A stretch of 64,000 bases of DNA from Omphiscola glabra (Eukaryota > Mollusca > Gastropoda > Lymnaeidae): assembly GCA_964017045.1 (NCBI GenBank), contig OZ024810.1, forward strand, positions 654,111 through 718,110. The letters are read 5' to 3'. Of this stretch, positions 1-64,000 are shown one piece after another (position 1 is the first letter of the stretch; the number at the start of each line of letters is the position of its first letter). Made by a program: the position numbers and the translations under genes. The notes beneath the pieces were generated by a model. It was not told the origin of the DNA, did not search any database, and saw nothing but the letters and a program-made list of their open reading frames with translations.

Positions 1-60
1 CCCCCACGAAAAAAACCCCTCTGCAGTTGGACTAAAATGACGCCCCTAAAAATATATTGA
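1..60. repeat. Fragment of a dispersed repeat family, cut by the window edge
   Basis: The segment with CCACGAAAAAAA followed by CTCTGCAGT and a G-rich step resembles 57573-57612, where the same blocks occur in the same order. Two unlinked copies suggest a dispersed repeat. Its class is unknown and its left end lies outside the window. Confidence 0.45.
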
Positions 61-116
61 AAAAAATATATTTTAACATGAAAGTTTGCGGACCGAAGGA
101 GCAGTTTGTCCGGTAG

Positions 117-232
117 CATGTGGCCCCGAGCGCAACCAGGTTGAGATCACCCCCTACATGTGGTCCCGAGCGCAACCAGGTTGAGATCACCCCTACATGT
201 GGCCCCGAGCGCAACCAGGTTGAGATCACCCC
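117..232. repeat. Minisatellite, about 39-40 bp unit, 3 copies
   Basis: Three consecutive units begin with CATGTGGCCCCGAGCGC (one has a T for a C) and continue through CAACCAGGTTGAGATCACC. The minus-strand frame here is open only because the unit lacks stops; it repeats VISTWLRSGPHVG and is not called a gene. Confidence 0.9.
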
Positions 233-674
233 AACACTAAACGCAGCCATGAAAGTATAATTTTTGTTGACACCGCTGTCCATAAACCCTGAGCCTATAA
301 ATAACACTTTAAAGGAAACCTTTTACGTGACAAAAAACACTTAACACTGCACTGCAATGTTTGACTGTGTTCAAATACAAAGTTAGATTTTATCTTTATA
401 GTATTTTAAGAAAATGCATCCTAAAAATGTAAATATATTTTCTTCATTAAAAAAAAAAAAACTCATTGGGTTTATTCTTGGGGTGTTTAAAGGGCGCGTA
501 ATCTCCTAGGGTTACTCAAGGGGGGTAGCTCGTACCGTTTCAGACCGGCTAGAGGCTATGATAGGAAAATCAATATGGCCGCTCCGAGCAGACGGCCTGA
601 GAAAACTGCTCAGAGTTGAAGCTCATTAAACTCTACTCCACGTCATACACGGCCATCGATTGGTCGTCTCATTT
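233..674. other. Unique AT-rich spacer
   Basis: Mostly AT-rich, with a poly-A run near 450-463. From about 480 to 660 it becomes more GC-rich. No gene, splice-bounded exon or RNA gene is recognisable. Confidence 0.5.
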
Positions 675-1015
675 GTGACCTTTCTTGGAGAAGGTGTTTT
701 TCGAGTGGTTTTGATATGTGACCTTTCTTAGCCAAGGTCTTAAGTAGTTTTTTATAAGTGACCTTTCTTAGCCAAGGTCTGAATATGCTTTTATTACGTG
801 ACCTTTCTTAGTCAAGGTCTGAAGTAGCTTTTGTTACGTGACCTTTCTTAGCCAAGGTCTGAAGTAGCTTTTGTTACGTGACCTTTCTTAGCCAAGGTCT
901 TAAGTACCTTTTGATACACGACCTTTCTAAGCCAAGGTCTCAAGTAACTTCTTTAATATATGAATTTTTAGCCAAGGTCTCGCGTAGCTTTCGATATGTG
1001 ACCTTTCCTAGCAAG
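675..1015. repeat. Minisatellite, 40 bp unit, about 8 copies
   Basis: GTGACCTTTCTTAGCCAAGG recurs at 718, 758, 798, 838 and 878, an exact 40-bp spacing, with more divergent units at both ends. Each unit finishes with a variable T-rich segment. The open frame from 878 to 1150 runs through this array and is not a credible gene. Confidence 0.95.
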
Positions 1016-1032
1016 ATCCTTGGCTTAGAGCC

Positions 1033-1055
1033 AGCTACTTCAGACCTTGCTGAAA
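1033..1055 (-). repeat. Inverted partial copy of the 40-bp unit
   Basis: The reverse complement contains AAGGTCTGAAGTAGCT, a 16-nt exact match to the core of the preceding direct array. It lies just after the last direct copy, so the array can fold back on itself. Confidence 0.7.
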
Positions 1056-1288
1056 TAAATTTGGTCGACGAAAGTTTGGTGGAACGGGCATTTTTGTCAA
1101 ACGGGTTTTCAGTGGAACAGAAATTTGATATAATTATTATTATTGATTAATTTGTTGTTTTCTTTTTTAAAATGTTGTTAAGTTTAAAGAAGTGGGGGGG
1201 GGGGATTTTTTTTTTTCAAACGGAAATTTATTCGAATTTAATTTTACAACACGTGTTTAAAGATTATTCATTGAATTATTGAGGGATC

Positions 1289-1555
1289 CAGTACACGTAC
1301 AACAATTAGATGGCATTTTTCTCTTTTTGTCTGCTTACGATCAGTACACGTACAACAATTAGATGACATTTTTCTCTTAATGTCTGCTTTCGATCAGGAC
1401 ACGTACAACAATTACATGACATTTTTCTCTTGGTGTCTGCTTCCGATAAGTACACGTACAACAATCAGATGACATTTTTCTCTTGGTGTCTGCTTCCGAT
1501 CAGTACACGTACAACAATCAGATGACATTTTTCTCTTGTTGTCTGCTTCCGATCA
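1289..1555. repeat. Minisatellite, 53 bp unit, 5 copies
   Basis: GTACACGTACAACAAT or a one-base variant recurs at 1291, 1344, 1397, 1450 and 1503, an exact 53-bp spacing. Each unit then carries GACATTTTTCTCTT and a TGTCTGCTT block. Confidence 0.95.
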
Positions 1556-1702
1556 GTTTGACGCTCAATCCGGGGCGTGGGGGGAAAAAAAGCGGGGGGG
1601 GGGGGGGGGTTCAAGTTTGTGAATATCGGATGACGTCATTTGAATTTATGATAAGAGAAATAAGGTGATGTGTTGGTTGATGCAATTAAGAAATGTACTC
1701 AG

Positions 1703-1880
1703 AGTAGAGGAGAAGCGGAAGTACAATACAAGAAAGTTGATTATACACAGAGTACAGGAGAAGCGGAAGTATAATACAAGAAAATTGACTATACGCCGGG
1801 TACAGGAGAAGCGGAAGGAAATACAAGAAAGTGGACTATCACAGGGTAGAAGAGAAGCGGAAGGAGAATACAAGAAAATG
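1703..1880. repeat. Minisatellite, about 48 bp unit, 4 copies
   Basis: Units share GGAGAAGCGGAAG and ATACAAGAAA. Because 48 is a multiple of three, one forward frame stays open and reads VQEKRKYNTRKL repeatedly. There is no independent sign of coding. Confidence 0.85.
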
Positions 1881-1967
1881 GATATTTCTGCTCCAAAAAA
1901 GCCTTTGACAACCAGAAGATTTAAAGATAGAGGCAAACACCCTCAGCTTTTTGTATATATATGAGTG

Positions 1968-2035
1968 ACAGCCATACATATATACAGCCATACATATATA
2001 CAGCCATACATATTTACAGCCATACATATAAACAT
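1968..2035. repeat. Short array, about 16-17 bp unit
   Basis: ACAGCCATACATATAT is repeated about four times with small variants. Confidence 0.85.
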
Positions 2036-2573
2036 ACTTATAGAAATATTATTTATGATGATGATAATTATTATTTTGCCGATGTTTATTTCTATTCGTT
2101 TATACACACCTAGTTGCCCTAGTTTTTTTACAACTGTTGACCTAGTTTATGTACATTTTCTGACCTACTTTATCTCAAGTTTTGGTTTAACATATGTATG
2201 TCTATGATGGTAAGTTTGATAATATAGTCCATCATTCTATCCATTGTCTATAACGGTACGGTTTGTCAATTTAGACATCTCTCCATCTCACCTGCATGAC
2301 CTACTTTATCCAGTCCACTCGCTTCCGGTCTGATATCGTCGATCATCTGACAGAGCGGCCTGTAACACACGCAAAACTTCCGGAACCCGTTTGGCACTTA
2401 CTCTCTTAATCAGGTGTCCGTGTGGTATTTTCTGTTTGGACACATCGTTTGTTCCACAACAAACTGTGATTTCAAGGGATTCTCAAAAGGTTTTTTTTTC
2501 GTGGGGGGGGGGGGGGGCAAGCATTGTTTATTTTGCAGAACATATATTTCCCGTGGTCAATTTTGCTAATTTC
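2036..2573. other. Unique spacer upstream of the LINE
   Basis: No gene is recognised. A 15-base G run lies at 2503-2517. There is no ORF1-like frame here, which fits the adjoining LINE being 5' truncated; this DNA is flank, not element. Confidence 0.55.
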
Positions 2574-2589
2574 TTTAAATTGTGTTTAT
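2574..2589 (+). repeat. 5' target-site duplication of the LINE
   Basis: TTTAAATTGTGTTTAT is repeated exactly at 5652-5667, on the far side of the LINE tail. Sixteen bp is a usual size for non-LTR retrotransposon target duplications. Confidence 0.8.
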
Positions 2590-5455
2590 TATACCACGCA
2601 TCGCCTCATTTAACGCTCAGTCGCTTGGCCCTTGTGAGAAACGTATCGCAGTCTCCGAATTTATCACAGATAGGCGAATTGACATTCTGTTTATCCAGGA
2701 GACCTGGTTTCGGCTGACTGGCGATGAAGGAAAATGTACCGATCTCGCTCCCCCTGGTTATTCTGCCAGATCATTTCCTCGTGCAACTCGTGGTGGTGGC
2801 CTTGCTGTCATCTATAATGACACGTTGTCCCGTTATCTCGCCTTTGTCACAGAGTTTTCGTTTGCTCACACATCGTTTGAAGCGGTTCAACTTACCTTGT
2901 CGATGCCCCAGCAGATCGTTCATTTTATATGCATTTATCGCATCTGCCCTAGCAGGAAAAATAAACTTACTGATGCTGTGTTTCATCGGGAGTTCCCGGA
3001 TCTGCTGGATCATTGCAACACATTGGCTGGCACTTATATTGTAGTAGGGGATATGAACATTCACTTCGACCAGCCACAGAATCCCTCCACTGCTAAATTG
3101 ATTGATCTTTTGGACTTATTTAGTCTTAAGCAATTAGTCGACCAACCGACTCATAATCGTGGACATATTATTGATTGGGTGCTGCATAGGCCTCATGATT
3201 TTGTAGTTACCTCTACTTCAGTCACTCAAGAGCTTTCCTCAGACCACTTCTGTGTTGTTTGTGAGCTTAACGTTAATGCATCCTCTCCTCTCCTTCAATC
3301 CAGGGAGGTCCGCAGTTTGTGTACTATAAAAAGGGATGCCTTTAAGCGTGATCTGAGTTTGGAAGTGTCCCCTGCCCTCTGCCCTACTTTGGAAACACTA
3401 CACAGTGCATTGCGCACTGTGCTTGAACGGCATGCCCCCCTAACCCGCCGTATTGTTAGGTCAGCACGGTCAGCTCCCTGGTATGCAACCATAAGGGAGG
3501 AACTACGCAGTGCCAAGAAAGAGCGGCGTAGCGCGGAAAAGAAGTGGCTTAGGTCAGGTCTTGTTGTTTTTAGGCAGATGTATTATGCTGCCAAGAAACG
3601 TGTGACCAAAATTGTTTGTCGAGCAAAAACTTTGTATTTTAGCCAAAAGATAATTATGGGTAAAACCTGCAAGCAGTTGTTCGATGTTTGTAGCAATCTC
3701 AGAGGGATTAACAAAGGAATTGCTCTTCCTTCAGTGTATCCGTTGCCCCAGCAACCAGAGATGTTCTGCAATTTCTTTACAAGCAAAGTTGCTGACATCC
3801 GCGCTGAGCTTGATTGTCTTGACATACCCCCCTTAGAATTGCCACCCTTTTCTTGTGTTAGTTCACATTTCGAAATTTTTAAGCCGGTTTCAGAACAGGA
3901 GGTCAAAATTACTATTCTGGAGTCTAAGCCTACGTCATGTTCTTTGGACCCCATCCCCACCCCCCTGTTGGTTGAGTCGTTAGATCATTTGCTCCCAACG
4001 ATAACCAACATAGTCAATGAAAGCTTGTCATCGGGCACTGTTCCATCTATTTGTAAGTCAGCTGTCATCAAACCATTGCTTAAGAAGCCTGGTCTGGATG
4101 AAAATAATTTTAAAAACTATAGACCTGTATCTCACTTATCATTTTTGTCTAAGGTCATTGAAAAACTAGTTCTAAAACAACTTTTTGCTTACTTAAATGA
4201 CAACTCTCTTCTCAGTCCTAATCAATCAGCCTATAGACCTTTCCATAGCACTGAGACGGCTCTCTTGAAAGTCACCAATGACCTCTTGCTTGCATTGGAC
4301 AGTGGTGATGTCTCCCTCCTGATCCTCTTGGACCTCAGTGCGGCCTTTGACACTGTCGACCATGAAACCCTTTACAAAACGCTTGAAAATTACTTTGGCA
4401 TTTCTGGTTCTGCTTTGTCTTGGTTTAGGTCGTTCCTCTCTGATAGAACGCAGGCAGTCGCTGTCGATGGCTGTATCTCCAGCAGTGCTGACTTGGTGTA
4501 TAGAGTGCCACAGGGGTCCGTTTTGGGCCCGGTTCTATTTACAATGTATACCAGGCCACTGCTCCTCTTGCTCGAGAGGCATGCTGTTGGGAGCCAGTCT
4601 TTCGCGGATGATACGCAACTATACAAGCATACCCATCCCTCTCTTGTAGATTCAGCTGTCCGGACTTTGCAGGAGTGTATTGGTGATGTCAAGTCATGGA
4701 TGATACTCAGCAAGTTGAAACTTAACGATGACAAAACGGAAGCACTTCTTATTCATGATCACAAATCATCCTCTAACTCAGCTCTCCCCACCTCATTTCA
4801 AGTAGGTAACTCAGACATACAGTTTACATACTCAACTAGGAATCTTGGTTATATTCTGTCTAACAACATGTCTCTAGATAAACATATATCTCACATTTGT
4901 CGCTCTGCATACACTGCTATCCGTCAGATCAGCTCCATCCGCCACTACCTCACAGTTAGTGCAACAAAAACCTTAGTCTGTGCTCTTGTTCTCTCTCGTC
5001 TTGACTACTGCAACTCTCTTCTGTCAGGCTCACCAAAACACTTCTTAGAAAGATTACAAAAGGTTCAAAACTCAGCTGCTAGGCTAGTTTTAAAGGCAAA
5101 AAAACGTGATCACGTCACACCACTACTTCATTCACTTCATTGGCTCCCTGTACAAGCACGGATTGATTATAAACTCTCTGTTCTGTGCCACCACTTTTTC
5201 TCGAATTCCTGCCCTTCATATCTAACCGAAATTCTCTCTGTCTATTCACCCCTTCGACAGCTTCGCTCCTCCGCAGACGATCGTATTCTTTCTGTCCCTA
5301 AGACTCGCACAAAAACATACGGTGAAAGATCTTTCTCTTACTGTGCCCCCAAACAATGGAATTCTCTTCCACTACACATCAGAAATATATCAACCATCAC
5401 AGCCTTCAAAACTGCACTCAAAACACACCTCTTTAAACTTTACTATCCTGACTGA
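2582..5455 (+). CDS. LINE ORF2: AP-type endonuclease and reverse transcriptase, 5' end missing
   Basis: This is a 957-codon open frame with no internal stop. Its apparent first codon, GTG at 2582, lies inside the target duplication, so the first three residues come from flanking DNA. The first in-frame Met is residue 108, too late to include the whole endonuclease. Residues about 8-230 form an endonuclease/exonuclease/phosphatase fold: SFNAQS (9-14), QETW (39-42), GDMN (156-159), an aspartate at 198, and SSDH (219-222). Residues about 490-760 form the reverse transcriptase: motif A LDLSAAFD (583-590), motif B PQGSVLGPVLF (643-653) and catalytic FADD (674-677). The C-terminal segment with WNSLPLHIR is common in CR1/L2 proteins. 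By family knowledge the protein nicks the target and primes cDNA synthesis on its own RNA. All catalytic landmarks appear present, but translation from this copy is doubtful without a start. Confidence 0.9.
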   Translation: MFIIPRIASFNAQSLGPCEKRIAVSEFITDRRIDILFIQETWFRLTGDEGKCTDLAPPGYSARSFPRATRGGGLAVIYNDTLSRYLAFVTEFSFAHTSFEAVQLTLSMPQQIVHFICIYRICPSRKNKLTDAVFHREFPDLLDHCNTLAGTYIVVGDMNIHFDQPQNPSTAKLIDLLDLFSLKQLVDQPTHNRGHIIDWVLHRPHDFVVTSTSVTQELSSDHFCVVCELNVNASSPLLQSREVRSLCTIKRDAFKRDLSLEVSPALCPTLETLHSALRTVLERHAPLTRRIVRSARSAPWYATIREELRSAKKERRSAEKKWLRSGLVVFRQMYYAAKKRVTKIVCRAKTLYFSQKIIMGKTCKQLFDVCSNLRGINKGIALPSVYPLPQQPEMFCNFFTSKVADIRAELDCLDIPPLELPPFSCVSSHFEIFKPVSEQEVKITILESKPTSCSLDPIPTPLLVESLDHLLPTITNIVNESLSSGTVPSICKSAVIKPLLKKPGLDENNFKNYRPVSHLSFLSKVIEKLVLKQLFAYLNDNSLLSPNQSAYRPFHSTETALLKVTNDLLLALDSGDVSLLILLDLSAAFDTVDHETLYKTLENYFGISGSALSWFRSFLSDRTQAVAVDGCISSSADLVYRVPQGSVLGPVLFTMYTRPLLLLLERHAVGSQSFADDTQLYKHTHPSLVDSAVRTLQECIGDVKSWMILSKLKLNDDKTEALLIHDHKSSSNSALPTSFQVGNSDIQFTYSTRNLGYILSNNMSLDKHISHICRSAYTAIRQISSIRHYLTVSATKTLVCALVLSRLDYCNSLLSGSPKHFLERLQKVQNSAARLVLKAKKRDHVTPLLHSLHWLPVQARIDYKLSVLCHHFFSNSCPSYLTEILSVYSPLRQLRSSADDRILSVPKTRTKTYGERSFSYCAPKQWNSLPLHIRNISTITAFKTALKTHLFKLYYPD

Positions 5456-5574
5456 TTCCCCCTCTGAAAGTTAAACGATGCTGCTGAGTGCCGTCCATGG
5501 CTTCACATGTAAATTGTTATGGAATGGTTGGTTTTTAATTTATATTTTTAAGTTCATTTTAATTTGCATGTACA

Positions 5575-5610
5575 GCGTGGTGAGCCCAGCCCTAGGCTGG
5601 GGTACCACGC
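5575..5610 (+). other. LINE 3'-end stem-loop
   Basis: GCGTGGT pairs with ACCACGC as an outer 7-bp stem, and CCCAGCC pairs with GGCTGGG as an inner 7-bp stem around a three-base loop. It sits about 20 bases before the (ATA)n tail. Some LINEs, such as eel UnaL2, use a 3' stem-loop for template recognition; that role here is inferred. Confidence 0.75.
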
Positions 5611-5626
5611 TATAGAAAACTACCCA

Positions 5627-5651
5627 TAATAATAATAATAATAATAATATA
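5627..5651 (+). repeat. (TAA)n microsatellite tail of the LINE
   Basis: About eight TAA/ATA triplets directly follow CTACCCA and end at the 3' target duplication. Such tails replace poly-A in many CR1/L2 elements. Confidence 0.85.
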
Positions 5652-5919
5652 TTTAAATTGTGTTTATACCGCGCTATATATTTAAATGGTGTTTATACCA
5701 CGCTATATATTTCAATGATGTTTATACCACGCTATATATTTAAATGGTGTTTATACCACGCTATATATTTAAATTGTGTTTATACCGCGCTATATATTTC
5801 AATGGTGTTTATACCACGCTATATATTTCAATGGTGTTTATACCACGCTATATATTTCAATGGTGTTTATACCACGTTATATATTTCAATTGTGTTTATA
5901 CCACGCTATATATTTAAAT
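5652..5919. repeat. Minisatellite, 29 bp unit, about 9 copies, starting at the LINE target duplication
   Basis: Units read TTTAAATTGTGTTTAT (variants TTTCAATGG and TTTAAATGG at the start) followed by ACCACGCTATATA. The first unit is also the 3' target duplication of the LINE. The forward open frame across it is only a repeat artefact. Confidence 0.9.
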
Positions 5920-5934
5920 ATTGAAACCAAGATC

Positions 5935-6245
5935 ATCACTTCATATGGTAGGTAGACTATTAGAGCATCAAGATCATCACTTCATATGATGGTAGACTAT
6001 TAGAGCATCTATATGGTAGATATATTATTATATATTATTATAGCATATGTACATTAGCTAGATTACTAGAGCATCTATATGGTAGATACATTATTATAAC
6101 ATCTATGTGGTAGCTAAATAATTATAGCATCTGTATGGTAGATAGATTATAGTATCATCTATATGGTAGCTATATTATAATGTCATCTATATGGTAGCTA
6201 GATTATGATATCATCTATATGGTAGCTAGATTATTATAATCATCT
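5935..6245. repeat. Degenerate array around CATCTATATGGTAG
   Basis: CATCTATATGGTAG and GATTATTATA alternate irregularly, about 28-32 bases apart. The first part has two copies of GATCATCACTTCATATG. Confidence 0.75.
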
Positions 6246-6345
6246 GACGGTTTTGGTCCGACTCTGGTTCGGCAAATGGACAGAGATGTTAGAGATGGAA
6301 TCGAACCGTCTTGTAGATCTTTGGTTTTGTTCGGTGCGGTACAGC

Positions 6346-6966
6346 GTGAGTTTGGTGTATTTGGTGAGTTTGGTGTATTTGGTGAGTTTGGTGTATTTGG
6401 TGAGTTTGGTGTATTTGGTGAGTTTGGTGTATTTGGTGAGTTTGGTGTATTCGGTGAGTTTGGTGTATTCAGTGAGTTTGGTGTATTCGGTGAGTTTGGT
6501 GTATTCGGTGAGTTTGGTGTATTCGGTGAGTTTGGTGTATTCGGTGAGTTTGGTGTATTCGGTGAGTTTGGTGTATTCGGTGAGTTTGGTGTATTCGGTG
6601 AGTTTGGTGTATTCGGTGAGTTTGGTGTATTCTGTGAGTTTAGTGTATTTGGTGAGTTTGGTGTATTCGGTGAGTTTGGTGTATTTGGTGAGTTTGGTGT
6701 ATTCGGTGAGTTTGGTGTATTCAGTGAGTTTGGTGTATTCGGTGAGTTTGGTGTATTCGGTGAGTTTGGTGTATTCGGTGAGTTTGGTGTATTCGGTGAG
6801 TTTGGTGTATTCGGTGAGTTTGGTGTATTCGGTGAGTTTGGTGTATTCGGTGAGTTTGGTGTATTCGGTGAGTTTGGTGTATTCGGTGAGTTTGATGTAT
6901 TTGGTGAGTTTGGTGTATTCAGTGAGTTTGGTGTATTCGGTGAGTTTGGTGTATTTGGTGAGTTTT
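6346..6966. repeat. Minisatellite, 18 bp unit, about 34 copies
   Basis: The unit is GGTGAGTTTGGTGTATTC, with T for the last C mainly in the first copies. Two forward frames are open throughout, one reading GEFGVF and the other VSLVYS as hexapeptides. Simultaneous opening of overlapping frames and near-identity of copies indicate a repeat artefact, not a protein. Confidence 0.95.
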
Positions 6967-7014
6967 GTGTGATCCCGATCTCTTATACATAGGTCGAATT
7001 GTGTGAGACGAAGG

Positions 7015-7352
7015 TGAGTAAACAGATAGAGTGTAGACTATAGAGGGAAAGATAGAGTGTAGACTATAGAGGGACAGATAGAGTGTAGACTATAGAGGGA
7101 CATATAGAGTGTAGAATATAGAGGTACAGATAGAGTGTAGACTATAGAGGGACAGAGTGTAGACTATATAGGTACAGATAGAGTGTAGACTATAGAGGGA
7201 CAGATAGAGTGTAGACTATAGAGGGACAGATAGAGTGTAGACTATAGAGGTACAGATAGAGTGTAGACTATAGAGGGACAGATAGAGTGTAGACTATAGA
7301 GGGACAGATAGAGTGTAGACTATAGAGGGACAGATAGAGTGTAGACTATAGA
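7015..7352. repeat. Minisatellite, 26 bp unit, about 13 copies
   Basis: ACAGATAGAGTGTAGACTAT followed by AGAGGG or AGAGGT is repeated. One unit near 7150 has lost part of ACAGATAG. Confidence 0.95.
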
Positions 7353-7479
7353 GAGCCAGACAGAAAAGGGATGGGTAATAGAAGAACAATAGAGATAGAT
7401 GTAGGTAGACCATAAATAATTGTTAACAAAACAAATTATTTTAGAAAAACAATAGACTTGAAGATAGACAAATTGAATT

Positions 7480-7550
7480 GGAGATGGACGAACAGAATTG
7501 GAGATAGCCGAATAGAATTGGAGATAGACGAATAGAATTGGACATAAATG
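7480..7550. repeat. Short array, about 20 bp unit
   Basis: AATTGGAGATAGACGAATAG and close variants occur three to four times. Confidence 0.8.
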
Positions 7551-7697
7551 GAGAAATATATTTTGAGACGGATAAATAAATAGAAAGTGATGTAGACATG
7601 AACCCATTGAGCTAGAAAGACACCTAGAGAGGGGGGGGGGGGGATAAAATTGAGAGCGAGAAGAGAGAGGGAGATAAAATTATTCTGAATAATGTCG

Positions 7698-8078
7698 TTG
7701 GGACGCAGGACATTGTCATAAAAGCTAGCGCACCACGTGATGGGACGCAGGACATTGTCATAGAAGCTAGCGCACCACGTGATGGGACGCGAGACATTGT
7801 CATAGAAGCTAGCGCATCACGTGATGGGACGCAGGACATTGTCATAGAAGCTAACGCACCACGTGATGGGACGCGAGACATTGTCATAGAAGCTTGCGCA
7901 CCACGTGATGGGACGCAGGACATTGTCATAGAAGCTAGCGCACCACGTGATGGGACGCGGGACATTGTCATAGAAGCTAGCGCACCACGTGATGGGATGC
8001 AGGACATTGTCATAGAAGCTAATGCACCACGTGATGGGACGCAGGACATTGTCATAGAAGCTAGCGCACCACGTGATG
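7698..8078. repeat. Minisatellite, 42 bp unit, 9 copies
   Basis: Each unit has GACATTGTCATAGAAGCTAG followed by CGCACCACGTGATGGGACG. On the minus strand one frame is open and reads SRGALASMTMSCVP. The unit contains two palindromes, GCTAGC and CACGTG, the latter an E-box-like site whose regulatory meaning is unknown. Confidence 0.95.
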
Positions 8079-8269
8079 TGAATGAAAAACTCAGGTACAT
8101 TACGCCCTCCTTTTTTTGTCTGTCGTCATCGCTTGAGTTGAACTTCCTATATCAACCCAAGTAGAAATGTACCGGAAGTCAATAGAGTAAACATGTATTC
8201 AAGATGGCGTCATTAAATACTACAGTCGAGGATGGAATATGTAGCTGATTTATATGTCAATACACTTCT

Positions 8270-8412
8270 ATCCTAACACTCTTCTATCCTAACACTCTTC
8301 TATCCTAACACACTTCTATCCTAACACACTTCTATCCTAACACACTTCTATCCTAACACACTTCTATCCTAACACACTTCTATCCTAACACACTTCTATC
8401 CTAACACACTTC
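8270..8412. repeat. Minisatellite, 16 bp unit, about 9 copies
   Basis: ACTTCTATCCTAACAC is repeated almost perfectly; the first two units have CTCTTC for CACTTC. Confidence 0.95.
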
Positions 8413-9535
8413 TTATATTTGTGCCCATTAGCGTAATTTCATTTCTTACTTTATTTTATGCTGAGTTGGCGTTATTTCGAGTTTCGTTATTACCAGGTTT
8501 CCAGTGTAATTTACGTGTCGTCTGCATTAACTCTACTCACACAGCCCCATGTCTTCTTATTTATATATCCATATATATGTATGTGTTAGTACGTCTACCT
8601 ACGGGTGCACATACACACGCACAAACAAGTGAGCAACTCACATATTGACGACAACAAAAACACGAACCCTACCCCCTCACCCTATCCGTCCCTATTTAAG
8701 CGGACGGGACAGAGAATGTACAATTTCGGTGGGGGGGGGGGGGGGCGGGACCGTTAAGTCCCAGTAGCCCTCGGTGTCGCCTCGAAATGTGTCACAATTC
8801 TTCGGCAAACAAGGACACAATCAGGCACCCGTGGCTTCGGTTCACGTTTTACTCTGTAATTGGATCAACTTTCAGACCAGCAGGATTTACCGTCAATTTT
8901 TGGCGGTTTGTGAATTTGAAACAATTTGTTTCCCCAAACAAGTTAGAGATTTCTTCGCTACAGGGATATGTTTATATTTTGAAGTGAGTGTATTGGGAGA
9001 CAAAGAAGTGCATATCACGAGTGAGGTGAGTGTATTGGAAGACAAAGAAGTGAATGTAACGAGCACACGTTTTAATTAAAGGCCCATTTCGGAAACGTAG
9101 AATTGGTTTGTAATTTGTGTTCGAACATTCTAAAAAGATGAAAGTGCCTTAAAATTAGCGAGACACGTGATGAACAAGATGAGTAAGCCGCACAGAACGC
9201 GAAGGGAGCGCGAGTGCACACAGGCGATATTGAATTGAATTCTAAGAATGTTGTTTCGAAAGTGGCATTATACCAGTTGGTGACCTGATACAGTTTTTAA
9301 TAATCAATGTTGTATATTTTAGTCGTGTATGTGGTGACCGATGTATTTGTGGTGACCGATGCATATGTGGTGCTTTTTAAGATTGAGACAGTTCATGTAA
9401 ACCTTCAGGTGTCGAATGAGACCTGGGCTTTCTAAACAAATGGTGGTTTTACATGATCGTTTGATTCTTTGGAGTTGGATACATGGATACTTTCAAAAGT
9501 GAATGGATGTCAGACTATCACAGTCTTAATGTACA
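8413..9535. other. Unique region without a recognisable gene
   Basis: It contains a 15-base G run (8731-8745), a small duplication of GAGTGAGTGTATTGG-like text near 8985-9050 and a short GTGGTGACCGATG repeat near 9330-9372. Open frames at 8774-9079 and 8787-8987 overlap one another and show no recognised domain. Confidence 0.5.
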
Positions 9536-10563
9536 GGTCTCATGTGTCTTATTGTGCAGGTCTCGTGTGTCTTATTGTGCAGGTCTCGTGTGTCTTATTG
9601 TGTAGGTCCCGTGTGTCTTATTGTGCAGGTCTCGTGTGTCTTATTGTGTAGGTCCCGTGTGTCTTATTGTGCAGGTCTCGTGTGTCTTATTGTGCAGGTC
9701 TCGTGTGTCTTATTGTGTAGGTCCCGTGTGTCTTATTGTGCAGGTCTCGTGTGTCTTATTGTGCAAGTCTCGTGTGTCTTATTGTGCAAGTCTCGTGTGT
9801 CTTATTGTGCAGGTCTCGTGTGTCTTATTGTGCAGGTCTCGTGTGTCTTATTGTGCAGATCTCGTGCGTCTTATTGTGCAGGTCTCGTGTGTCTTATTGT
9901 GCAAGTCTCGTGTGTCTTATTGTGCAAGTCTCGTGTGTCTTATTGTGCAAGTCTCGTGTGTCTTATTGTGTAGGTCTCGTGTGTCTTATTGTGCAAGTCT
10001 CGTGTGTCTTATTGTGCAGGTCTCGTGTGTCTTATTGTGCAAGTCTCGTGTGTCTTATTGTGTAGGTCTCGTGTGTCTTATTGTGCAAGTCTCGTGTGTC
10101 TTATTGTGCAGGTCTCGTGTGTCTTATTGTGCAGGTCTCGTGTGTCTTATTGTGCAGGTCTCGTGTATTGTGCAGGTCTCGTGTGTCTTATTGTGCAGGT
10201 CTCGTGTGTCTTATTGTGCAAGTCTCGTGTGTCTTATTGTGTAGGTCTCGTGTGTCTTATTGTGCAGGTCTCGTGTGTCTTATTGTGCAAGTCTCGTGTG
10301 TCTTATTGTGCAAGTCTCGTGTGTCTTATTGTGCAGGTCTCGTGTGTCTTATTGTGCAAGTCTCGTGTGTCTTATTGTGCAGGTCTAGTGTGTCTTATTG
10401 TGCAGGTCTCGTGTGTCTTATTGTGCAAGTCTCGTGTGTCTTATTGTGCAAGTCTCGTGTGTCTTATTGTGCAAGTCTCGTGTGTCTTATTGTGCAAGTC
10501 TCGTGTGTCTTATTGTGCAAGTCTTGTGTGTCTTATTTTGCAGGTCTCGTGTGTCTTATTTAA
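9536..10563. repeat. Minisatellite, 23 bp unit, about 44 copies
   Basis: The unit is GTCTCGTGTGTCTTATTG plus TGCAG, TGCAA or TGTAG. Because 23 is not a multiple of three, each forward frame cycles through all three readings of the unit and stays open, giving several overlapping Cys-rich frames. None is a credible gene. Confidence 0.97.
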
Positions 10564-10603
10564 GAGTTACCTTACCAAAAGCAACTACTACGGATTAATT
10601 AAA

Positions 10604-10890
10604 TGTGTGCATGGTCAAGTGGTCACTGGTCAATGGTTTTTGCTTGTATTACATGGTCAAGTGGTCACTGGTCAATGGTGTTTGTTGGTAATAAATGTTC
10701 AAGGTGTTTGCTTGTATTACATGGTCAAGTGGTCACTGGTCAATGGTGTTTGCTTGTATTACATGGTCAAGTGGTCATTGGTCAATGGTGTTTGCTTGTA
10801 TTACATGGTCAAGTGGTCATTGGTCAATGGTGTTTGCTTGTATTACATGGTCAAGTGGTCACTGGTCAATGGTGTTTGCTCGTAATACTT
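10604..10890. repeat. Minisatellite, 42 bp unit, about 6 copies
   Basis: CATGGTCAAGTGGTCACTGG followed by TCAATGGTGTTTGCTTG is repeated. One unit near 10690-10710 is shortened. Confidence 0.95.
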
Positions 10891-11202
10891 AAAATTGCCA
10901 ATGCTAGACGCTTTATTTTAATATTTATAGACATATAAGGGGAAACCAATGTAACAGTGGATAGTCGACTAAATATCACCATAATTCTACTTCTCTGTTT
11001 ATTTCTATGTTATCTACATCATTTTTTTTTTATTAGTTGATTTCTATGTGATCTAATCTCCCGATCTCCCTTTAAACCAGTCTGTTTGTCCGTAAATCTC
11101 CTTGTCAACTAGTATCCATATCTTACCGCCACTGTGTACACCAGTTTCCGCATCCGTGTATCTCAAATCTGCCTTCCTATCACTCTTCTTGTAATCTAGT
11201 CT
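10891..11202. other. Unique AT-rich spacer
   Basis: No gene or structural element is recognised. Confidence 0.5.
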
Positions 11203-11265
11203 CCCTGTCAACTAGTCTCCCTGTCAACTAGTCTCCCTGTCAACTAGTCTCCCTGTCAACCAATC
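11203..11265. repeat. Short array, 16 bp unit, 4 copies
   Basis: CTAGTCTCCCTGTCAA is repeated four times. Confidence 0.9.
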
Positions 11266-11574
11266 TCTCTGTATATCTTCCATTAAGGTTTCATTCTCTC
11301 CCATTCTATTTGATGTTGAAATTAAAGAATTCTAATCACCCATTTTTACCACAAGGACTCTCAATTTGTTGTTGGACAACCCGAAAGGAAATTCAAATTA
11401 TAAACTCCCTTGTTTAGTCTTGCTTCAAAAACTCAATGGGGTGTACTTTAAAAATTTAAAACCCATTCTCACCATATACAAAACAATGTAAATGGTAGGA
11501 CTAATTCCGACTACCCCATTTAGAAATTGAGTGAACCGCCAATGACCATTAGATGTCCACTTGTTTCTCCAGCA

Positions 11575-11890
11575 TCCCGACAGACAATCTTATCATTCTA
11601 TCAGATTCATCCCGTCAGACAATCTTATCATTCTATCAGATTCATCCCGTCAGACAATCTTATCATTCTATCAGATTCATCCAGTCAGACAATCGTAACA
11701 TTCTATCAGATTCATCCCGTCAGACAATCTTATCAATCTATCAGATTCATCCCGTCAGACAATCTTATCAATCTATCAAAATTCATCACGTCAGACAATC
11801 TTATCAATCTATCAGATTCACCCAGCCAGACAATCTTATCATTCTATCAGATTCATCCCGTCAGACAATCTTATCAATCTATCAGATTCA
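11575..11890. repeat. Minisatellite, 35 bp unit, about 9 copies
   Basis: CCCGTCAGACAATCTTATCA followed by TTCTATCAGATTCAT is the common unit; later copies have CAATCTATC for CATTCTATC. Forward frames through it are artefacts. Confidence 0.95.
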
Positions 11891-12209
11891 TGACATTGTC
11901 TGAGAGCTCAATACATTTCTTACGAGAGGCAAAAAATGTCTGGACTTTTCTGCCCATGTCTTGTGAAACTTATCGATGTAACCCCCGCTCGATACGCCCC
12001 TGTATCCCGTGCGTCTCCGAGGCCCTGGTGTATATAAATGGCCCTATTTCACTAATAGCCCCTTACGACTCCATGAAATCATTGCTCTCTGGACTACAAG
12101 ACGTCATCAATAACACAAGTACACGTGGCCATTTAAGACGACCCCCACCCACATAAGCACCCCCATTACCCCCCACACACACAATGAAAAACAACATCAC
12201 TATTACCGT
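11891..12209. other. Unique spacer before the 54-bp satellite
   Basis: Contains C-rich stretches near 12140-12180. The frame extending from the 35-bp array through this region has no recognised domain. Confidence 0.45.
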
Positions 12210-15200
12210 TCCGACATCCTAACTCAAACAATATGATGTATTACTATATGACATTTGGTATCTACTGACATCCTAACTCAAACAATATGATGTATTACTA
12301 TATGACATTTGGTATCTACTGACATCCTAACTCAAACAATATGATGTATTACTATATGACATTTGGTATCTACTGACATCCTAACTCAAACAATATGATG
12401 TATTACTATATGACATTTGGTATCTACTGACATCCTAACTCAAACAATATGATGTATTACTATATGACATTTGGTATCTACTGACATCCTAACTCAAACA
12501 ATATGATGTATTACTATATGACATTTGGTATCTACTGACATCCTAACTCAAACAATATGATGTATTACTATATGACATTTGGTATCTACTGACATCCTAA
12601 CTCAAACAATATGATGTATTACTATATGACATTTGGTATCTACTGACATCCTAACTCAAACAATATGATGTATTACTATATGACATTTGGTATCTACTGA
12701 CATCCTAACTCAAACAATATGATGTATTACTATATGACATTTGGTATCTACTGACATCCTAACTCAAACAATATGATGTATTACTATATGACATTTGGTA
12801 TCTACTGACATCCTAACTCAAACAATATGATGTATTACTATATGACATTTGGTATCTACTGACATCCTAACTCAAACAATATGATGTATTACTATATGAC
12901 ATTTGGTATCTACTGACATCCTAACTCAAACAATATGATGTATTACTATATGACATTTGGTATCTACTGACATACTAACTCAAACAATATGATGTATTAC
13001 TATATGACATTTGGTATCTACTGACATCCTAACTCAAACAATATGATGTATTACTATATGACATTTGGTATCTACTGACATCCTAACTCAAACAATATGA
13101 TGTATTGCTATATGACATTTGGTATCTACTGACATCCTAACTCAAACAATATGATGTATTGCTATATGACATTTGGTATCTACTGACATCCTAACTCAAA
13201 CAATATGATGTATTGCTATATGACATTTGGTATCTACTGACATCCTAACTCAAACAATATGATGTATTGCTATATGACATTTGGTATCTACTGACATCCT
13301 AACTCAAACAATATGATGTATTGCTATATGACATTTGGTATCTACTGACATCCTAACTCAAACAATATGATGTATTGCTATATGACATTTGGTATCTACT
13401 GACATCCTAACTCAAACAATATGATGTATTGCTATATGACATTTGGTATCTACTGACATCCTAACTCAAACAATATGATGTATTACTATATGACATTTGG
13501 TATCTACTGACATCCTAACTCAAACAATATGATGTATTACTATATGACATTTGGTATCTACTGACATCCTAACTCAAACAATATGATGTATTACTATATG
13601 ACATTTGTCATCTACTGACATCCTAACTCAAACAATATGATGTATTACTATATGACATTTGGTATCTACTGACATCCTAACTCAAACAATATGATGTATT
13701 ACTATATGACATTTGGTATCTACTGACATCCTAACTCAAACAATATGATGTATTAATATATGACATTTGGTATCTACTGAAATCCTAACTCAAACAATAT
13801 AATGTATTACTATATGACATTTGGTATCTACTGACATCCTAACTCAAACAATATGATGTATTACTATATGACATTTGGTATCTACTGACATCCAAACTCA
13901 AACAATATGATGTATTACTATATGACATTTGGTATCTACTGACATCCTAACTCAAACAATATGATGTATTACTATATGACATTTGGTATCTACTGACATC
14001 CTAACTCAAACAATATGATGTATTACTATATGACATTTGGTATCTACTGACATCCTAACTCAAACAATATGATGTATTACTATATGACATTTGGTATCTA
14101 CTGACATCCTAACTCAAACAATATGATGTATTACTATATGACATTTGGTATCTACTGACATCCTAACTCAAACAATATGATGTATTAATATATGACATTT
14201 GGTATCTACTGACATCCTAACTCAAACAATATGATGTATTACTATATGACATTTGGTATCTACTGACATCCTAACTCAAACAATATGATGTATTACTATA
14301 TGACATTTGGTATCTACTGACATCCTAACTCAAACAATATGATGTATTAGTATATGACATTTGGTATCTACTGACATCCTAACTCAAACAATATGATGTA
14401 TTACTATATGACATTTGGTATCTACTGACATCCTAACTCAAACAATATGATGTATTACTATATGACATTTGGTATCTACTGACATCCTAACTCAAACAAT
14501 ATGATGTATTACTATATGACATTTGGTATCTACTGACATCCTAACTCAAACAATATGATGTATTACTATATGACATTTGGTATCTACTGACATCCTAACT
14601 CAAACAATATGATGTATTACTATATGACATTTGGTATCTACTGACATCCTAACTCAAACAATATGATGTATTACTATATGACATTTGGTATCTACTGACA
14701 TCCTAACTCAAACAATATGATGTATTACTATATGACATTTGGTATCTACTGACATCCTAACTCAAACAATATGATGTATTACTATATGACATTTGGTATC
14801 TTCTGACATCCTAACTCAAACAATATGATGTATTACTATATGACATTTGGTATCTACTGACATCCTAACTCAAACAATATGATGTATTACTATATGACAT
14901 TTGGTATCTACTGACATCCTAACTCAAACAATATGATGTATTACTATATGACATTTGGTATCTACTGACATCCTAACTCAAACAATATGATGTATTACTA
15001 TATGACATTTGGTATCTACTGACATCCTAACTCAAACAATATGATGTATTACTATATGACATTTGGTATCTACTGACATCCTAACTCAAACAATATGATG
15101 TATTACTATATGTCATTTGGTATCTACTGACATCCTAACTCAAACAATATGATGTATTACTATATGACATTTGGTATCTACTGACATCCTAACTCAAACA

Positions 15201-17630
15201 ATATGATGTATTACTATATGATATTTGGTATCTACTGACATCCTAACTCAAACAATATGATGTATTACTATATGACATTTGTTATCTACTGACATCCTAA
15301 CTCAAACAATATGATGTATTGATATATGACATTTGGTATCTACTGACATCCTAACTCAAACAATATGATGTATTGATATATGACATTTGGTATCTACTGA
15401 CATCCTAACTCAAACAATATGATGTATTGCTATATGACATTTGGTATCTACTGACATCCTAACTCAAACAATATGATGTATTGCTATATGACATTTGGTA
15501 TCTACTGACATCCTAACTCAAACAATATGATGTATTGCTATATGACATTTGGTATCTACTGACATCCTAACTCAAACAATATGATATATTGCTATATGAC
15601 ATTTGGTATCTACTGACATCCTAACTCAAACAATATGATGTATTGCTATATGACATTTGGTATCTACTGACATCATAACTCAAACAATATGATGTATTAC
15701 TATATGACATTTGGTATCTACTGACATCCTAACTCAAACAATATGATGTATTGCTATATGACATTTGGTATCTACTGACATCCTAACTCAAACAATATGA
15801 TGTATTACTATATGACATTTGGTATCTACTGACATCCTAACTCAAACAATATGATGTATTACTATATGACATTTGGTATCTACTGACATCCTAACTCAAA
15901 CAATATGATGTATTACTATATGACATTTGTTATCTACTGACATCCTAACTCAAACAATATGATGTATTACTATATGACATTTGGTATCTACTGACATCCT
16001 AACTCAAACAATATGATGTATTACTATATGACATTTGGTATCTACTGACATCCTAACTCAAACAATATGATGTATTACTATATGACATTTGGTATCTACT
16101 GACATCCTAACTCAAACATTATGATGTATTACTATATGACATTTGGTATCTACTGACATCCTAACTCAAACAATATGATGTATTACTATATGACATTTGG
16201 TATCTACTGACATCCTAACTCAAACAATATGATGTATTACTATATGACATTTGGTATCTACTGACATCCTAACTCAAACAATATGATGTATTAATATATG
16301 ACATTTGGTATCTACTGACATCCTAACTCAAACAATATGATGTATTACTATATGACATTTGGTATCTACTGACATCCTAACTCAAACAATATGATGTATT
16401 ACTATATGACATTTGGTATCTACTGACATCCTAACTCAAACAATATGATGTATTACTATATGACATTTGGTATCTACTGACATCCTAACTCAAACAATAT
16501 GATGTATTACTATATGACATTTGGTATCTACTGACATCCTAACTCAAACATTATGATGTATTACTATATGACATTTGGTATCAACTGACATCCTAACTTA
16601 AACAATATGATGTATTACTATATGACATTTGGTATCTACTGACATCCTAACTCAAACAATATGATGTATTACTATATGACATTTGGTATCTACTGACATC
16701 CTAACTCAAACAATATGATGTATTACTATATGACATTTGGTATCTACTGACATCCTAACTCAAACAATATGATGTATTACTATATGACATTTGGTATCTA
16801 CTGACATCCTAACTCAAACAATTTGATGTATTACTATATGACATTTGGTATCTACTGACATCCTAACTCAAACAATTTGATGTATTACTATATGACATTT
16901 GGTATCTACTGACATCCTAACTCAAACAATATGATGTATTACTATATGACATTTGGTATCTACTGACATCCTAACTCAAACAATATGATGTATTACTATA
17001 TGACATTTGGTATCTACTGACATCCTAACTCAAACAATATGATGTATTACTATATGACATTTAGTATCTACTGACATCCTAACTCCCACAATTTGCTTGT
17101 ATTACTATATGACATTTGGTATCTACTGACATCCTAACTCAAACAATATGATGTATTACTATATGACATTTGGTATCTACTGACATCCTAACTCAAACAA
17201 TATGATGTATTACTATATGACATTTGGTATCTACTGACATCCTAACTCCCACACTTTGCTTGTATTACTATATGCCATTTGGTATCTACTGACATCCTAA
17301 CTCAAACAATATGCTTGTATTACTATATGACATTTGGTATCTACTGACATCCTAACTCCCACACTTTGCTTGTATTACTATATGACATTTGGTATCTACT
17401 GACATCCTAACTCCCACACTTTGCTTGTATTACTATATGACATTTGATATCTACTGACATCCTAACTCAAACAATATGCTTGTATTACTATATGACATTT
17501 GGTATCTACTGACATCTTAACTCAAACAATTTGCTTGTATTACTATATGACATTTGGTATCTACTGGCATCCTAACTCAAACAATATGCTTGTATTACTA
17601 TATGACATTTAGTATCTACTGAGACCCTAA
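12210..17630. repeat. Satellite, 54 bp unit, about 100 copies
   Basis: The unit contains ACTGACATCCTAACTCAAAC, AATATGATGTATTACTATAT and GACATTTGGTATCT in series. Spacing is exactly 54 bp for long stretches with very few substitutions. Local subfamilies occur: TATTGCTATATG in seven successive units from about 13105, and again from about 15427. From about 17090 units diverge, with CCCACACTTTGCTTGTATT replacing part of the core. No frame is open, so the array is non-coding. Confidence 0.98.
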
Positions 17631-17735
17631 CTTCGAACATTCTGTTGTATATCTTCTGTTTCAAGTCGTTAATCCCACTGAGATCCTAACTTCGAACATT
17701 TTGTTGTATATCTTCTGTTTCAATTCGTTAATCGA
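17617..17735. repeat. Two 59-bp units at the decayed edge of the 54-bp satellite
   Basis: Two copies share CTAACTTCGAACATT and TGTTGTATATCTTCTGTTTC. Their first bases, ACTGAGATCCTAACT, resemble the satellite's ACTGACATCCTAACT, suggesting a diverged relative. Confidence 0.8.
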
Positions 17736-17764
17736 CACCCTAATTCCAGCCATTAAGTCCTCCC

Positions 17765-18085
17765 TGTATGTATCAGATATCCTGCCTCCCTGTAAGTTAT
17801 GCCTGTATGTATATGACAGTAAGTCCTACCTGTATATATAAGACAGTAAGCCATACATTTATGTATAAGACAATATGTCCTACATGTATATATAAGACAA
17901 TAAGTCATATATGTATGTATAAGACAGTAAGTCATACATGTATGTATAAGACAGTAAGTCATACCTGTATATATGAGACAGTAAGTCCTATATGTATGTA
18001 TGTATAAGACAGTAGGTCATACATGTATATATAAGACAGTAAGTCATATCTGCATGTATAAGACAGCAAGTCCTATAAGTATTCA
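17765..18085. repeat. Minisatellite, 27 bp unit, left part
   Basis: TAAGACAGTAAGTCATACAT followed by GTATGTA, with CC/CA and A/C variants. Open frames (repeating MYKTVSHTC) follow from the multiple-of-three period. Confidence 0.93.
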
Positions 18086-18262
18086 TGGCCGACCCTAACA
18101 ATTGCGGGGCCCTATGCGAAACGGATTGCGCGGGGCCCATTCTGGGTAGGAATAGGATAATGAGTGAAAATTAAGATTTTGTATTAGAAAATAAATTCGG
18201 GGCGGGGCCTATGAAAGTGCTGGGCCCATTGCGGCCGCATAGGTTGCAATGGCCTAAGGCAT
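18086..18262. mobile_element. GC-rich foldback insertion inside the 27-bp array
   Basis: About 175 bp of GC-rich DNA interrupts an AT-rich array. ATTGCGGGGCCCTATGCG (18101-18118) is imperfectly inverted as GCATAGGTTGCAAT (18237-18250), which could form a hairpin. GGGGCC-type blocks recur inside. No clear target duplication is visible. A MITE or SINE-like dispersed element is likely, class unknown. Confidence 0.55.
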
Positions 18263-18835
18263 GCCCTGTATGTATATATAAGACAGTAAGTCATACATGT
18301 ATGCATAAGACAGTAAGTCATACCTGAATATATAAGACATTAAGTCATATATGTATATATAAGACAATACGTCATAGATGTATGTATAAGACAGCAAGTC
18401 CTAAATGTATATATAAGACAGTACGTCATAGATGTATGTATAAGACAGTAAGTCCTAAATGTATGTATAAGACACTAAGTCCTAAATGTATGTATAAGAC
18501 AGCAAGTCCTAAATTTATGTATAAGACAATAAGTCCTAGCTGTATGTATAAGACAGCAAGTCATAGCTGTATGTATAAGACAGCAAGTCATAGCTGTATG
18601 TATAAGACAGCAAGTCATAGCTGTATGTATAAGACAGCAAGTCCTAGCTATATGTATAAGACAGTAAGTCCTAAATGTATGTATAAGACATCAAGTCCTA
18701 AATGCATGTATAAGACATCAAGTCCTAAATGTATGTATAAGACAGTAAGTCCTAAATGTATGTATAAGACAGTAAGTCATAGCGCTATGTATAAGACAGC
18801 TAGTCCTAAATGTATGTATAAGACAGTAAGTCACA
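18263..18835. repeat. Minisatellite, 27 bp unit, right part
   Basis: Same unit as 17765-18085, resuming at CCTGTATGTATA and continuing for about 21 copies. Subtypes AAGTCCTAAATG and AAGTCATAGCTG form local runs. Confidence 0.95.
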
Positions 18836-18960
18836 CATGGCCAACCTCATGTGGGAAACCTCACCTGGGAAACCTCACATGGCCAACCTCTCCTGGGAAA
18901 CCTCACCTGGGAAACCTCACCTGGGAAACCTCACCTGGGAAACCTCACCTGGGAAAGCAC
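18836..18960. repeat. Minisatellite, 14 bp unit
   Basis: AACCTCACCTGGGA is repeated, with ATGGCC variants in the first units. It abuts the 27-bp array directly. Confidence 0.9.
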
Positions 18961-19394
18961 ACCTCATCCAGCTGAGTCGTCAGTCGTGGGTTTAAATCTA
19001 ACAGGAGGACAACGTCAGATCAGATGGATTCTCACGTTATCGTCTCAATCACTGACATATAATGGGGGGGGGGGGGGAGTGTCTTGAAATGGATGTAACG
19101 ATCAGTAGAAGAGAAGAGCCAGTCTTTGAAAGCTACTTAATTCTTAATCCACCAACGCCCCGGGGGTCTGACTTCTAAAACCATCAACGGCCCCAGGGGG
19201 GGGGGTCTTACTTCCAAATGACGGCATGTGCTGCAATCGATCTCCTCGTAGGTATTTCAACATCAACATCAAGGCAGCCGTTGGTACGTTCAACAACATA
19301 AATCTCTTAGAAACCAGGTCAAAAATACGTACTTAAGTCGCGCGTTGAACAGTGAAACACTTGCTATTAATATGATAACAATTTTTTATATGTT
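18961..19394. other. Unique spacer with G runs
   Basis: A 14-base G run lies at 19064-19077 and a shorter one near 19197-19206. No gene is recognised. Confidence 0.5.
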
Positions 19395-19725
19395 TATTGT
19401 TACTGCTATGGCAACTATGGTTATCACTATGGCAACCACTATTATTGCTAAGGCAACCATTGTTATCATTATGGCAACCACTATTATCATTATGGCAAAA
19501 CCTGGTATTACTATGGCAACCATTATCATTACTATGACAATCATTATCATTACTATGGCAACCATTATCATTACTATGGCAACCACCATTATTACCATGG
19601 CAACCACTGTTACTACTATGGCAGCAATTGCTATTATGGCAACAATTGCTAATAGTGTAGCAACAATGGCTATTACCATGATAACAATTGTTATTACTAC
19701 GGCAACAAATTATTATCATTACAAC
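19395..19725. repeat. Degenerate array of ATTACTATGGCAACC-like units
   Basis: Units of 18 or 21 bp with CTATGGCAACCAT and variable ATTATC spacers. All periods are multiples of three, so frames on both strands are open; none is credible as a gene. Confidence 0.85.
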
Positions 19726-20135
19726 CAGTGGTATCATGACAACAATAGTTATTACTATGCAACTTTTTGGAAGTTTTTTAAACTGATTTGTGAAATTGAA
19801 TAGTTTATTGACATGATAAAATTGTTCTCACGTCGTAAAAAATCGTGTTTGTGTTGCTGCACTCTATCAGGTGATGTGTATAGATTGAATCATACACACT
19901 TATTTTAATATCTAAGACTAAACGCTACGGTACTTTGGACTTGGTCTTTAAAATAGAACGGAAAAAGGGGAGGGGGCGGGGGTGTTATCGATCTATCGGG
20001 ATAATGTGACCACTTGATTTGTCAATTATGTAAATATGATCAGTGAAAGAATTATGAAATAAAACCGGAAGGAAAAAAAAATAAGATTTTAAAAAAAGAA
20101 CAGTTAAGTGCTTCACTTCCGTTTAGAGAGAATGT
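19726..20135. other. Unique AT-rich spacer
   Basis: Nothing recognisable. Confidence 0.45.
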
Positions 20136-20392
20136 TCTTATCACCAGTGCAGCCGTTCTTATCACCAGTGCAGCCGTCCTTATCACTAGTGCAACCGTTC
20201 TTATCACCAGAGCAGCCGTGATTATCACGAGAGCAGCCATTCTTATCACCAGAGCAGCCGTTCTTATCACCAGTGCAGCCGTTCTTATCACCAGTGCAGC
20301 CGTTCTTATCACCAGTGCAGTCATTCTTATCACTAGAGAAGCCGTTCTTATCACCAGAGCAGCCGTTCTTATCACCAGTGCAGCCGTGTGTT
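20136..20392. repeat. Minisatellite, 21 bp unit, about 12 copies
   Basis: TTCTTATCACCAGTGCAGCC plus G is the unit, with AGAGC variants for GTGC. Confidence 0.95.
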
Positions 20393-20757
20393 GAAATAAA
20401 ACTCTACTTCACATAAAAATGTAATTAATTTTAAAACATTGTTTGCCACATTTGTCTCAGAGATGTTTTTTTTATTTAATTTTAAATTTTGTTTAAAAAT
20501 ATAATATATTAATAAGAAGTCCTTTTTTGTTTCCTTCATTTTTTTTCCAAGGCATTCTGTATTCATGTCACGTGGTTTCCCCTGTCAATTTTGATGACGT
20601 GTGCGTGCCATGTCAGGCTGTAAGAATACATAATAATAAGAAAGAGCAGCACGCATTTCTTCACTGTGGCCAGTGCGTTCCACAATTTGTAAAAAGTATT
20701 TTTGTTTTTAACAAAAAAAAAAATTACACTTTACATGACAAACAAAACTGAGCTGCA
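20393..20757. other. Unique AT-rich spacer
   Basis: Several T or A runs; no gene recognised. Confidence 0.45.
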
Positions 20758-20912
20758 ACGTCACACACATTGGCGTCACACACATTGGCGTCACACACAT
20801 TGGCGTCATACGCATTGGCGTCCCACACATTGGCGTCACACACATTGGCGTCACACACATTGGCGTCACACACATTGGCGTCACGCACATTGGCGTCACA
20901 CACATTGGCGGA
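20758..20912. repeat. Minisatellite, 15 bp unit, 10 copies
   Basis: CGTCACACACATTGG is repeated with single-base variants. The frames reading RHTHW or CVTPM are artefacts. Confidence 0.95.
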
Positions 20913-20952
20913 TAATTTGAAGCTGTCGCATTGTTAAAAGTACTTCTTGCTT

Positions 20953-21548
20953 CGGTCAATCCAGTCTGTCTCGTGCTGGCCTGTAACTTCGGTCAATCAA
21001 GTCTGTCTCGTGCTGGCCTGTAACTTCGGTCAATCCAGTCTGTCTCGTGCTGACCTGTACCTTCGGTCAATCCAGTCTGTCTCGTGCTGGCCTGTAATTT
21101 CGGTAAATCCAGCCTGTCTCGTGATGGCCTGTAACTTCGGTCAATCCAGTCTGTCTCGCGCTGGCGTGTAATTTTGGTCGATCCAGTCTGTCTCGTGATG
21201 GCCTGTAACTTCGGTCAATCCAGTCTGTCTCGCGCTGGCGTGTAACTTCGGTCAATCCAGTCTGTCTCGTGCTGGCCTGTAATTTCGGTCAATCCAGTCT
21301 GTCTCGTGATGGCCTGTAACTTCGGTCAATCCAGTCTGTCTCGCGCTGGCTTGCAACTTCGGTCGATCCAGTCTGTCTCGTGCTGACCTGTAACTTCGGT
21401 CAATTCAGCCTGTCTCGTGCTTGCCTGTAATTTCGGTCAATCCAGTCTGTCTCGCGATGGCCTGTAACTTCGGTCAATCCAGTCTGTCTCGCGCTGGCAT
21501 GTAACTTCGGCCAATTCAGTCTGTCTCGTGCTGGCCTGTAATTTCGCA
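20953..21548. repeat. Minisatellite, 37 bp unit, 16 copies
   Basis: CGGTCAATCCAGTCTGTCTC followed by GTGCTGGCCTGTAACTT is the unit. GTGATGG and GCGCTGG variants alternate along the array. Confidence 0.95.
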
Positions 21549-21694
21549 TCTGAGTTGATGATACAAAGTTAAACATCCGGTATTCTGGAGCGCATGAGAG
21601 GGGTCTTGGGTGTTGATAGATGGGGAAGTAAGAAAAGGGGATTTAGTAAATTACCTACCCCTTCGCTTACTGTAACCATTGGTCCCAAATTTTT

Positions 21695-21755
21695 GGGCAG
21701 TGTGTTGGGGCAATGTGTTGGGACACTGTGTTGGGGCAATGTATTGTGTTGGGAC
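21695..21755. repeat. Short array of TGTGTTGGGGCAA-like units
   Basis: Four to five units of about 13 bp, with GGGACAC variants. Confidence 0.75.
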
Positions 21756-21861
21756 ATTTCGGGATAAAATTAATTTCATTAAACAGATTTTATAAACTGA
21801 ATTAAACATAGGAGCAATCATGATCAAAACAATGATTATGTCCCTTAGAATATATCAGAAG

Positions 21862-21975
21862 AAACCTTTAAATAGTTGACTTAAGAAATCTTAAAATAGT
21901 TGACTTAAGAAATCTTAAAATAGTTGATTTAAGAAGTCTTAAAATAGTTGATTTAAGAAATCTTAAAACAGTTGA
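21862..21975. repeat. Minisatellite, 24 bp unit, about 5 copies
   Basis: AATAGTTGACTTAAGAAATC followed by TTAA is repeated; later units have GATTTAAG. Confidence 0.9.
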
Positions 21976-22569
21976 TTTGTACAGCTGTTCAATTATGGTC
22001 TAAAAATTAGTTTTTTTTTAAAAAATATTTAAAGGTTAGTTCAGAGGTTGGTCAAGAGCTACTAGTTACTTCATTTTTCACGACTTACTCCAAGTAAAGG
22101 ATAATTAATTACTTGCATGGTTGACAAAACTTGGATATAAACAATTTAAAAAAAAAAAAGCAAAAAACACTTTAACTTGCTGAATTTTCAATTGGTTACA
22201 GGTCAATACGTCCAGTTTCAATCCATTGCTAAATATTAACAAGTTAATTTTGTAACAACTTGTAACAATGAAATTATAATAAATGTATCTTTCTTTGTCT
22301 GACTATGTTGATTTTGTAAGTCTTGGGATAGTCCAGTTATAAGAGCACATATTTCATTCACATGAGAGGCGACCTGTGACAATCTGAGACAATCTGTGAC
22401 AATCTGTGACAATCTGTTATTTGCTCAAGTTAAAAAAAAAACACACAAAAACCCAAATAATACCATTGTATTATGTAAGTGTGTACCTGGAATTCTTGGG
22501 ATGGGACAATCTCACGGGAAAACTTTTTTAAAACTAAAAATCATAAGGGATCCCTGGAGAGAAACCCTA
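21976..22569. other. Unique AT-rich spacer
   Basis: A short GACAATCTGTG repeat occurs at 22377-22416. No gene is recognised. Confidence 0.45.
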
Positions 22570-22732
22570 GTTGCACCTATCCACTGGTGTGACCTATCCA
22601 CTGGTGTGACCTATCCACTGATGTGACCTATCCACTGGTGTGACCTATCCACTGGTGTGACCTATCCACTGATGTGACCTATCCACTGGTATGAACTATC
22701 CACTGGTGTGAACTATTCACTGGTGCGACCTA
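22570..22732. repeat. Minisatellite, 17 bp unit, about 9 copies
   Basis: CCTATCCACTGGTGTGA is repeated, with TGATG and GAACT variants. Confidence 0.92.
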
Positions 22733-22824
22733 TATGCAAGTATATACGGTAACCTATGACGTCACACATGGTTAATTTGCCGTCAAAAATATATTTCTCA
22801 ATTTGGATGATAATCACATTTAGT

Positions 22825-23355
22825 TCTCTTATGCCACCATGGCCTAACCGACACAACTGCCACACAAATGGTTGTTAGAGTCATACCGGCAGTTCTATTA
22901 TGCCATCACGGCCTAACCGCCACAACTGCCACACAAATGGTTGTTAGAGTCATACTTGCAGTTATAGTATGCCATCATGGCCTAACCGTCTCAACTGCCA
23001 CACAAATGGTTGTTAGAGTCATACTAACAGTTATAGTATGCCATCATGGCCTAACCGTCACAACTGCCACACAAATGGTTGTTAGAGTCATACTGGCAGT
23101 TCTATTATGCCATCATGGCCTAACCGTCACAACTGCCACACAAATGGTTGTTAGAGTCATACTGGCAGTTCTATTATGCCATCATGGCCTAACCGTCACA
23201 ACTGCCACACAAATGGTTGTTAGAGTCATACTGGCAGTTATATTATGCCATCATGGCCTAACCTTCACAACTGCCACACAAATGGTTGTTAGAGTCATAC
23301 TTGCAGTTATAGTATGCCATCATGGCCTAACCGTCACAACCGCCACACGAGTGCT
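22825..23355. repeat. Minisatellite, 69 bp unit, about 8 copies
   Basis: Units contain ATGCCATCATGGCCTAACCG, CACAACTGCCACACAAATGG and TTGTTAGAGTCATAC in series. The 170-codon forward frame repeats a 23-residue block starting MVVRVILAV. The multiple-of-three period and lack of any flanking coding signal argue against a gene. Confidence 0.93.
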
Positions 23356-23564
23356 TGACTGTTTGGGTGCCCTCCTATAATGAAATCATCAGTCTCGCCA
23401 GTGTGGACCTCGAGTGTCACCACGTCACACCTCTATTAGGGATATTGCTAGGGGAAGTAACCCACCAAAAAGTTGGTATTAGTTAAGTGGTTCTCAATCT
23501 GTTTCGTCTCTGTTTGAGAGTTATAACAAAACATGCCAATAAATTTATTTGTATTTAACCATCC

Positions 23565-23875
23565 TTGCCCCCATTTTACAACATCTAAACCCATTTAACC
23601 ACCCCGATCACCATTTAACCACCCCTACCACCATGTAACCACCCCGACCACCATTTAACCACCCCTACCACCATTTAACCACCCCTACCACTATTTAACC
23701 ACCCCTACCACCATTTAACCACCCCTACCACTATTTAACCACCCCTACCACCATTTAACCACCCCTACCACTATTTAACCATCCCGACCACCATTTAATC
23801 ACCCCTACCACCATTTAACCACCCCTACCACTATTTAACCACCCCTACCACCATTTAACCATCCCTACCATTATT
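23565..23875. repeat. Minisatellite, 20 bp unit, about 15 copies
   Basis: CCATTTAACCACCCCTACCA is repeated; CTATTTAACC and CCCGACC variants alternate. Confidence 0.95.
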
Positions 23876-23964
23876 TGAACAATTTAATTCTTTAAAAAAT
23901 TATATTTTTTTTAAATTATTTATTTATTTTTTTTTAATCGAGATAAAATTATAATGTTTTAAGA

Positions 23965-24432
23965 CCATGGAGGACAATCGGCTTGTCTCAGACTAGTCGG
24001 CTTGTCTCAGAGGACAGTCGGCTTGTCTCAGACTAGTCGGCTTGTATCAGGGGACAGTCTGCTTGTCTCAGACTAGTCGGTTTGTCTCAGACGACAGTCG
24101 GCTTGTCTCAGACTAGTCGGCTTGCATCAGGGGACAGTCGGCTTGTCTCAGAGGACAGTTGGCTTGTCTCAGAGGACAGTCGGCTTGTCTCAGAGGTCAG
24201 TCGGCTTGTCTCAGAGGACAGTCTGCTTGTCTCAGAGGACAGTCTGCTTGTCTCAGAGGACAGACGTCTTGTCTCAGAGGTCGGTCGGCTTGTCTCAGAG
24301 GTCGGTCGGCTTGTCTCAGAGGTCGGTCGCCTTGTCTCAGAGGTGGGTCGGCTTGTCTCAGAGGACAATCGTCTTGTCTCAGAGGACAGTCGTCTTGTCT
24401 CAGAGGACAGTCGGCTTGTTTCAGAGGACAGG
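23965..24432. repeat. Minisatellite, 21 bp unit, about 22 copies
   Basis: GGCTTGTCTCAGAGGACAGT plus C is the unit. The first part mixes it with GACTAGTC units of about 18 bp. Several frames on both strands stay open as a result. Confidence 0.95.
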
Positions 24433-25060
24433 TGACCTGTATCATTTGCATAAAGTCTCATATTGTTGCAGAGAAATGTACAAGCCGGCATTACTGTCAA
24501 ACAACGTACACGAACATAGGTTTAAAAAGTCTAATTTTAAACATTGATATTATATATAAGTATCAAGTATATATATGTTAATCATTTTTGTTCCTTCTAA
24601 CTATATATTGACACCATCCAATGGATACCATCCAAGCTCAGCATACTCAATGAGAATCATGGCGTCCATCAAGATTATTTTGTGCCAGCGATATGGAATT
24701 ATCATACTTTGAGAACCTTTCATTAAAGATAGATTATTTTATTAGAATAATATGCGTGTCGGTCTGGTGACTTTCAAAAAAAAAAAAAATATATAAAAAA
24801 AATAAAAATTCTAATTCAAGATAATAATTATTTGACCAAATCCCGAGTTGGAGAACCGCTGAAACCGGACCATTTTTATACCCTATTAGAATTTGCTCTG
24901 GCGTAGTTTAGGAAAGTTCTTGATTGGTCAAATTGATTTGATGTCAAATCCTTGCTGCTCCATATGGGCAAGTCTTTCTTCTTATATCAAGTGGTAGACG
25001 AACCCTTGTTAAAAAGGGGATATGAAAAGTTTACTGCCTGAAACATCCGATTTCTATTTG
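24433..25060. other. Unique AT-rich spacer
   Basis: GTTGGAGAACCGCTG at 24847-24861 resembles a hAT terminal sequence in reverse orientation, but no partner end or 8-bp duplication was found. No gene is recognised. Confidence 0.45.
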
Positions 25061-25216
25061 GTCTTTAATTACCTCAGTGTAAAACTTGACTTGCCCCAGT
25101 GTAAAACTTGACTTGCCCCAGTGTAAAACTTGACTTGCCCCAGTGTAAAACTTGACTTGCCCCAGTGTAAAACTTGACTTGCCCCAATGTAAAACTTGAC
25201 TTGCCCCAGTGTAAAT
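25061..25216. repeat. Minisatellite, 22 bp unit, about 7 copies
   Basis: GTGTAAAACTTGACTTGCCC plus CA is repeated almost perfectly. Confidence 0.95.
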
Positions 25217-25816
25217 CTAAAATCTTTTTACATCCTTGCCTCATATTTCCGAAAGGCGCAGACCTCGATTTTAACTCAACCCGAAACTGAAACCCAGAAT
25301 AAGAAACTGAACCCGACCCCTTAACTTTAGGTCCTTCTTGCTCATTACTTTCGTTGTTCCACCTCTTGTCGTATTTTTAGAATCGGAAATTCAAAAACGT
25401 TGTAGTCTTTATCCGTACTTGCTTAAACCGTTCATAATTGTAAAGCTATAGAATACAACCGAACGATTCAATAAACAGCAGCTCATCCATCTGAAAATCT
25501 AAAAGTATCTGTTGTCATGAGCAACGAGTCAATGTGTCAAGTTTCTGCTCGATGGGATGACGGGAATGGGATCAATTAGACATCATAACTTTTTCCTCTA
25601 ACACACAAATGCGAATTTCATATAACAGATTTGTGAAAAACAGATTGCAGAAAATAAAATTAAATTGAAAAATAAATAAATTAATACTAAAAATTTTGGG
25701 TCATTGGGGTGGGAGGTCGGTGAGGTCATACAGTAACACTGGTATATGTTTCATAAGTTAATATCTTTGTACAAATACATTCAAATTAGGAAGCTCTTAA
25801 AAAAAACTCTTTAGAG
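25217..25816. other. Unique AT-rich spacer
   Basis: Nothing recognisable. Confidence 0.45.
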
Positions 25817-25975
25817 CATTGATTCCCAAATTGTTCAACTTGCTCTTATTTTTGGAATCAATTTTTATTAAGTATATGGGGGGAGACTATTCTATGTCTT
25901 ACAAGCTGATGATGTTATTTTATTTCTTTGAGCGTTAGCGGGGTCCCTGAGAAGTGCACAACTTGTGAACCATTG
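25817..25975. mobile_element. hAT-like MITE, about 159 bp
   Basis: The left end CATTGATTCCCAAATTGTTC and the reverse complement of the right end, CAATGGTTCACAAGTTGTGC, align over about 20 bases with five mismatches. Both follow the CA-GG/GA-TTCNCAA pattern of hAT termini. There is no coding capacity. The flanking octamers CTTTAGAG and CTTCGATG agree at only four positions, so the target duplication is decayed or the boundary is slightly off. Confidence 0.55.
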
Positions 25976-26460
25976 CTTCGATGCGCTTTTGGTTAATGTT
26001 ATTAATGCGCTTTTTTTGTGTTACTCATCTTTAATTTCTGGCCTTCGAATAGAAAGAACGTGAGAACCAGTTAAGGGCTAGAGACGCTTAAACAATGAAA
26101 TGTTTTATTTCGAAGAGATGACCGTTATTACCGAATATAATGGGAAATATCTCCATCCTGGGAGGGGGGGCACTCATATGAAGAGGGTGTGAGCACTCCC
26201 GGAGAATTCAATAAACTCTCAGTTCCGTCTTGAATTACCGTTCTTGGCTCCGGCGTTTTCGGGGGCCAAAACCTAAAATCCTTTGGGGCGACGATGCTAA
26301 CAATAGGCAGTCGTCCTTGACCTCACGACTCCTTTAAGTCAGTGGGACTTAGTGCCATAGTGGGGCAAAATCGACTTGTGCGTAAATATATCGTGTTCCA
26401 CTATTTCCTGCTCACGGCTTGGGCGCAGTCGTGAGTATAAATATCCTTTTTTGGATGTAA
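25976..26460. other. Unique spacer
   Basis: Moderately GC-rich from 26200 to 26440. No gene or RNA gene is recognised. Confidence 0.45.
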
Positions 26461-26830
26461 GGTGACACACTGATTTGTTTTACCTTGTATTGATAACATT
26501 ACGCGGCACACTGATTTGTTTTACCTAGTATTGATAACATTACGCGGCACACTGATTTGTTTTACCTTGTATTGATAACATTAGGCGGCACAGTGATTTG
26601 TTTTACCTTGTATTGATAACATTTGGCGGCACACTGATTTGTTTTACCTTGTATTGATAACACTAGGCGGCACACTGATTTGTTTTACATTGTATTGATA
26701 ACATTAGGCGGCACACTGATTTTTTAACTTGTATTGATAACATTATGCGACACACTGATTTGTTTTAACTTGTATTGATAACATCAGGCGGCACACTGAT
26801 TTGTTTTAACTTGTATTGATAACATTAGTG
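26461..26830. repeat. Minisatellite, about 41 bp unit, 9 copies
   Basis: GGCACACTGATTTGTTTTAC followed by CTTGTATTGATAACATTAGG is the unit. Confidence 0.95.
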
Positions 26831-26877
26831 CACCAAAACCCTTTTAACACTAAAACAACAAAAGTTTATTAGAGCAT

Positions 26878-27352
26878 ATATCCAGACACCTCTTTATACA
26901 TCCATACAAACCTCATATATCCAGACATCCCACATATATCCAGACACCTCTTCATACATCCATACAAACCTCATATATCCAGACATCCCACATATATCCA
27001 GACACATCTTCATACATCCATACAAACCTCATATATCCAGACATCCCACATATACCCAGACACCTCTTCATACATCCATACAAACCTCATATATCCAGAC
27101 ATCCCACATATATCCAGACACCTCTTCATACATCCATACAAACCTCATATATCCAGACATCCCTCATATATCCAGACACCTCTTCATACATCCATACAAA
27201 TCTCATATATCCAGACATCCCACATATATCCAGACATCCCACATATATCCAGACATCCCACATATATCCAGACATCCCACATATATCCAGACATCCCACA
27301 TATATCCAGACATCCCTCATATATCCAGACATCCACATATATCCAGGCATCC
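26878..27352. repeat. Composite array of CATATATCCAGACA units
   Basis: From 26878 to about 27200 a roughly 58-bp higher-order unit joins CATATATCCAGACATCCCA, CATATATCCAGACACCTC and TTCATACATCCATACAAAC. From about 27205 a simple 19-bp unit, CATATATCCAGACATCCCA, takes over. Confidence 0.92.
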
Positions 27353-27660
27353 ATATCTCTATTACTCCTAGCAGTTCATCCCTGGCACGTGTTCATCAAC
27401 CAAACATTTTTTTTATCAATCCCAAGAACCGAAACCCATGTTGCAACGGAGAAAATCTCATTCTTAATATGATGCTTGTCTCTCTTGGGGGCGCCGCCAC
27501 CCAGGGAGTTCTCATCGATTTTTTGTCCTATCCGTTACATCAAGAATGACAGGGCCCATAATAAATAGACAACTAGGAAATATAGAGAACACCACCGGTT
27601 GCAAGGTGATTATCGCCCCTGCCGCCGGTGTCTCTGAAGAGCGCAGATCATGATGGGAAC
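27353..27660. other. Unique spacer
   Basis: No feature recognised. Confidence 0.45.
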
Positions 27661-27885
27661 ATAGATTGGTTTGGATTTGATGGGCTGGGGGCTAGGGTAG
27701 ATGGGCTTGTTTCTGGATATAGTCTTGGTGGGCTGTGGGCTAGGGTAGATGGGCTTGTTTCTGGATATAGTCTTGGTGGGCTGGGGGCTAGGGTAGATGG
27801 GGTTGTTTCTGGATATAGTCTTGGTGGGCTGGGGGCTAGGGTAGATGGGCTTGTTTCTTGATATAGTCTTGGTGGACTGGATTTT
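27661..27885. repeat. Minisatellite, about 48 bp unit, 4-5 copies
   Basis: TTTCTGGATATAGTCTTGG, TGGGCTGGGGGCTAGGG and TAGATGGGCTTG follow in series. Frames are open on both strands. Confidence 0.93.
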
Positions 27886-28389
27886 GTTTTGGGGGGGGGG
27901 GTTGGGGCTGGAGGTTAATGAGTTATAGCTGGATATATCATTTATCATTGAATTTAATACATGTTTCTCTAATAACCCATACACTATTAAAGCTAATTTA
28001 TCATGTTATTTCGGTTATTTACACCATACAGCCATACCGAAAATATAATACCGGAATTATAACACCGAAAATCGAATTTAAAATCTATATTTGGCAACAA
28101 TGAGATGACATGACGTGTTCTATATTTAGCTCTATATCTACCTGCTGTTTCCCTTGGCATCTTGTCCAACCAAGCACATCTTCAAATTAGATTTATTTGC
28201 TCATGTTTTCGACCGTTGCTGGTGATTACGATCAGTCAAGTTTCCAGCAAATAAAACGACGACCTCTCAAGCATTGAAATGTCAATTTTTGTTTCACAAA
28301 ACAAAATACGTGTTTCCAATGTATTTTTTCTTTTTTTTTCTTTTATTAATTTTAACAAAAAAATATAAACGTACATTTTAAACCCTTTA
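27886..28389. other. Unique AT-rich spacer
   Basis: An 11-base G run lies at 27891-27901. No gene recognised. Confidence 0.45.
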
Positions 28390-28640
28390 CGGTTCTTAAG
28401 GACAATTACGACAATTTCGGACAATTACGACAATTTAGAACAATTACGACACTTTCGGACAATTACGACAATTTCGGACAATTACGACAATTACGACAAT
28501 TTCGAACAATTACAACACTTTCGGACAATTACGACACTTTCGGACAATTACGACAATTTCGAATAATTACGACACTTTCGGACAATTACGACAATTTCGA
28601 ATAATTACGACACTTGCTGACAATTACGACAATTACGTAC
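28390..28640. repeat. Minisatellite, 19 bp unit, about 13 copies
   Basis: GGACAATTACGACAATTTC is repeated with GACACTTTC and GAACAATT variants. Confidence 0.93.
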
Positions 28641-28725
28641 AAGCCATGGCCAATCAAATTTTAACATCTATCGGAAATTTACGGACGTTTAGCAACCTTG
28701 CTGAGGATCTAAGATATATCTATAT

Positions 28726-28801
28726 CAGTGGTTCTTAAACGTCCGATTGCCGCGACCCTTTAATACAGTTCCTCATGTTGTGGCGACCCTTAACCACAAA
28801 A

Positions 28802-28804
<3 letters not shown>
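28726..28804 (+). mobile_element. SPIN-like hAT transposon end, fragment
   Basis: The segment opens with CAGTGGTTCT and continues with TGCCGCGACCCTTTAATACA and GTTCCTCATGTTGTGG, then CGACCCTTAACCACAAAATTA. From memory this order and wording match the 5' end of SPIN and related non-autonomous hAT elements, which were reported in several tetrapods, a triatomine bug and the pond snail Lymnaea. Only one end is present: the sequence runs straight into an (ATCT)n microsatellite where the AT-rich interior would follow. No coding capacity remains. Confidence 0.6.
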
Positions 28805-29245
<441 letters not shown>

Positions 29246-29424
29246 CTAATCTAAATCTCTAAAACTCTTTCTTACTCTAACCTAAACTAAACTACCTACC
29301 TATCATATGTCTGCCTGTTGGTCTATCCATCTATCTGTAGATAATAATACCCCTGCAGATTACTACTGTGATTGCTGCACCATTTTGAACAACATCATCA
29401 TCTACCCCTACTGCAACACCAACA

Positions 29425-29745
29425 CCAGCAACCACTTCTACCACTCAACAACAGCAACCACTTCTACCACTCAACACCAGCAACCACTTCTACCACTCAA
29501 CACCAGCAACCACTTCTACCACTCAACACCAGCAACCACTTCTACCACTCAACAACAGCAACCACTTCTACCACTCAACACCAGCAACCACTTCTACCAC
29601 TCAACACCAGCAACCACTTCTACCACTCAACACCAGCAACCACTTCTACCACTCAACACCAGCAACCACTTCTACCACTCAACACCAGCAACCACTTCTA
29701 CCACTCAACACCAGCAACCACTTCTACCACTCAACAACAGCTGCT
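29425..29745. repeat. Minisatellite, 26 bp unit, about 12 copies
   Basis: CAACACCAGCAACCACTTCT followed by ACCACT is repeated; some units have CAACAACAG. Confidence 0.95.
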
Positions 29746-29877
29746 ACTTCTTCCACTATTATTTGCCTTTAATTTTGTTATATTCAAATAATGACTTCTA
29801 ATAATGTTCTAGGTGTGTGAATGTATGGCTTTAACATACAATTCCCAGACCTTATCGCTAATTGGGATTCGTGTTTT

Positions 29878-30270
29878 GTCTGGTAACGTTAGTAGCATCT
29901 AAGTACACACATTGCCGCCTGGTAACGTTAGTAGCATCTAAGTACATACATTGCCGCCTGGTAACGTTAGTAGCATCTAAGTACACACATTACCGTCTGG
30001 TAACGTTAGTAGCATCTAAGTACACACATTGCCGTCTGGTAACGTTAATAGCATCTAAGTACACACATTTCCGTCTGGTAACGTTAGTAGCATCTAAGTA
30101 CACACATTGCCGTCTGGTAACGTTAGTAGCATCTAAGTACACACATTGCCGTCTGGTAACGTTAGTAGCATCTAAGTACACACATTGCCGCCTGGCAACG
30201 TTAGTAGCATCTAAGTACACACATTTCCGTCTGGTAACGTTAGTAGCATCTAAGTACACACATTGCCGCT
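29878..30270. repeat. Minisatellite, 39 bp unit, 10 copies
   Basis: CTGGTAACGTTAGTAGCATC followed by TAAGTACACACATTGCCGT. A 13-residue repeat (LVTLVASKYTHCR) is open on the plus strand and another on the minus strand. Confidence 0.95.
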
Positions 30271-30297
30271 GCCTTTTTTTAAATCGGTCTTTCTAGT

Positions 30298-30500
30298 AAT
30301 GATAAAGAGCAACAACAGTAATAATAATGATAAAAATAATAATGATAATAATCATATGAAAAAATAAAATGATTACATAAAAATAATAGTAACTTTAATG
30401 ATAATAATAATACAAATACTTATGATACTACTAATAATACCAATGATAACGATAATAATAACAATAGCATTAAAAATAACAAAAATAATTATGATACACA
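30298..30500. repeat. AATAATGAT-rich low-complexity tract
   Basis: Irregular AAT, GAT and AAC triplets over about 200 bp. Confidence 0.85.
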
Positions 30501-31009
30501 ATATTTATATTCAAAATTGACGTTAATCCTACTCTGTACGGTCAAACGATGAATTACCATTTTCTGTAATTATATCACGACAGATATTTAACCCCCAACC
30601 GCCAGATTTTAAAATGAACACAGACCCCCAAACCGGTAGAGCACATCACAATCTAGATGTAGCGAAACATATTAATGTATGCAATACATTATTGATTTAC
30701 GATTTGGTGCCCGTGAGAAATCCCGCCAACATGATTTTTTCCACTCGCTTTGCGCCCGTCTAGGCGTTCACATCCCCGGAAGACATATGGCTTACATCAC
30801 GAGCGTGGAATGTTTCAAAGAATGGTTTATGGACTTGGAATAGACCAGGAAGAACTTTATTATCGTGGCGGAAAGGGGAGATGATTCTAGTCGTCGGGAA
30901 AGGCAATAGGAAATGGTGTAGCTAGGCAGCAGACTATGGAAGGTGCATCCGTCACCTAGTCTTTTGCCACTCCTAGCTTGCATAAGCCCTTAACCACCTT
31001 CTCTTAACA
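30501..31009. other. Unique spacer before the 14-bp minisatellite
   Basis: No gene recognised. The 63-codon minus-strand frame at 30792-30983 shows no domain. Confidence 0.45.
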
Positions 31010-34000
31010 AACTACTCCACCTACTCTCGTCCACCTACTCTCTTCCACCTACTCTCGTCCACCTACTCTTTTTCCACCTACTCTCTTCCACCTACTCTTG
31101 TCCACCTACTCTCTTCCACCTACTCTTGTCCACCTACTCTCTTCCACCTACTCTCTTCCACCTACTCTCTTCCACCTACTCTCCTCTACCTACTTTCTTC
31201 TACCTACTCTTGTCCACCTACTCTCTTCCACCTCCTACTCTCTTCCACCTACTCTTGGCCACCTATTCTCTTCCACCTACTCTGGGCCACCTACTCTCTT
31301 CCACCTACTTTTGTCCACCTACTCTCTTCCACCTACTCTTGGCCACCTACTCTCTTACACCTACTCTCTTCCACCTACTCTCGTCACCTACTCTCTTCCA
31401 CCTACTCTTGGCCACCTACTCTCGTCCACCTACTCTCTTCCATCTACTCTTGTCCACCTACTCCCTTCCACATACACTTGGCCACCTACTCTGTTCCACC
31501 TACTCTCGTCCACCTACTCTCTTCCACCTACTCTAGGCCACCTACTCTCTTCCACCTACTCTTGTCCACCTACTCTCTTCCACCTACTCTTGTCCACCTA
31601 CTCTCTTCCACCTATTCTTGGCCACCTACTCTCTTCCACCTACTCTTGTCCACCTACTATCTTCCACCTACTCTCGTCCACCTACTCTATTCCACCTACT
31701 CTATTCCACCTACTCTAGGCCACCTACTCTTGTCCGCCTACTCTCTTCCACCTACTCTAGGCCACCTATTCTCTTCCACCTACTTTTGTCCACCTACTCT
31801 CTTCCACCTACTCTTGGTCACCTACTCTCTTCTACCTACTCTTGGCCACCTACTCTCGTCCACTTACTCTCGTCCACCTACTCTCTTCCACCTACTCTAT
31901 TCCACCTACTCTTGGCCACCTACTCTTGGCCGCCTATTCTCTTCCAACTACTCTCTTCCACCTACTCACTTCCACCTACTCACTTCCACCTACTCTCTTC
32001 CACCTACTCTTGGTCACATACTCTTGGCCACCTACTCTCTTCCACCTACTCTCTTCCACCTACTCTCGTACACCTACTCTCTTCCACCTACTCTCTTCCA
32101 CCTACTCTTGTCCACCTACTCTCTTCCACCTACTATTGGCGACCTATTATCTTCTACCTACTCTCGGCTACCTACTCTCGTCCACCTACTCTTTTCCACC
32201 TACTCTCTTCAACCTACTCTTGGCCACCTACTCTAGGCCACCTACTCTCTTCCACCTACTCTCTTCCACCTACTCTTGGTCACATACTCTCTTCCACCTA
32301 CTCTTGGCCACCTACTCTCTTCCACCTACTCTTGTCCTTCTACTCTATTCCACCTACTCTTGTCCACCTACTCTCTTCCACCTACTCTTGTCCACCTACT
32401 CTCTTCCACCTACTCTTGTCCACCTACTCTCTTCCACCTACTCTCTTCCACCTACTCTCTTTCACCTACTCTTGTCCACCTACTCTCTTCCACCTACTCT
32501 TGCCCACCTACTCTCTTCCACCTACTCTTGGCCACCTACTCTCTTCCACCTACTCTCGTTCACCTACTCTTGGCCACCTAATCTCTTCCAACTACTCTCT
32601 TCCACCTACTCTCTTCCACCTACTCTCTTCCACCTACTCTCTTCCACCTACTCTCTTCCACCTACTCTTGGTCACATACTCTCTTCCACCTACTCTTGGC
32701 CACCTACTCTCTTCCACCTACTCTCGTCCACCTACTCTCTTCCACCTACTCTTGTCCTTCTACTCTCTTCCACCTACTCTTGTCCACCTACTCTCTTCCA
32801 CCTACTCTTGTCCACCTACTCTCTTCCACCTACTCTTGTCCACCTACTCTCTTCCACCTACTCTCTTCCACCTACTCTCTTCCACCTACTCTCTTTCACC
32901 TACTCTTGTCCACCTACTCTCTTCCACCTACTCTTGCCCACCTACTCTCTTCCACCTACTCTTGGCCACCTACTCTCTTCCACCTACTCTTGTCCACCTA
33001 TTCTCTTCCACCTACTATTGGCCACCTACTCTATTCCACCTACTCTCGTCAACCTACTCTCGTCCACCTACTCTTGTCCACCTACTCTCTTCCACCTACT
33101 CTAGGCCACCTATTCTCTTCCACCTACTTTTGTCCACCTACTCTCTTCCACCTACTCTCTTCCAATTACTCTTGGCCACCTACTCTCTTCCACATACTCT
33201 CGTCCACCTACTCTCGTCCACCTACTCTCTTCCACCTACTCTAGGCCACCTACTCTCTTCCACATACTTTTGTCCACCTACTTTTGTCCACCTACTCTCT
33301 TCCACCTACTCTCTTCCACCTAATCTTGGCCACCTACTCTCTTCCAACTACTCTTAGCCACCTACTCTCGTTCACCTACTCTCTTCCACCTACTCTTGGC
33401 CACCTACTCTCGTCCACCTACTCTCTTACACCTACTCTCGTCCACCTACTCTCTTCCACCTACTCTCGTCCACCCACTCTTTTTCCACCTACTCTCGTCC
33501 ATCTACTCTTGTCCACATACTCTCGTCCACTTACTCTCTTCCACCTTCTCTTGTCCACCTACTCTCGTCCACCTACTCTCTTCCACCTACTCTCGCCCAC
33601 CTACTCTTTCTCCACCTACTCTCTTCCACCTACTCTTGTCCACCTACTCTCTTCCACCTACTCTTGTCCACCTACTCTCTTCCACCTACTCTCTTCCACC
33701 TACTCTCTTCCACCTACTCTCCTCCACCTACTTTCTTCTACCTACTCTTGTCCACCTACTCTCTTCCACCTCCTACTCTCTTCCACCTACTCTTGGCCAC
33801 CTATTCTCTTCCACCTACTCTGGGCCACCTACTCTCTTCCACCTACTTTTGTCCACCTACTCTCTTCCACCTACTCTTGGCCACCTACTCTCTTACACCT
33901 ACTCTCTTCCACCTACTCTCGTCACCTACTCTCTTCCACCTACTCTTGGCCACCTACTCTCGTCCACCTACTCTCTTCCTTCTACTCTTGTCCACCTACT

Positions 34001-34438
34001 CCCTTCCACATACACTTGGCCACCTACTCTGTTCCACCTACTCTCGTCCACCTACTCTCTTCCACCTACTCTAGGCCACCTACTCTCTTCCACCTACTCT
34101 TGTCCACCTACTCTCTTCCACCTACTCTTGGCCACCTACTCTCTTCTACCTACTCTTGTCCACCTACTCTCTTCCACCTATTCTTGGCAACCTACTCTCT
34201 TCCACCTACTCTTGTCCACCTACTATCTTCCACCTACTCTAGTCCACCTACTCTATTCCACCTACTCTATTCCACCTACTCTAGGCCACCTACTCTTGTC
34301 CGCCTACTCTCTTCCACCTACTCTAGGCCACCTATTCTCTTCCACCTACTTTTGTCCACCTACTCTCTTCCACCTACTCTTGGTCACCTACTCTCTTCTA
34401 CCTACTCTTGGCCACCTACTCTCGTCCACTTACTCTCG

Positions 34439-37400
34439 TCCACCTACTCTCTTCCACCTACTCTTGGCCACCTACTCTTGGCCACCTACTCTTGGCCACC
34501 TACTCTTGGCCACCTACTCTTGGCCGCCTATTCTCTTCCAACTACTCTCTTCCACCTACTCACTTCCACCTACTCTCTTCAACCTACTCTATTCCACCTA
34601 CTCTTGGTCACATACTCTCTTGGCCACCTACTCTTGGCCACCTACTCTCTTCCACCTACTCTCGTACACCTACTCTCTTCCACCTACTCTCTTCCACCTA
34701 CTCTCTTCCACCTACTCTTGTCCACCTACTCTCTTCCACCTACTATTGGCGACCTATTATCTTCTACCTACTCTCGGCTACCTACTCTCGTCCACCTACT
34801 CTTTTCCACCTTCTCTCTTCCACCTACTCTTGGCCACCTACTCTAGGCCACCTACTCTCTTCCACCTACTCTCTTCCACCTACTCTCTTCCACCTACTCT
34901 TGGTCACATACTCTCTTCCACCTACTCTTGGCCACCTACTCTCTTCCACCTACTCTTGTCCACCTACTCTCTTCCACCTACTCTTGTCCTTCTACTCTCT
35001 TCCACCTACTCTTGTCCACCTACTCTCTTCCACCTACTCTTGTCCACCTACTCTCTTCCACCTACTCTTGTCCACCTACTCTCTTCCACCTACTCTCTTC
35101 CACCTACTCTCTTTCACCTACTCTTGTCCACCTACTCTCTTCCACCTACTCTTGCCCACCTACTCTCTTCCACCTACTCTTGGCCACCTACTCTCTTCCA
35201 CCTACTCTCGTCCACCTGCTCTCTACCAATTACTCTAGGTCATCTACTCTCTTCCACCTACTCTTGTCCACCTATTCTCTTCCACCTACTCTTGGCTACC
35301 TACTCCCTTCCACATACACTTGGCCACCTACTCTCTTCCACCTACTCTTGTCCACCTACTCTCTTCCACCTACTCTAGGCCACCTATTCTCTTCCACCTA
35401 CTTTCTTCCACCTACTCTAGGCCACCTACTCTCTTCCACCTACTCTCTTCCACCTACTCTCTTCCACCTACTCTCTTCCACCTACTCTCTTCCACCTACT
35501 CTCTTCCACCTACTCTTGGCCACCTACTCTCTTCCAACTACTCTTGGCCACCTATTCTCTTCCACCTACTCTTGTCCACCTACTCTTGTCCACCTACTCT
35601 CTTCCACCTACTCTTGTCGACCTACTCTCTTCCAATTACTCTTGGCCACCTACTCTCTTCCACCTACTCTCGTCCACCTACTCTCGTCCACCTACTCTCT
35701 TCCACCTACTCTAGGCCACCTAATCTCTTCCACATACTTTTGTCCACCTACTTTTGTCCACCTACTCTCTTCCACCTACTCTCTTCCACCTAATCTTGGC
35801 CACCTACTCTCTTCCAACTACTCTTAGCCACCTACTCTCGTTCACCTACTCTCTTCCACCTACTCTTGGCCACCTACTCTCGTCCACCTACTCTTGTCCA
35901 CCCACTCTTTTTCCACCTACTCTCGTCCATCTACTCTTGTCCACCTACTCTCGTCCACTTACTCTCTTCCACCTACTCTTGTCCACCTACTCTCTTCCAC
36001 CTATTCTCTTCCACCTACTCTCTTCCACCTACTTTCTTCTACCTACTCACTTCCACCTTACTCTTCCACCTACTCTCGTCCACCTACTCTCGTCCATCTA
36101 CTCTTCTCCACCTACTCTTGTCCACCTACTCTTAGCTACCTACTCTCGTTCACCTACTCTTGGCCACCTACTCTCTTCCAACTACTCTCTTCCACCTACT
36201 CTCTTCCACCTACTCTCTTCCACCTACTCTCTTCCACCTACTCTCTTCCACCTACTCTTGGTCACATACTCTCTTCCACCTACTCTTGGCCACCTACTCT
36301 CTTCCACCTACTCTCGTCCACCTACTCTCTTCCACCTACTCTTGTCCTTCTACTCTCTTCCACCTACTCTTGTCCACCTACTCTCTTCCACCTACTCTTG
36401 TCCACCTACTCTCTTCCACCTACTCTTGTCCACCTACTCTCTTCCACCTACTCTCTTCCACCTACTCTCTTTCACCTACTCTTGTCCACCTACTCTCTTC
36501 CACCTACTCTTGCCCACCTACTCTCTTCCACCTACTCTTGGCCACCTACTCTCTTCCACCTACTCTCGTCCACCTACTCTCTACCAATTACTCTAGGCCA
36601 TCTACTCTCTTCCACCTACTCTTGTCCACCTATTCTCTTCCACCTAATATTGGCCACCTACTCTATTCCACCTACTCTCGTCAACCTACTCTTGTCCACC
36701 TACTCTTGTCCACCTACTCTCTTCCACCTACTCTAGGCCACCTATTCTCTTCCACCTACTTTTGTCCACCTACTCTCTTCCACCTACTCTCTTCCAATTA
36801 CTCTAGGCCACCTATTCTCTTCCACCTACTCTCGTCCACCTACTCTCTTCCACCTACTCTCTTCCAATTACTCTCGTCCATCTACTCTTCTCCACCTACT
36901 CTTGTCCACCTACTCTTAGCTACCTACTCTCGTTCACCTACTCTTGGCCACCTACTCTCTTCCAACTACTCTCTTCCACCTACTCTCTTCCACCTACTCT
37001 CTTCCACCTACTCTCTTCCACCTACTCTCTTCCACCTACTCTTGGTCACATACTCTCTTCCACCTACTCTTGGCCACCTACTCTCTTCCACCTACTCTCG
37101 TCCACCTACTCTCTTCCACCTACTCTTGTCCTTCTACTCTCTTCCACCTACTCTTGTCCACCTACTCTCTTCCACCTACTCTTGTCCACCTACTCTCTTC
37201 CACCTACTCTTGTCCACCTACTCTCTTCCACCTACTCTCTTCCACCTACTCTCTTTCACCTACTCTTGTCCACCTACTCTCTTCCACCTACTCTTGCCCA
37301 CCTACTCTCTTCCACCTACTCTTGGCCACCTACTCTCTTCCACCTACTCTCGTCCACTTACTCTCTACCAATTACTCTAGGTCATCTACTCTCTTCCACC

Positions 37401-39466
37401 TACTCTTGTCCACCTATTCTCTTCCACCTAATATTGGCCACCTACTCTATTCCACCTACTCTCGTCAACCTACTCTTGTCCACCTACTCTTGTCCACCTA
37501 CTCTCTTCCACCTACTCTAGGCCACCTATTCTCTTCCACCTACTTTTGTCCACCTACTCTCTTCCACCTACTCTCTTCCAATTACTCTTGGCCACCTACT
37601 CTCTTCCACCTACTCTCGTCCACCTACTCTCGTCCACCTACTCTCTTCCACCTACTCTAGGCCACCTACTCTCTTCCACATACTTTTGTCCACCTACTTT
37701 TGTCCACCTACTCTCTTCCACCTACTCTCTTCCACCTAATCTTGGCCACCTACTCTCTTCCAACTACTCTTAGCCACCTACTCTCGTTCACCTACTCTCG
37801 TTCACCTACTCTCTTCCACCTACTCTTGGTCACCTACTCTCGTCCACCTACTCTCTTACACCTACTCTCGTCCACCTACTCTCTTCCACCTACTCTCGTC
37901 CACCCACTCTTTTTCCACCTACTCTCGTCCATCTACTCTTGTCCACATACTCTCGTCCACTTACTCTCTTCCACCTACTCTTGTCCACCTACTCTCTTCC
38001 ACCTATTCTCTTCCACCTACTCTCTTCCACCTACTTTCTTCTACCTACTCACTTCCACCTTACTCTTCCACCTACTCTCGTCCACCTACTCTCGTCCATC
38101 TACTCTTCTCCACCTACTCTTGTCCACCTACTCTTAGCTACCTACTCTCGTTCACCTACTCTTGGCCACCTACTCTCTTCCAACTACTCTCTTCCAACTA
38201 CTCTCTTCCAACTACTCTCTTCCACCTACTCTCTTCCACCTACTCTTGGTCACCTACTCTTGGCTACCCAGTCTTGGCCACCTAATCTCTTCCACCTACT
38301 CTCGTCCACCTACTCTTGTCCACCTACTCTCTTCCACTTACTCTATTCCACCTACTCTTGGCCACCTACTCTCTTCCACCTACTCTCTTCCACCTACTCT
38401 TGGTCACCTACTCTCTTCCACCTACTCTTGGCCACCTACTCTCTTCAACCTAATCTTGTCCACCTACTCTCTTCCACCTACTCTTGGCCACATAATCTCG
38501 TTCACCTACTCTCTTCCACCTAATCTCTTCCACCTAATCTTTTCCACCTACTCTCTTCCACCTACTCTCGTCCACCTACTCTTGGCCACCTACTCTCTTC
38601 CACCTACTCTTGTCCACCTACTCTCTTCCACCTACTCTTGGTCACCTACTCTCTTCTACCTACTCTTGTCCACCTATATTCTTCCACCAACTCTTGGCCA
38701 CCTACTCTCTTCCACCTACTCTTGGCCACCTACTCTCTTCCACCTACTCTCGTCCACCTACTCTTGTCCACCTACTCTTGTCCACCTACTCTTGTCCACC
38801 TACTCTCTTCCACCTACTCTTGGCCACCTACTCTTGGCCACCTACTCTTGGCCACCTACTCTCTTCTACCTACTCTTGGCCACCTACTCTCGTCCACCTA
38901 CTCTCTTCCACCTACTCTTGGCCACCTGCTCTTGGCCACCTACTCTTGGCCACCTACTCTTGGCCACCTACTCTTGGCCACCTACTCTTGGCCACCTACT
39001 CTTGGCCACCTACTCTTGGCCACCTACTCTTGGCCTCCTACTCTTGGCCACCTACTCTCTTCTACCTACTCTTGGCCACCTACTCTTGTCCACCTACTCT
39101 CTTCCACCTACTCTTGGCCACCTACTCTCGTCCACCTACTCTCTTCCACCTACTCTTGTCCACCTACTCCCTTCCACCTACTCTTGGCCACCTACTCTCT
39201 TCCACCTACTCTAGGCCACCTACTCTAGGCCACCTACTCTAGGCCACCTAATCTCTTCCACCTACTGTTGTCCACCTACTCTCTACCACCTACTCTTGTC
39301 CACCTACTCTCTTCCACCTACTCTTGGTCACCTACTCTCTTTTACCTACTCTTGTCCACCTACTTTCTTCTACCAACTCTTGGCCACCTACTCTTGGCCA
39401 CCTACTCTCTTCCACCTACTCTCGTCCACCTACTCTCGTCCACCTACTCTTGTCCACCTACTCTCT
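34439..39466. repeat. Higher-order block A, 5,028 bp
   Basis: The order of 14-bp variants in this block recurs in the next block at a constant offset of 5,028 bp. For example, GCCGCCTATTCTCTTCCAAC occurs at 34523 and 39551. It also contains an internal 784-bp (56-unit) partial duplication, with matching text near 36160 and 36944. Confidence 0.9.
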
Positions 39467-42400
39467 TCCACCTACTCTCTTCCACCTACTCTTGGCCACC
39501 TACTCTTGGCCACCTACTCTTGGCCACCTACTCTTGGCCACCTACTCTTGGCCGCCTATTCTCTTCCAACTACTCTCTTCCACCTACTCACTTCCACCTA
39601 CTCTCTTCAACCTACTCTATTCCACCTACTCTTGGTCACATACTCTCTTGGCCACCTACTCTTGGCCACCTACTCTCTTCCACCTACTCTCGTACACCTA
39701 CTCTCTTCCACCTACTCTCTTCCACCTACTCTCTTCCACCTACTCTTGTCCACCTACTCTCTTCCACCTACTATTGGCGACCTATTATCTTCTACCTACT
39801 CTCGGCTACCTACTCTCGTCCACCTACTCTTTTCCACCTTCTCTCTTCCACCTACTCTTGGCCACCTACTCTAGGCCACCTACTCTCTTCCACCTACTCT
39901 CTTCCACCTACTCTCTTCCACCTACTCTTGGTCACATACTCTCTTCCACCTACTCTTGGCCACCTACTCTCTTCCACCTACTCTTGTCCACCTACTCTCT
40001 TCCACCTACTCTTGTCCTTCTACTCTCTTCCACCTACTCTTGTCCACCTACTCTCTTCCACCTACTCTTGTCCACCTACTCTCTTCCACCTACTCTTGTC
40101 CACCTACTCTCTTCCACCTACTCTCTTCCACCTACTCTCTTTCACCTACTCTTGTCCACCTACTCTCTTCCACCTACTCTTGCCCACCTACTCTCTTCCA
40201 CCTACTCTTGGCCACCTACTCTCTTCCACCTACTCTCGTCCACCTGCTCTCTACCAATTACTCTAGGTCATCTACTCTCTTCCACCTACTCTTGTCCACC
40301 TATTCTCTTCCACCTACTCTTGGCTACCTACTCCCTTCCACATACACTTGGCCACCTACTCTCTTCCACCTACTCTTGTCCACCTACTCTCTTCCACCTA
40401 CTCTAGGCCACCTATTCTCTTCCACCTACTTTCTTCCACCTACTCTAGGCCACCTACTCTCTTCCACCTACTCTCTTCCACCTACTCTCTTCCACCTACT
40501 CTCTTCCACCTACTCTCTTCCACCTACTCTCTTCCACCTACTCTCTTCCACCTACTCTTGGCCACCTACTCTCTTCCAACTACTCTTGGCCACCTATTCT
40601 CTTCCACCTACTCTTGTCCACCTACTCTTGTCCACCTACTCTCTTCCACCTACTCTTGTCGACCTACTCTCTTCCAATTACTCTTGGCCACCTACTCTCT
40701 TCCACCTACTCTCGTCCACCTACTCTCGTCCACCTACTCTCTTCCACCTACTCTAGGCCACCTAATCTCTTCCACATACTTTTGTCCACCTACTTTTGTC
40801 CACCTACTCTCTTCCACCTACTCTCTTCCACCTAATCTTGGCCACCTACTCTCTTCCAACTACTCTTAGCCACCTACTCTCGTTCACCTACTCTCTTCCA
40901 CCTACTCTTGGCCACCTACTCTCGTCCACCTACTCTTGTCCACCCACTCTTTTTCCACCTACTCTCGTCCATCTACTCTTGTCCACCTACTCTCGTCCAC
41001 TTACTCTCTTCCACCTACTCTTGTCCACCTACTCTCTTCCACCTATTCTCTTCCACCTACTCTCTTCCACCTACTTTCTTCTACCTACTCACTTCCACCT
41101 TACTCTTCCACCTACTCTCGTCCACCTACTCTCGTCCATCTACTCTTCTCCACCTACTCTTGTCCACCTACTCTTAGCTACCTACTCTCGTTCACCTACT
41201 CTTGGCCACCTACTCTCTTCCAACTACTCTCTTCCACCTACTCTCTTCCACCTACTCTCTTCCACCTACTCTCTTCCACCTACTCTTGGTCACATACTCT
41301 CTTCCACCTACTCTTGGCCACCTACTCTCTTCCACCTACTCTCGTCCACCTACTCTCTTCCACCTACTCTTGTCCTTCTACTCTCTTCCACCTACTCTTG
41401 TCCACCTACTCTCTTCCACCTACTCTTGTCCACCTACTCTCTTCCACCTACTCTTGTCCACCTACTCTCTTCCACCTACTCTCTTCCACCTACTCTCTTT
41501 CACCTACTCTTGTCCACCTACTCTCTTCCACCTACTCTTGCCCACCTACTCTCTTCCACCTACTCTTGGCCACCTACTCTCTTCCACCTACTCTCGTCCA
41601 CCTACTCTCTACCAATTACTCTAGGCCATCTACTCTCTTCCACCTACTCTTGTCCACCTATTCTCTTCCACCTAATATTGGCCACCTACTCTATTCCACC
41701 TACTCTCGTCAACCTACTCTTGTCCACCTACTCTTGTCCACCTACTCTCTTCCACCTACTCTAGGCCACCTATTCTCTTCCACCTACTTTTGTCCACCTA
41801 CTCTCTTCCACCTACTCTCTTCCAATTACTCTAGGCCACCTATTCTCTTCCACCTACTCTCGTCCACCTACTCTCTTCCACCTACTCTCTTCCAATTACT
41901 CTCGTCCATCTACTCTTCTCCACCTACTCTTGTCCACCTACTCTTAGCTACCTACTCTCGTTCACCTACTCTTGGCCACCTACTCTCTTCCAACTACTCT
42001 CTTCCACCTACTCTCTTCCACCTACTCTCTTCCACCTACTCTCTTCCACCTACTCTCTTCCACCTACTCTTGGTCACATACTCTCTTCCACCTACTCTTG
42101 GCCACCTACTCTCTTCCACCTACTCTCGTCCACCTACTCTCTTCCACCTACTCTTGTCCTTCTACTCTCTTCCACCTACTCTTGTCCACCTACTCTCTTC
42201 CACCTACTCTTGTCCACCTACTCTCTTCCACCTACTCTTGTCCACCTACTCTCTTCCACCTACTCTCTTCCACCTACTCTCTTTCACCTACTCTTGTCCA
42301 CCTACTCTCTTCCACCTACTCTTGCCCACCTACTCTCTTCCACCTACTCTTGGCCACCTACTCTCTTCCACCTACTCTCGTCCACTTACTCTCTACCAAT

Positions 42401-44494
42401 TACTCTAGGTCATCTACTCTCTTCCACCTACTCTTGTCCACCTATTCTCTTCCACCTAATATTGGCCACCTACTCTATTCCACCTACTCTCGTCAACCTA
42501 CTCTTGTCCACCTACTCTTGTCCACCTACTCTCTTCCACCTACTCTAGGCCACCTATTCTCTTCCACCTACTTTTGTCCACCTACTCTCTTCCACCTACT
42601 CTCTTCCAATTACTCTTGGCCACCTACTCTCTTCCACCTACTCTCGTCCACCTACTCTCGTCCACCTACTCTCTTCCACCTACTCTAGGCCACCTACTCT
42701 CTTCCACATACTTTTGTCCACCTACTTTTGTCCACCTACTCTCTTCCACCTACTCTCTTCCACCTAATCTTGGCCACCTACTCTCTTCCAACTACTCTTA
42801 GCCACCTACTCTCGTTCACCTACTCTCGTTCACCTACTCTCTTCCACCTACTCTTGGTCACCTACTCTCGTCCACCTACTCTCTTACACCTACTCTCGTC
42901 CACCTACTCTCTTCCACCTACTCTCGTCCACCCACTCTTTTTCCACCTACTCTCGTCCATCTACTCTTGTCCACATACTCTCGTCCACTTACTCTCTTCC
43001 ACCTACTCTTGTCCACCTACTCTCTTCCACCTATTCTCTTCCACCTACTCTCTTCCACCTACTTTCTTCTACCTACTCACTTCCACCTTACTCTTCCACC
43101 TACTCTCGTCCACCTACTCTCGTCCATCTACTCTTCTCCACCTACTCTTGTCCACCTACTCTTAGCTACCTACTCTCGTTCACCTACTCTTGGCCACCTA
43201 CTCTCTTCCAACTACTCTCTTCCAACTACTCTCTTCCAACTACTCTCTTCCACCTACTCTCTTCCACCTACTCTTGGTCACCTACTCTTGGCTACCCAGT
43301 CTTGGCCACCTAATCTCTTCCACCTACTCTCGTCCACCTACTCTTGTCCACCTACTCTCTTCCACTTACTCTATTCCACCTACTCTTGGCCACCTACTCT
43401 CTTCCACCTACTCTCTTCCACCTACTCTTGGTCACCTACTCTCTTCCACCTACTCTTGGCCACCTACTCTCTTCAACCTAATCTTGTCCACCTACTCTCT
43501 TCCACCTACTCTTGGCCACATAATCTCGTTCACCTACTCTCTTCCACCTAATCTCTTCCACCTAATCTTTTCCACCTACTCTCTTCCACCTACTCTCGTC
43601 CACCTACTCTTGGCCACCTACTCTCTTCCACCTACTCTTGTCCACCTACTCTCTTCCACCTACTCTTGGTCACCTACTCTCTTCTACCTACTCTTGTCCA
43701 CCTATATTCTTCCACCAACTCTTGGCCACCTACTCTCTTCCACCTACTCTTGGCCACCTACTCTCTTCCACCTACTCTCGTCCACCTACTCTTGTCCACC
43801 TACTCTTGTCCACCTACTCTTGTCCACCTACTCTCTTCCACCTACTCTTGGCCACCTACTCTTGGCCACCTACTCTTGGCCACCTACTCTCTTCTACCTA
43901 CTCTTGGCCACCTACTCTCGTCCACCTACTCTCTTCCACCTACTCTTGGCCACCTGCTCTTGGCCACCTACTCTTGGCCACCTACTCTTGGCCACCTACT
44001 CTTGGCCACCTACTCTTGGCCACCTACTCTTGGCCACCTACTCTTGGCCACCTACTCTTGGCCTCCTACTCTTGGCCACCTACTCTCTTCTACCTACTCT
44101 TGGCCACCTACTCTTGTCCACCTACTCTCTTCCACCTACTCTTGGCCACCTACTCTCGTCCACCTACTCTCTTCCACCTACTCTTGTCCACCTACTCCCT
44201 TCCACCTACTCTTGGCCACCTACTCTCTTCCACCTACTCTAGGCCACCTACTCTAGGCCACCTACTCTAGGCCACCTAATCTCTTCCACCTACTGTTGTC
44301 CACCTACTCTCTACCACCTACTCTTGTCCACCTACTCTCTTCCACCTACTCTTGGTCACCTACTCTCTTTTACCTACTCTTGTCCACCTACTTTCTTCTA
44401 CCAACTCTTGGCCACCTACTCTTGGCCACCTACTCTCTTCCACCTACTCTCGTCCACCTACTCTCGTCCACCTACTCTTGTCCACCTACTCTCT
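39467..44494. repeat. Higher-order block B, about 5,028 bp
   Basis: Adjacent direct copy of block A. The offset shifts to 5,042 between about 40540 and 41240 because a run of CTCTTCC units has one extra copy (7 against 6), then returns to 5,028 where another run has one fewer (4 against 5). Similarity stops near 44494. Confidence 0.9.
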
Positions 44495-44764
44495 TCCACC
44501 TACTCTTGTCCACCTACTCTCTTCCACCTACTCTTGGCCACCTACTCTCTTCTACCTACTCTTGGCCACCTACTCTCTTCCACCTACTCTTGGCCACCTA
44601 CTCTTGACCACCTACTCTTGGCCACCTACTCTTGGCCACCTACTCTTGGCCACCTACTCTCTTCCACCTACTCTCTTCCACCTACTCTTGGCCACCTACT
44701 CTCTTCCACCTACTCTTGGCCACCTACTCTCTTCCACCTACTCTTGGCCACCTATGCTTTCAGA

Positions 44765-45430
44765 CCCATTTTTTCTCCACTCACTCTTCCCCACTCCCTC
44801 TTCCCAAATAACTCTTCCCCACTCACTTTTCCACACTCACTCTTCCCAATAAACTCTTCCCCACTGAATCTTTCCCACTCACTTTTCCAACAAATTTTTT
44901 ACGCATTCACTTTTTCCCCACTCTCGATTTCTCCCTCACTTTTGCCCACTTGCCACTTACATTTACCATATCCCGTTATCACCTCATTGTACCACTCCGT
45001 CTTTCCCACTTTCTGTTTCCTAGTATCTGTTTCCCATTCCCTGTTTCACACTCCCTGTTTTCAACTTTCTGTTTCCCACTCCCTGTTTCCCCACTCCCTG
45101 TTTCCCACTCCCTGTTTCTCATTCCCTGTTTCCCACTCCCTGTTTACCACTCCCTGTTTCTCATTCCCTTTTTCCCACTCCCTTTTTCCCACTTCCTGTT
45201 TCCCCATCCATGTTTTCCACTCCCTGTTTCCCACTCTCTGTTTCCCACTCCCTGTTTGCCACTCCCTGTTTCCCACTCCCCGTTTCTTACTCCCCGTTTC
45301 CCACTCCCCGTTTCCCACTCCATTTTTCCCACTCCCTGTTTCCCACTCCCTGTTTCCCACTCCCTGTTTCCACTCTGTTTCCCACTCCCCGTTTCCCACT
45401 CCCTGTTTCCCACTCCCTGTTTCCCATTGC
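44765..45430. repeat. 14-bp array, CCCACTCCCTGTTT, at the right edge of the giant minisatellite
   Basis: From 44765 to 44990 units are irregular (CCCCACTCACTCTT-like); from about 45000 they settle to TTTCCCACTCCCTG. Period and composition match the giant array, suggesting a diverged flank. Frames on both strands are artefacts. Confidence 0.9.
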
Positions 45431-46004
45431 GACACTCGATAGCACCTTGTTTTTTAAGTGTGTCTTTGTCCATCATCAGTATATAGCTATACAAGTCTTT
45501 GTCCATCATCAGTACATAGCTATACAACTCATCTATTATGGCAGTTATAAGGATGCCACTTTAGGCCAGCGTGTCATTCGACCAATTTAAGTATGAAGAC
45601 CTTGACTTTGGACTAAAACACAAATTTTAGTATGATAAACTTGACCTTGAACTAAGACACCATGAAATCTTCACCTGTCACGGGAGTCCACCATTCATCT
45701 AATTGGTAATTTTTCTTCTTAGTAAACCAAAGGGTGATAACTCCCATGAAATGAAGTGTGAAAATTCTTCCCACCCCCCCCCCCCCCCACCCCCCGTTGA
45801 ACTTTTCCAGAAAGATGTTCAAACAGATGTGTACTCAATGTGTACAATTGTACGAATGGACGTCTGTTTACATTATTAAACTTCCGTTCGAACAAATTTT
45901 AGTCGAACAATTTTCTGGATACAGGTGTACCTAGTTGACAAACGCAAAAAAAGGGGGGGGTGGTGGATGCATTGGGGGCGTAATGTTGATTTGATTGACA
46001 CGTG
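45431..46004. other. Unique spacer with a 15-base C run
   Basis: Contains two copies of a TTTGTCCATCATCAGTA block (45465 and 45500 area), a diverged pair around ACTTGACCTTGAACTAA, and a C run at 45774-45788. No gene recognised. Confidence 0.5.
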
Positions 46005-46365
46005 TTATCCGATTGTCTCTATAGCATGTTATCCTTATGAAACTTTTTCTGGTGGTCTCTATGCAATGCTATGCTTTTGGTACCTTTTGTGGTGTTCTCT
46101 ATGCAATGCTATCCTTAGGGAACTTTTTCCGATGATCTCTATGTAATGCTATCCTTAGGGCACTTTTTATGGTGGTCTCTATGCAATGCTATCCTTAGGG
46201 CACTTTTTCTGGTGGTCTCTATGGAATACTATCCTTATGATACTTTTCTGGTGGTCTCTATGCAATGCTATACTTTTGGTACTTTTTCTGGTGGTGTCTA
46301 TGCAATGCTATCCTTAGGGCACTTTTTCTGGTGGTCTCTATGCAATGATATTCCTTAGTCGTTCC
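46005..46365. repeat. Minisatellite, about 40 bp unit, 8-9 copies
   Basis: GGTGGTCTCTATGCAATGCT followed by ATCCTTAGGGCACTTTTTCT; some units have CTTTTGGTAC or CTTATGAAAC. Confidence 0.9.
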
Positions 46366-47115
46366 AAGGGAACTGACACCCACTCTGATTGTATACTTGA
46401 ATGAGCCTTTAAAGGAACAATTATTTTAGAACCACTGGTTGGCGATAGTTAGTTTTTATGGTTTTCCGGTAAACGCAAGGATCACTGGGGGGGGGGGGGG
46501 GGGACAAATGCTTGATCTATGGGAGAAAAGTACACCATATAATCAGGACAGAGTTGTCGGGCACTGGCGGGATTACGACCTTGTGTTTTAGACAATAAAC
46601 AAAGGAGAGAATACAGTGGTGTCACTACCACGGCTGAGGTGGAACCTCGGGTTGGCGGAGGAATGGGTTGGTTGGGACCAGGGTTTCTTTCAGCCATCGC
46701 TAGGGGGGGGGGAAGGGGTAGCACTGCAACTTCAGGTGTAGTCGTGACCCCTGGATATACTACGATTCTAAACAGGGGCTAATTTTTTTTTAATGTGAGA
46801 ATGTTGCAAATTGTAAAAAATATATAAACAAGTGAGTGTTGGAATTTCCCAATTTTCGCTTTGATACGGAGGGACATTCGCTGTCTGAACTCAAGATTTC
46901 GGAGTGTTACCGTCTTCACGTGTGAATTTTTCAATGGCTACTCACAAAACACTCTTCATGTCCTCGGCCATGTTGTTTACGTCACACACTGATAAACGTT
47001 GTCGGCTGCCAAAACGAGTGGTGCGGTAAACGCCGCCCTTGAGGGGCGCTGTTCATGAATAAATAATGAGACTGACACACAGCATCAGTGTATGAATCTG
47101 TGATTTGGGCCAACG
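46366..47115. other. Unique spacer with a 17-base G run
   Basis: The G run is at 46487-46503. TTTTAGAACCACTGG at 46432-46446 resembles an isolated hAT terminus. The minus-strand frame at 46482-46724 has no recognised domain. Confidence 0.45.
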
Positions 47116-47590
47116 GGCGAGATGCATGCTGTATGCCACATGCCAGTGTGCCACATGTCTGTATGTCACATGTATGCATATCACAAGCATGTATGTCACA
47201 TGTATCTATCTTACATGTCTCTATCTTACATGTCCATATGCCACGTGTCTGTATGTCACATGTATGCATGCCACAAGCATGTATGCCACATGCATCTATC
47301 TCACATGTCTCTATCTCACATGTCCGTATGCCACATGTCTGTATGTCACATGTCTGTATGCCACATGTCTGTATGTCACATGTATGCATGTTACATGTCT
47401 CTATCTCACATGTCTCTATCTCACATGTCTCTATCTCACATGTCCGTATGTCACATGTCTGTATGTCACATGTCTGTATGCCACATGTCTGTATGTCACA
47501 TGTATGCATGTTACATGTCTCTATCTCATATGTCTCTATCTCACATGTCCGTATGCCATATGTCTGTATGTCACATACATGTATGTCAGT
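47116..47590. repeat. Minisatellite, about 15 bp unit, about 31 copies
   Basis: CACATGTCTGTATGT and variants CACATGTCTCTATCT and CACATGTATGCATGT occur in a patterned order. Because 15 is a multiple of three, three forward frames and one minus frame stay open. Confidence 0.95.
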
Positions 47591-48753
47591 GTATATATTA
47601 TGTAAACCCATTGTTGGGTTGAGGGTTGGTACGATATGGGTGTGTGTGGTTAAGAGGTGTGAATGTTAGACAGCTGTAGGTCAGATGTGTATGTGGATCA
47701 CCCGTGACACCCTGTCATAAAGACCCACTCGTGCACCAACTGACAATCAAACGTCGACGCCCCCCTCTCACTCTCTCGCCCCCCGCCCCTGGACTGACAG
47801 CCACACTCGCGCCGCCTGGTGGCATGACGAGAGGTGACGCCACATCTAATTGCCTGCAGGGGAGATGTGAAACTATTGAGTGGTGTACAAAAAATGTGTA
47901 CTCGACACCGTATCGTTGCCATGGTGATGCGCGTGTTAAAAGTGACGTAAAATTGTTTGAGAGTTGACTTTTATGGTGTTTTTTGTGTGTGTTTAATAAC
48001 AAGCAACTTCTATCCTCTGTGCTATGTGTCAGTGTTTCACAATCGTCATCTGTGATTTCTCATCTAAATGGATTACTCTGATTGCAATGGTTCATTGTGA
48101 TTTACTATCATAGAATTGTAGTAATATTCCAAGGACACTAACATTGAAACCAATTTTTTTAGATGTCTCTTCGCCTGTTTAAGACCTTTTTGTTATATTA
48201 ACCGGAAGCTTGTCTCTTAATAAAAAATGGAATTCCCGAAAGAAAGAGCCTCCAAACCTGAAGCTTGCGGGAATTTCCATAAATCATAAATAGTTTTGAG
48301 GAAGAAATATTTTCTTCAACAATATGAAATGTATGCTTTGTGTGCAACATTAAGGAGAAATCAGTCCAAAATACTGGGAGATAACACGTTGAATTTTGCG
48401 AAGTCTAAAGCCTGCAAGAGTTGTCTTTGCATGCGTGAGGTGTTAATTTAAAAACAAACATATTTGGAGAACAAACAACAACTTTGCAATGTTATAATTG
48501 AGCGCTGTAAATAAAATGGCACGTGCCAATATGGAAGTTCAAGGTCTTCTGATAAACCGGATGTTGTGTCAAACCTTAAGATATGCAAATGTGTGCAATC
48601 AATAGCGCGCACTGCAATGACTTGTTTAGTCATTCAACTGGATGTAGGAATACAGCTATAGGTTTTGTATAGCATGGATTCTCAAATAGCCAAACCGTTG
48701 GGCGTCGCCTAGCATGCCTGACTCACAGCCGGAGCAGCGAGGCCTCGCCTCAA
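47591..48753. other. Unique region, no gene recognised
   Basis: Short overlapping frames on both strands at 47698-48002 have no recognised domain. The rest is AT-rich without repeats. Confidence 0.45.
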
Positions 48754-48964
48754 ATGTGTTTTGTCGCGGACCCTGCCCTTCGACCTTTGACCATGAACTG
48801 TGAGAGCCACGAAAATTGGAATCGGATACCCACAGTCAAGGTCACGCCCAACAACGACTCGGATTTAAACCAGGGACTCCGGCGCCAAAACAGCCTCGGG
48901 TCAGGTCTCATCAGCAGCCGGAAAAAGTGCGTGGTCACGCTGGATGGACACCGGTACACAATCG
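48754..48964 (+). CDS. Candidate host-gene coding exon of unknown function, ending at a splice donor
   Basis: An open frame runs from ATG 48754 through a second ATG at 48793, which has the better initiation context (A at -3). It ends at a consensus donor: ATCG followed by GTGAGT, with GT at 48965-48966, leaving phase 1. Composition is more GC-rich and less repetitive than the surroundings. Residues after the second Met are polar, with a serine/glycine stretch (NSLGSGLISSRKK) and then CVVTLDGHRYTI just before the donor, which has a globular look. I do not recognise the family. A good acceptor at 56616 would add six codons and a stop (VSKSLD), but that join is speculative. Reading through the donor gives a stop 17 bases later. 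Confidence 0.4.
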
Positions 48965-48966
48965 GT

Positions 48967-49829
48967 GAGTATCTCGGTCTGTAAGTTGTCCTAGATGGTT
49001 CTCAAACCATGTTGCGAATGTGTCCTTATTACAATTCATTTATGTCCCTAGATGGGCTGTTTAATACATTTAAAAACAAATGTGTGTTAAAAGTTGTAAA
49101 GGTGAGGCTGGATTATTTCCTGTGTACCGAGGATAAAGATTTGAACACACCCACATCCCCACACAACTCCCCCCCCACACACACACACTCTCTCTCTCCT
49201 TGTCTCTCTCTCAAACAAATGTATTACAGTACAGGTCAATCTGGATCTTTTAAAAACAATAAAGTGTTAGCCCCTAACCAAAACTTCACCCCAAACAGAA
49301 TTGCGCGTTTAACCAAAACTCCACCCCAACCAGAATTGCGCTTCGAACCAAAATGTCACTCAAAAGCATTGACGTTGGCTTCTCCCTCCACAATAAGTTC
49401 TGATTGCCTTGTCGGTGTAGCCTCATCTGTCGTCCTACTTGCTTGACCCTTAAGCCCAATGACAAGGCCTTAAAAACATTAATACCTTCATTGACCCACA
49501 TAAGCTAAATAACAGCAACGTATCTCATTGTTCCATTATTGAATTTGACACGGCTCCCAGCCGACGCAAGATAGATGTCGCTTATCTTGTCCACAATGCG
49601 GTACCGAAAAGCACTGACCAACAAAGATTGGGCTACAACATTTAAAAAAAAAATATCCTACGATACAGGAAGCATGCGTGTTTGTCCTGTTTGGAGTCCA
49701 CTCCATCTTTCCTAATCCCTGGTGGCCGAGACCAAATCTGTTACGCGGACACCCTCGGCCAGGTCATAAATTATTAGTTTCTCTTCTAGTCTAGGATTTG
49801 GTGTCTTTTTGACACATTTCACCCCCATG
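48967..49829. other. Unique region, no gene recognised
   Basis: Would be intron if the exon at 48754-48964 is real. It holds a CA/CT-rich patch near 49170-49210 and a small AACCAAAACTCCACCCC repeat near 49275-49340. Confidence 0.45.
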
Positions 49830-49955
49830 ACTTTCTCCCCCCCCCCCGACTTTCTCCCTCCCCCCCCGACTTTCTCCCTCCCCCCCGACTTTCTCCCTCC
49901 CCCCGACTTTGTCCCTCCCCCCGACTTTCTCCCTTCCCCCCCCCGACTTTCTCCC
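49830..49955. repeat. Minisatellite, about 17 bp unit, C-rich
   Basis: CCCCCCGACTTTCTCCC is repeated about seven times with variable C-run length. Confidence 0.92.
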
Positions 49956-50084
49956 TCAACCCCCTTTTCTGCTACAATGTTCTGATTGTCATAGTTGCGT
50001 GCTTGCAGATCTGTTTACCATCGCCCTCAATAAGAGACATAACATATTTTACAGTTTTGTTTTTTTAAACATATTTCTCATGTT

Positions 50085-50530
50085 GTTTTATTTACCCTAG
50101 TTTCCATGTTGTTTTAAACACCCTAGTTTCCATGTTGTTTAATCTACCCTAGTTTCCATGTTGTTTAATCTACCCTAGTTTCCATGTTGTTTTATCTACC
50201 CTAGTTTCCATGTTGTTTTATCTACCCTAGTTTCCATGTTGTTTTAAACACCCTAGTCTCCATGTTGTTTTATCTACCCTAGTTTCCATGTTGTTTAATC
50301 TACCCTAGTCTCCATGTTGTTTTATCTACCCTAGTTTCCATGTTGTTTAATCTACCCTAGTTTCCATGTTGTTTAATCTACCCTAGTTTCCATGTTGTTT
50401 AATCTACCCTAGTTTCCATTATGTTTTATCTACCCTAGTTTCCATGTTGTTTTATCTACCTAGTTTCCATGTGTGGTTTATCTACCTTATTTTCCATGTG
50501 TGGTTTATCTACCCTAGTTTCCATGTGTGG
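50085..50530. repeat. Minisatellite, 26 bp unit, about 17 copies
   Basis: CTACCCTAGTTTCCATGTTG followed by TTTTAT or TTTAAT; the last units carry GTGTGG. Confidence 0.95.
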
Positions 50531-50934
50531 TTTACAGTCCAGAATTGATTTTGTAACTATTGCTATCCTAGTTTTCTTTCCTCTCTATTTTTGAGTGCAA
50601 ATGTGTGTGGTGTATTTATAGTAACCCCACCCAACACACAGACACTCACACATTCAACAGGTTGAAACTTTCCAAGAAATATTTCAAATGCTGGTATATA
50701 AAAATTACTGATACCAACTAATAAACACCAGTGTCCAGCTTAAGAAACAACGTTGATATATCTTAATTGACCGCATAAGTTGAACAAGATAGATAAGGCA
50801 CTAAAATATTGGGTGGCGGGGAGAGGGGGTGTATAGCATGTGACTCTTGATTTCACGTAACAAAATTGTAACCCATGAACTCCTTCCCCCATTAGAACGC
50901 CTCCTATGCCCCCAAGTTGTCACGTAATCATGGC
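50531..50934. other. Unique spacer
   Basis: Nothing recognisable. Confidence 0.45.
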
Positions 50935-51272
50935 GAAACTGTTGAATGGAGTGGGCATTGTTTACGAAACTGTTGAATGGAGAGGGCATTGTCTACGAAA
51001 CTGTTGAATGGAGAGGGCATTGTCTACGAAACTGTTGAATGGAGAGGGCATTGTCTACGAAACTGTTGAATGGAGAGGGCATTGTCTACGAAACTGTTGA
51101 ATGGAGAGGGCATTGTCTACGAAACTGTTGAATGGATAGGGCATTGTCTACGAAACTGTTGAATGGAGAGGGCATTGTCTACGAAACTGTTGAATGGAGA
51201 GGGCATTGTCTACGAAACTGTTGAATGGATAGGGCATTGTCTACGAAACTGTTGCGTGGAGAGGGCATTTAA
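50935..51272. repeat. Minisatellite, 31 bp unit, 11 copies
   Basis: GAAACTGTTGAATGGAGAGG followed by GCATTGTCTAC is almost perfectly repeated. Confidence 0.95.
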
Positions 51273-51319
51273 TTTCTAATGTCCTTTAAATGAAATGAAT
51301 AAATGGCAGCCTAATATAA

Positions 51320-52320
51320 GCAGTTGAAAATGTTACATGACATTGAAAGAGTTACATGTCATCGAATGTGTTACATGGCATCGAATGAGTTACATGGCAT
51401 CGAATGTGTTACATGACATCGAATGTGTTACAAGACATCGAATGAGTTACATGACATCGAATGTGTTACATGACATCGAGTGAGTTACATGACATCGAAT
51501 GTGTTACATGGCATCGAATGTGTTACATGATATTGAAAGTGTTACATGACATTGAAAATGTTACATGCCGTTGAAAGAGTTACATGGCATCCAATGTGTT
51601 ACATGACATCGAATGTGTTACATGACATCGAATGTGTTACATGACATCGAATGTCTTACATGACATCGAAAGTGTTACATGACATCCAATGTGTTACATG
51701 ACATCGAATGTGTTACATGACATCGAATTGTGACATGACATCGAATGTCTTACATGACATCGAATGTGTTACATAACATCGAATGTGTGACATGACCTCG
51801 AATGTGTTGAATGGCATCGAATGTGTTACATGACATCGAATGTGTTACATGACATTGAACATGTTACATGACATTGAAAGAGTTACATGGCATCCAATGT
51901 GTTACATGACATCGAATGAGTTACATGACATCGAATGTGTTACATGGCATCAGATGTGTTACATGATATTGAAAGTGTTACATGACATTGAACATGTTAC
52001 ATGACATTGAAAGAGTTACATGGCATCCAATGTGTTACATGACATCGAATGTGCTACATGACATCGAATGTGTTACATGACATCGAATGTCTTACATGAC
52101 ATCGAATGTGTTACATGACATCCAATGTGTTACATGACATCGAATGTGTTACATGACATCGAATGTGTTGAATGGCATCGAATGTGTTACATGACATCGA
52201 ATGTGTTACATGATATTGAACATGTTACATGACATTGAAAATGTTACATGACATTGAAAGAGTTACATGGCATCCAATGTGTTACATGACATCGAATGTG
52301 TTACATGACATCGAATGTGT
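51320..52320. repeat. Satellite, 19 bp unit, left part
   Basis: GTTACATGACATCGAATGT is the unit. A recurrent run of variants (GATATTGAAA, GACATTGAAC, GACATTGAAAGA, GGCATCCAATG) appears several times in the same order, indicating a higher-order pattern. Confidence 0.95.
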
Positions 52321-53716
52321 TTCCGAAAAGAACGAGGAACTATCGATATGGTGTTTGCTGCCAGGCAGCTCCAAGAGAAATGTCAGGAGCAAAACATGGA
52401 CCTATATTCCACATTTATTGACCTGAATAAGGCTTTTGACAGGGTCAATAGAGATGGCCTGTGGAAAATCATGAAAAAGTACGGATGCCCATAAAAATAT
52501 ACCACCATCATCCGTCAGCTGCATGATGGCATGATGGCCAGAGTGCATGACAACGGTCAGTCATCTCAAGCATTCCCTGTCACAAATGGTGTGAAGCAGG
52601 GCTGTGTCCTGGCTCCCACGCTCTTCAGTATTATGTATTCTGCAATGCTGTCTGATGCGTTCAGGGACTCCACCACGGGCTTTCCGCACCGATGGATCGG
52701 TCTTCAACCTAAAGATGCTTCAAGCTAAAACAAAGGTCAAACATACCACCATCAACGAGCTTCTGTTTGCGGACGATTGTGCGTTCAATGCTGACTCTGA
52801 GGCTGCCATGCAGCAAAGCGTTGATATCTTTTCTGAGGCCTGCAACAACTTTGGACTAACAATCAACGCGAAGAAGACTGAGGTATTCTATCAGCCAGCT
52901 CCCAGTAGGCCCTACGCTGAACCCAACATCATCATCAGCGGACAGCGTCTTAACGCGGTGGATAAATTTACTTACTTGGGCAGCACCCTCTCCAGATCTG
53001 TCATCATTGATGATGAAATGAATGCCAGACTTGCAAAAGCTAGTGCCTTATTTGGCAGGCTCCGCAGCACTGTTTGGGACAGGATAGGTATCAGACGGGA
53101 AACGAAGATCAAGGTCTACAGCGCAGCAGTCCTCTCGACATTGCTCTACGGGTGTGAAACGTGGACAGTCTACCAGCGTCACGCTAAAAAACTGAACCAT
53201 TTTCACACAACCAGCCTCAGGAAACTCCTCGGCATCAGGTGGCAAGACAAAGTTCCTGACACAGAGGTTCTCGCTAGAGCGAACCTACCTAGTATCTTCA
53301 CCACCCTGATGCAGTATCAACTCCGTTGGATGGGACACGTTGCCTGTATGGAAGATCACCGGCTCCCTAAACAAATATTCTATTGTGAGCTCACGACAGG
53401 CAAGCGCTCCCAAGGAGGTCCAAAAAAACGTTACAAAGACTCACTGAAAGTGGCACTAAAGGCCTTCAGCATCGACACTACTAAATGGGAGCAGACCGCC
53501 CAGGACAGAGTCAGGTGGAGATCAGTGGTCAAGATAGGGGCTAAATCTTATGAAGCCAGTAGGATTGCCACCATTGAGAAACGCAGGCAAGCCCGAAAGA
53601 ACATTATTAAAGTCACGACTGCACCAACATTCCCCTGCCCGCGGTGCCACAGACTATTCCGAGCACGTATAGGATTGGCAAGCCACCTACGAACGCACCG
53701 TAACCCACCCCCCTAA
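52321..53716 (+). pseudogene. Reverse-transcriptase fragment with C2H2 finger tail, disrupted
   Basis: The frame opens at FRKERGTIDMVFAARQLQE without a start codon. Motif A reads STFIDLNKAFD. A TAA stop interrupts it at 52492-52494, just after KKYGCP. Motif B, QGCVLAPTLFSIM, follows in the same frame. Near 52670-52690 the reading shifts to a second frame, which carries TDGSVFNLKMLQAK, the catalytic FADDCA and a long C-terminal region (TYLGSTLSRS, LLYGCETWTV, RWMGHVACMEDHRLPKQ). The last 30 residues form a C2H2 zinc finger: CPRC, twelve residues, then HLRTH. This tail is common in one widespread animal LINE group; I do not assign a clade. Truncation, the stop and the shift make it inactive. 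Confidence 0.88.
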
Positions 53717-53765
53717 CCGGATGACTGGATGGTCCTAGTCGTTTTGACGGACGAACAACAACACA
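52321..53765 (+). mobile_element. 5'-truncated LINE inserted in the 19-bp satellite
   Basis: About 1.45 kb interrupts the satellite, which resumes in phase: GAATGTGT before it continues as TACATGAC after it. The 19 bases before and after (52302-52320 and 53766-53784) are identical, but they equal one satellite unit, so a true target duplication cannot be told apart. The insert begins in the middle of a reverse transcriptase and ends with a short UTR and an ACAACAACACA tail. The family differs from the LINE at 2.6-5.6 kb. Confidence 0.9.
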
Positions 53766-54965
53766 TACATGACATCGAATGTGTGACATAACATCGAATG
53801 TGTTGAATGGCATCGAATGTGTTACATGACATCGAATGTGTTACATGACATCGAATGTGTTACATGACATCGAATGTGTTACATGATATTGAAAATGTTA
53901 CATGCCGTTGAAAGAGTTACATGGCATCCAATGTGTTACATGACATCGAATGTGTTACATGACATCGAATGTGTTACATGATATTGAAAATGTTACATGA
54001 CATTGAAAGAGTTACATGGCATCCAATGTGTTACATGACATCGAATGTGTTACATGACATCGAATGTGTTACATGACATCCAAATGTTTTACATGACATC
54101 GAATGTGTTACATGACATCGAATGAGTTACATGACATCGAATGTGTTACATGGCATCGAATGTGTTACATGATATTGAAAGTGTTACATGACATTGAAAA
54201 TGTTACATGACATTGAAATATTTACATGGCATCCAATGTGTTACATGACATTGAATGTGTTACATGACATCGAATGTGTGACATGACATCGAATGTGTTG
54301 AATGGCATCGAATGTGTATATGACATCGAATGTGTTACATGATATTGAAAGTGTTACATGACATTGAAAGAGTTACATGTCATTGAAAGAGTTACATGGC
54401 ATCCAATGTGTTACATGGCATCGAATGTGTTACATGACATCGAATGTGTGACATGACATCGAATGTGTTAAATGACATCGAATGTGTTAAATGATATCGA
54501 ATACGTTACATGACATCGAATGAGTTACATGGCATCGAATGAGTTACATGACATCGAATGTGTTACATGACATCAAATTTGTTACATGATATTGAAAGTG
54601 TTACATAACATTGGAAATGTTACATGGCATTGAAAATGTTACATGGCATCCAATGTGCTACATTATATCGAATGTGTTACATGACATCGAATGTGTTACA
54701 TGACATCGAATGTGTTACATGACATCGAATGTGTTAAATGACATCGAATGTGTTACATGGCATCGAATGTGTTACATGGCATCGAATGTGTTACATGGCA
54801 TCGAATGTGGTACATAAAATTAAATGTGTTACATGACATTTAAAGTTTGACATGACATTGAAAGTGTTAAATGACATTGAAAGTTTTACATGACATTGAA
54901 AGTGTTACATGACATTGTAATTGTGACATGACATTGAACGTATTACATGGCATCGAATGTGTTAA
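53766..54965. repeat. Satellite, 19 bp unit, right part
   Basis: Same unit and higher-order variant runs as 51320-52320. Units become more divergent after about 54790 (TTTAAAG, TTGTAATTG). Confidence 0.95.
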
Positions 54966-55552
54966 TTGTTTAAATTAGAAACTCAAGTCATAGAATTCAC
55001 ACGGTTTTAAAAGGGGTGCAATTCAATACATGTTTCGTAAATGTGGTATTTTCCTTGTTACCTCCCATGTATTGAATGAAACGTTTTTTAAATGAATAAC
55101 TATAAATTGTCAATGTTATTTATTGTCAAAAATGTCATGGGGAAATTCATTTTATTGTTGTGTAAATTGTTTCGCTTCAACAATATCATTATAATATGCG
55201 TTAATTAAATTTGAGATTTCCTATTTTGAACTTGACCTACATTTGTGACCTTAGATCAAGTACAAATTATGTGGATAATTTTCATTGTCGACTCCTGGAA
55301 ATGTCACGTTAAATATTGTTGCGATCTATCCTAAGTTAATAATAGATTCTATAATCAAATGAGTTGTTATCTGTAGCATTAAAAAATGGTTATCTTTTTC
55401 CTCCCCCCCCCCTTCCGTTTCCCCCAACACCTTTTCTTTTTTTCTTTAAAATTAGTGCACGAGTAGCGTACTTTGTTTCGTACTTTATTCCGTAATTTAT
55501 TCCGCAATTCGTTGCACATCAAATGGATATAATTTTACGAAATGGCTAGGTT
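54966..55552. other. Unique AT-rich spacer
   Basis: No gene recognised. Confidence 0.45.
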
Positions 55553-55588
55553 GGTTGGTTGGTTGGTTGGTTGGTTGGTTGGGGGGGG
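55553..55588. repeat. (GGTT)n microsatellite followed by a G run
   Basis: About seven GGTT units end in a run of about nine Gs. Confidence 0.9.
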
Positions 55589-56270
55589 GTGAAGGTTGAC
55601 GAAAGGGAATAGGTTGTGTGGGGTAGCTTTGAACTAGAGTTTAGGATGAAAAGTTCAGGATGAAAAGTTCAGGTTTTGATAATGTCCAATCTTTGTGTGT
55701 AGTGCTCTTGTCCCGGACGCAACCCCCATCAACTTGATAACATTAACGACAGGTCTTTATGACTTTGTGTCTTTTCTTAATGTCTCGTTCAGTAGTTGAC
55801 CACGTGATAACACATATTAAAATGCTAGATATCAAAGAATGTTATGAAACAATTAACTAGAACAAATTGTCACTGAAGTGTGTATGTATGAAAAGATCAA
55901 GGTCCATCCCGATGCGTGGCTGGGGGGGGGGCAGATTGTTCATATATGTCATCTGGCACCAGACTAGTTTTTTTTTGGCGCTAAAATATGCTTTGGTGAT
56001 GTTTTATTGCTGAAAATAAAATGGGTGTTCCTGTCAGAGTTGGTTGGGGGGGGGGGGCGTAAAATTGAATATTTTCCCCAGGCGTAAAACACTCTAGCAA
56101 CGCCTTTGCTTCTGTGTGAATACATTGAAGCACATATATTTACCAGCAGCCATTTACTTTTTTTTTAATTCATTATTTGCTGGGACTTTGCTCATGCGGT
56201 TGCAATACACAATTTACGCACACGAAAAGTCCTCGGAGTTGATGTGATATATTGGTAGCCATTGGTAGAC
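55589..56270. other. Unique spacer with G runs
   Basis: G runs near 55921-55930 and 56045-56057; no gene recognised. Confidence 0.45.
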
Positions 56271-56400
56271 ATATGCATAAGGTTGATATGCAAAGGGTTG
56301 ACATGCCAAGGGTTGATATGTATAGAGTTGTTATGTATAAGGTTGATATGCATAGGGTTGATTTGATTGGGTTGATATTTATAGGGTTGTTATTTAGCCC
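56271..56400. repeat. Array of GGTTGATATGCATAAG-like units
   Basis: Seven to eight units of about 14-17 bp. The minus-strand frame STLCISTLYI is an artefact. Confidence 0.85.
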
Positions 56401-56689
56401 GAAGTCCAACAATTGTTGATATTAAAGCTGACATAATAATCAGACCCAGGCATTCTTGTCTAGCTCGCGCTAATATTTCAACAATTGATTGACCTGAGTG
56501 TGGCGTGTGATTGACCTATGTGTGACGTGGCTCGCGCTAATATTTCAACAATTGATTGACTTGAGTGTCGGGGCGTGGCTCAGGTGTAGACTGCACTGAT
56601 CGATTTTCTCTTTCAGTGTCCAAGTCTCTGGATTAAGTTCCCATTGTTTCGCGGGAAGGTCAAGGTTAATTGGTCCCACATGTTGGTTC
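56401..56689. other. Unique stretch with a short duplication and a candidate splice acceptor
   Basis: TCGCGCTAATATTTCAACAA followed by TTGATTGAC occurs twice (near 56465 and 56530). A branch-like CTGAT, a pyrimidine tract and TTTCAG end at 56616, giving a plausible acceptor. Confidence 0.5.
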
Positions 56690-56960
56690 TAGTGGTTGGC
56701 GTCATTGGTAGGTCTCAGTGGTTGACCTCAAGGGTTGGCTTTAGTGGTTGGCGTAAGTGTTAGGCCTCAGTAGTTGGTCTTATTGGTTGGCGTAGATGGT
56801 TTGCTTAGGTGGTTGGTCTCAATGGTTGCTCTCAATGGTTGGTCTCAATAGTTGGTTTCAGTGGTTGGTCTCAATGGTTGGTCTCAATTGTTGATCTCAA
56901 ATGTTTGGTCTCAAATGTTTGATCTCAAATTCTAGTCTTAATTGTTAGTCTCATTTATTA
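56690..56960. repeat. Array of GGTTGGTCTCAAT-like units
   Basis: About 18 units of 13-15 bp, degenerate, ending in TTGTTAGTCTC. Confidence 0.85.
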
Positions 56961-57540
56961 GGTTATGTGTGTGTAGCAACTTTCCATAGTTTTGAAACGG
57001 GAATTCCATGGAGCATAAAGAAAACTCAAATATTTCAAACAACGTTATTTTCATTTTTTATATTTTTTTTAATTTTTAAAATATTTTATTTTAAAAATAA
57101 ACTGATCCAAAGATCTCATAAATTACAACAAATTTGAGACTCCCTGTGCAATCTAGTTAAGAGTACTCCCCCTTATTAGATCATTTTCACCAATTCAGTT
57201 ATGGCTGACATAATATTGACATCTTGTGTGTCAAGCGTAATTTGTTTTCCTTCTCTCCAGTGTTACCTCTTTGTTCTGTCACACTTGGGTGGTCCGCCTA
57301 GGCTCAGTGATTTCGAAACGAAGACGTGACATTTTGACTTTCACTCTGTTCTTAATGACCCGTTTCTCCGAATGCACCTGTCAACCGTGGTACCGCAGTC
57401 TGCATCATCATTCCTGTTTGAGGTTGTCAGCCCACCCCCTGACATTTAATTGTATCACATTTCACCCTCCATTTTTCAAACACGACACCCACACCTGCAA
57501 AAAAAAACAGAAATTGTAACTTTTTACATCACATCTAGGT
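56961..57540. other. Unique spacer
   Basis: AT-rich at first. A pyrimidine tract ending CTCTCCAG at 57260 looks like a splice acceptor, but the 82-codon frame after it has no recognised domain. Confidence 0.45.
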
Positions 57541-57615
57541 GGGGCGCCAAGATGTTTGCCTCCCCTTTCCACGAAAAAACAAACAACTCTGCAGTGGGCC
57601 GAAAATATAAAGAGA
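57541..57615. repeat. Dispersed repeat fragment, related to the window start
   Basis: GGGCGCCAAGATGTTTGCC, then CCACGAAAAAAC, CTCTGCAGTGGG and GAAAAT. The latter blocks match 1-60 in order. Confidence 0.5.
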
Positions 57616-58094
57616 AAACAAATATATATATATTATATATATAAATATATTGCATCGTGCATGCGGACCCGCCTCTGTCTTTCCCTTATGACGCCACTGC
57701 TCTCATCCCCCCCCCCGCTCCCAAATCATTTTATAGACACCGCACATCTTTCACCTGCGCTGGGTGACTCCCCTTCTTCCCTCGGTGTTGCGACGATTGT
57801 CTCCCCCCAGCCGTTGTGATGGCTGTGATGGCTCGTTGACTTGTTTCCACAGTGGATTCACGGATTTCAGCCTGTCTTAAACATGGATTTCATATGTGTC
57901 TGCAGAATCCTCCATTCCCAGTGGACGTGCTTTTGTGGATGTGATTAGTGGATTTCTTGTGGATTATATTCTTCAGTGTTTGTTTTGATTTCTTGTGGAT
58001 TATTCTTCTGTGATGGGTTTGTTTGTTTGTTTGTTTTGACAACATGGATTCTGTGTTTTTTTAATGTTCTTCTTTACATATATAAATTACGGTA
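57616..58094. other. Unique spacer
   Basis: Contains an AT-dinucleotide patch near 57620-57650 and short GTGGATT repeats near 57880-58010. No gene recognised. Confidence 0.45.
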
Positions 58095-58179
58095 ATAACT
58101 TACGATAAGTCGGTCTATTACAACAATTTATGATAAGTCGGTCCATTACAACAACTTACGATAAGTCAGTCCATTAAAA
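58095..58179. repeat. 28-bp satellite, left part
   Basis: Three units of ACTTACGATAAGTCGGTCCA plus TTACAACA precede the LTR. Confidence 0.88.
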
Positions 58180-58659
58180 TGTTACGGCCTACTCTCGTTG
58201 TCTAGGGTGTTTCTTCTGTGATTCCAATGATGTCCTAGTGATCTGACACCATTACACATCACACAATTAAGTCCACAAAAGTATCTGGAGTTTCATAACT
58301 CAATCCCTTATTCATTATATACAAATGTAGTCCCATCAAGAGTCACAAACACGTAATCAAATCCTCAATAACACGTATGGAATAAACTCAGACTAACACA
58401 GGTGTTAATCACGTTCTCTCATCGCGATCTCCCGTCTTCTCTACCATTCCTCTCTCGATCTCTCGTCTTCTCTCTCGACTAACTAACACCCTGTTTATTA
58501 ATATGTCCCTGTCAGCCAATGACCAGTCAGGTACAATAATACACTCATAACAACTCATGGACCAAAAAGTGTTCACACTAACAACAGTGGTTCTCATACT
58601 AACTCTCACCATGCATGAACAACCTTTCATACCGAACATCGCGCTCCTAAATTACAACA
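58180..58659 (-). mobile_element. Solo LTR, Ty3/gypsy-like
   Basis: The 480-bp insert reads on the minus strand from TGTTGTAATTTAGGAGC to GGCCGTAACA, so it has TG...CA ends with the short inverted termini TGTT and AACA. The flanking five bases are TAAAA and TACAA. The satellite unit has TACAA there, so the left copy differs by one substitution. Removing the insert and one flank restores satellite phase. A TATTAATAAACAGGG stretch on the minus strand could be a core promoter or poly-A signal. No internal retrotransposon genes or second LTR are present in the window. Confidence 0.75.
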
Positions 58660-59285
58660 TACAACAACGTATGATAAGTCGGTCCATTACAACTTATGAT
58701 AAGTCGGTCCATTACAACAACTTATGATAAGTCGGTCCATTACAACAACTTATGATAAGTCGGTCCATTACAACAACTTATGATAAGTCGGTCCATTACA
58801 ACAACTTATGATAAGTCGGTCCATTACAACAACTTATGATAAGTCTGTCCATTACAACAACTTATGATAAGTCGGTCCATTACAACAACTTATGATAAGT
58901 CGGTCCATTACAACAACTTATGATAAGTCAGTCCATTACAACAACGTATGATACGTCAGTCCATTACAACAACTTATGATAAGTCGGTCCATTACAACAA
59001 CTTATGATAAGTCGGTCCATTACAACAACTTATGATAGGTCGGTCCATTACAACAACTTATGATACGTCAGTCCATTACAACAACGTATGATACGTCAGT
59101 CCATTACAACAACTTATGATAAGTCGGTCCATTACAACAATCTATGATAAGTCGGTCCATTACAACAACTTACGATAAGTCGGTCCATTACAACAACTTA
59201 TGATAAGGTGGTCCATTACAACAACTTAGATAATTCGGTCCATTACGACAACTTAGATAAGTCGGTCCATTACGACAACTTATCA
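58660..59285. repeat. 28-bp satellite, right part, about 22 copies
   Basis: CAACTTATGATAAGTCGGTC followed by CATTACAA is the unit. CAACGTATGATACGTCAGTC variants occur in pairs near 58943 and 59083. Confidence 0.95.
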
Positions 59286-59844
59286 TTAGAGCCAAGTTGA
59301 CCTCAACATTTTAAATCTGTGATATTGCTCTTCTTGTTACTTTCTTTCACTCTTTCTTTTTTTTCCCCCTCTTTTTTTTTCTCGTTAAAAATACTATTAG
59401 TTTTTTTACTTCTTTCTATCTTCGTTTCTTCCTTTCTTTCTAGCAATATTATTTCCCCTGTAAGAACGAATCAATGCGGCGCCAAACAAACAGACGTCAC
59501 GTAACTTTGGTTCGTCTCTTGTTTAATTTGTTTACAAAAATTGCGAGTCACTATTAAAAGACGAAGTGGAAATGCTAGATTTGCGTCAGCCATGACTCCT
59601 TGCTAACTACTATAGAAAATGACGCAATGTACGCTAAAATATAAAACAATAACATGTTCATGTGTGTTGTGTCTGGGAAAGTATAACCTTTTGATAATTG
59701 ATAATTCCAAGGAAATTTGTTAGAAAGAAAGATTTATTTATAAAGGCCCTCGTCACTTCCTCCAAGTGTTTCCAGGCAGATTGATATGTTTACGAGTGTA
59801 CGCGAGTACTTTTAGGCGGTGACCCTGTAGCACGAAACGGGGAG
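59286..59844. other. Unique spacer
   Basis: Pyrimidine-rich patch at 59325-59450; no gene recognised. Confidence 0.45.
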
Positions 59845-60195
59845 ACACTACCCTTAACTCTCTCTATCTCTCTCAGTCTCTCCGCCCCTCCCTCTCCCTC
59901 TTTCTCTCTCCCTCCCTGTTGCTATCACTGAATCTGTCTCTCTCTCCGTCTTTCTCTCTCTTTGTCTCTATCACTCACTCTGTATTTGTTCTCTGTCTCT
60001 CTCTCTCTATGTCACTCTCTCTCTCTATGTCACTCTCTCTCTCTCTCTCTGAATCTCTCTGTTTATATCTCTCTCTTTCTCTATCACTCTCTTTCTCTAT
60101 CTCTCTCTGTTTCTCTCTATGTTTCTCTCTCTGTGTCTCTCTCTGTTTCTCTCAATGTGTCTCTATATGCTTCTCTCTGCCTCTCCCTCTATCCC
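59845..60195. repeat. (CT)n-rich low-complexity tract
   Basis: CTCTCTCTGT- and CTCTCTAT-type runs for about 350 bp on the plus strand. Frames rich in LSLS are artefacts. Confidence 0.9.
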
Positions 60196-60555
60196 ACCCT
60201 CAAGACAAAGAGATTGCATCCTAGGGTGCGCAATGACCGAGTATAGTTTTGAGTATAGTTTTGAGTACAGTTTTGAACGGACACGAGACCCACCTCATGA
60301 AACTCCATTTAGGATAAAGGCGCACATGTGGAGTGTGTCAGTTAAATCAGGTAACACATACACACATATATTGAAAAAGCTCGTGCATCTTAACATTTCA
60401 CTTAGCCTCAAAACGTCAGATGATATTTTTTTAGTTGCGCCCTTTGACCTTTGGGGCCAATTTTAAAATTCTTATTTAAAGTAGAATCCTCATGCCGTCA
60501 TCCCACCCCCACCCAAACGGCAGTTGAAAAAAAAAGGGGGGGGGGTGTGCAAAGT
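60196..60555. other. Unique spacer
   Basis: A short GAGTATAGTTTT triplication occurs near 60240-60275. No gene recognised. Confidence 0.45.
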
Positions 60556-61440
60556 GGATGTGGTCCAAACAGGTCGGCACTTGTCTCTTGACTGGCGGCA
60601 CATTTCTCTTGACTGGCGGCATTTTTATCTTGACATTGACTGGCGGCACTTTTCTCTTGACATTGACTGGCGGCACTTTTCTCTTGACATTGACTGGTGA
60701 CACATTTCTCTTGACATTGACTGGCGGCACTTTTCCCTTGACATTGACTGGCGGCACTTTTCTCTTGACTGGCGGCACTTTTCTCTTGACATTGACTGGT
60801 GGCACATTTCTCTTGACATTGACTGGCGGCACTTTTCTCTTGACTGGCGGCACTTTTCTCTTGACATTGACTGGTGGCACATTTCTCTTGGCATTGACTG
60901 GCGGCACATTTCTCTTGACATTGAGTGGCGGCACTTTTCTCTTGGCATTGAGTAGCGGCACTTTTCTCTTGAATGGCGGCACTTTTCTCTTAACATTGAC
61001 TGGCAGCACTTTTCTCTTGACATTGACTGGCTGCACTTTTCTCTTGAGATTGAGTGGCGGCACATTTCTCTTGACATTGAGTGGCGGCACTTTTCTCTTG
61101 ATTGGCGGCACTTTTCTCTTGCCATTGACTGGCGGCACATTTCTCTGGACATTGACTGGTGGCACATTTCTCTTGACATTGACTGGCGGCACAATTCTCT
61201 TGACATTGACTGGCGGCACATTTCTCTTGACATTGACTGGCGGCACATTTCTCTTGACATTGACTGGCGGCACATTTCTCTTGACATTGACTGGCGACAC
61301 ATGTCTCTGGACATTGAGTGGCGGCACTTTTCTTTTGACATTGACTGGCGGCACATTTCTCTTGACATTGACTGGCGGCACATGTCTCTGGACATTGAGT
61401 GGCGGCACTTTTCTTTTGACATTGAGTGGCGGCACTTTTG
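60556..61440. repeat. Minisatellite, 27 bp unit, about 33 copies
   Basis: TTGACATTGACTGGCGGCAC followed by TTTTCTC or ATTTCTC; several 18-bp units lack TTGACATTG. The 9-codon period keeps one plus frame (LTLTGGTFL) and two minus frames (VPPVNVKRN and CRQSMSREM) open for over 300 codons each. Confidence 0.95.
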
Positions 61441-61723
61441 GTAAACTGCAGCGTGTTTTTTTATGAAATAATGGTGGTGACAAAAAGGTTCACCCGCCCT
61501 GGAGGCGCTAACCGTGTCTGCACCACTGCACGCCCTCTTTGCTGATGAATACACTCACAGCCATAATGAAGTTCATTTTAACTTCTAACTATTATTGTCC
61601 AATCTATTTAATTAATTAGTTTATTTTCTCCCTCATAACCCCCCCCCCCCCCCCCGGCCCCCGTAAAAAGTAACACTAAAACAGAACATAAATTCAACAA
61701 CCACAACACATGTCATTACTATC
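61441..61723. other. Unique spacer with a 17-base C run
   Basis: The C run is at 61639-61655. Nothing else recognised. Confidence 0.5.
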
Positions 61724-62150
61724 AGTGGCGTAGCTGGGGCTGGTGACGCCCGGGGGCTTGCCAAGCTTTCCGTCACCCCTTCCACTTAAATAAAAAAAAT
61801 ACTTTTTAAAATCCTTAGTTGGCAAAAAATGTCATCCTTCAGTTTACAGAAACAAAAAGAAGTGCCGCTCGTGGCACAACGCCTCCCCCCCCCCCCGTGG
61901 CACAGAGCCCCCCCCCCCGACCGTCACACAGCCCTACCCAGTGTCACAGCGCCCCCTTTGCACCCGCTTCCTATACCACCACCAATAATGATTTTAAAAA
62001 AAAAATAAAATCCCAATGCAATATGACACCCCATCCAGGGGCGTATCAATCAGTTAAAACTATTATATGACACCTCCCTGTGGCTTTGATAGAGTTAGTG
62101 CCGACGGGAAGGGCAAAGATTTTTGCGCCCCCCCCCCAACCCCCACTTTT
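61724..62150. repeat. Fragments of GC-rich dispersed repeats
   Basis: CAGTGGCGTAGCTGGGGC near 61724 and GGGGCGTATCAATCAG near 62039 have the look of ends of common animal dispersed elements. They are followed by GCAAAGATTTTTGCGCCCC near 62112 and by C runs (61885-61895, 61910-61918, 62128-62136). The class and the number of elements are uncertain. Confidence 0.4.
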
Positions 62151-62695
62151 TTTTTCAACAACAAAATAATCATAAATTAACCCCTCTGTCCTTGTGACGA
62201 AAATTTCGCACCTCCACATAAAGAAAAAAAAAAGTAGCACCTTTGGCGTACAACCACTTTCACCCCTTCGCAAGCTAGAGACCCCAACCTTCTGGCCCCT
62301 TAGAAACTGGACTGTTCAAAATTGAAGAACATTTTATAATTGTGTGAGAACCGTCAATAAACCATTGAAAAATAATCCCTTTACAAGTGTGTTATGAGTA
62401 GCTGCGTCAACCAATCGGATGCCCCTAATTTTGTTTGCAAAAGTATCCTACTTTCCGGTAAGGTCATTTGACCTCGGGCAATTTGTTAAAAACTAAATAA
62501 GAGGGTTTGATGTGACAGTTGTGACAAGCCATGGCCTGTGCCAGTTTTGACAAGCCCTCGCTTGAACGTTTTCGTCTCGCCTCTCAGCACGTGACAACTC
62601 AGTTTTGTTATCAAGAGAGAGGCGTAACAACTTCAGACATTTTAGTCTGAAATAATACATGTACAAAATAATTTTAAAAGTCATTGAGCTTAGAG
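62151..62695. other. Unique spacer
   Basis: No gene recognised. Confidence 0.45.
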
Positions 62696-63048
62696 AACAA
62701 AACCAGACATTTTCAACACAACAAAATCAGACATTTTCAACAAAACAAAATCAGACATTTTCAACACAACAAAATCAGACATTTTCAACACAACAAAATC
62801 AGACATTTTCAACACAACAAAATCAGACATTTTCAACACAACAAAATCAGACATTTTCAACACAACAAAATCAGACATTTTCAACACAACAAAATCAGAC
62901 ATTTTCAACACAACAAAATCAGACATTTTCAACACAACAAAATCAGACATTTTCAACACAACAAAACCAGATATTTTCAACACAACAAAACCAGACATTT
63001 TCAACACAACAAAATCAGACATTTTGAACACAACAAAACCAGACAAAT
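62696..63048. repeat. Minisatellite, 24 bp unit, 14-15 copies
   Basis: CAGACATTTTCAACACAACA followed by AAAT or AAAC. Plus frames QNQTFSTQ and RHFQHNKI and a minus frame VVLKMSDF are open because of the period. Confidence 0.96.
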
Positions 63049-63937
63049 TTTACTGGGCTAAAAAGTCATTTCGAATTTTTACAGAAATAAAACAGCCATT
63101 TCAAAATTAGTGAATGATTTGTCAGTTTTTTTGCCCATTGATTTAAACCAGTCAGTTTTCTAGAGCTGCTCCTAACTGAACATTAAAAAGTGGGCACAGA
63201 CCTTAAGTTATCAGTGAACAAAATATCACTAAACCATCACATTTTTTAAAACGATAATGTAATATTCGTATATTGACCCACGGGGGGTATCAAGCAGACC
63301 CTTGCAGAATGTTTTAAGAGATAACTTTCTGTGATGACCTTCAGAGAAAAGTGGCCTCGTGCGTGCTGATAATGTCACTCTGACATACATGTCATTGTTT
63401 ATTCCCCTCTCCAGCGGCTCTTTTGAAGTCTCGACAACAATCTGATCACGGATGTGTAAGAAGGAAAGCAGCACGCGAGTCGTCATACTGGTCGCGACTA
63501 GAAGTCGGTACTAAACAGAACATTACACAAAAAATCCGAAATACGATATACGATAAGCATATTTATGAACAAAAATATTTCATTGTTTTTGTCCACCCCC
63601 CTTTTTTTTTCGGATAGGAAATGTACATAGTGAACGAATGTATAGTCATAAATTTGCGTTTAAATATCGAATTGAATTTTTTGAAACAGTGTTATATCTG
63701 GATAGGGAAATAATGTGTATCAAAGAATAAGCCAATACGTTTTAAACATTGTAAGCAGACATTATTGGATATTTTAATGGTTCATTAATTACACGTTTGC
63801 AACAAGAGTATCATGACGTCATTTGCAGGAGGTAGACCTCAAATTTGTCATTATAAATTCTTATTTTTAGTGATATCGCTAAAATACTGTTATATATAAA
63901 CACATATACATACATATATATTCGCAAACTTTGAATA
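63049..63937. other. Unique AT-rich spacer
   Basis: No gene recognised; the 85-codon minus frame at 63229-63486 has no visible domain. Confidence 0.45.
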
Positions 63938-64000
63938 TCTTATGTCATACCTTATAGCATACCTTATGACATCCCTTATGACATCCCTTATGACATATTT
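63938..64000. repeat. Array of CCCTTATGACAT units, cut by the window end
   Basis: At least four 12-14-bp units run to the last base, so the array continues beyond the window. Confidence 0.85.

What the first reader, a model, noticed from the sequence alone, without database searches (positions are those of the whole stretch)
28726..28804. SPIN-like hAT transposon end in a probably invertebrate genome
Directly seen: CAGTGGTTCT, then TGCCGCGACCCTTTAATACA and GTTCCTCATGTTGTGG in order. From memory this matches the terminal region of SPIN-type hAT elements, known for transfer between tetrapods, a triatomine bug and a pond snail. If this host is a mollusc, the copy would be a further trace of cross-phylum transfer. 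It is cut short by a microsatellite.
Basis: partly seen in the sequence, partly recalled or inferred. Interest (0 to 1): 0.8.

Follow-up and report, generated by a model that had tools for sequence, protein, structure and literature searches.

The report
Snail copy of SPIN jumping gene
A 79-base piece of DNA in a pond-mud-snail chromosome is the broken left end of a SPIN jumping gene, a kind known for crossing between vertebrates and invertebrates; it is genuine, but SPIN-like elements were already known from related snails.

Summary
Window 28726-28804 matches positions 1-79 of a 197-bp repeat consensus from the same genome (73 of 79). The assembly fits that of Omphiscola glabra, a lymnaeid pond snail. 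The repeat is a non-autonomous hAT element: 35 of 40 copies keep both ends, and 31 of those 35 have 8-bp target duplications with 0-2 mismatches. SPIN membership rests on three tests: a non-coding interior of vertebrate SPIN, recalled, hits this genome at 91-95% in 40 of 40 scored matches; longer copies carry broken transposase genes 78-87% identical to snake, toad, bat and loris proteins, against 34-57% to six outlying relatives; on a tree the snail relic nests among tetrapod rows. Contamination and vertical descent do not fit. The window copy is dead, its right part missing where a TCTA/TCTG microsatellite begins. SPIN-like elements in pond snails are known (Biomphalaria; Lymnaea recalled), so this is a new host, not a new phenomenon. 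Extra: two SPIN subfamilies, one with 2.5-kb and longer elements; SPIN-like proteins in a land snail and a tunicate.

The parts
28718..28725 (+). ATCTATAT, the presumed left target-site duplication (fits nnnTAnnn); no partner found
   Evidence: sequence; 37 of 40 copies have TA at positions 4-5 of the left flank
28726..28804 (+). left end of a non-autonomous SPIN (hAT) element, positions 1-79 of the 197-bp consensus, short subfamily
   Evidence: 73 of 79 identical to the consensus; 8 of 8 sites that differ between short and long subfamily are short-like
28806..29243 (.). TCTA/TCTG microsatellite that stands where the remaining 118 bp of the element should be
   Evidence: Tandem Repeats Finder; only chance-level matches to the right end in the window

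Best explanation
The feature is a dead, truncated copy of a 197-bp SPIN miniature element in Omphiscola glabra. SPIN is a hAT DNA transposon. Its transposase, supplied in trans by a full-length copy, recognises the terminal and subterminal repeats, cuts the element out and pastes it into an 8-bp site of the form nnnTAnnn, which becomes duplicated. Miniature copies keep only the ends and ride on that transposase. Shown here: the ends, the duplications, the copy family, longer relatives with a broken transposase gene, and closeness of non-coding and coding parts to vertebrate SPIN. Inferred: the cut-and-paste chemistry (from the hAT superfamily), arrival of SPIN in the snail lineage by horizontal transfer (from or to a tetrapod, or via a shared third party), and loss of the right part of the window copy through deletion plus microsatellite growth. 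Lacking its right end, this copy should be unable to move.
For: Copy family, ends, length 197 bp and 8-bp TA-centred duplications. Recalled vertebrate SPIN interior of 123 nt (its first 24 nt also occur in the miniatures) hits this genome at 91-95%, 40 of 40 scored matches of 217 candidates, best E 3.6e-48. Short consensus equals the recalled vertebrate right end at 86 of 86 and the left end at 97 of 100 positions. Transposase relics: L098 N-terminal piece 91% over 90 aa to a viper protein, 36-44% to five of six non-SPIN ZBED5-like proteins that I picked out and 51% over 74 aa to the sixth; L116 covers residues 78-614 of that viper protein at 80-85%, in three frames. Tree: snail relic inside a 16-row clade of tetrapod rows plus one unnamed row, support 100/100. 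Host identity: span 744.77 Mb, scaffold lengths 86.24 and 28.79 Mb and the 13,783-bp mitochondrion match PMC12553978.
Against: No Repbase or Dfam entry could be consulted. The vertebrate non-coding reference, and the name SPIN for the tetrapod proteins (annotated ZBED5-like, ZBED8-like, FAM200-like and the like), are recalled. The window copy has one end only, so its own duplication cannot be checked. The 40 copies are those most like the window copy, so their divergence (mean K2P 0.068) is probably too low for the family. The tree uses 31 of the 120 listed relatives, chosen by me, was drawn with a midpoint root, and many of its inner forks are open, so neither donor nor direction is resolved.
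Confidence: 0.96

Rival explanations
1. An unrelated molluscan hAT family whose ends merely resemble SPIN.
For: The outermost bases (CAGTGGTTCTCAACC) are of a general hAT type (recalled); many resident hATs exist (150 scored of 1,849 candidates for the hAT dimerisation domain).
Against: Identity extends over the 197-bp consensus, over a mostly non-terminal interior of 123 nt, and over the transposase at 78-87%. In the rows listed for the SPIN core, 18 loci lie at 67% or more, one fragment at 60%, the other loci at 55% or less.
Confidence: 0.02
2. Vertebrate DNA contaminating the assembly.
For: None found.
Against: 40 scored copies lie on 16 contigs, with local target duplications (0-2 mismatches) in 31 of the 35 two-ended ones; the window is part of a 28.8-Mb scaffold; copies differ from each other.
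Confidence: 0.005
3. Vertical inheritance from the common ancestor of molluscs and vertebrates.
For: ZBED5-like hAT transposases are widespread in animals.
Against: Presumably neutral non-coding DNA is 91-95% identical to the recalled vertebrate sequence; the transposase nests among tetrapods, while a tunicate, a closer relative of tetrapods, lies outside that clade.
Confidence: 0.01
4. One SPIN arrival only, the two snail subfamilies (197-bp short; 2.5-kb and longer) having diverged inside snails.
For: Both share ends and subterminal sequence; the interior of the long consensus is 105 of 110 to the recalled vertebrate sequence, so it is not far from it.
Against: Within the ends the short consensus is 97-100% identical to the recalled vertebrate ends, the long ones 91-92%, which also fits two arrivals.
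Confidence: 0.5

Closest known systems
SPIN (SPACE INVADERS) hAT transposons and their non-autonomous SPIN_NA elements of tetrapods and Rhodnius prolixus
   Same: Terminal and subterminal sequence and non-coding interior (to a recalled reference), transposase (78-87% aa to tetrapod proteins), 8-bp TA-centred duplications
   Different: The snail miniature has its own internal deletion (197 bp); the snail transposase copies read here are broken; the window copy lacks the right end
SPIN-like hAT of Biomphalaria glabrata (PMC5440852, passage seen)
   Same: Hygrophilan snail host, hAT with significant identity to SPIN, about 1,000 copies, no intact transposase reported there
   Different: Different snail family (Planorbidae); sequences could not be compared here; in O. 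glabra a near-complete but broken transposase copy was read
SPIN of Lymnaea stagnalis (Gilbert et al. 2010, recalled; not held)
   Same: Same snail family, Lymnaeidae
   Different: Sequence not available for comparison here

Membership tests
SPIN (hAT) | Characteristic left end CAGTGGTTCTCAACC...GTTCCTCATGTTGTGG | tested here: met
   window 73 of 79 to the genome consensus; consensus 97 of 100 to the recalled vertebrate left end
SPIN (hAT) | Characteristic right end ...GGTTGAGAACCGCTG | tested here: met
   met for the family (35 of 40 copies; 86 of 86 to recalled); not found for the window copy, which is truncated
SPIN (hAT) | 8-bp target-site duplication, nnnTAnnn (pattern recalled for this branch of hAT) | tested here: met
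   of 35 two-ended copies 16 perfect, 9 with one and 6 with two mismatches, 4 with four or more; TA in 37 of 40 left flanks. The window copy's own pair is not testable
SPIN (hAT) | Shared non-coding interior with vertebrate SPIN_NA | tested here: met
   40 of 40 scored matches (217 candidates) at 91-95%; the query was recalled, not from a database
SPIN (hAT) | SPIN-type transposase in longer copies of the same genome | tested here: met
   L116 80-85% to P0020 over residues 78-614, broken in three frames; 18 loci at 67% or more for the core among the listed rows, longest open frame 355 aa among them
SPIN (hAT) | Match to the curated Dfam/Repbase SPIN or URR1 entry | not testable with these tools
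   no such library on hand
Horizontal transfer | Discordance between element tree and host tree | tested here: met
   snail relic inside the 16-row clade of tetrapod rows (one unnamed row) at 100/100, tunicate outside

The most novel reading that the evidence does not exclude
SPIN came to pond snails in more than one wave, or stayed active there: a miniature wave whose consensus is near-identical to vertebrate SPIN, and a second subfamily of 2.5-kb and longer elements, some copies of which are 98% alike and so young, carrying transposase remnants. Freshwater pulmonate snails would then be a long-lived reservoir, and possibly a donor, in the SPIN network rather than a one-off recipient; the land snail Bradybaena and the tunicate Clavelina would be further invertebrate hosts.
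Probability: 0.3. Interest if true: 0.6.

Novelty: new member of a known kind. Interest (0 to 1): 0.4.

Why it matters
SPIN is a textbook case of DNA moving between animal phyla (recalled), and host-parasite contact involving snails and bugs has been proposed as a link. A chromosome-scale lymnaeid genome with two SPIN subfamilies, target duplications and near-complete transposase relics lets the number, order and age of arrivals be tested directly, including whether snails received or passed on the element.

Tried and rejected
Exact-pattern scans of viral contigs and genome contigs for the conserved SPIN core found nothing, so no independent non-coding reference came from them. Full-text searches for pieces of the SPIN sequence in papers found none. 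Rfam: no match in the window at the gathering scores. tRNA: none. Pfam gave no match for two transposase relics of L098 and the PDB one chance-level match. The idea that a transposase might lie between SPIN ends was tested on 42 stretches at 40 distinct hAT-domain places (30 with 1.5-kb flanks, 12 of 6.5 kb): two (L046, L058) hold a whole miniature SPIN as a neighbour insertion, the others no SPIN match. A possible second hAT pair of ends at 23486 and 24851 was looked at and left as probable chance. A genome-wide search for copies cut by the same microsatellite did not complete, so whether this truncation recurs is untested; none of the 27 other copies printed is cut by it, the 12 further ones I saw only as end scores. 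Rejected readings: unrelated hAT, contamination, vertical descent (see rivals).

Full report
What is there. The 79-mer matches a consensus built from copies in the genome at 73 of 79 positions. Chance gives at most 45 of 79 in 40 dinucleotide-model sequences of 64 kb, and 37-38 elsewhere in the window.

Which host. The window lies at C18:654111-718110 of a 744,774,263-base assembly in 37 contigs. Contig C37, 13,783 bp, is a mitochondrial genome (cox1 by Pfam; nad2 directly upstream of cox1 by my reading of the frames), an order I recall as typical of heterobranch snails. A paper search returned the Omphiscola glabra genome note (PMC12553978; abstract, Background section and passages seen): 744.78 Mb in 36 scaffolds, longest 86.24 Mb, a 28.79-Mb chromosome 17, 13.78-kb mitochondrion. 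C1 is 86,241,988 bp and C18 is 28,790,762 bp, which fits. The species is a lymnaeid, as is Lymnaea stagnalis; Biomphalaria is a planorbid of the same superfamily.

The family in this genome. The 131-base query gave 40 scored matches (the window included) among 963 candidates, 87-93% identical apart from itself, on 16 contigs. All 40 were fetched and measured. Thirty-five keep both ends; the commonest length is 197 bp. Of these 35, 16 have perfect 8-bp duplications, 9 one mismatch, 6 two, and 4 four or more. TA stands at positions 4-5 of the left flank in 37 of 40. Thirty-three copies of 150-230 bp were used for the consensus; two longer two-ended copies (363 and 395 bp) and the five others were left out. 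Mean K2P distance to the consensus is 0.068, range 0.041-0.134; as the copies were picked for likeness to the window, that is probably an underestimate. The 8 bp before the window copy, ATCTATAT, fit the same target type.

Is it SPIN. No curated repeat library was available, so I tested a recalled vertebrate SPIN_NA sequence. Of its 123-nt interior the first 24 nt also occur in the miniatures seen before; the other 99 I had not seen in any call. It hit this genome in 40 of 40 scored matches (217 candidates) at 91-95%. A wrong recollection would hardly give that. The short consensus agrees with the recalled ends at 97 of 100 (left) and 86 of 86 (right) positions.

Longer elements. Twelve of those 40 matches were read at their left ends, two of them in full. 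L098 and L099, on different chromosomes, are 2.5-kb elements with both SPIN ends, 50 differences in 2,523 aligned bases (98.0%) plus five gaps. L098 has a perfect duplication CCCTAGCA; L099 has CTGAAGAA and CTCAAGAA, without the TA. On the reverse strand they keep the first and last parts of a transposase with the middle missing. The N-terminal piece of L098 is 91% identical over 90 aa to a Protobothrops (viper) protein; the other tetrapod proteins among its best 22 hits are at 78-86%, one gecko protein at 73%; the tunicate protein P0060 is at 67%, and six non-SPIN ZBED5-like proteins that I picked out are at 36-51%. Sixteen long matches were probed at the predicted right end. SPIN sequence was found there in 9 of 16 and none in 7. 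In 7 of the 9 the right-hand part lies 2.4-2.6 kb from the left end, its pieces 87-100% identical to L098; two (L103, L110) are longer, by my estimate about 3.3 and 3.8 kb, and 79-83% identical in the part probed. Where both flanks could be read, 4 of 5 of these copies have perfect duplications and one has a single mismatch. The longer two were read further: L116 (the L110 element) holds transposase residues 78-614 of the viper protein at 80-85% identity, split over three frames, so it is broken, and the stretch read ends there; L117 (the L103 element) shows only the first 168 residues, at 76%. A search with the L116 core scored 150 of 1,074 candidates; in the rows listed I count 18 loci at 67% identity or more, with a longest open frame of 355 aa, one fragment at 60%, and other hATs at 55% or less. 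No intact SPIN transposase was seen, but only the best candidates are scored and listed.

Outside relatives. A 103-aa N-terminal piece found 17 proteins, among them three of the land snail Bradybaena similaris (86, 78, 75%), several of bats, and one filed under the fish parasite Thelohanellus (59%). The recalled 600-aa transposase found 1,987 proteins among 7,979 scored, the best 120 listed: named tetrapod rows with at least 95% coverage (snakes, toads and frogs, geckos, anoles, bats, a loris, rodents) at 83-96%, and the tunicate Clavelina at 81%. They are annotated as ZBED5-, ZBED8-, FAM200- or SCAN-domain-like; that they are SPIN transposases is recalled. In a tree of 31 of these proteins, chosen by me, plus two pieces of L116, the snail relic falls in a 16-row clade (support 100/100) with vipers, rat snake, bat, loris, gecko, anole, toads and frogs, rodents and one unnamed row; Rana, Rhinophrynus, two unnamed sequences and the tunicate group lie outside. 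The root is a midpoint and many inner forks are open, so the nearest relative and the direction are unresolved.

Two subfamilies. In the first 100 bp the long consensus is 92 of 100 to the recalled vertebrate sequence and the short one 97 of 100; over its first 213 bp the long consensus is 200 of 213. At the right end L098, one copy, is 78 of 86 and the short consensus 86 of 86. At the 8 sites that distinguish short from long within the 79 bp the window copy is short-like at all 8. The twelve long left ends are 87-99% to their own consensus, again a best-scoring sample. So some long copies are younger than the miniatures sampled, not all.

How it works. From the hAT superfamily: a transposase made by a full-length element recognises both ends, excises and reinserts at an 8-bp site. 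The anatomy (ends, duplications, miniatures without a gene, longer elements with a transposase relic) is shown; the chemistry is inferred. The window copy has no right end and so should be immobile; how the microsatellite came to stand in place of its other half is inferred to be deletion plus slippage growth, not tested.

What is known. PMC5440852 (passages seen) reports a hAT of about 1,000 copies in B. glabrata with significant identity to SPIN and no intact transposases. PMC11614815 and PMC6542046 (passages seen) describe SPIN shared by Rhodnius and vertebrates; PMC4054807 (passages) reports 385 SPIN elements in a turtle. That L. stagnalis holds SPIN is recalled; the 2008, 2010 and 2012 primary papers are not held. 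In the held library no paper listed holds Omphiscola, Bradybaena or Clavelina together with the phrases SPIN transposon(s) or SPIN elements (of 5 papers with two of the six terms, two pair Bradybaena with Omphiscola and three hold SPIN phrases only), broader, listed 8 of 6,777 and none of the 8 mentions Omphiscola. This covers open-licence papers only. Verdict: a genuine new host species in a known host group; interesting chiefly for the longer elements found on the way.

Noticed in passing
window 2579-5455 (+): Open 958-aa frame with endonuclease and reverse transcriptase domains: a possibly intact non-LTR retrotransposon.
   Followed up: partly
window 31016-44754: 13.7-kb array of about 980 copies of a 14-bp unit with very strong strand skew (GC skew near -0.8).
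   Followed up: no
window 12213-17632: 5.4-kb array of a 54-bp unit, 98% matches, about 100 copies; the window as a whole has 101 tandem-repeat rows.
   Followed up: no
window 51331-52321 and 53766-54964: The same 19-bp minisatellite lies on both sides of a reverse-transcriptase fragment (52595-53713), as if the retroelement had inserted into the array.
   Followed up: no
L074, L075, L076: Three nearly identical copies (by eye) of a 716-aa open hAT transposase frame on two chromosomes, without SPIN ends nearby: perhaps a recently active hAT.
   Followed up: partly
P0060, P0003, P0005, P0006: SPIN-grade transposase-like proteins in the tunicate Clavelina lepadiformis (81% to the recalled SPIN protein) and the land snail Bradybaena similaris (75-86% to the L098 piece).
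   Followed up: partly
window 23486 and 24851: Two short hAT-end-like words in inverted orientation 1.4 kb apart, around tandem repeats; possibly a decayed element or chance.
   Followed up: partly
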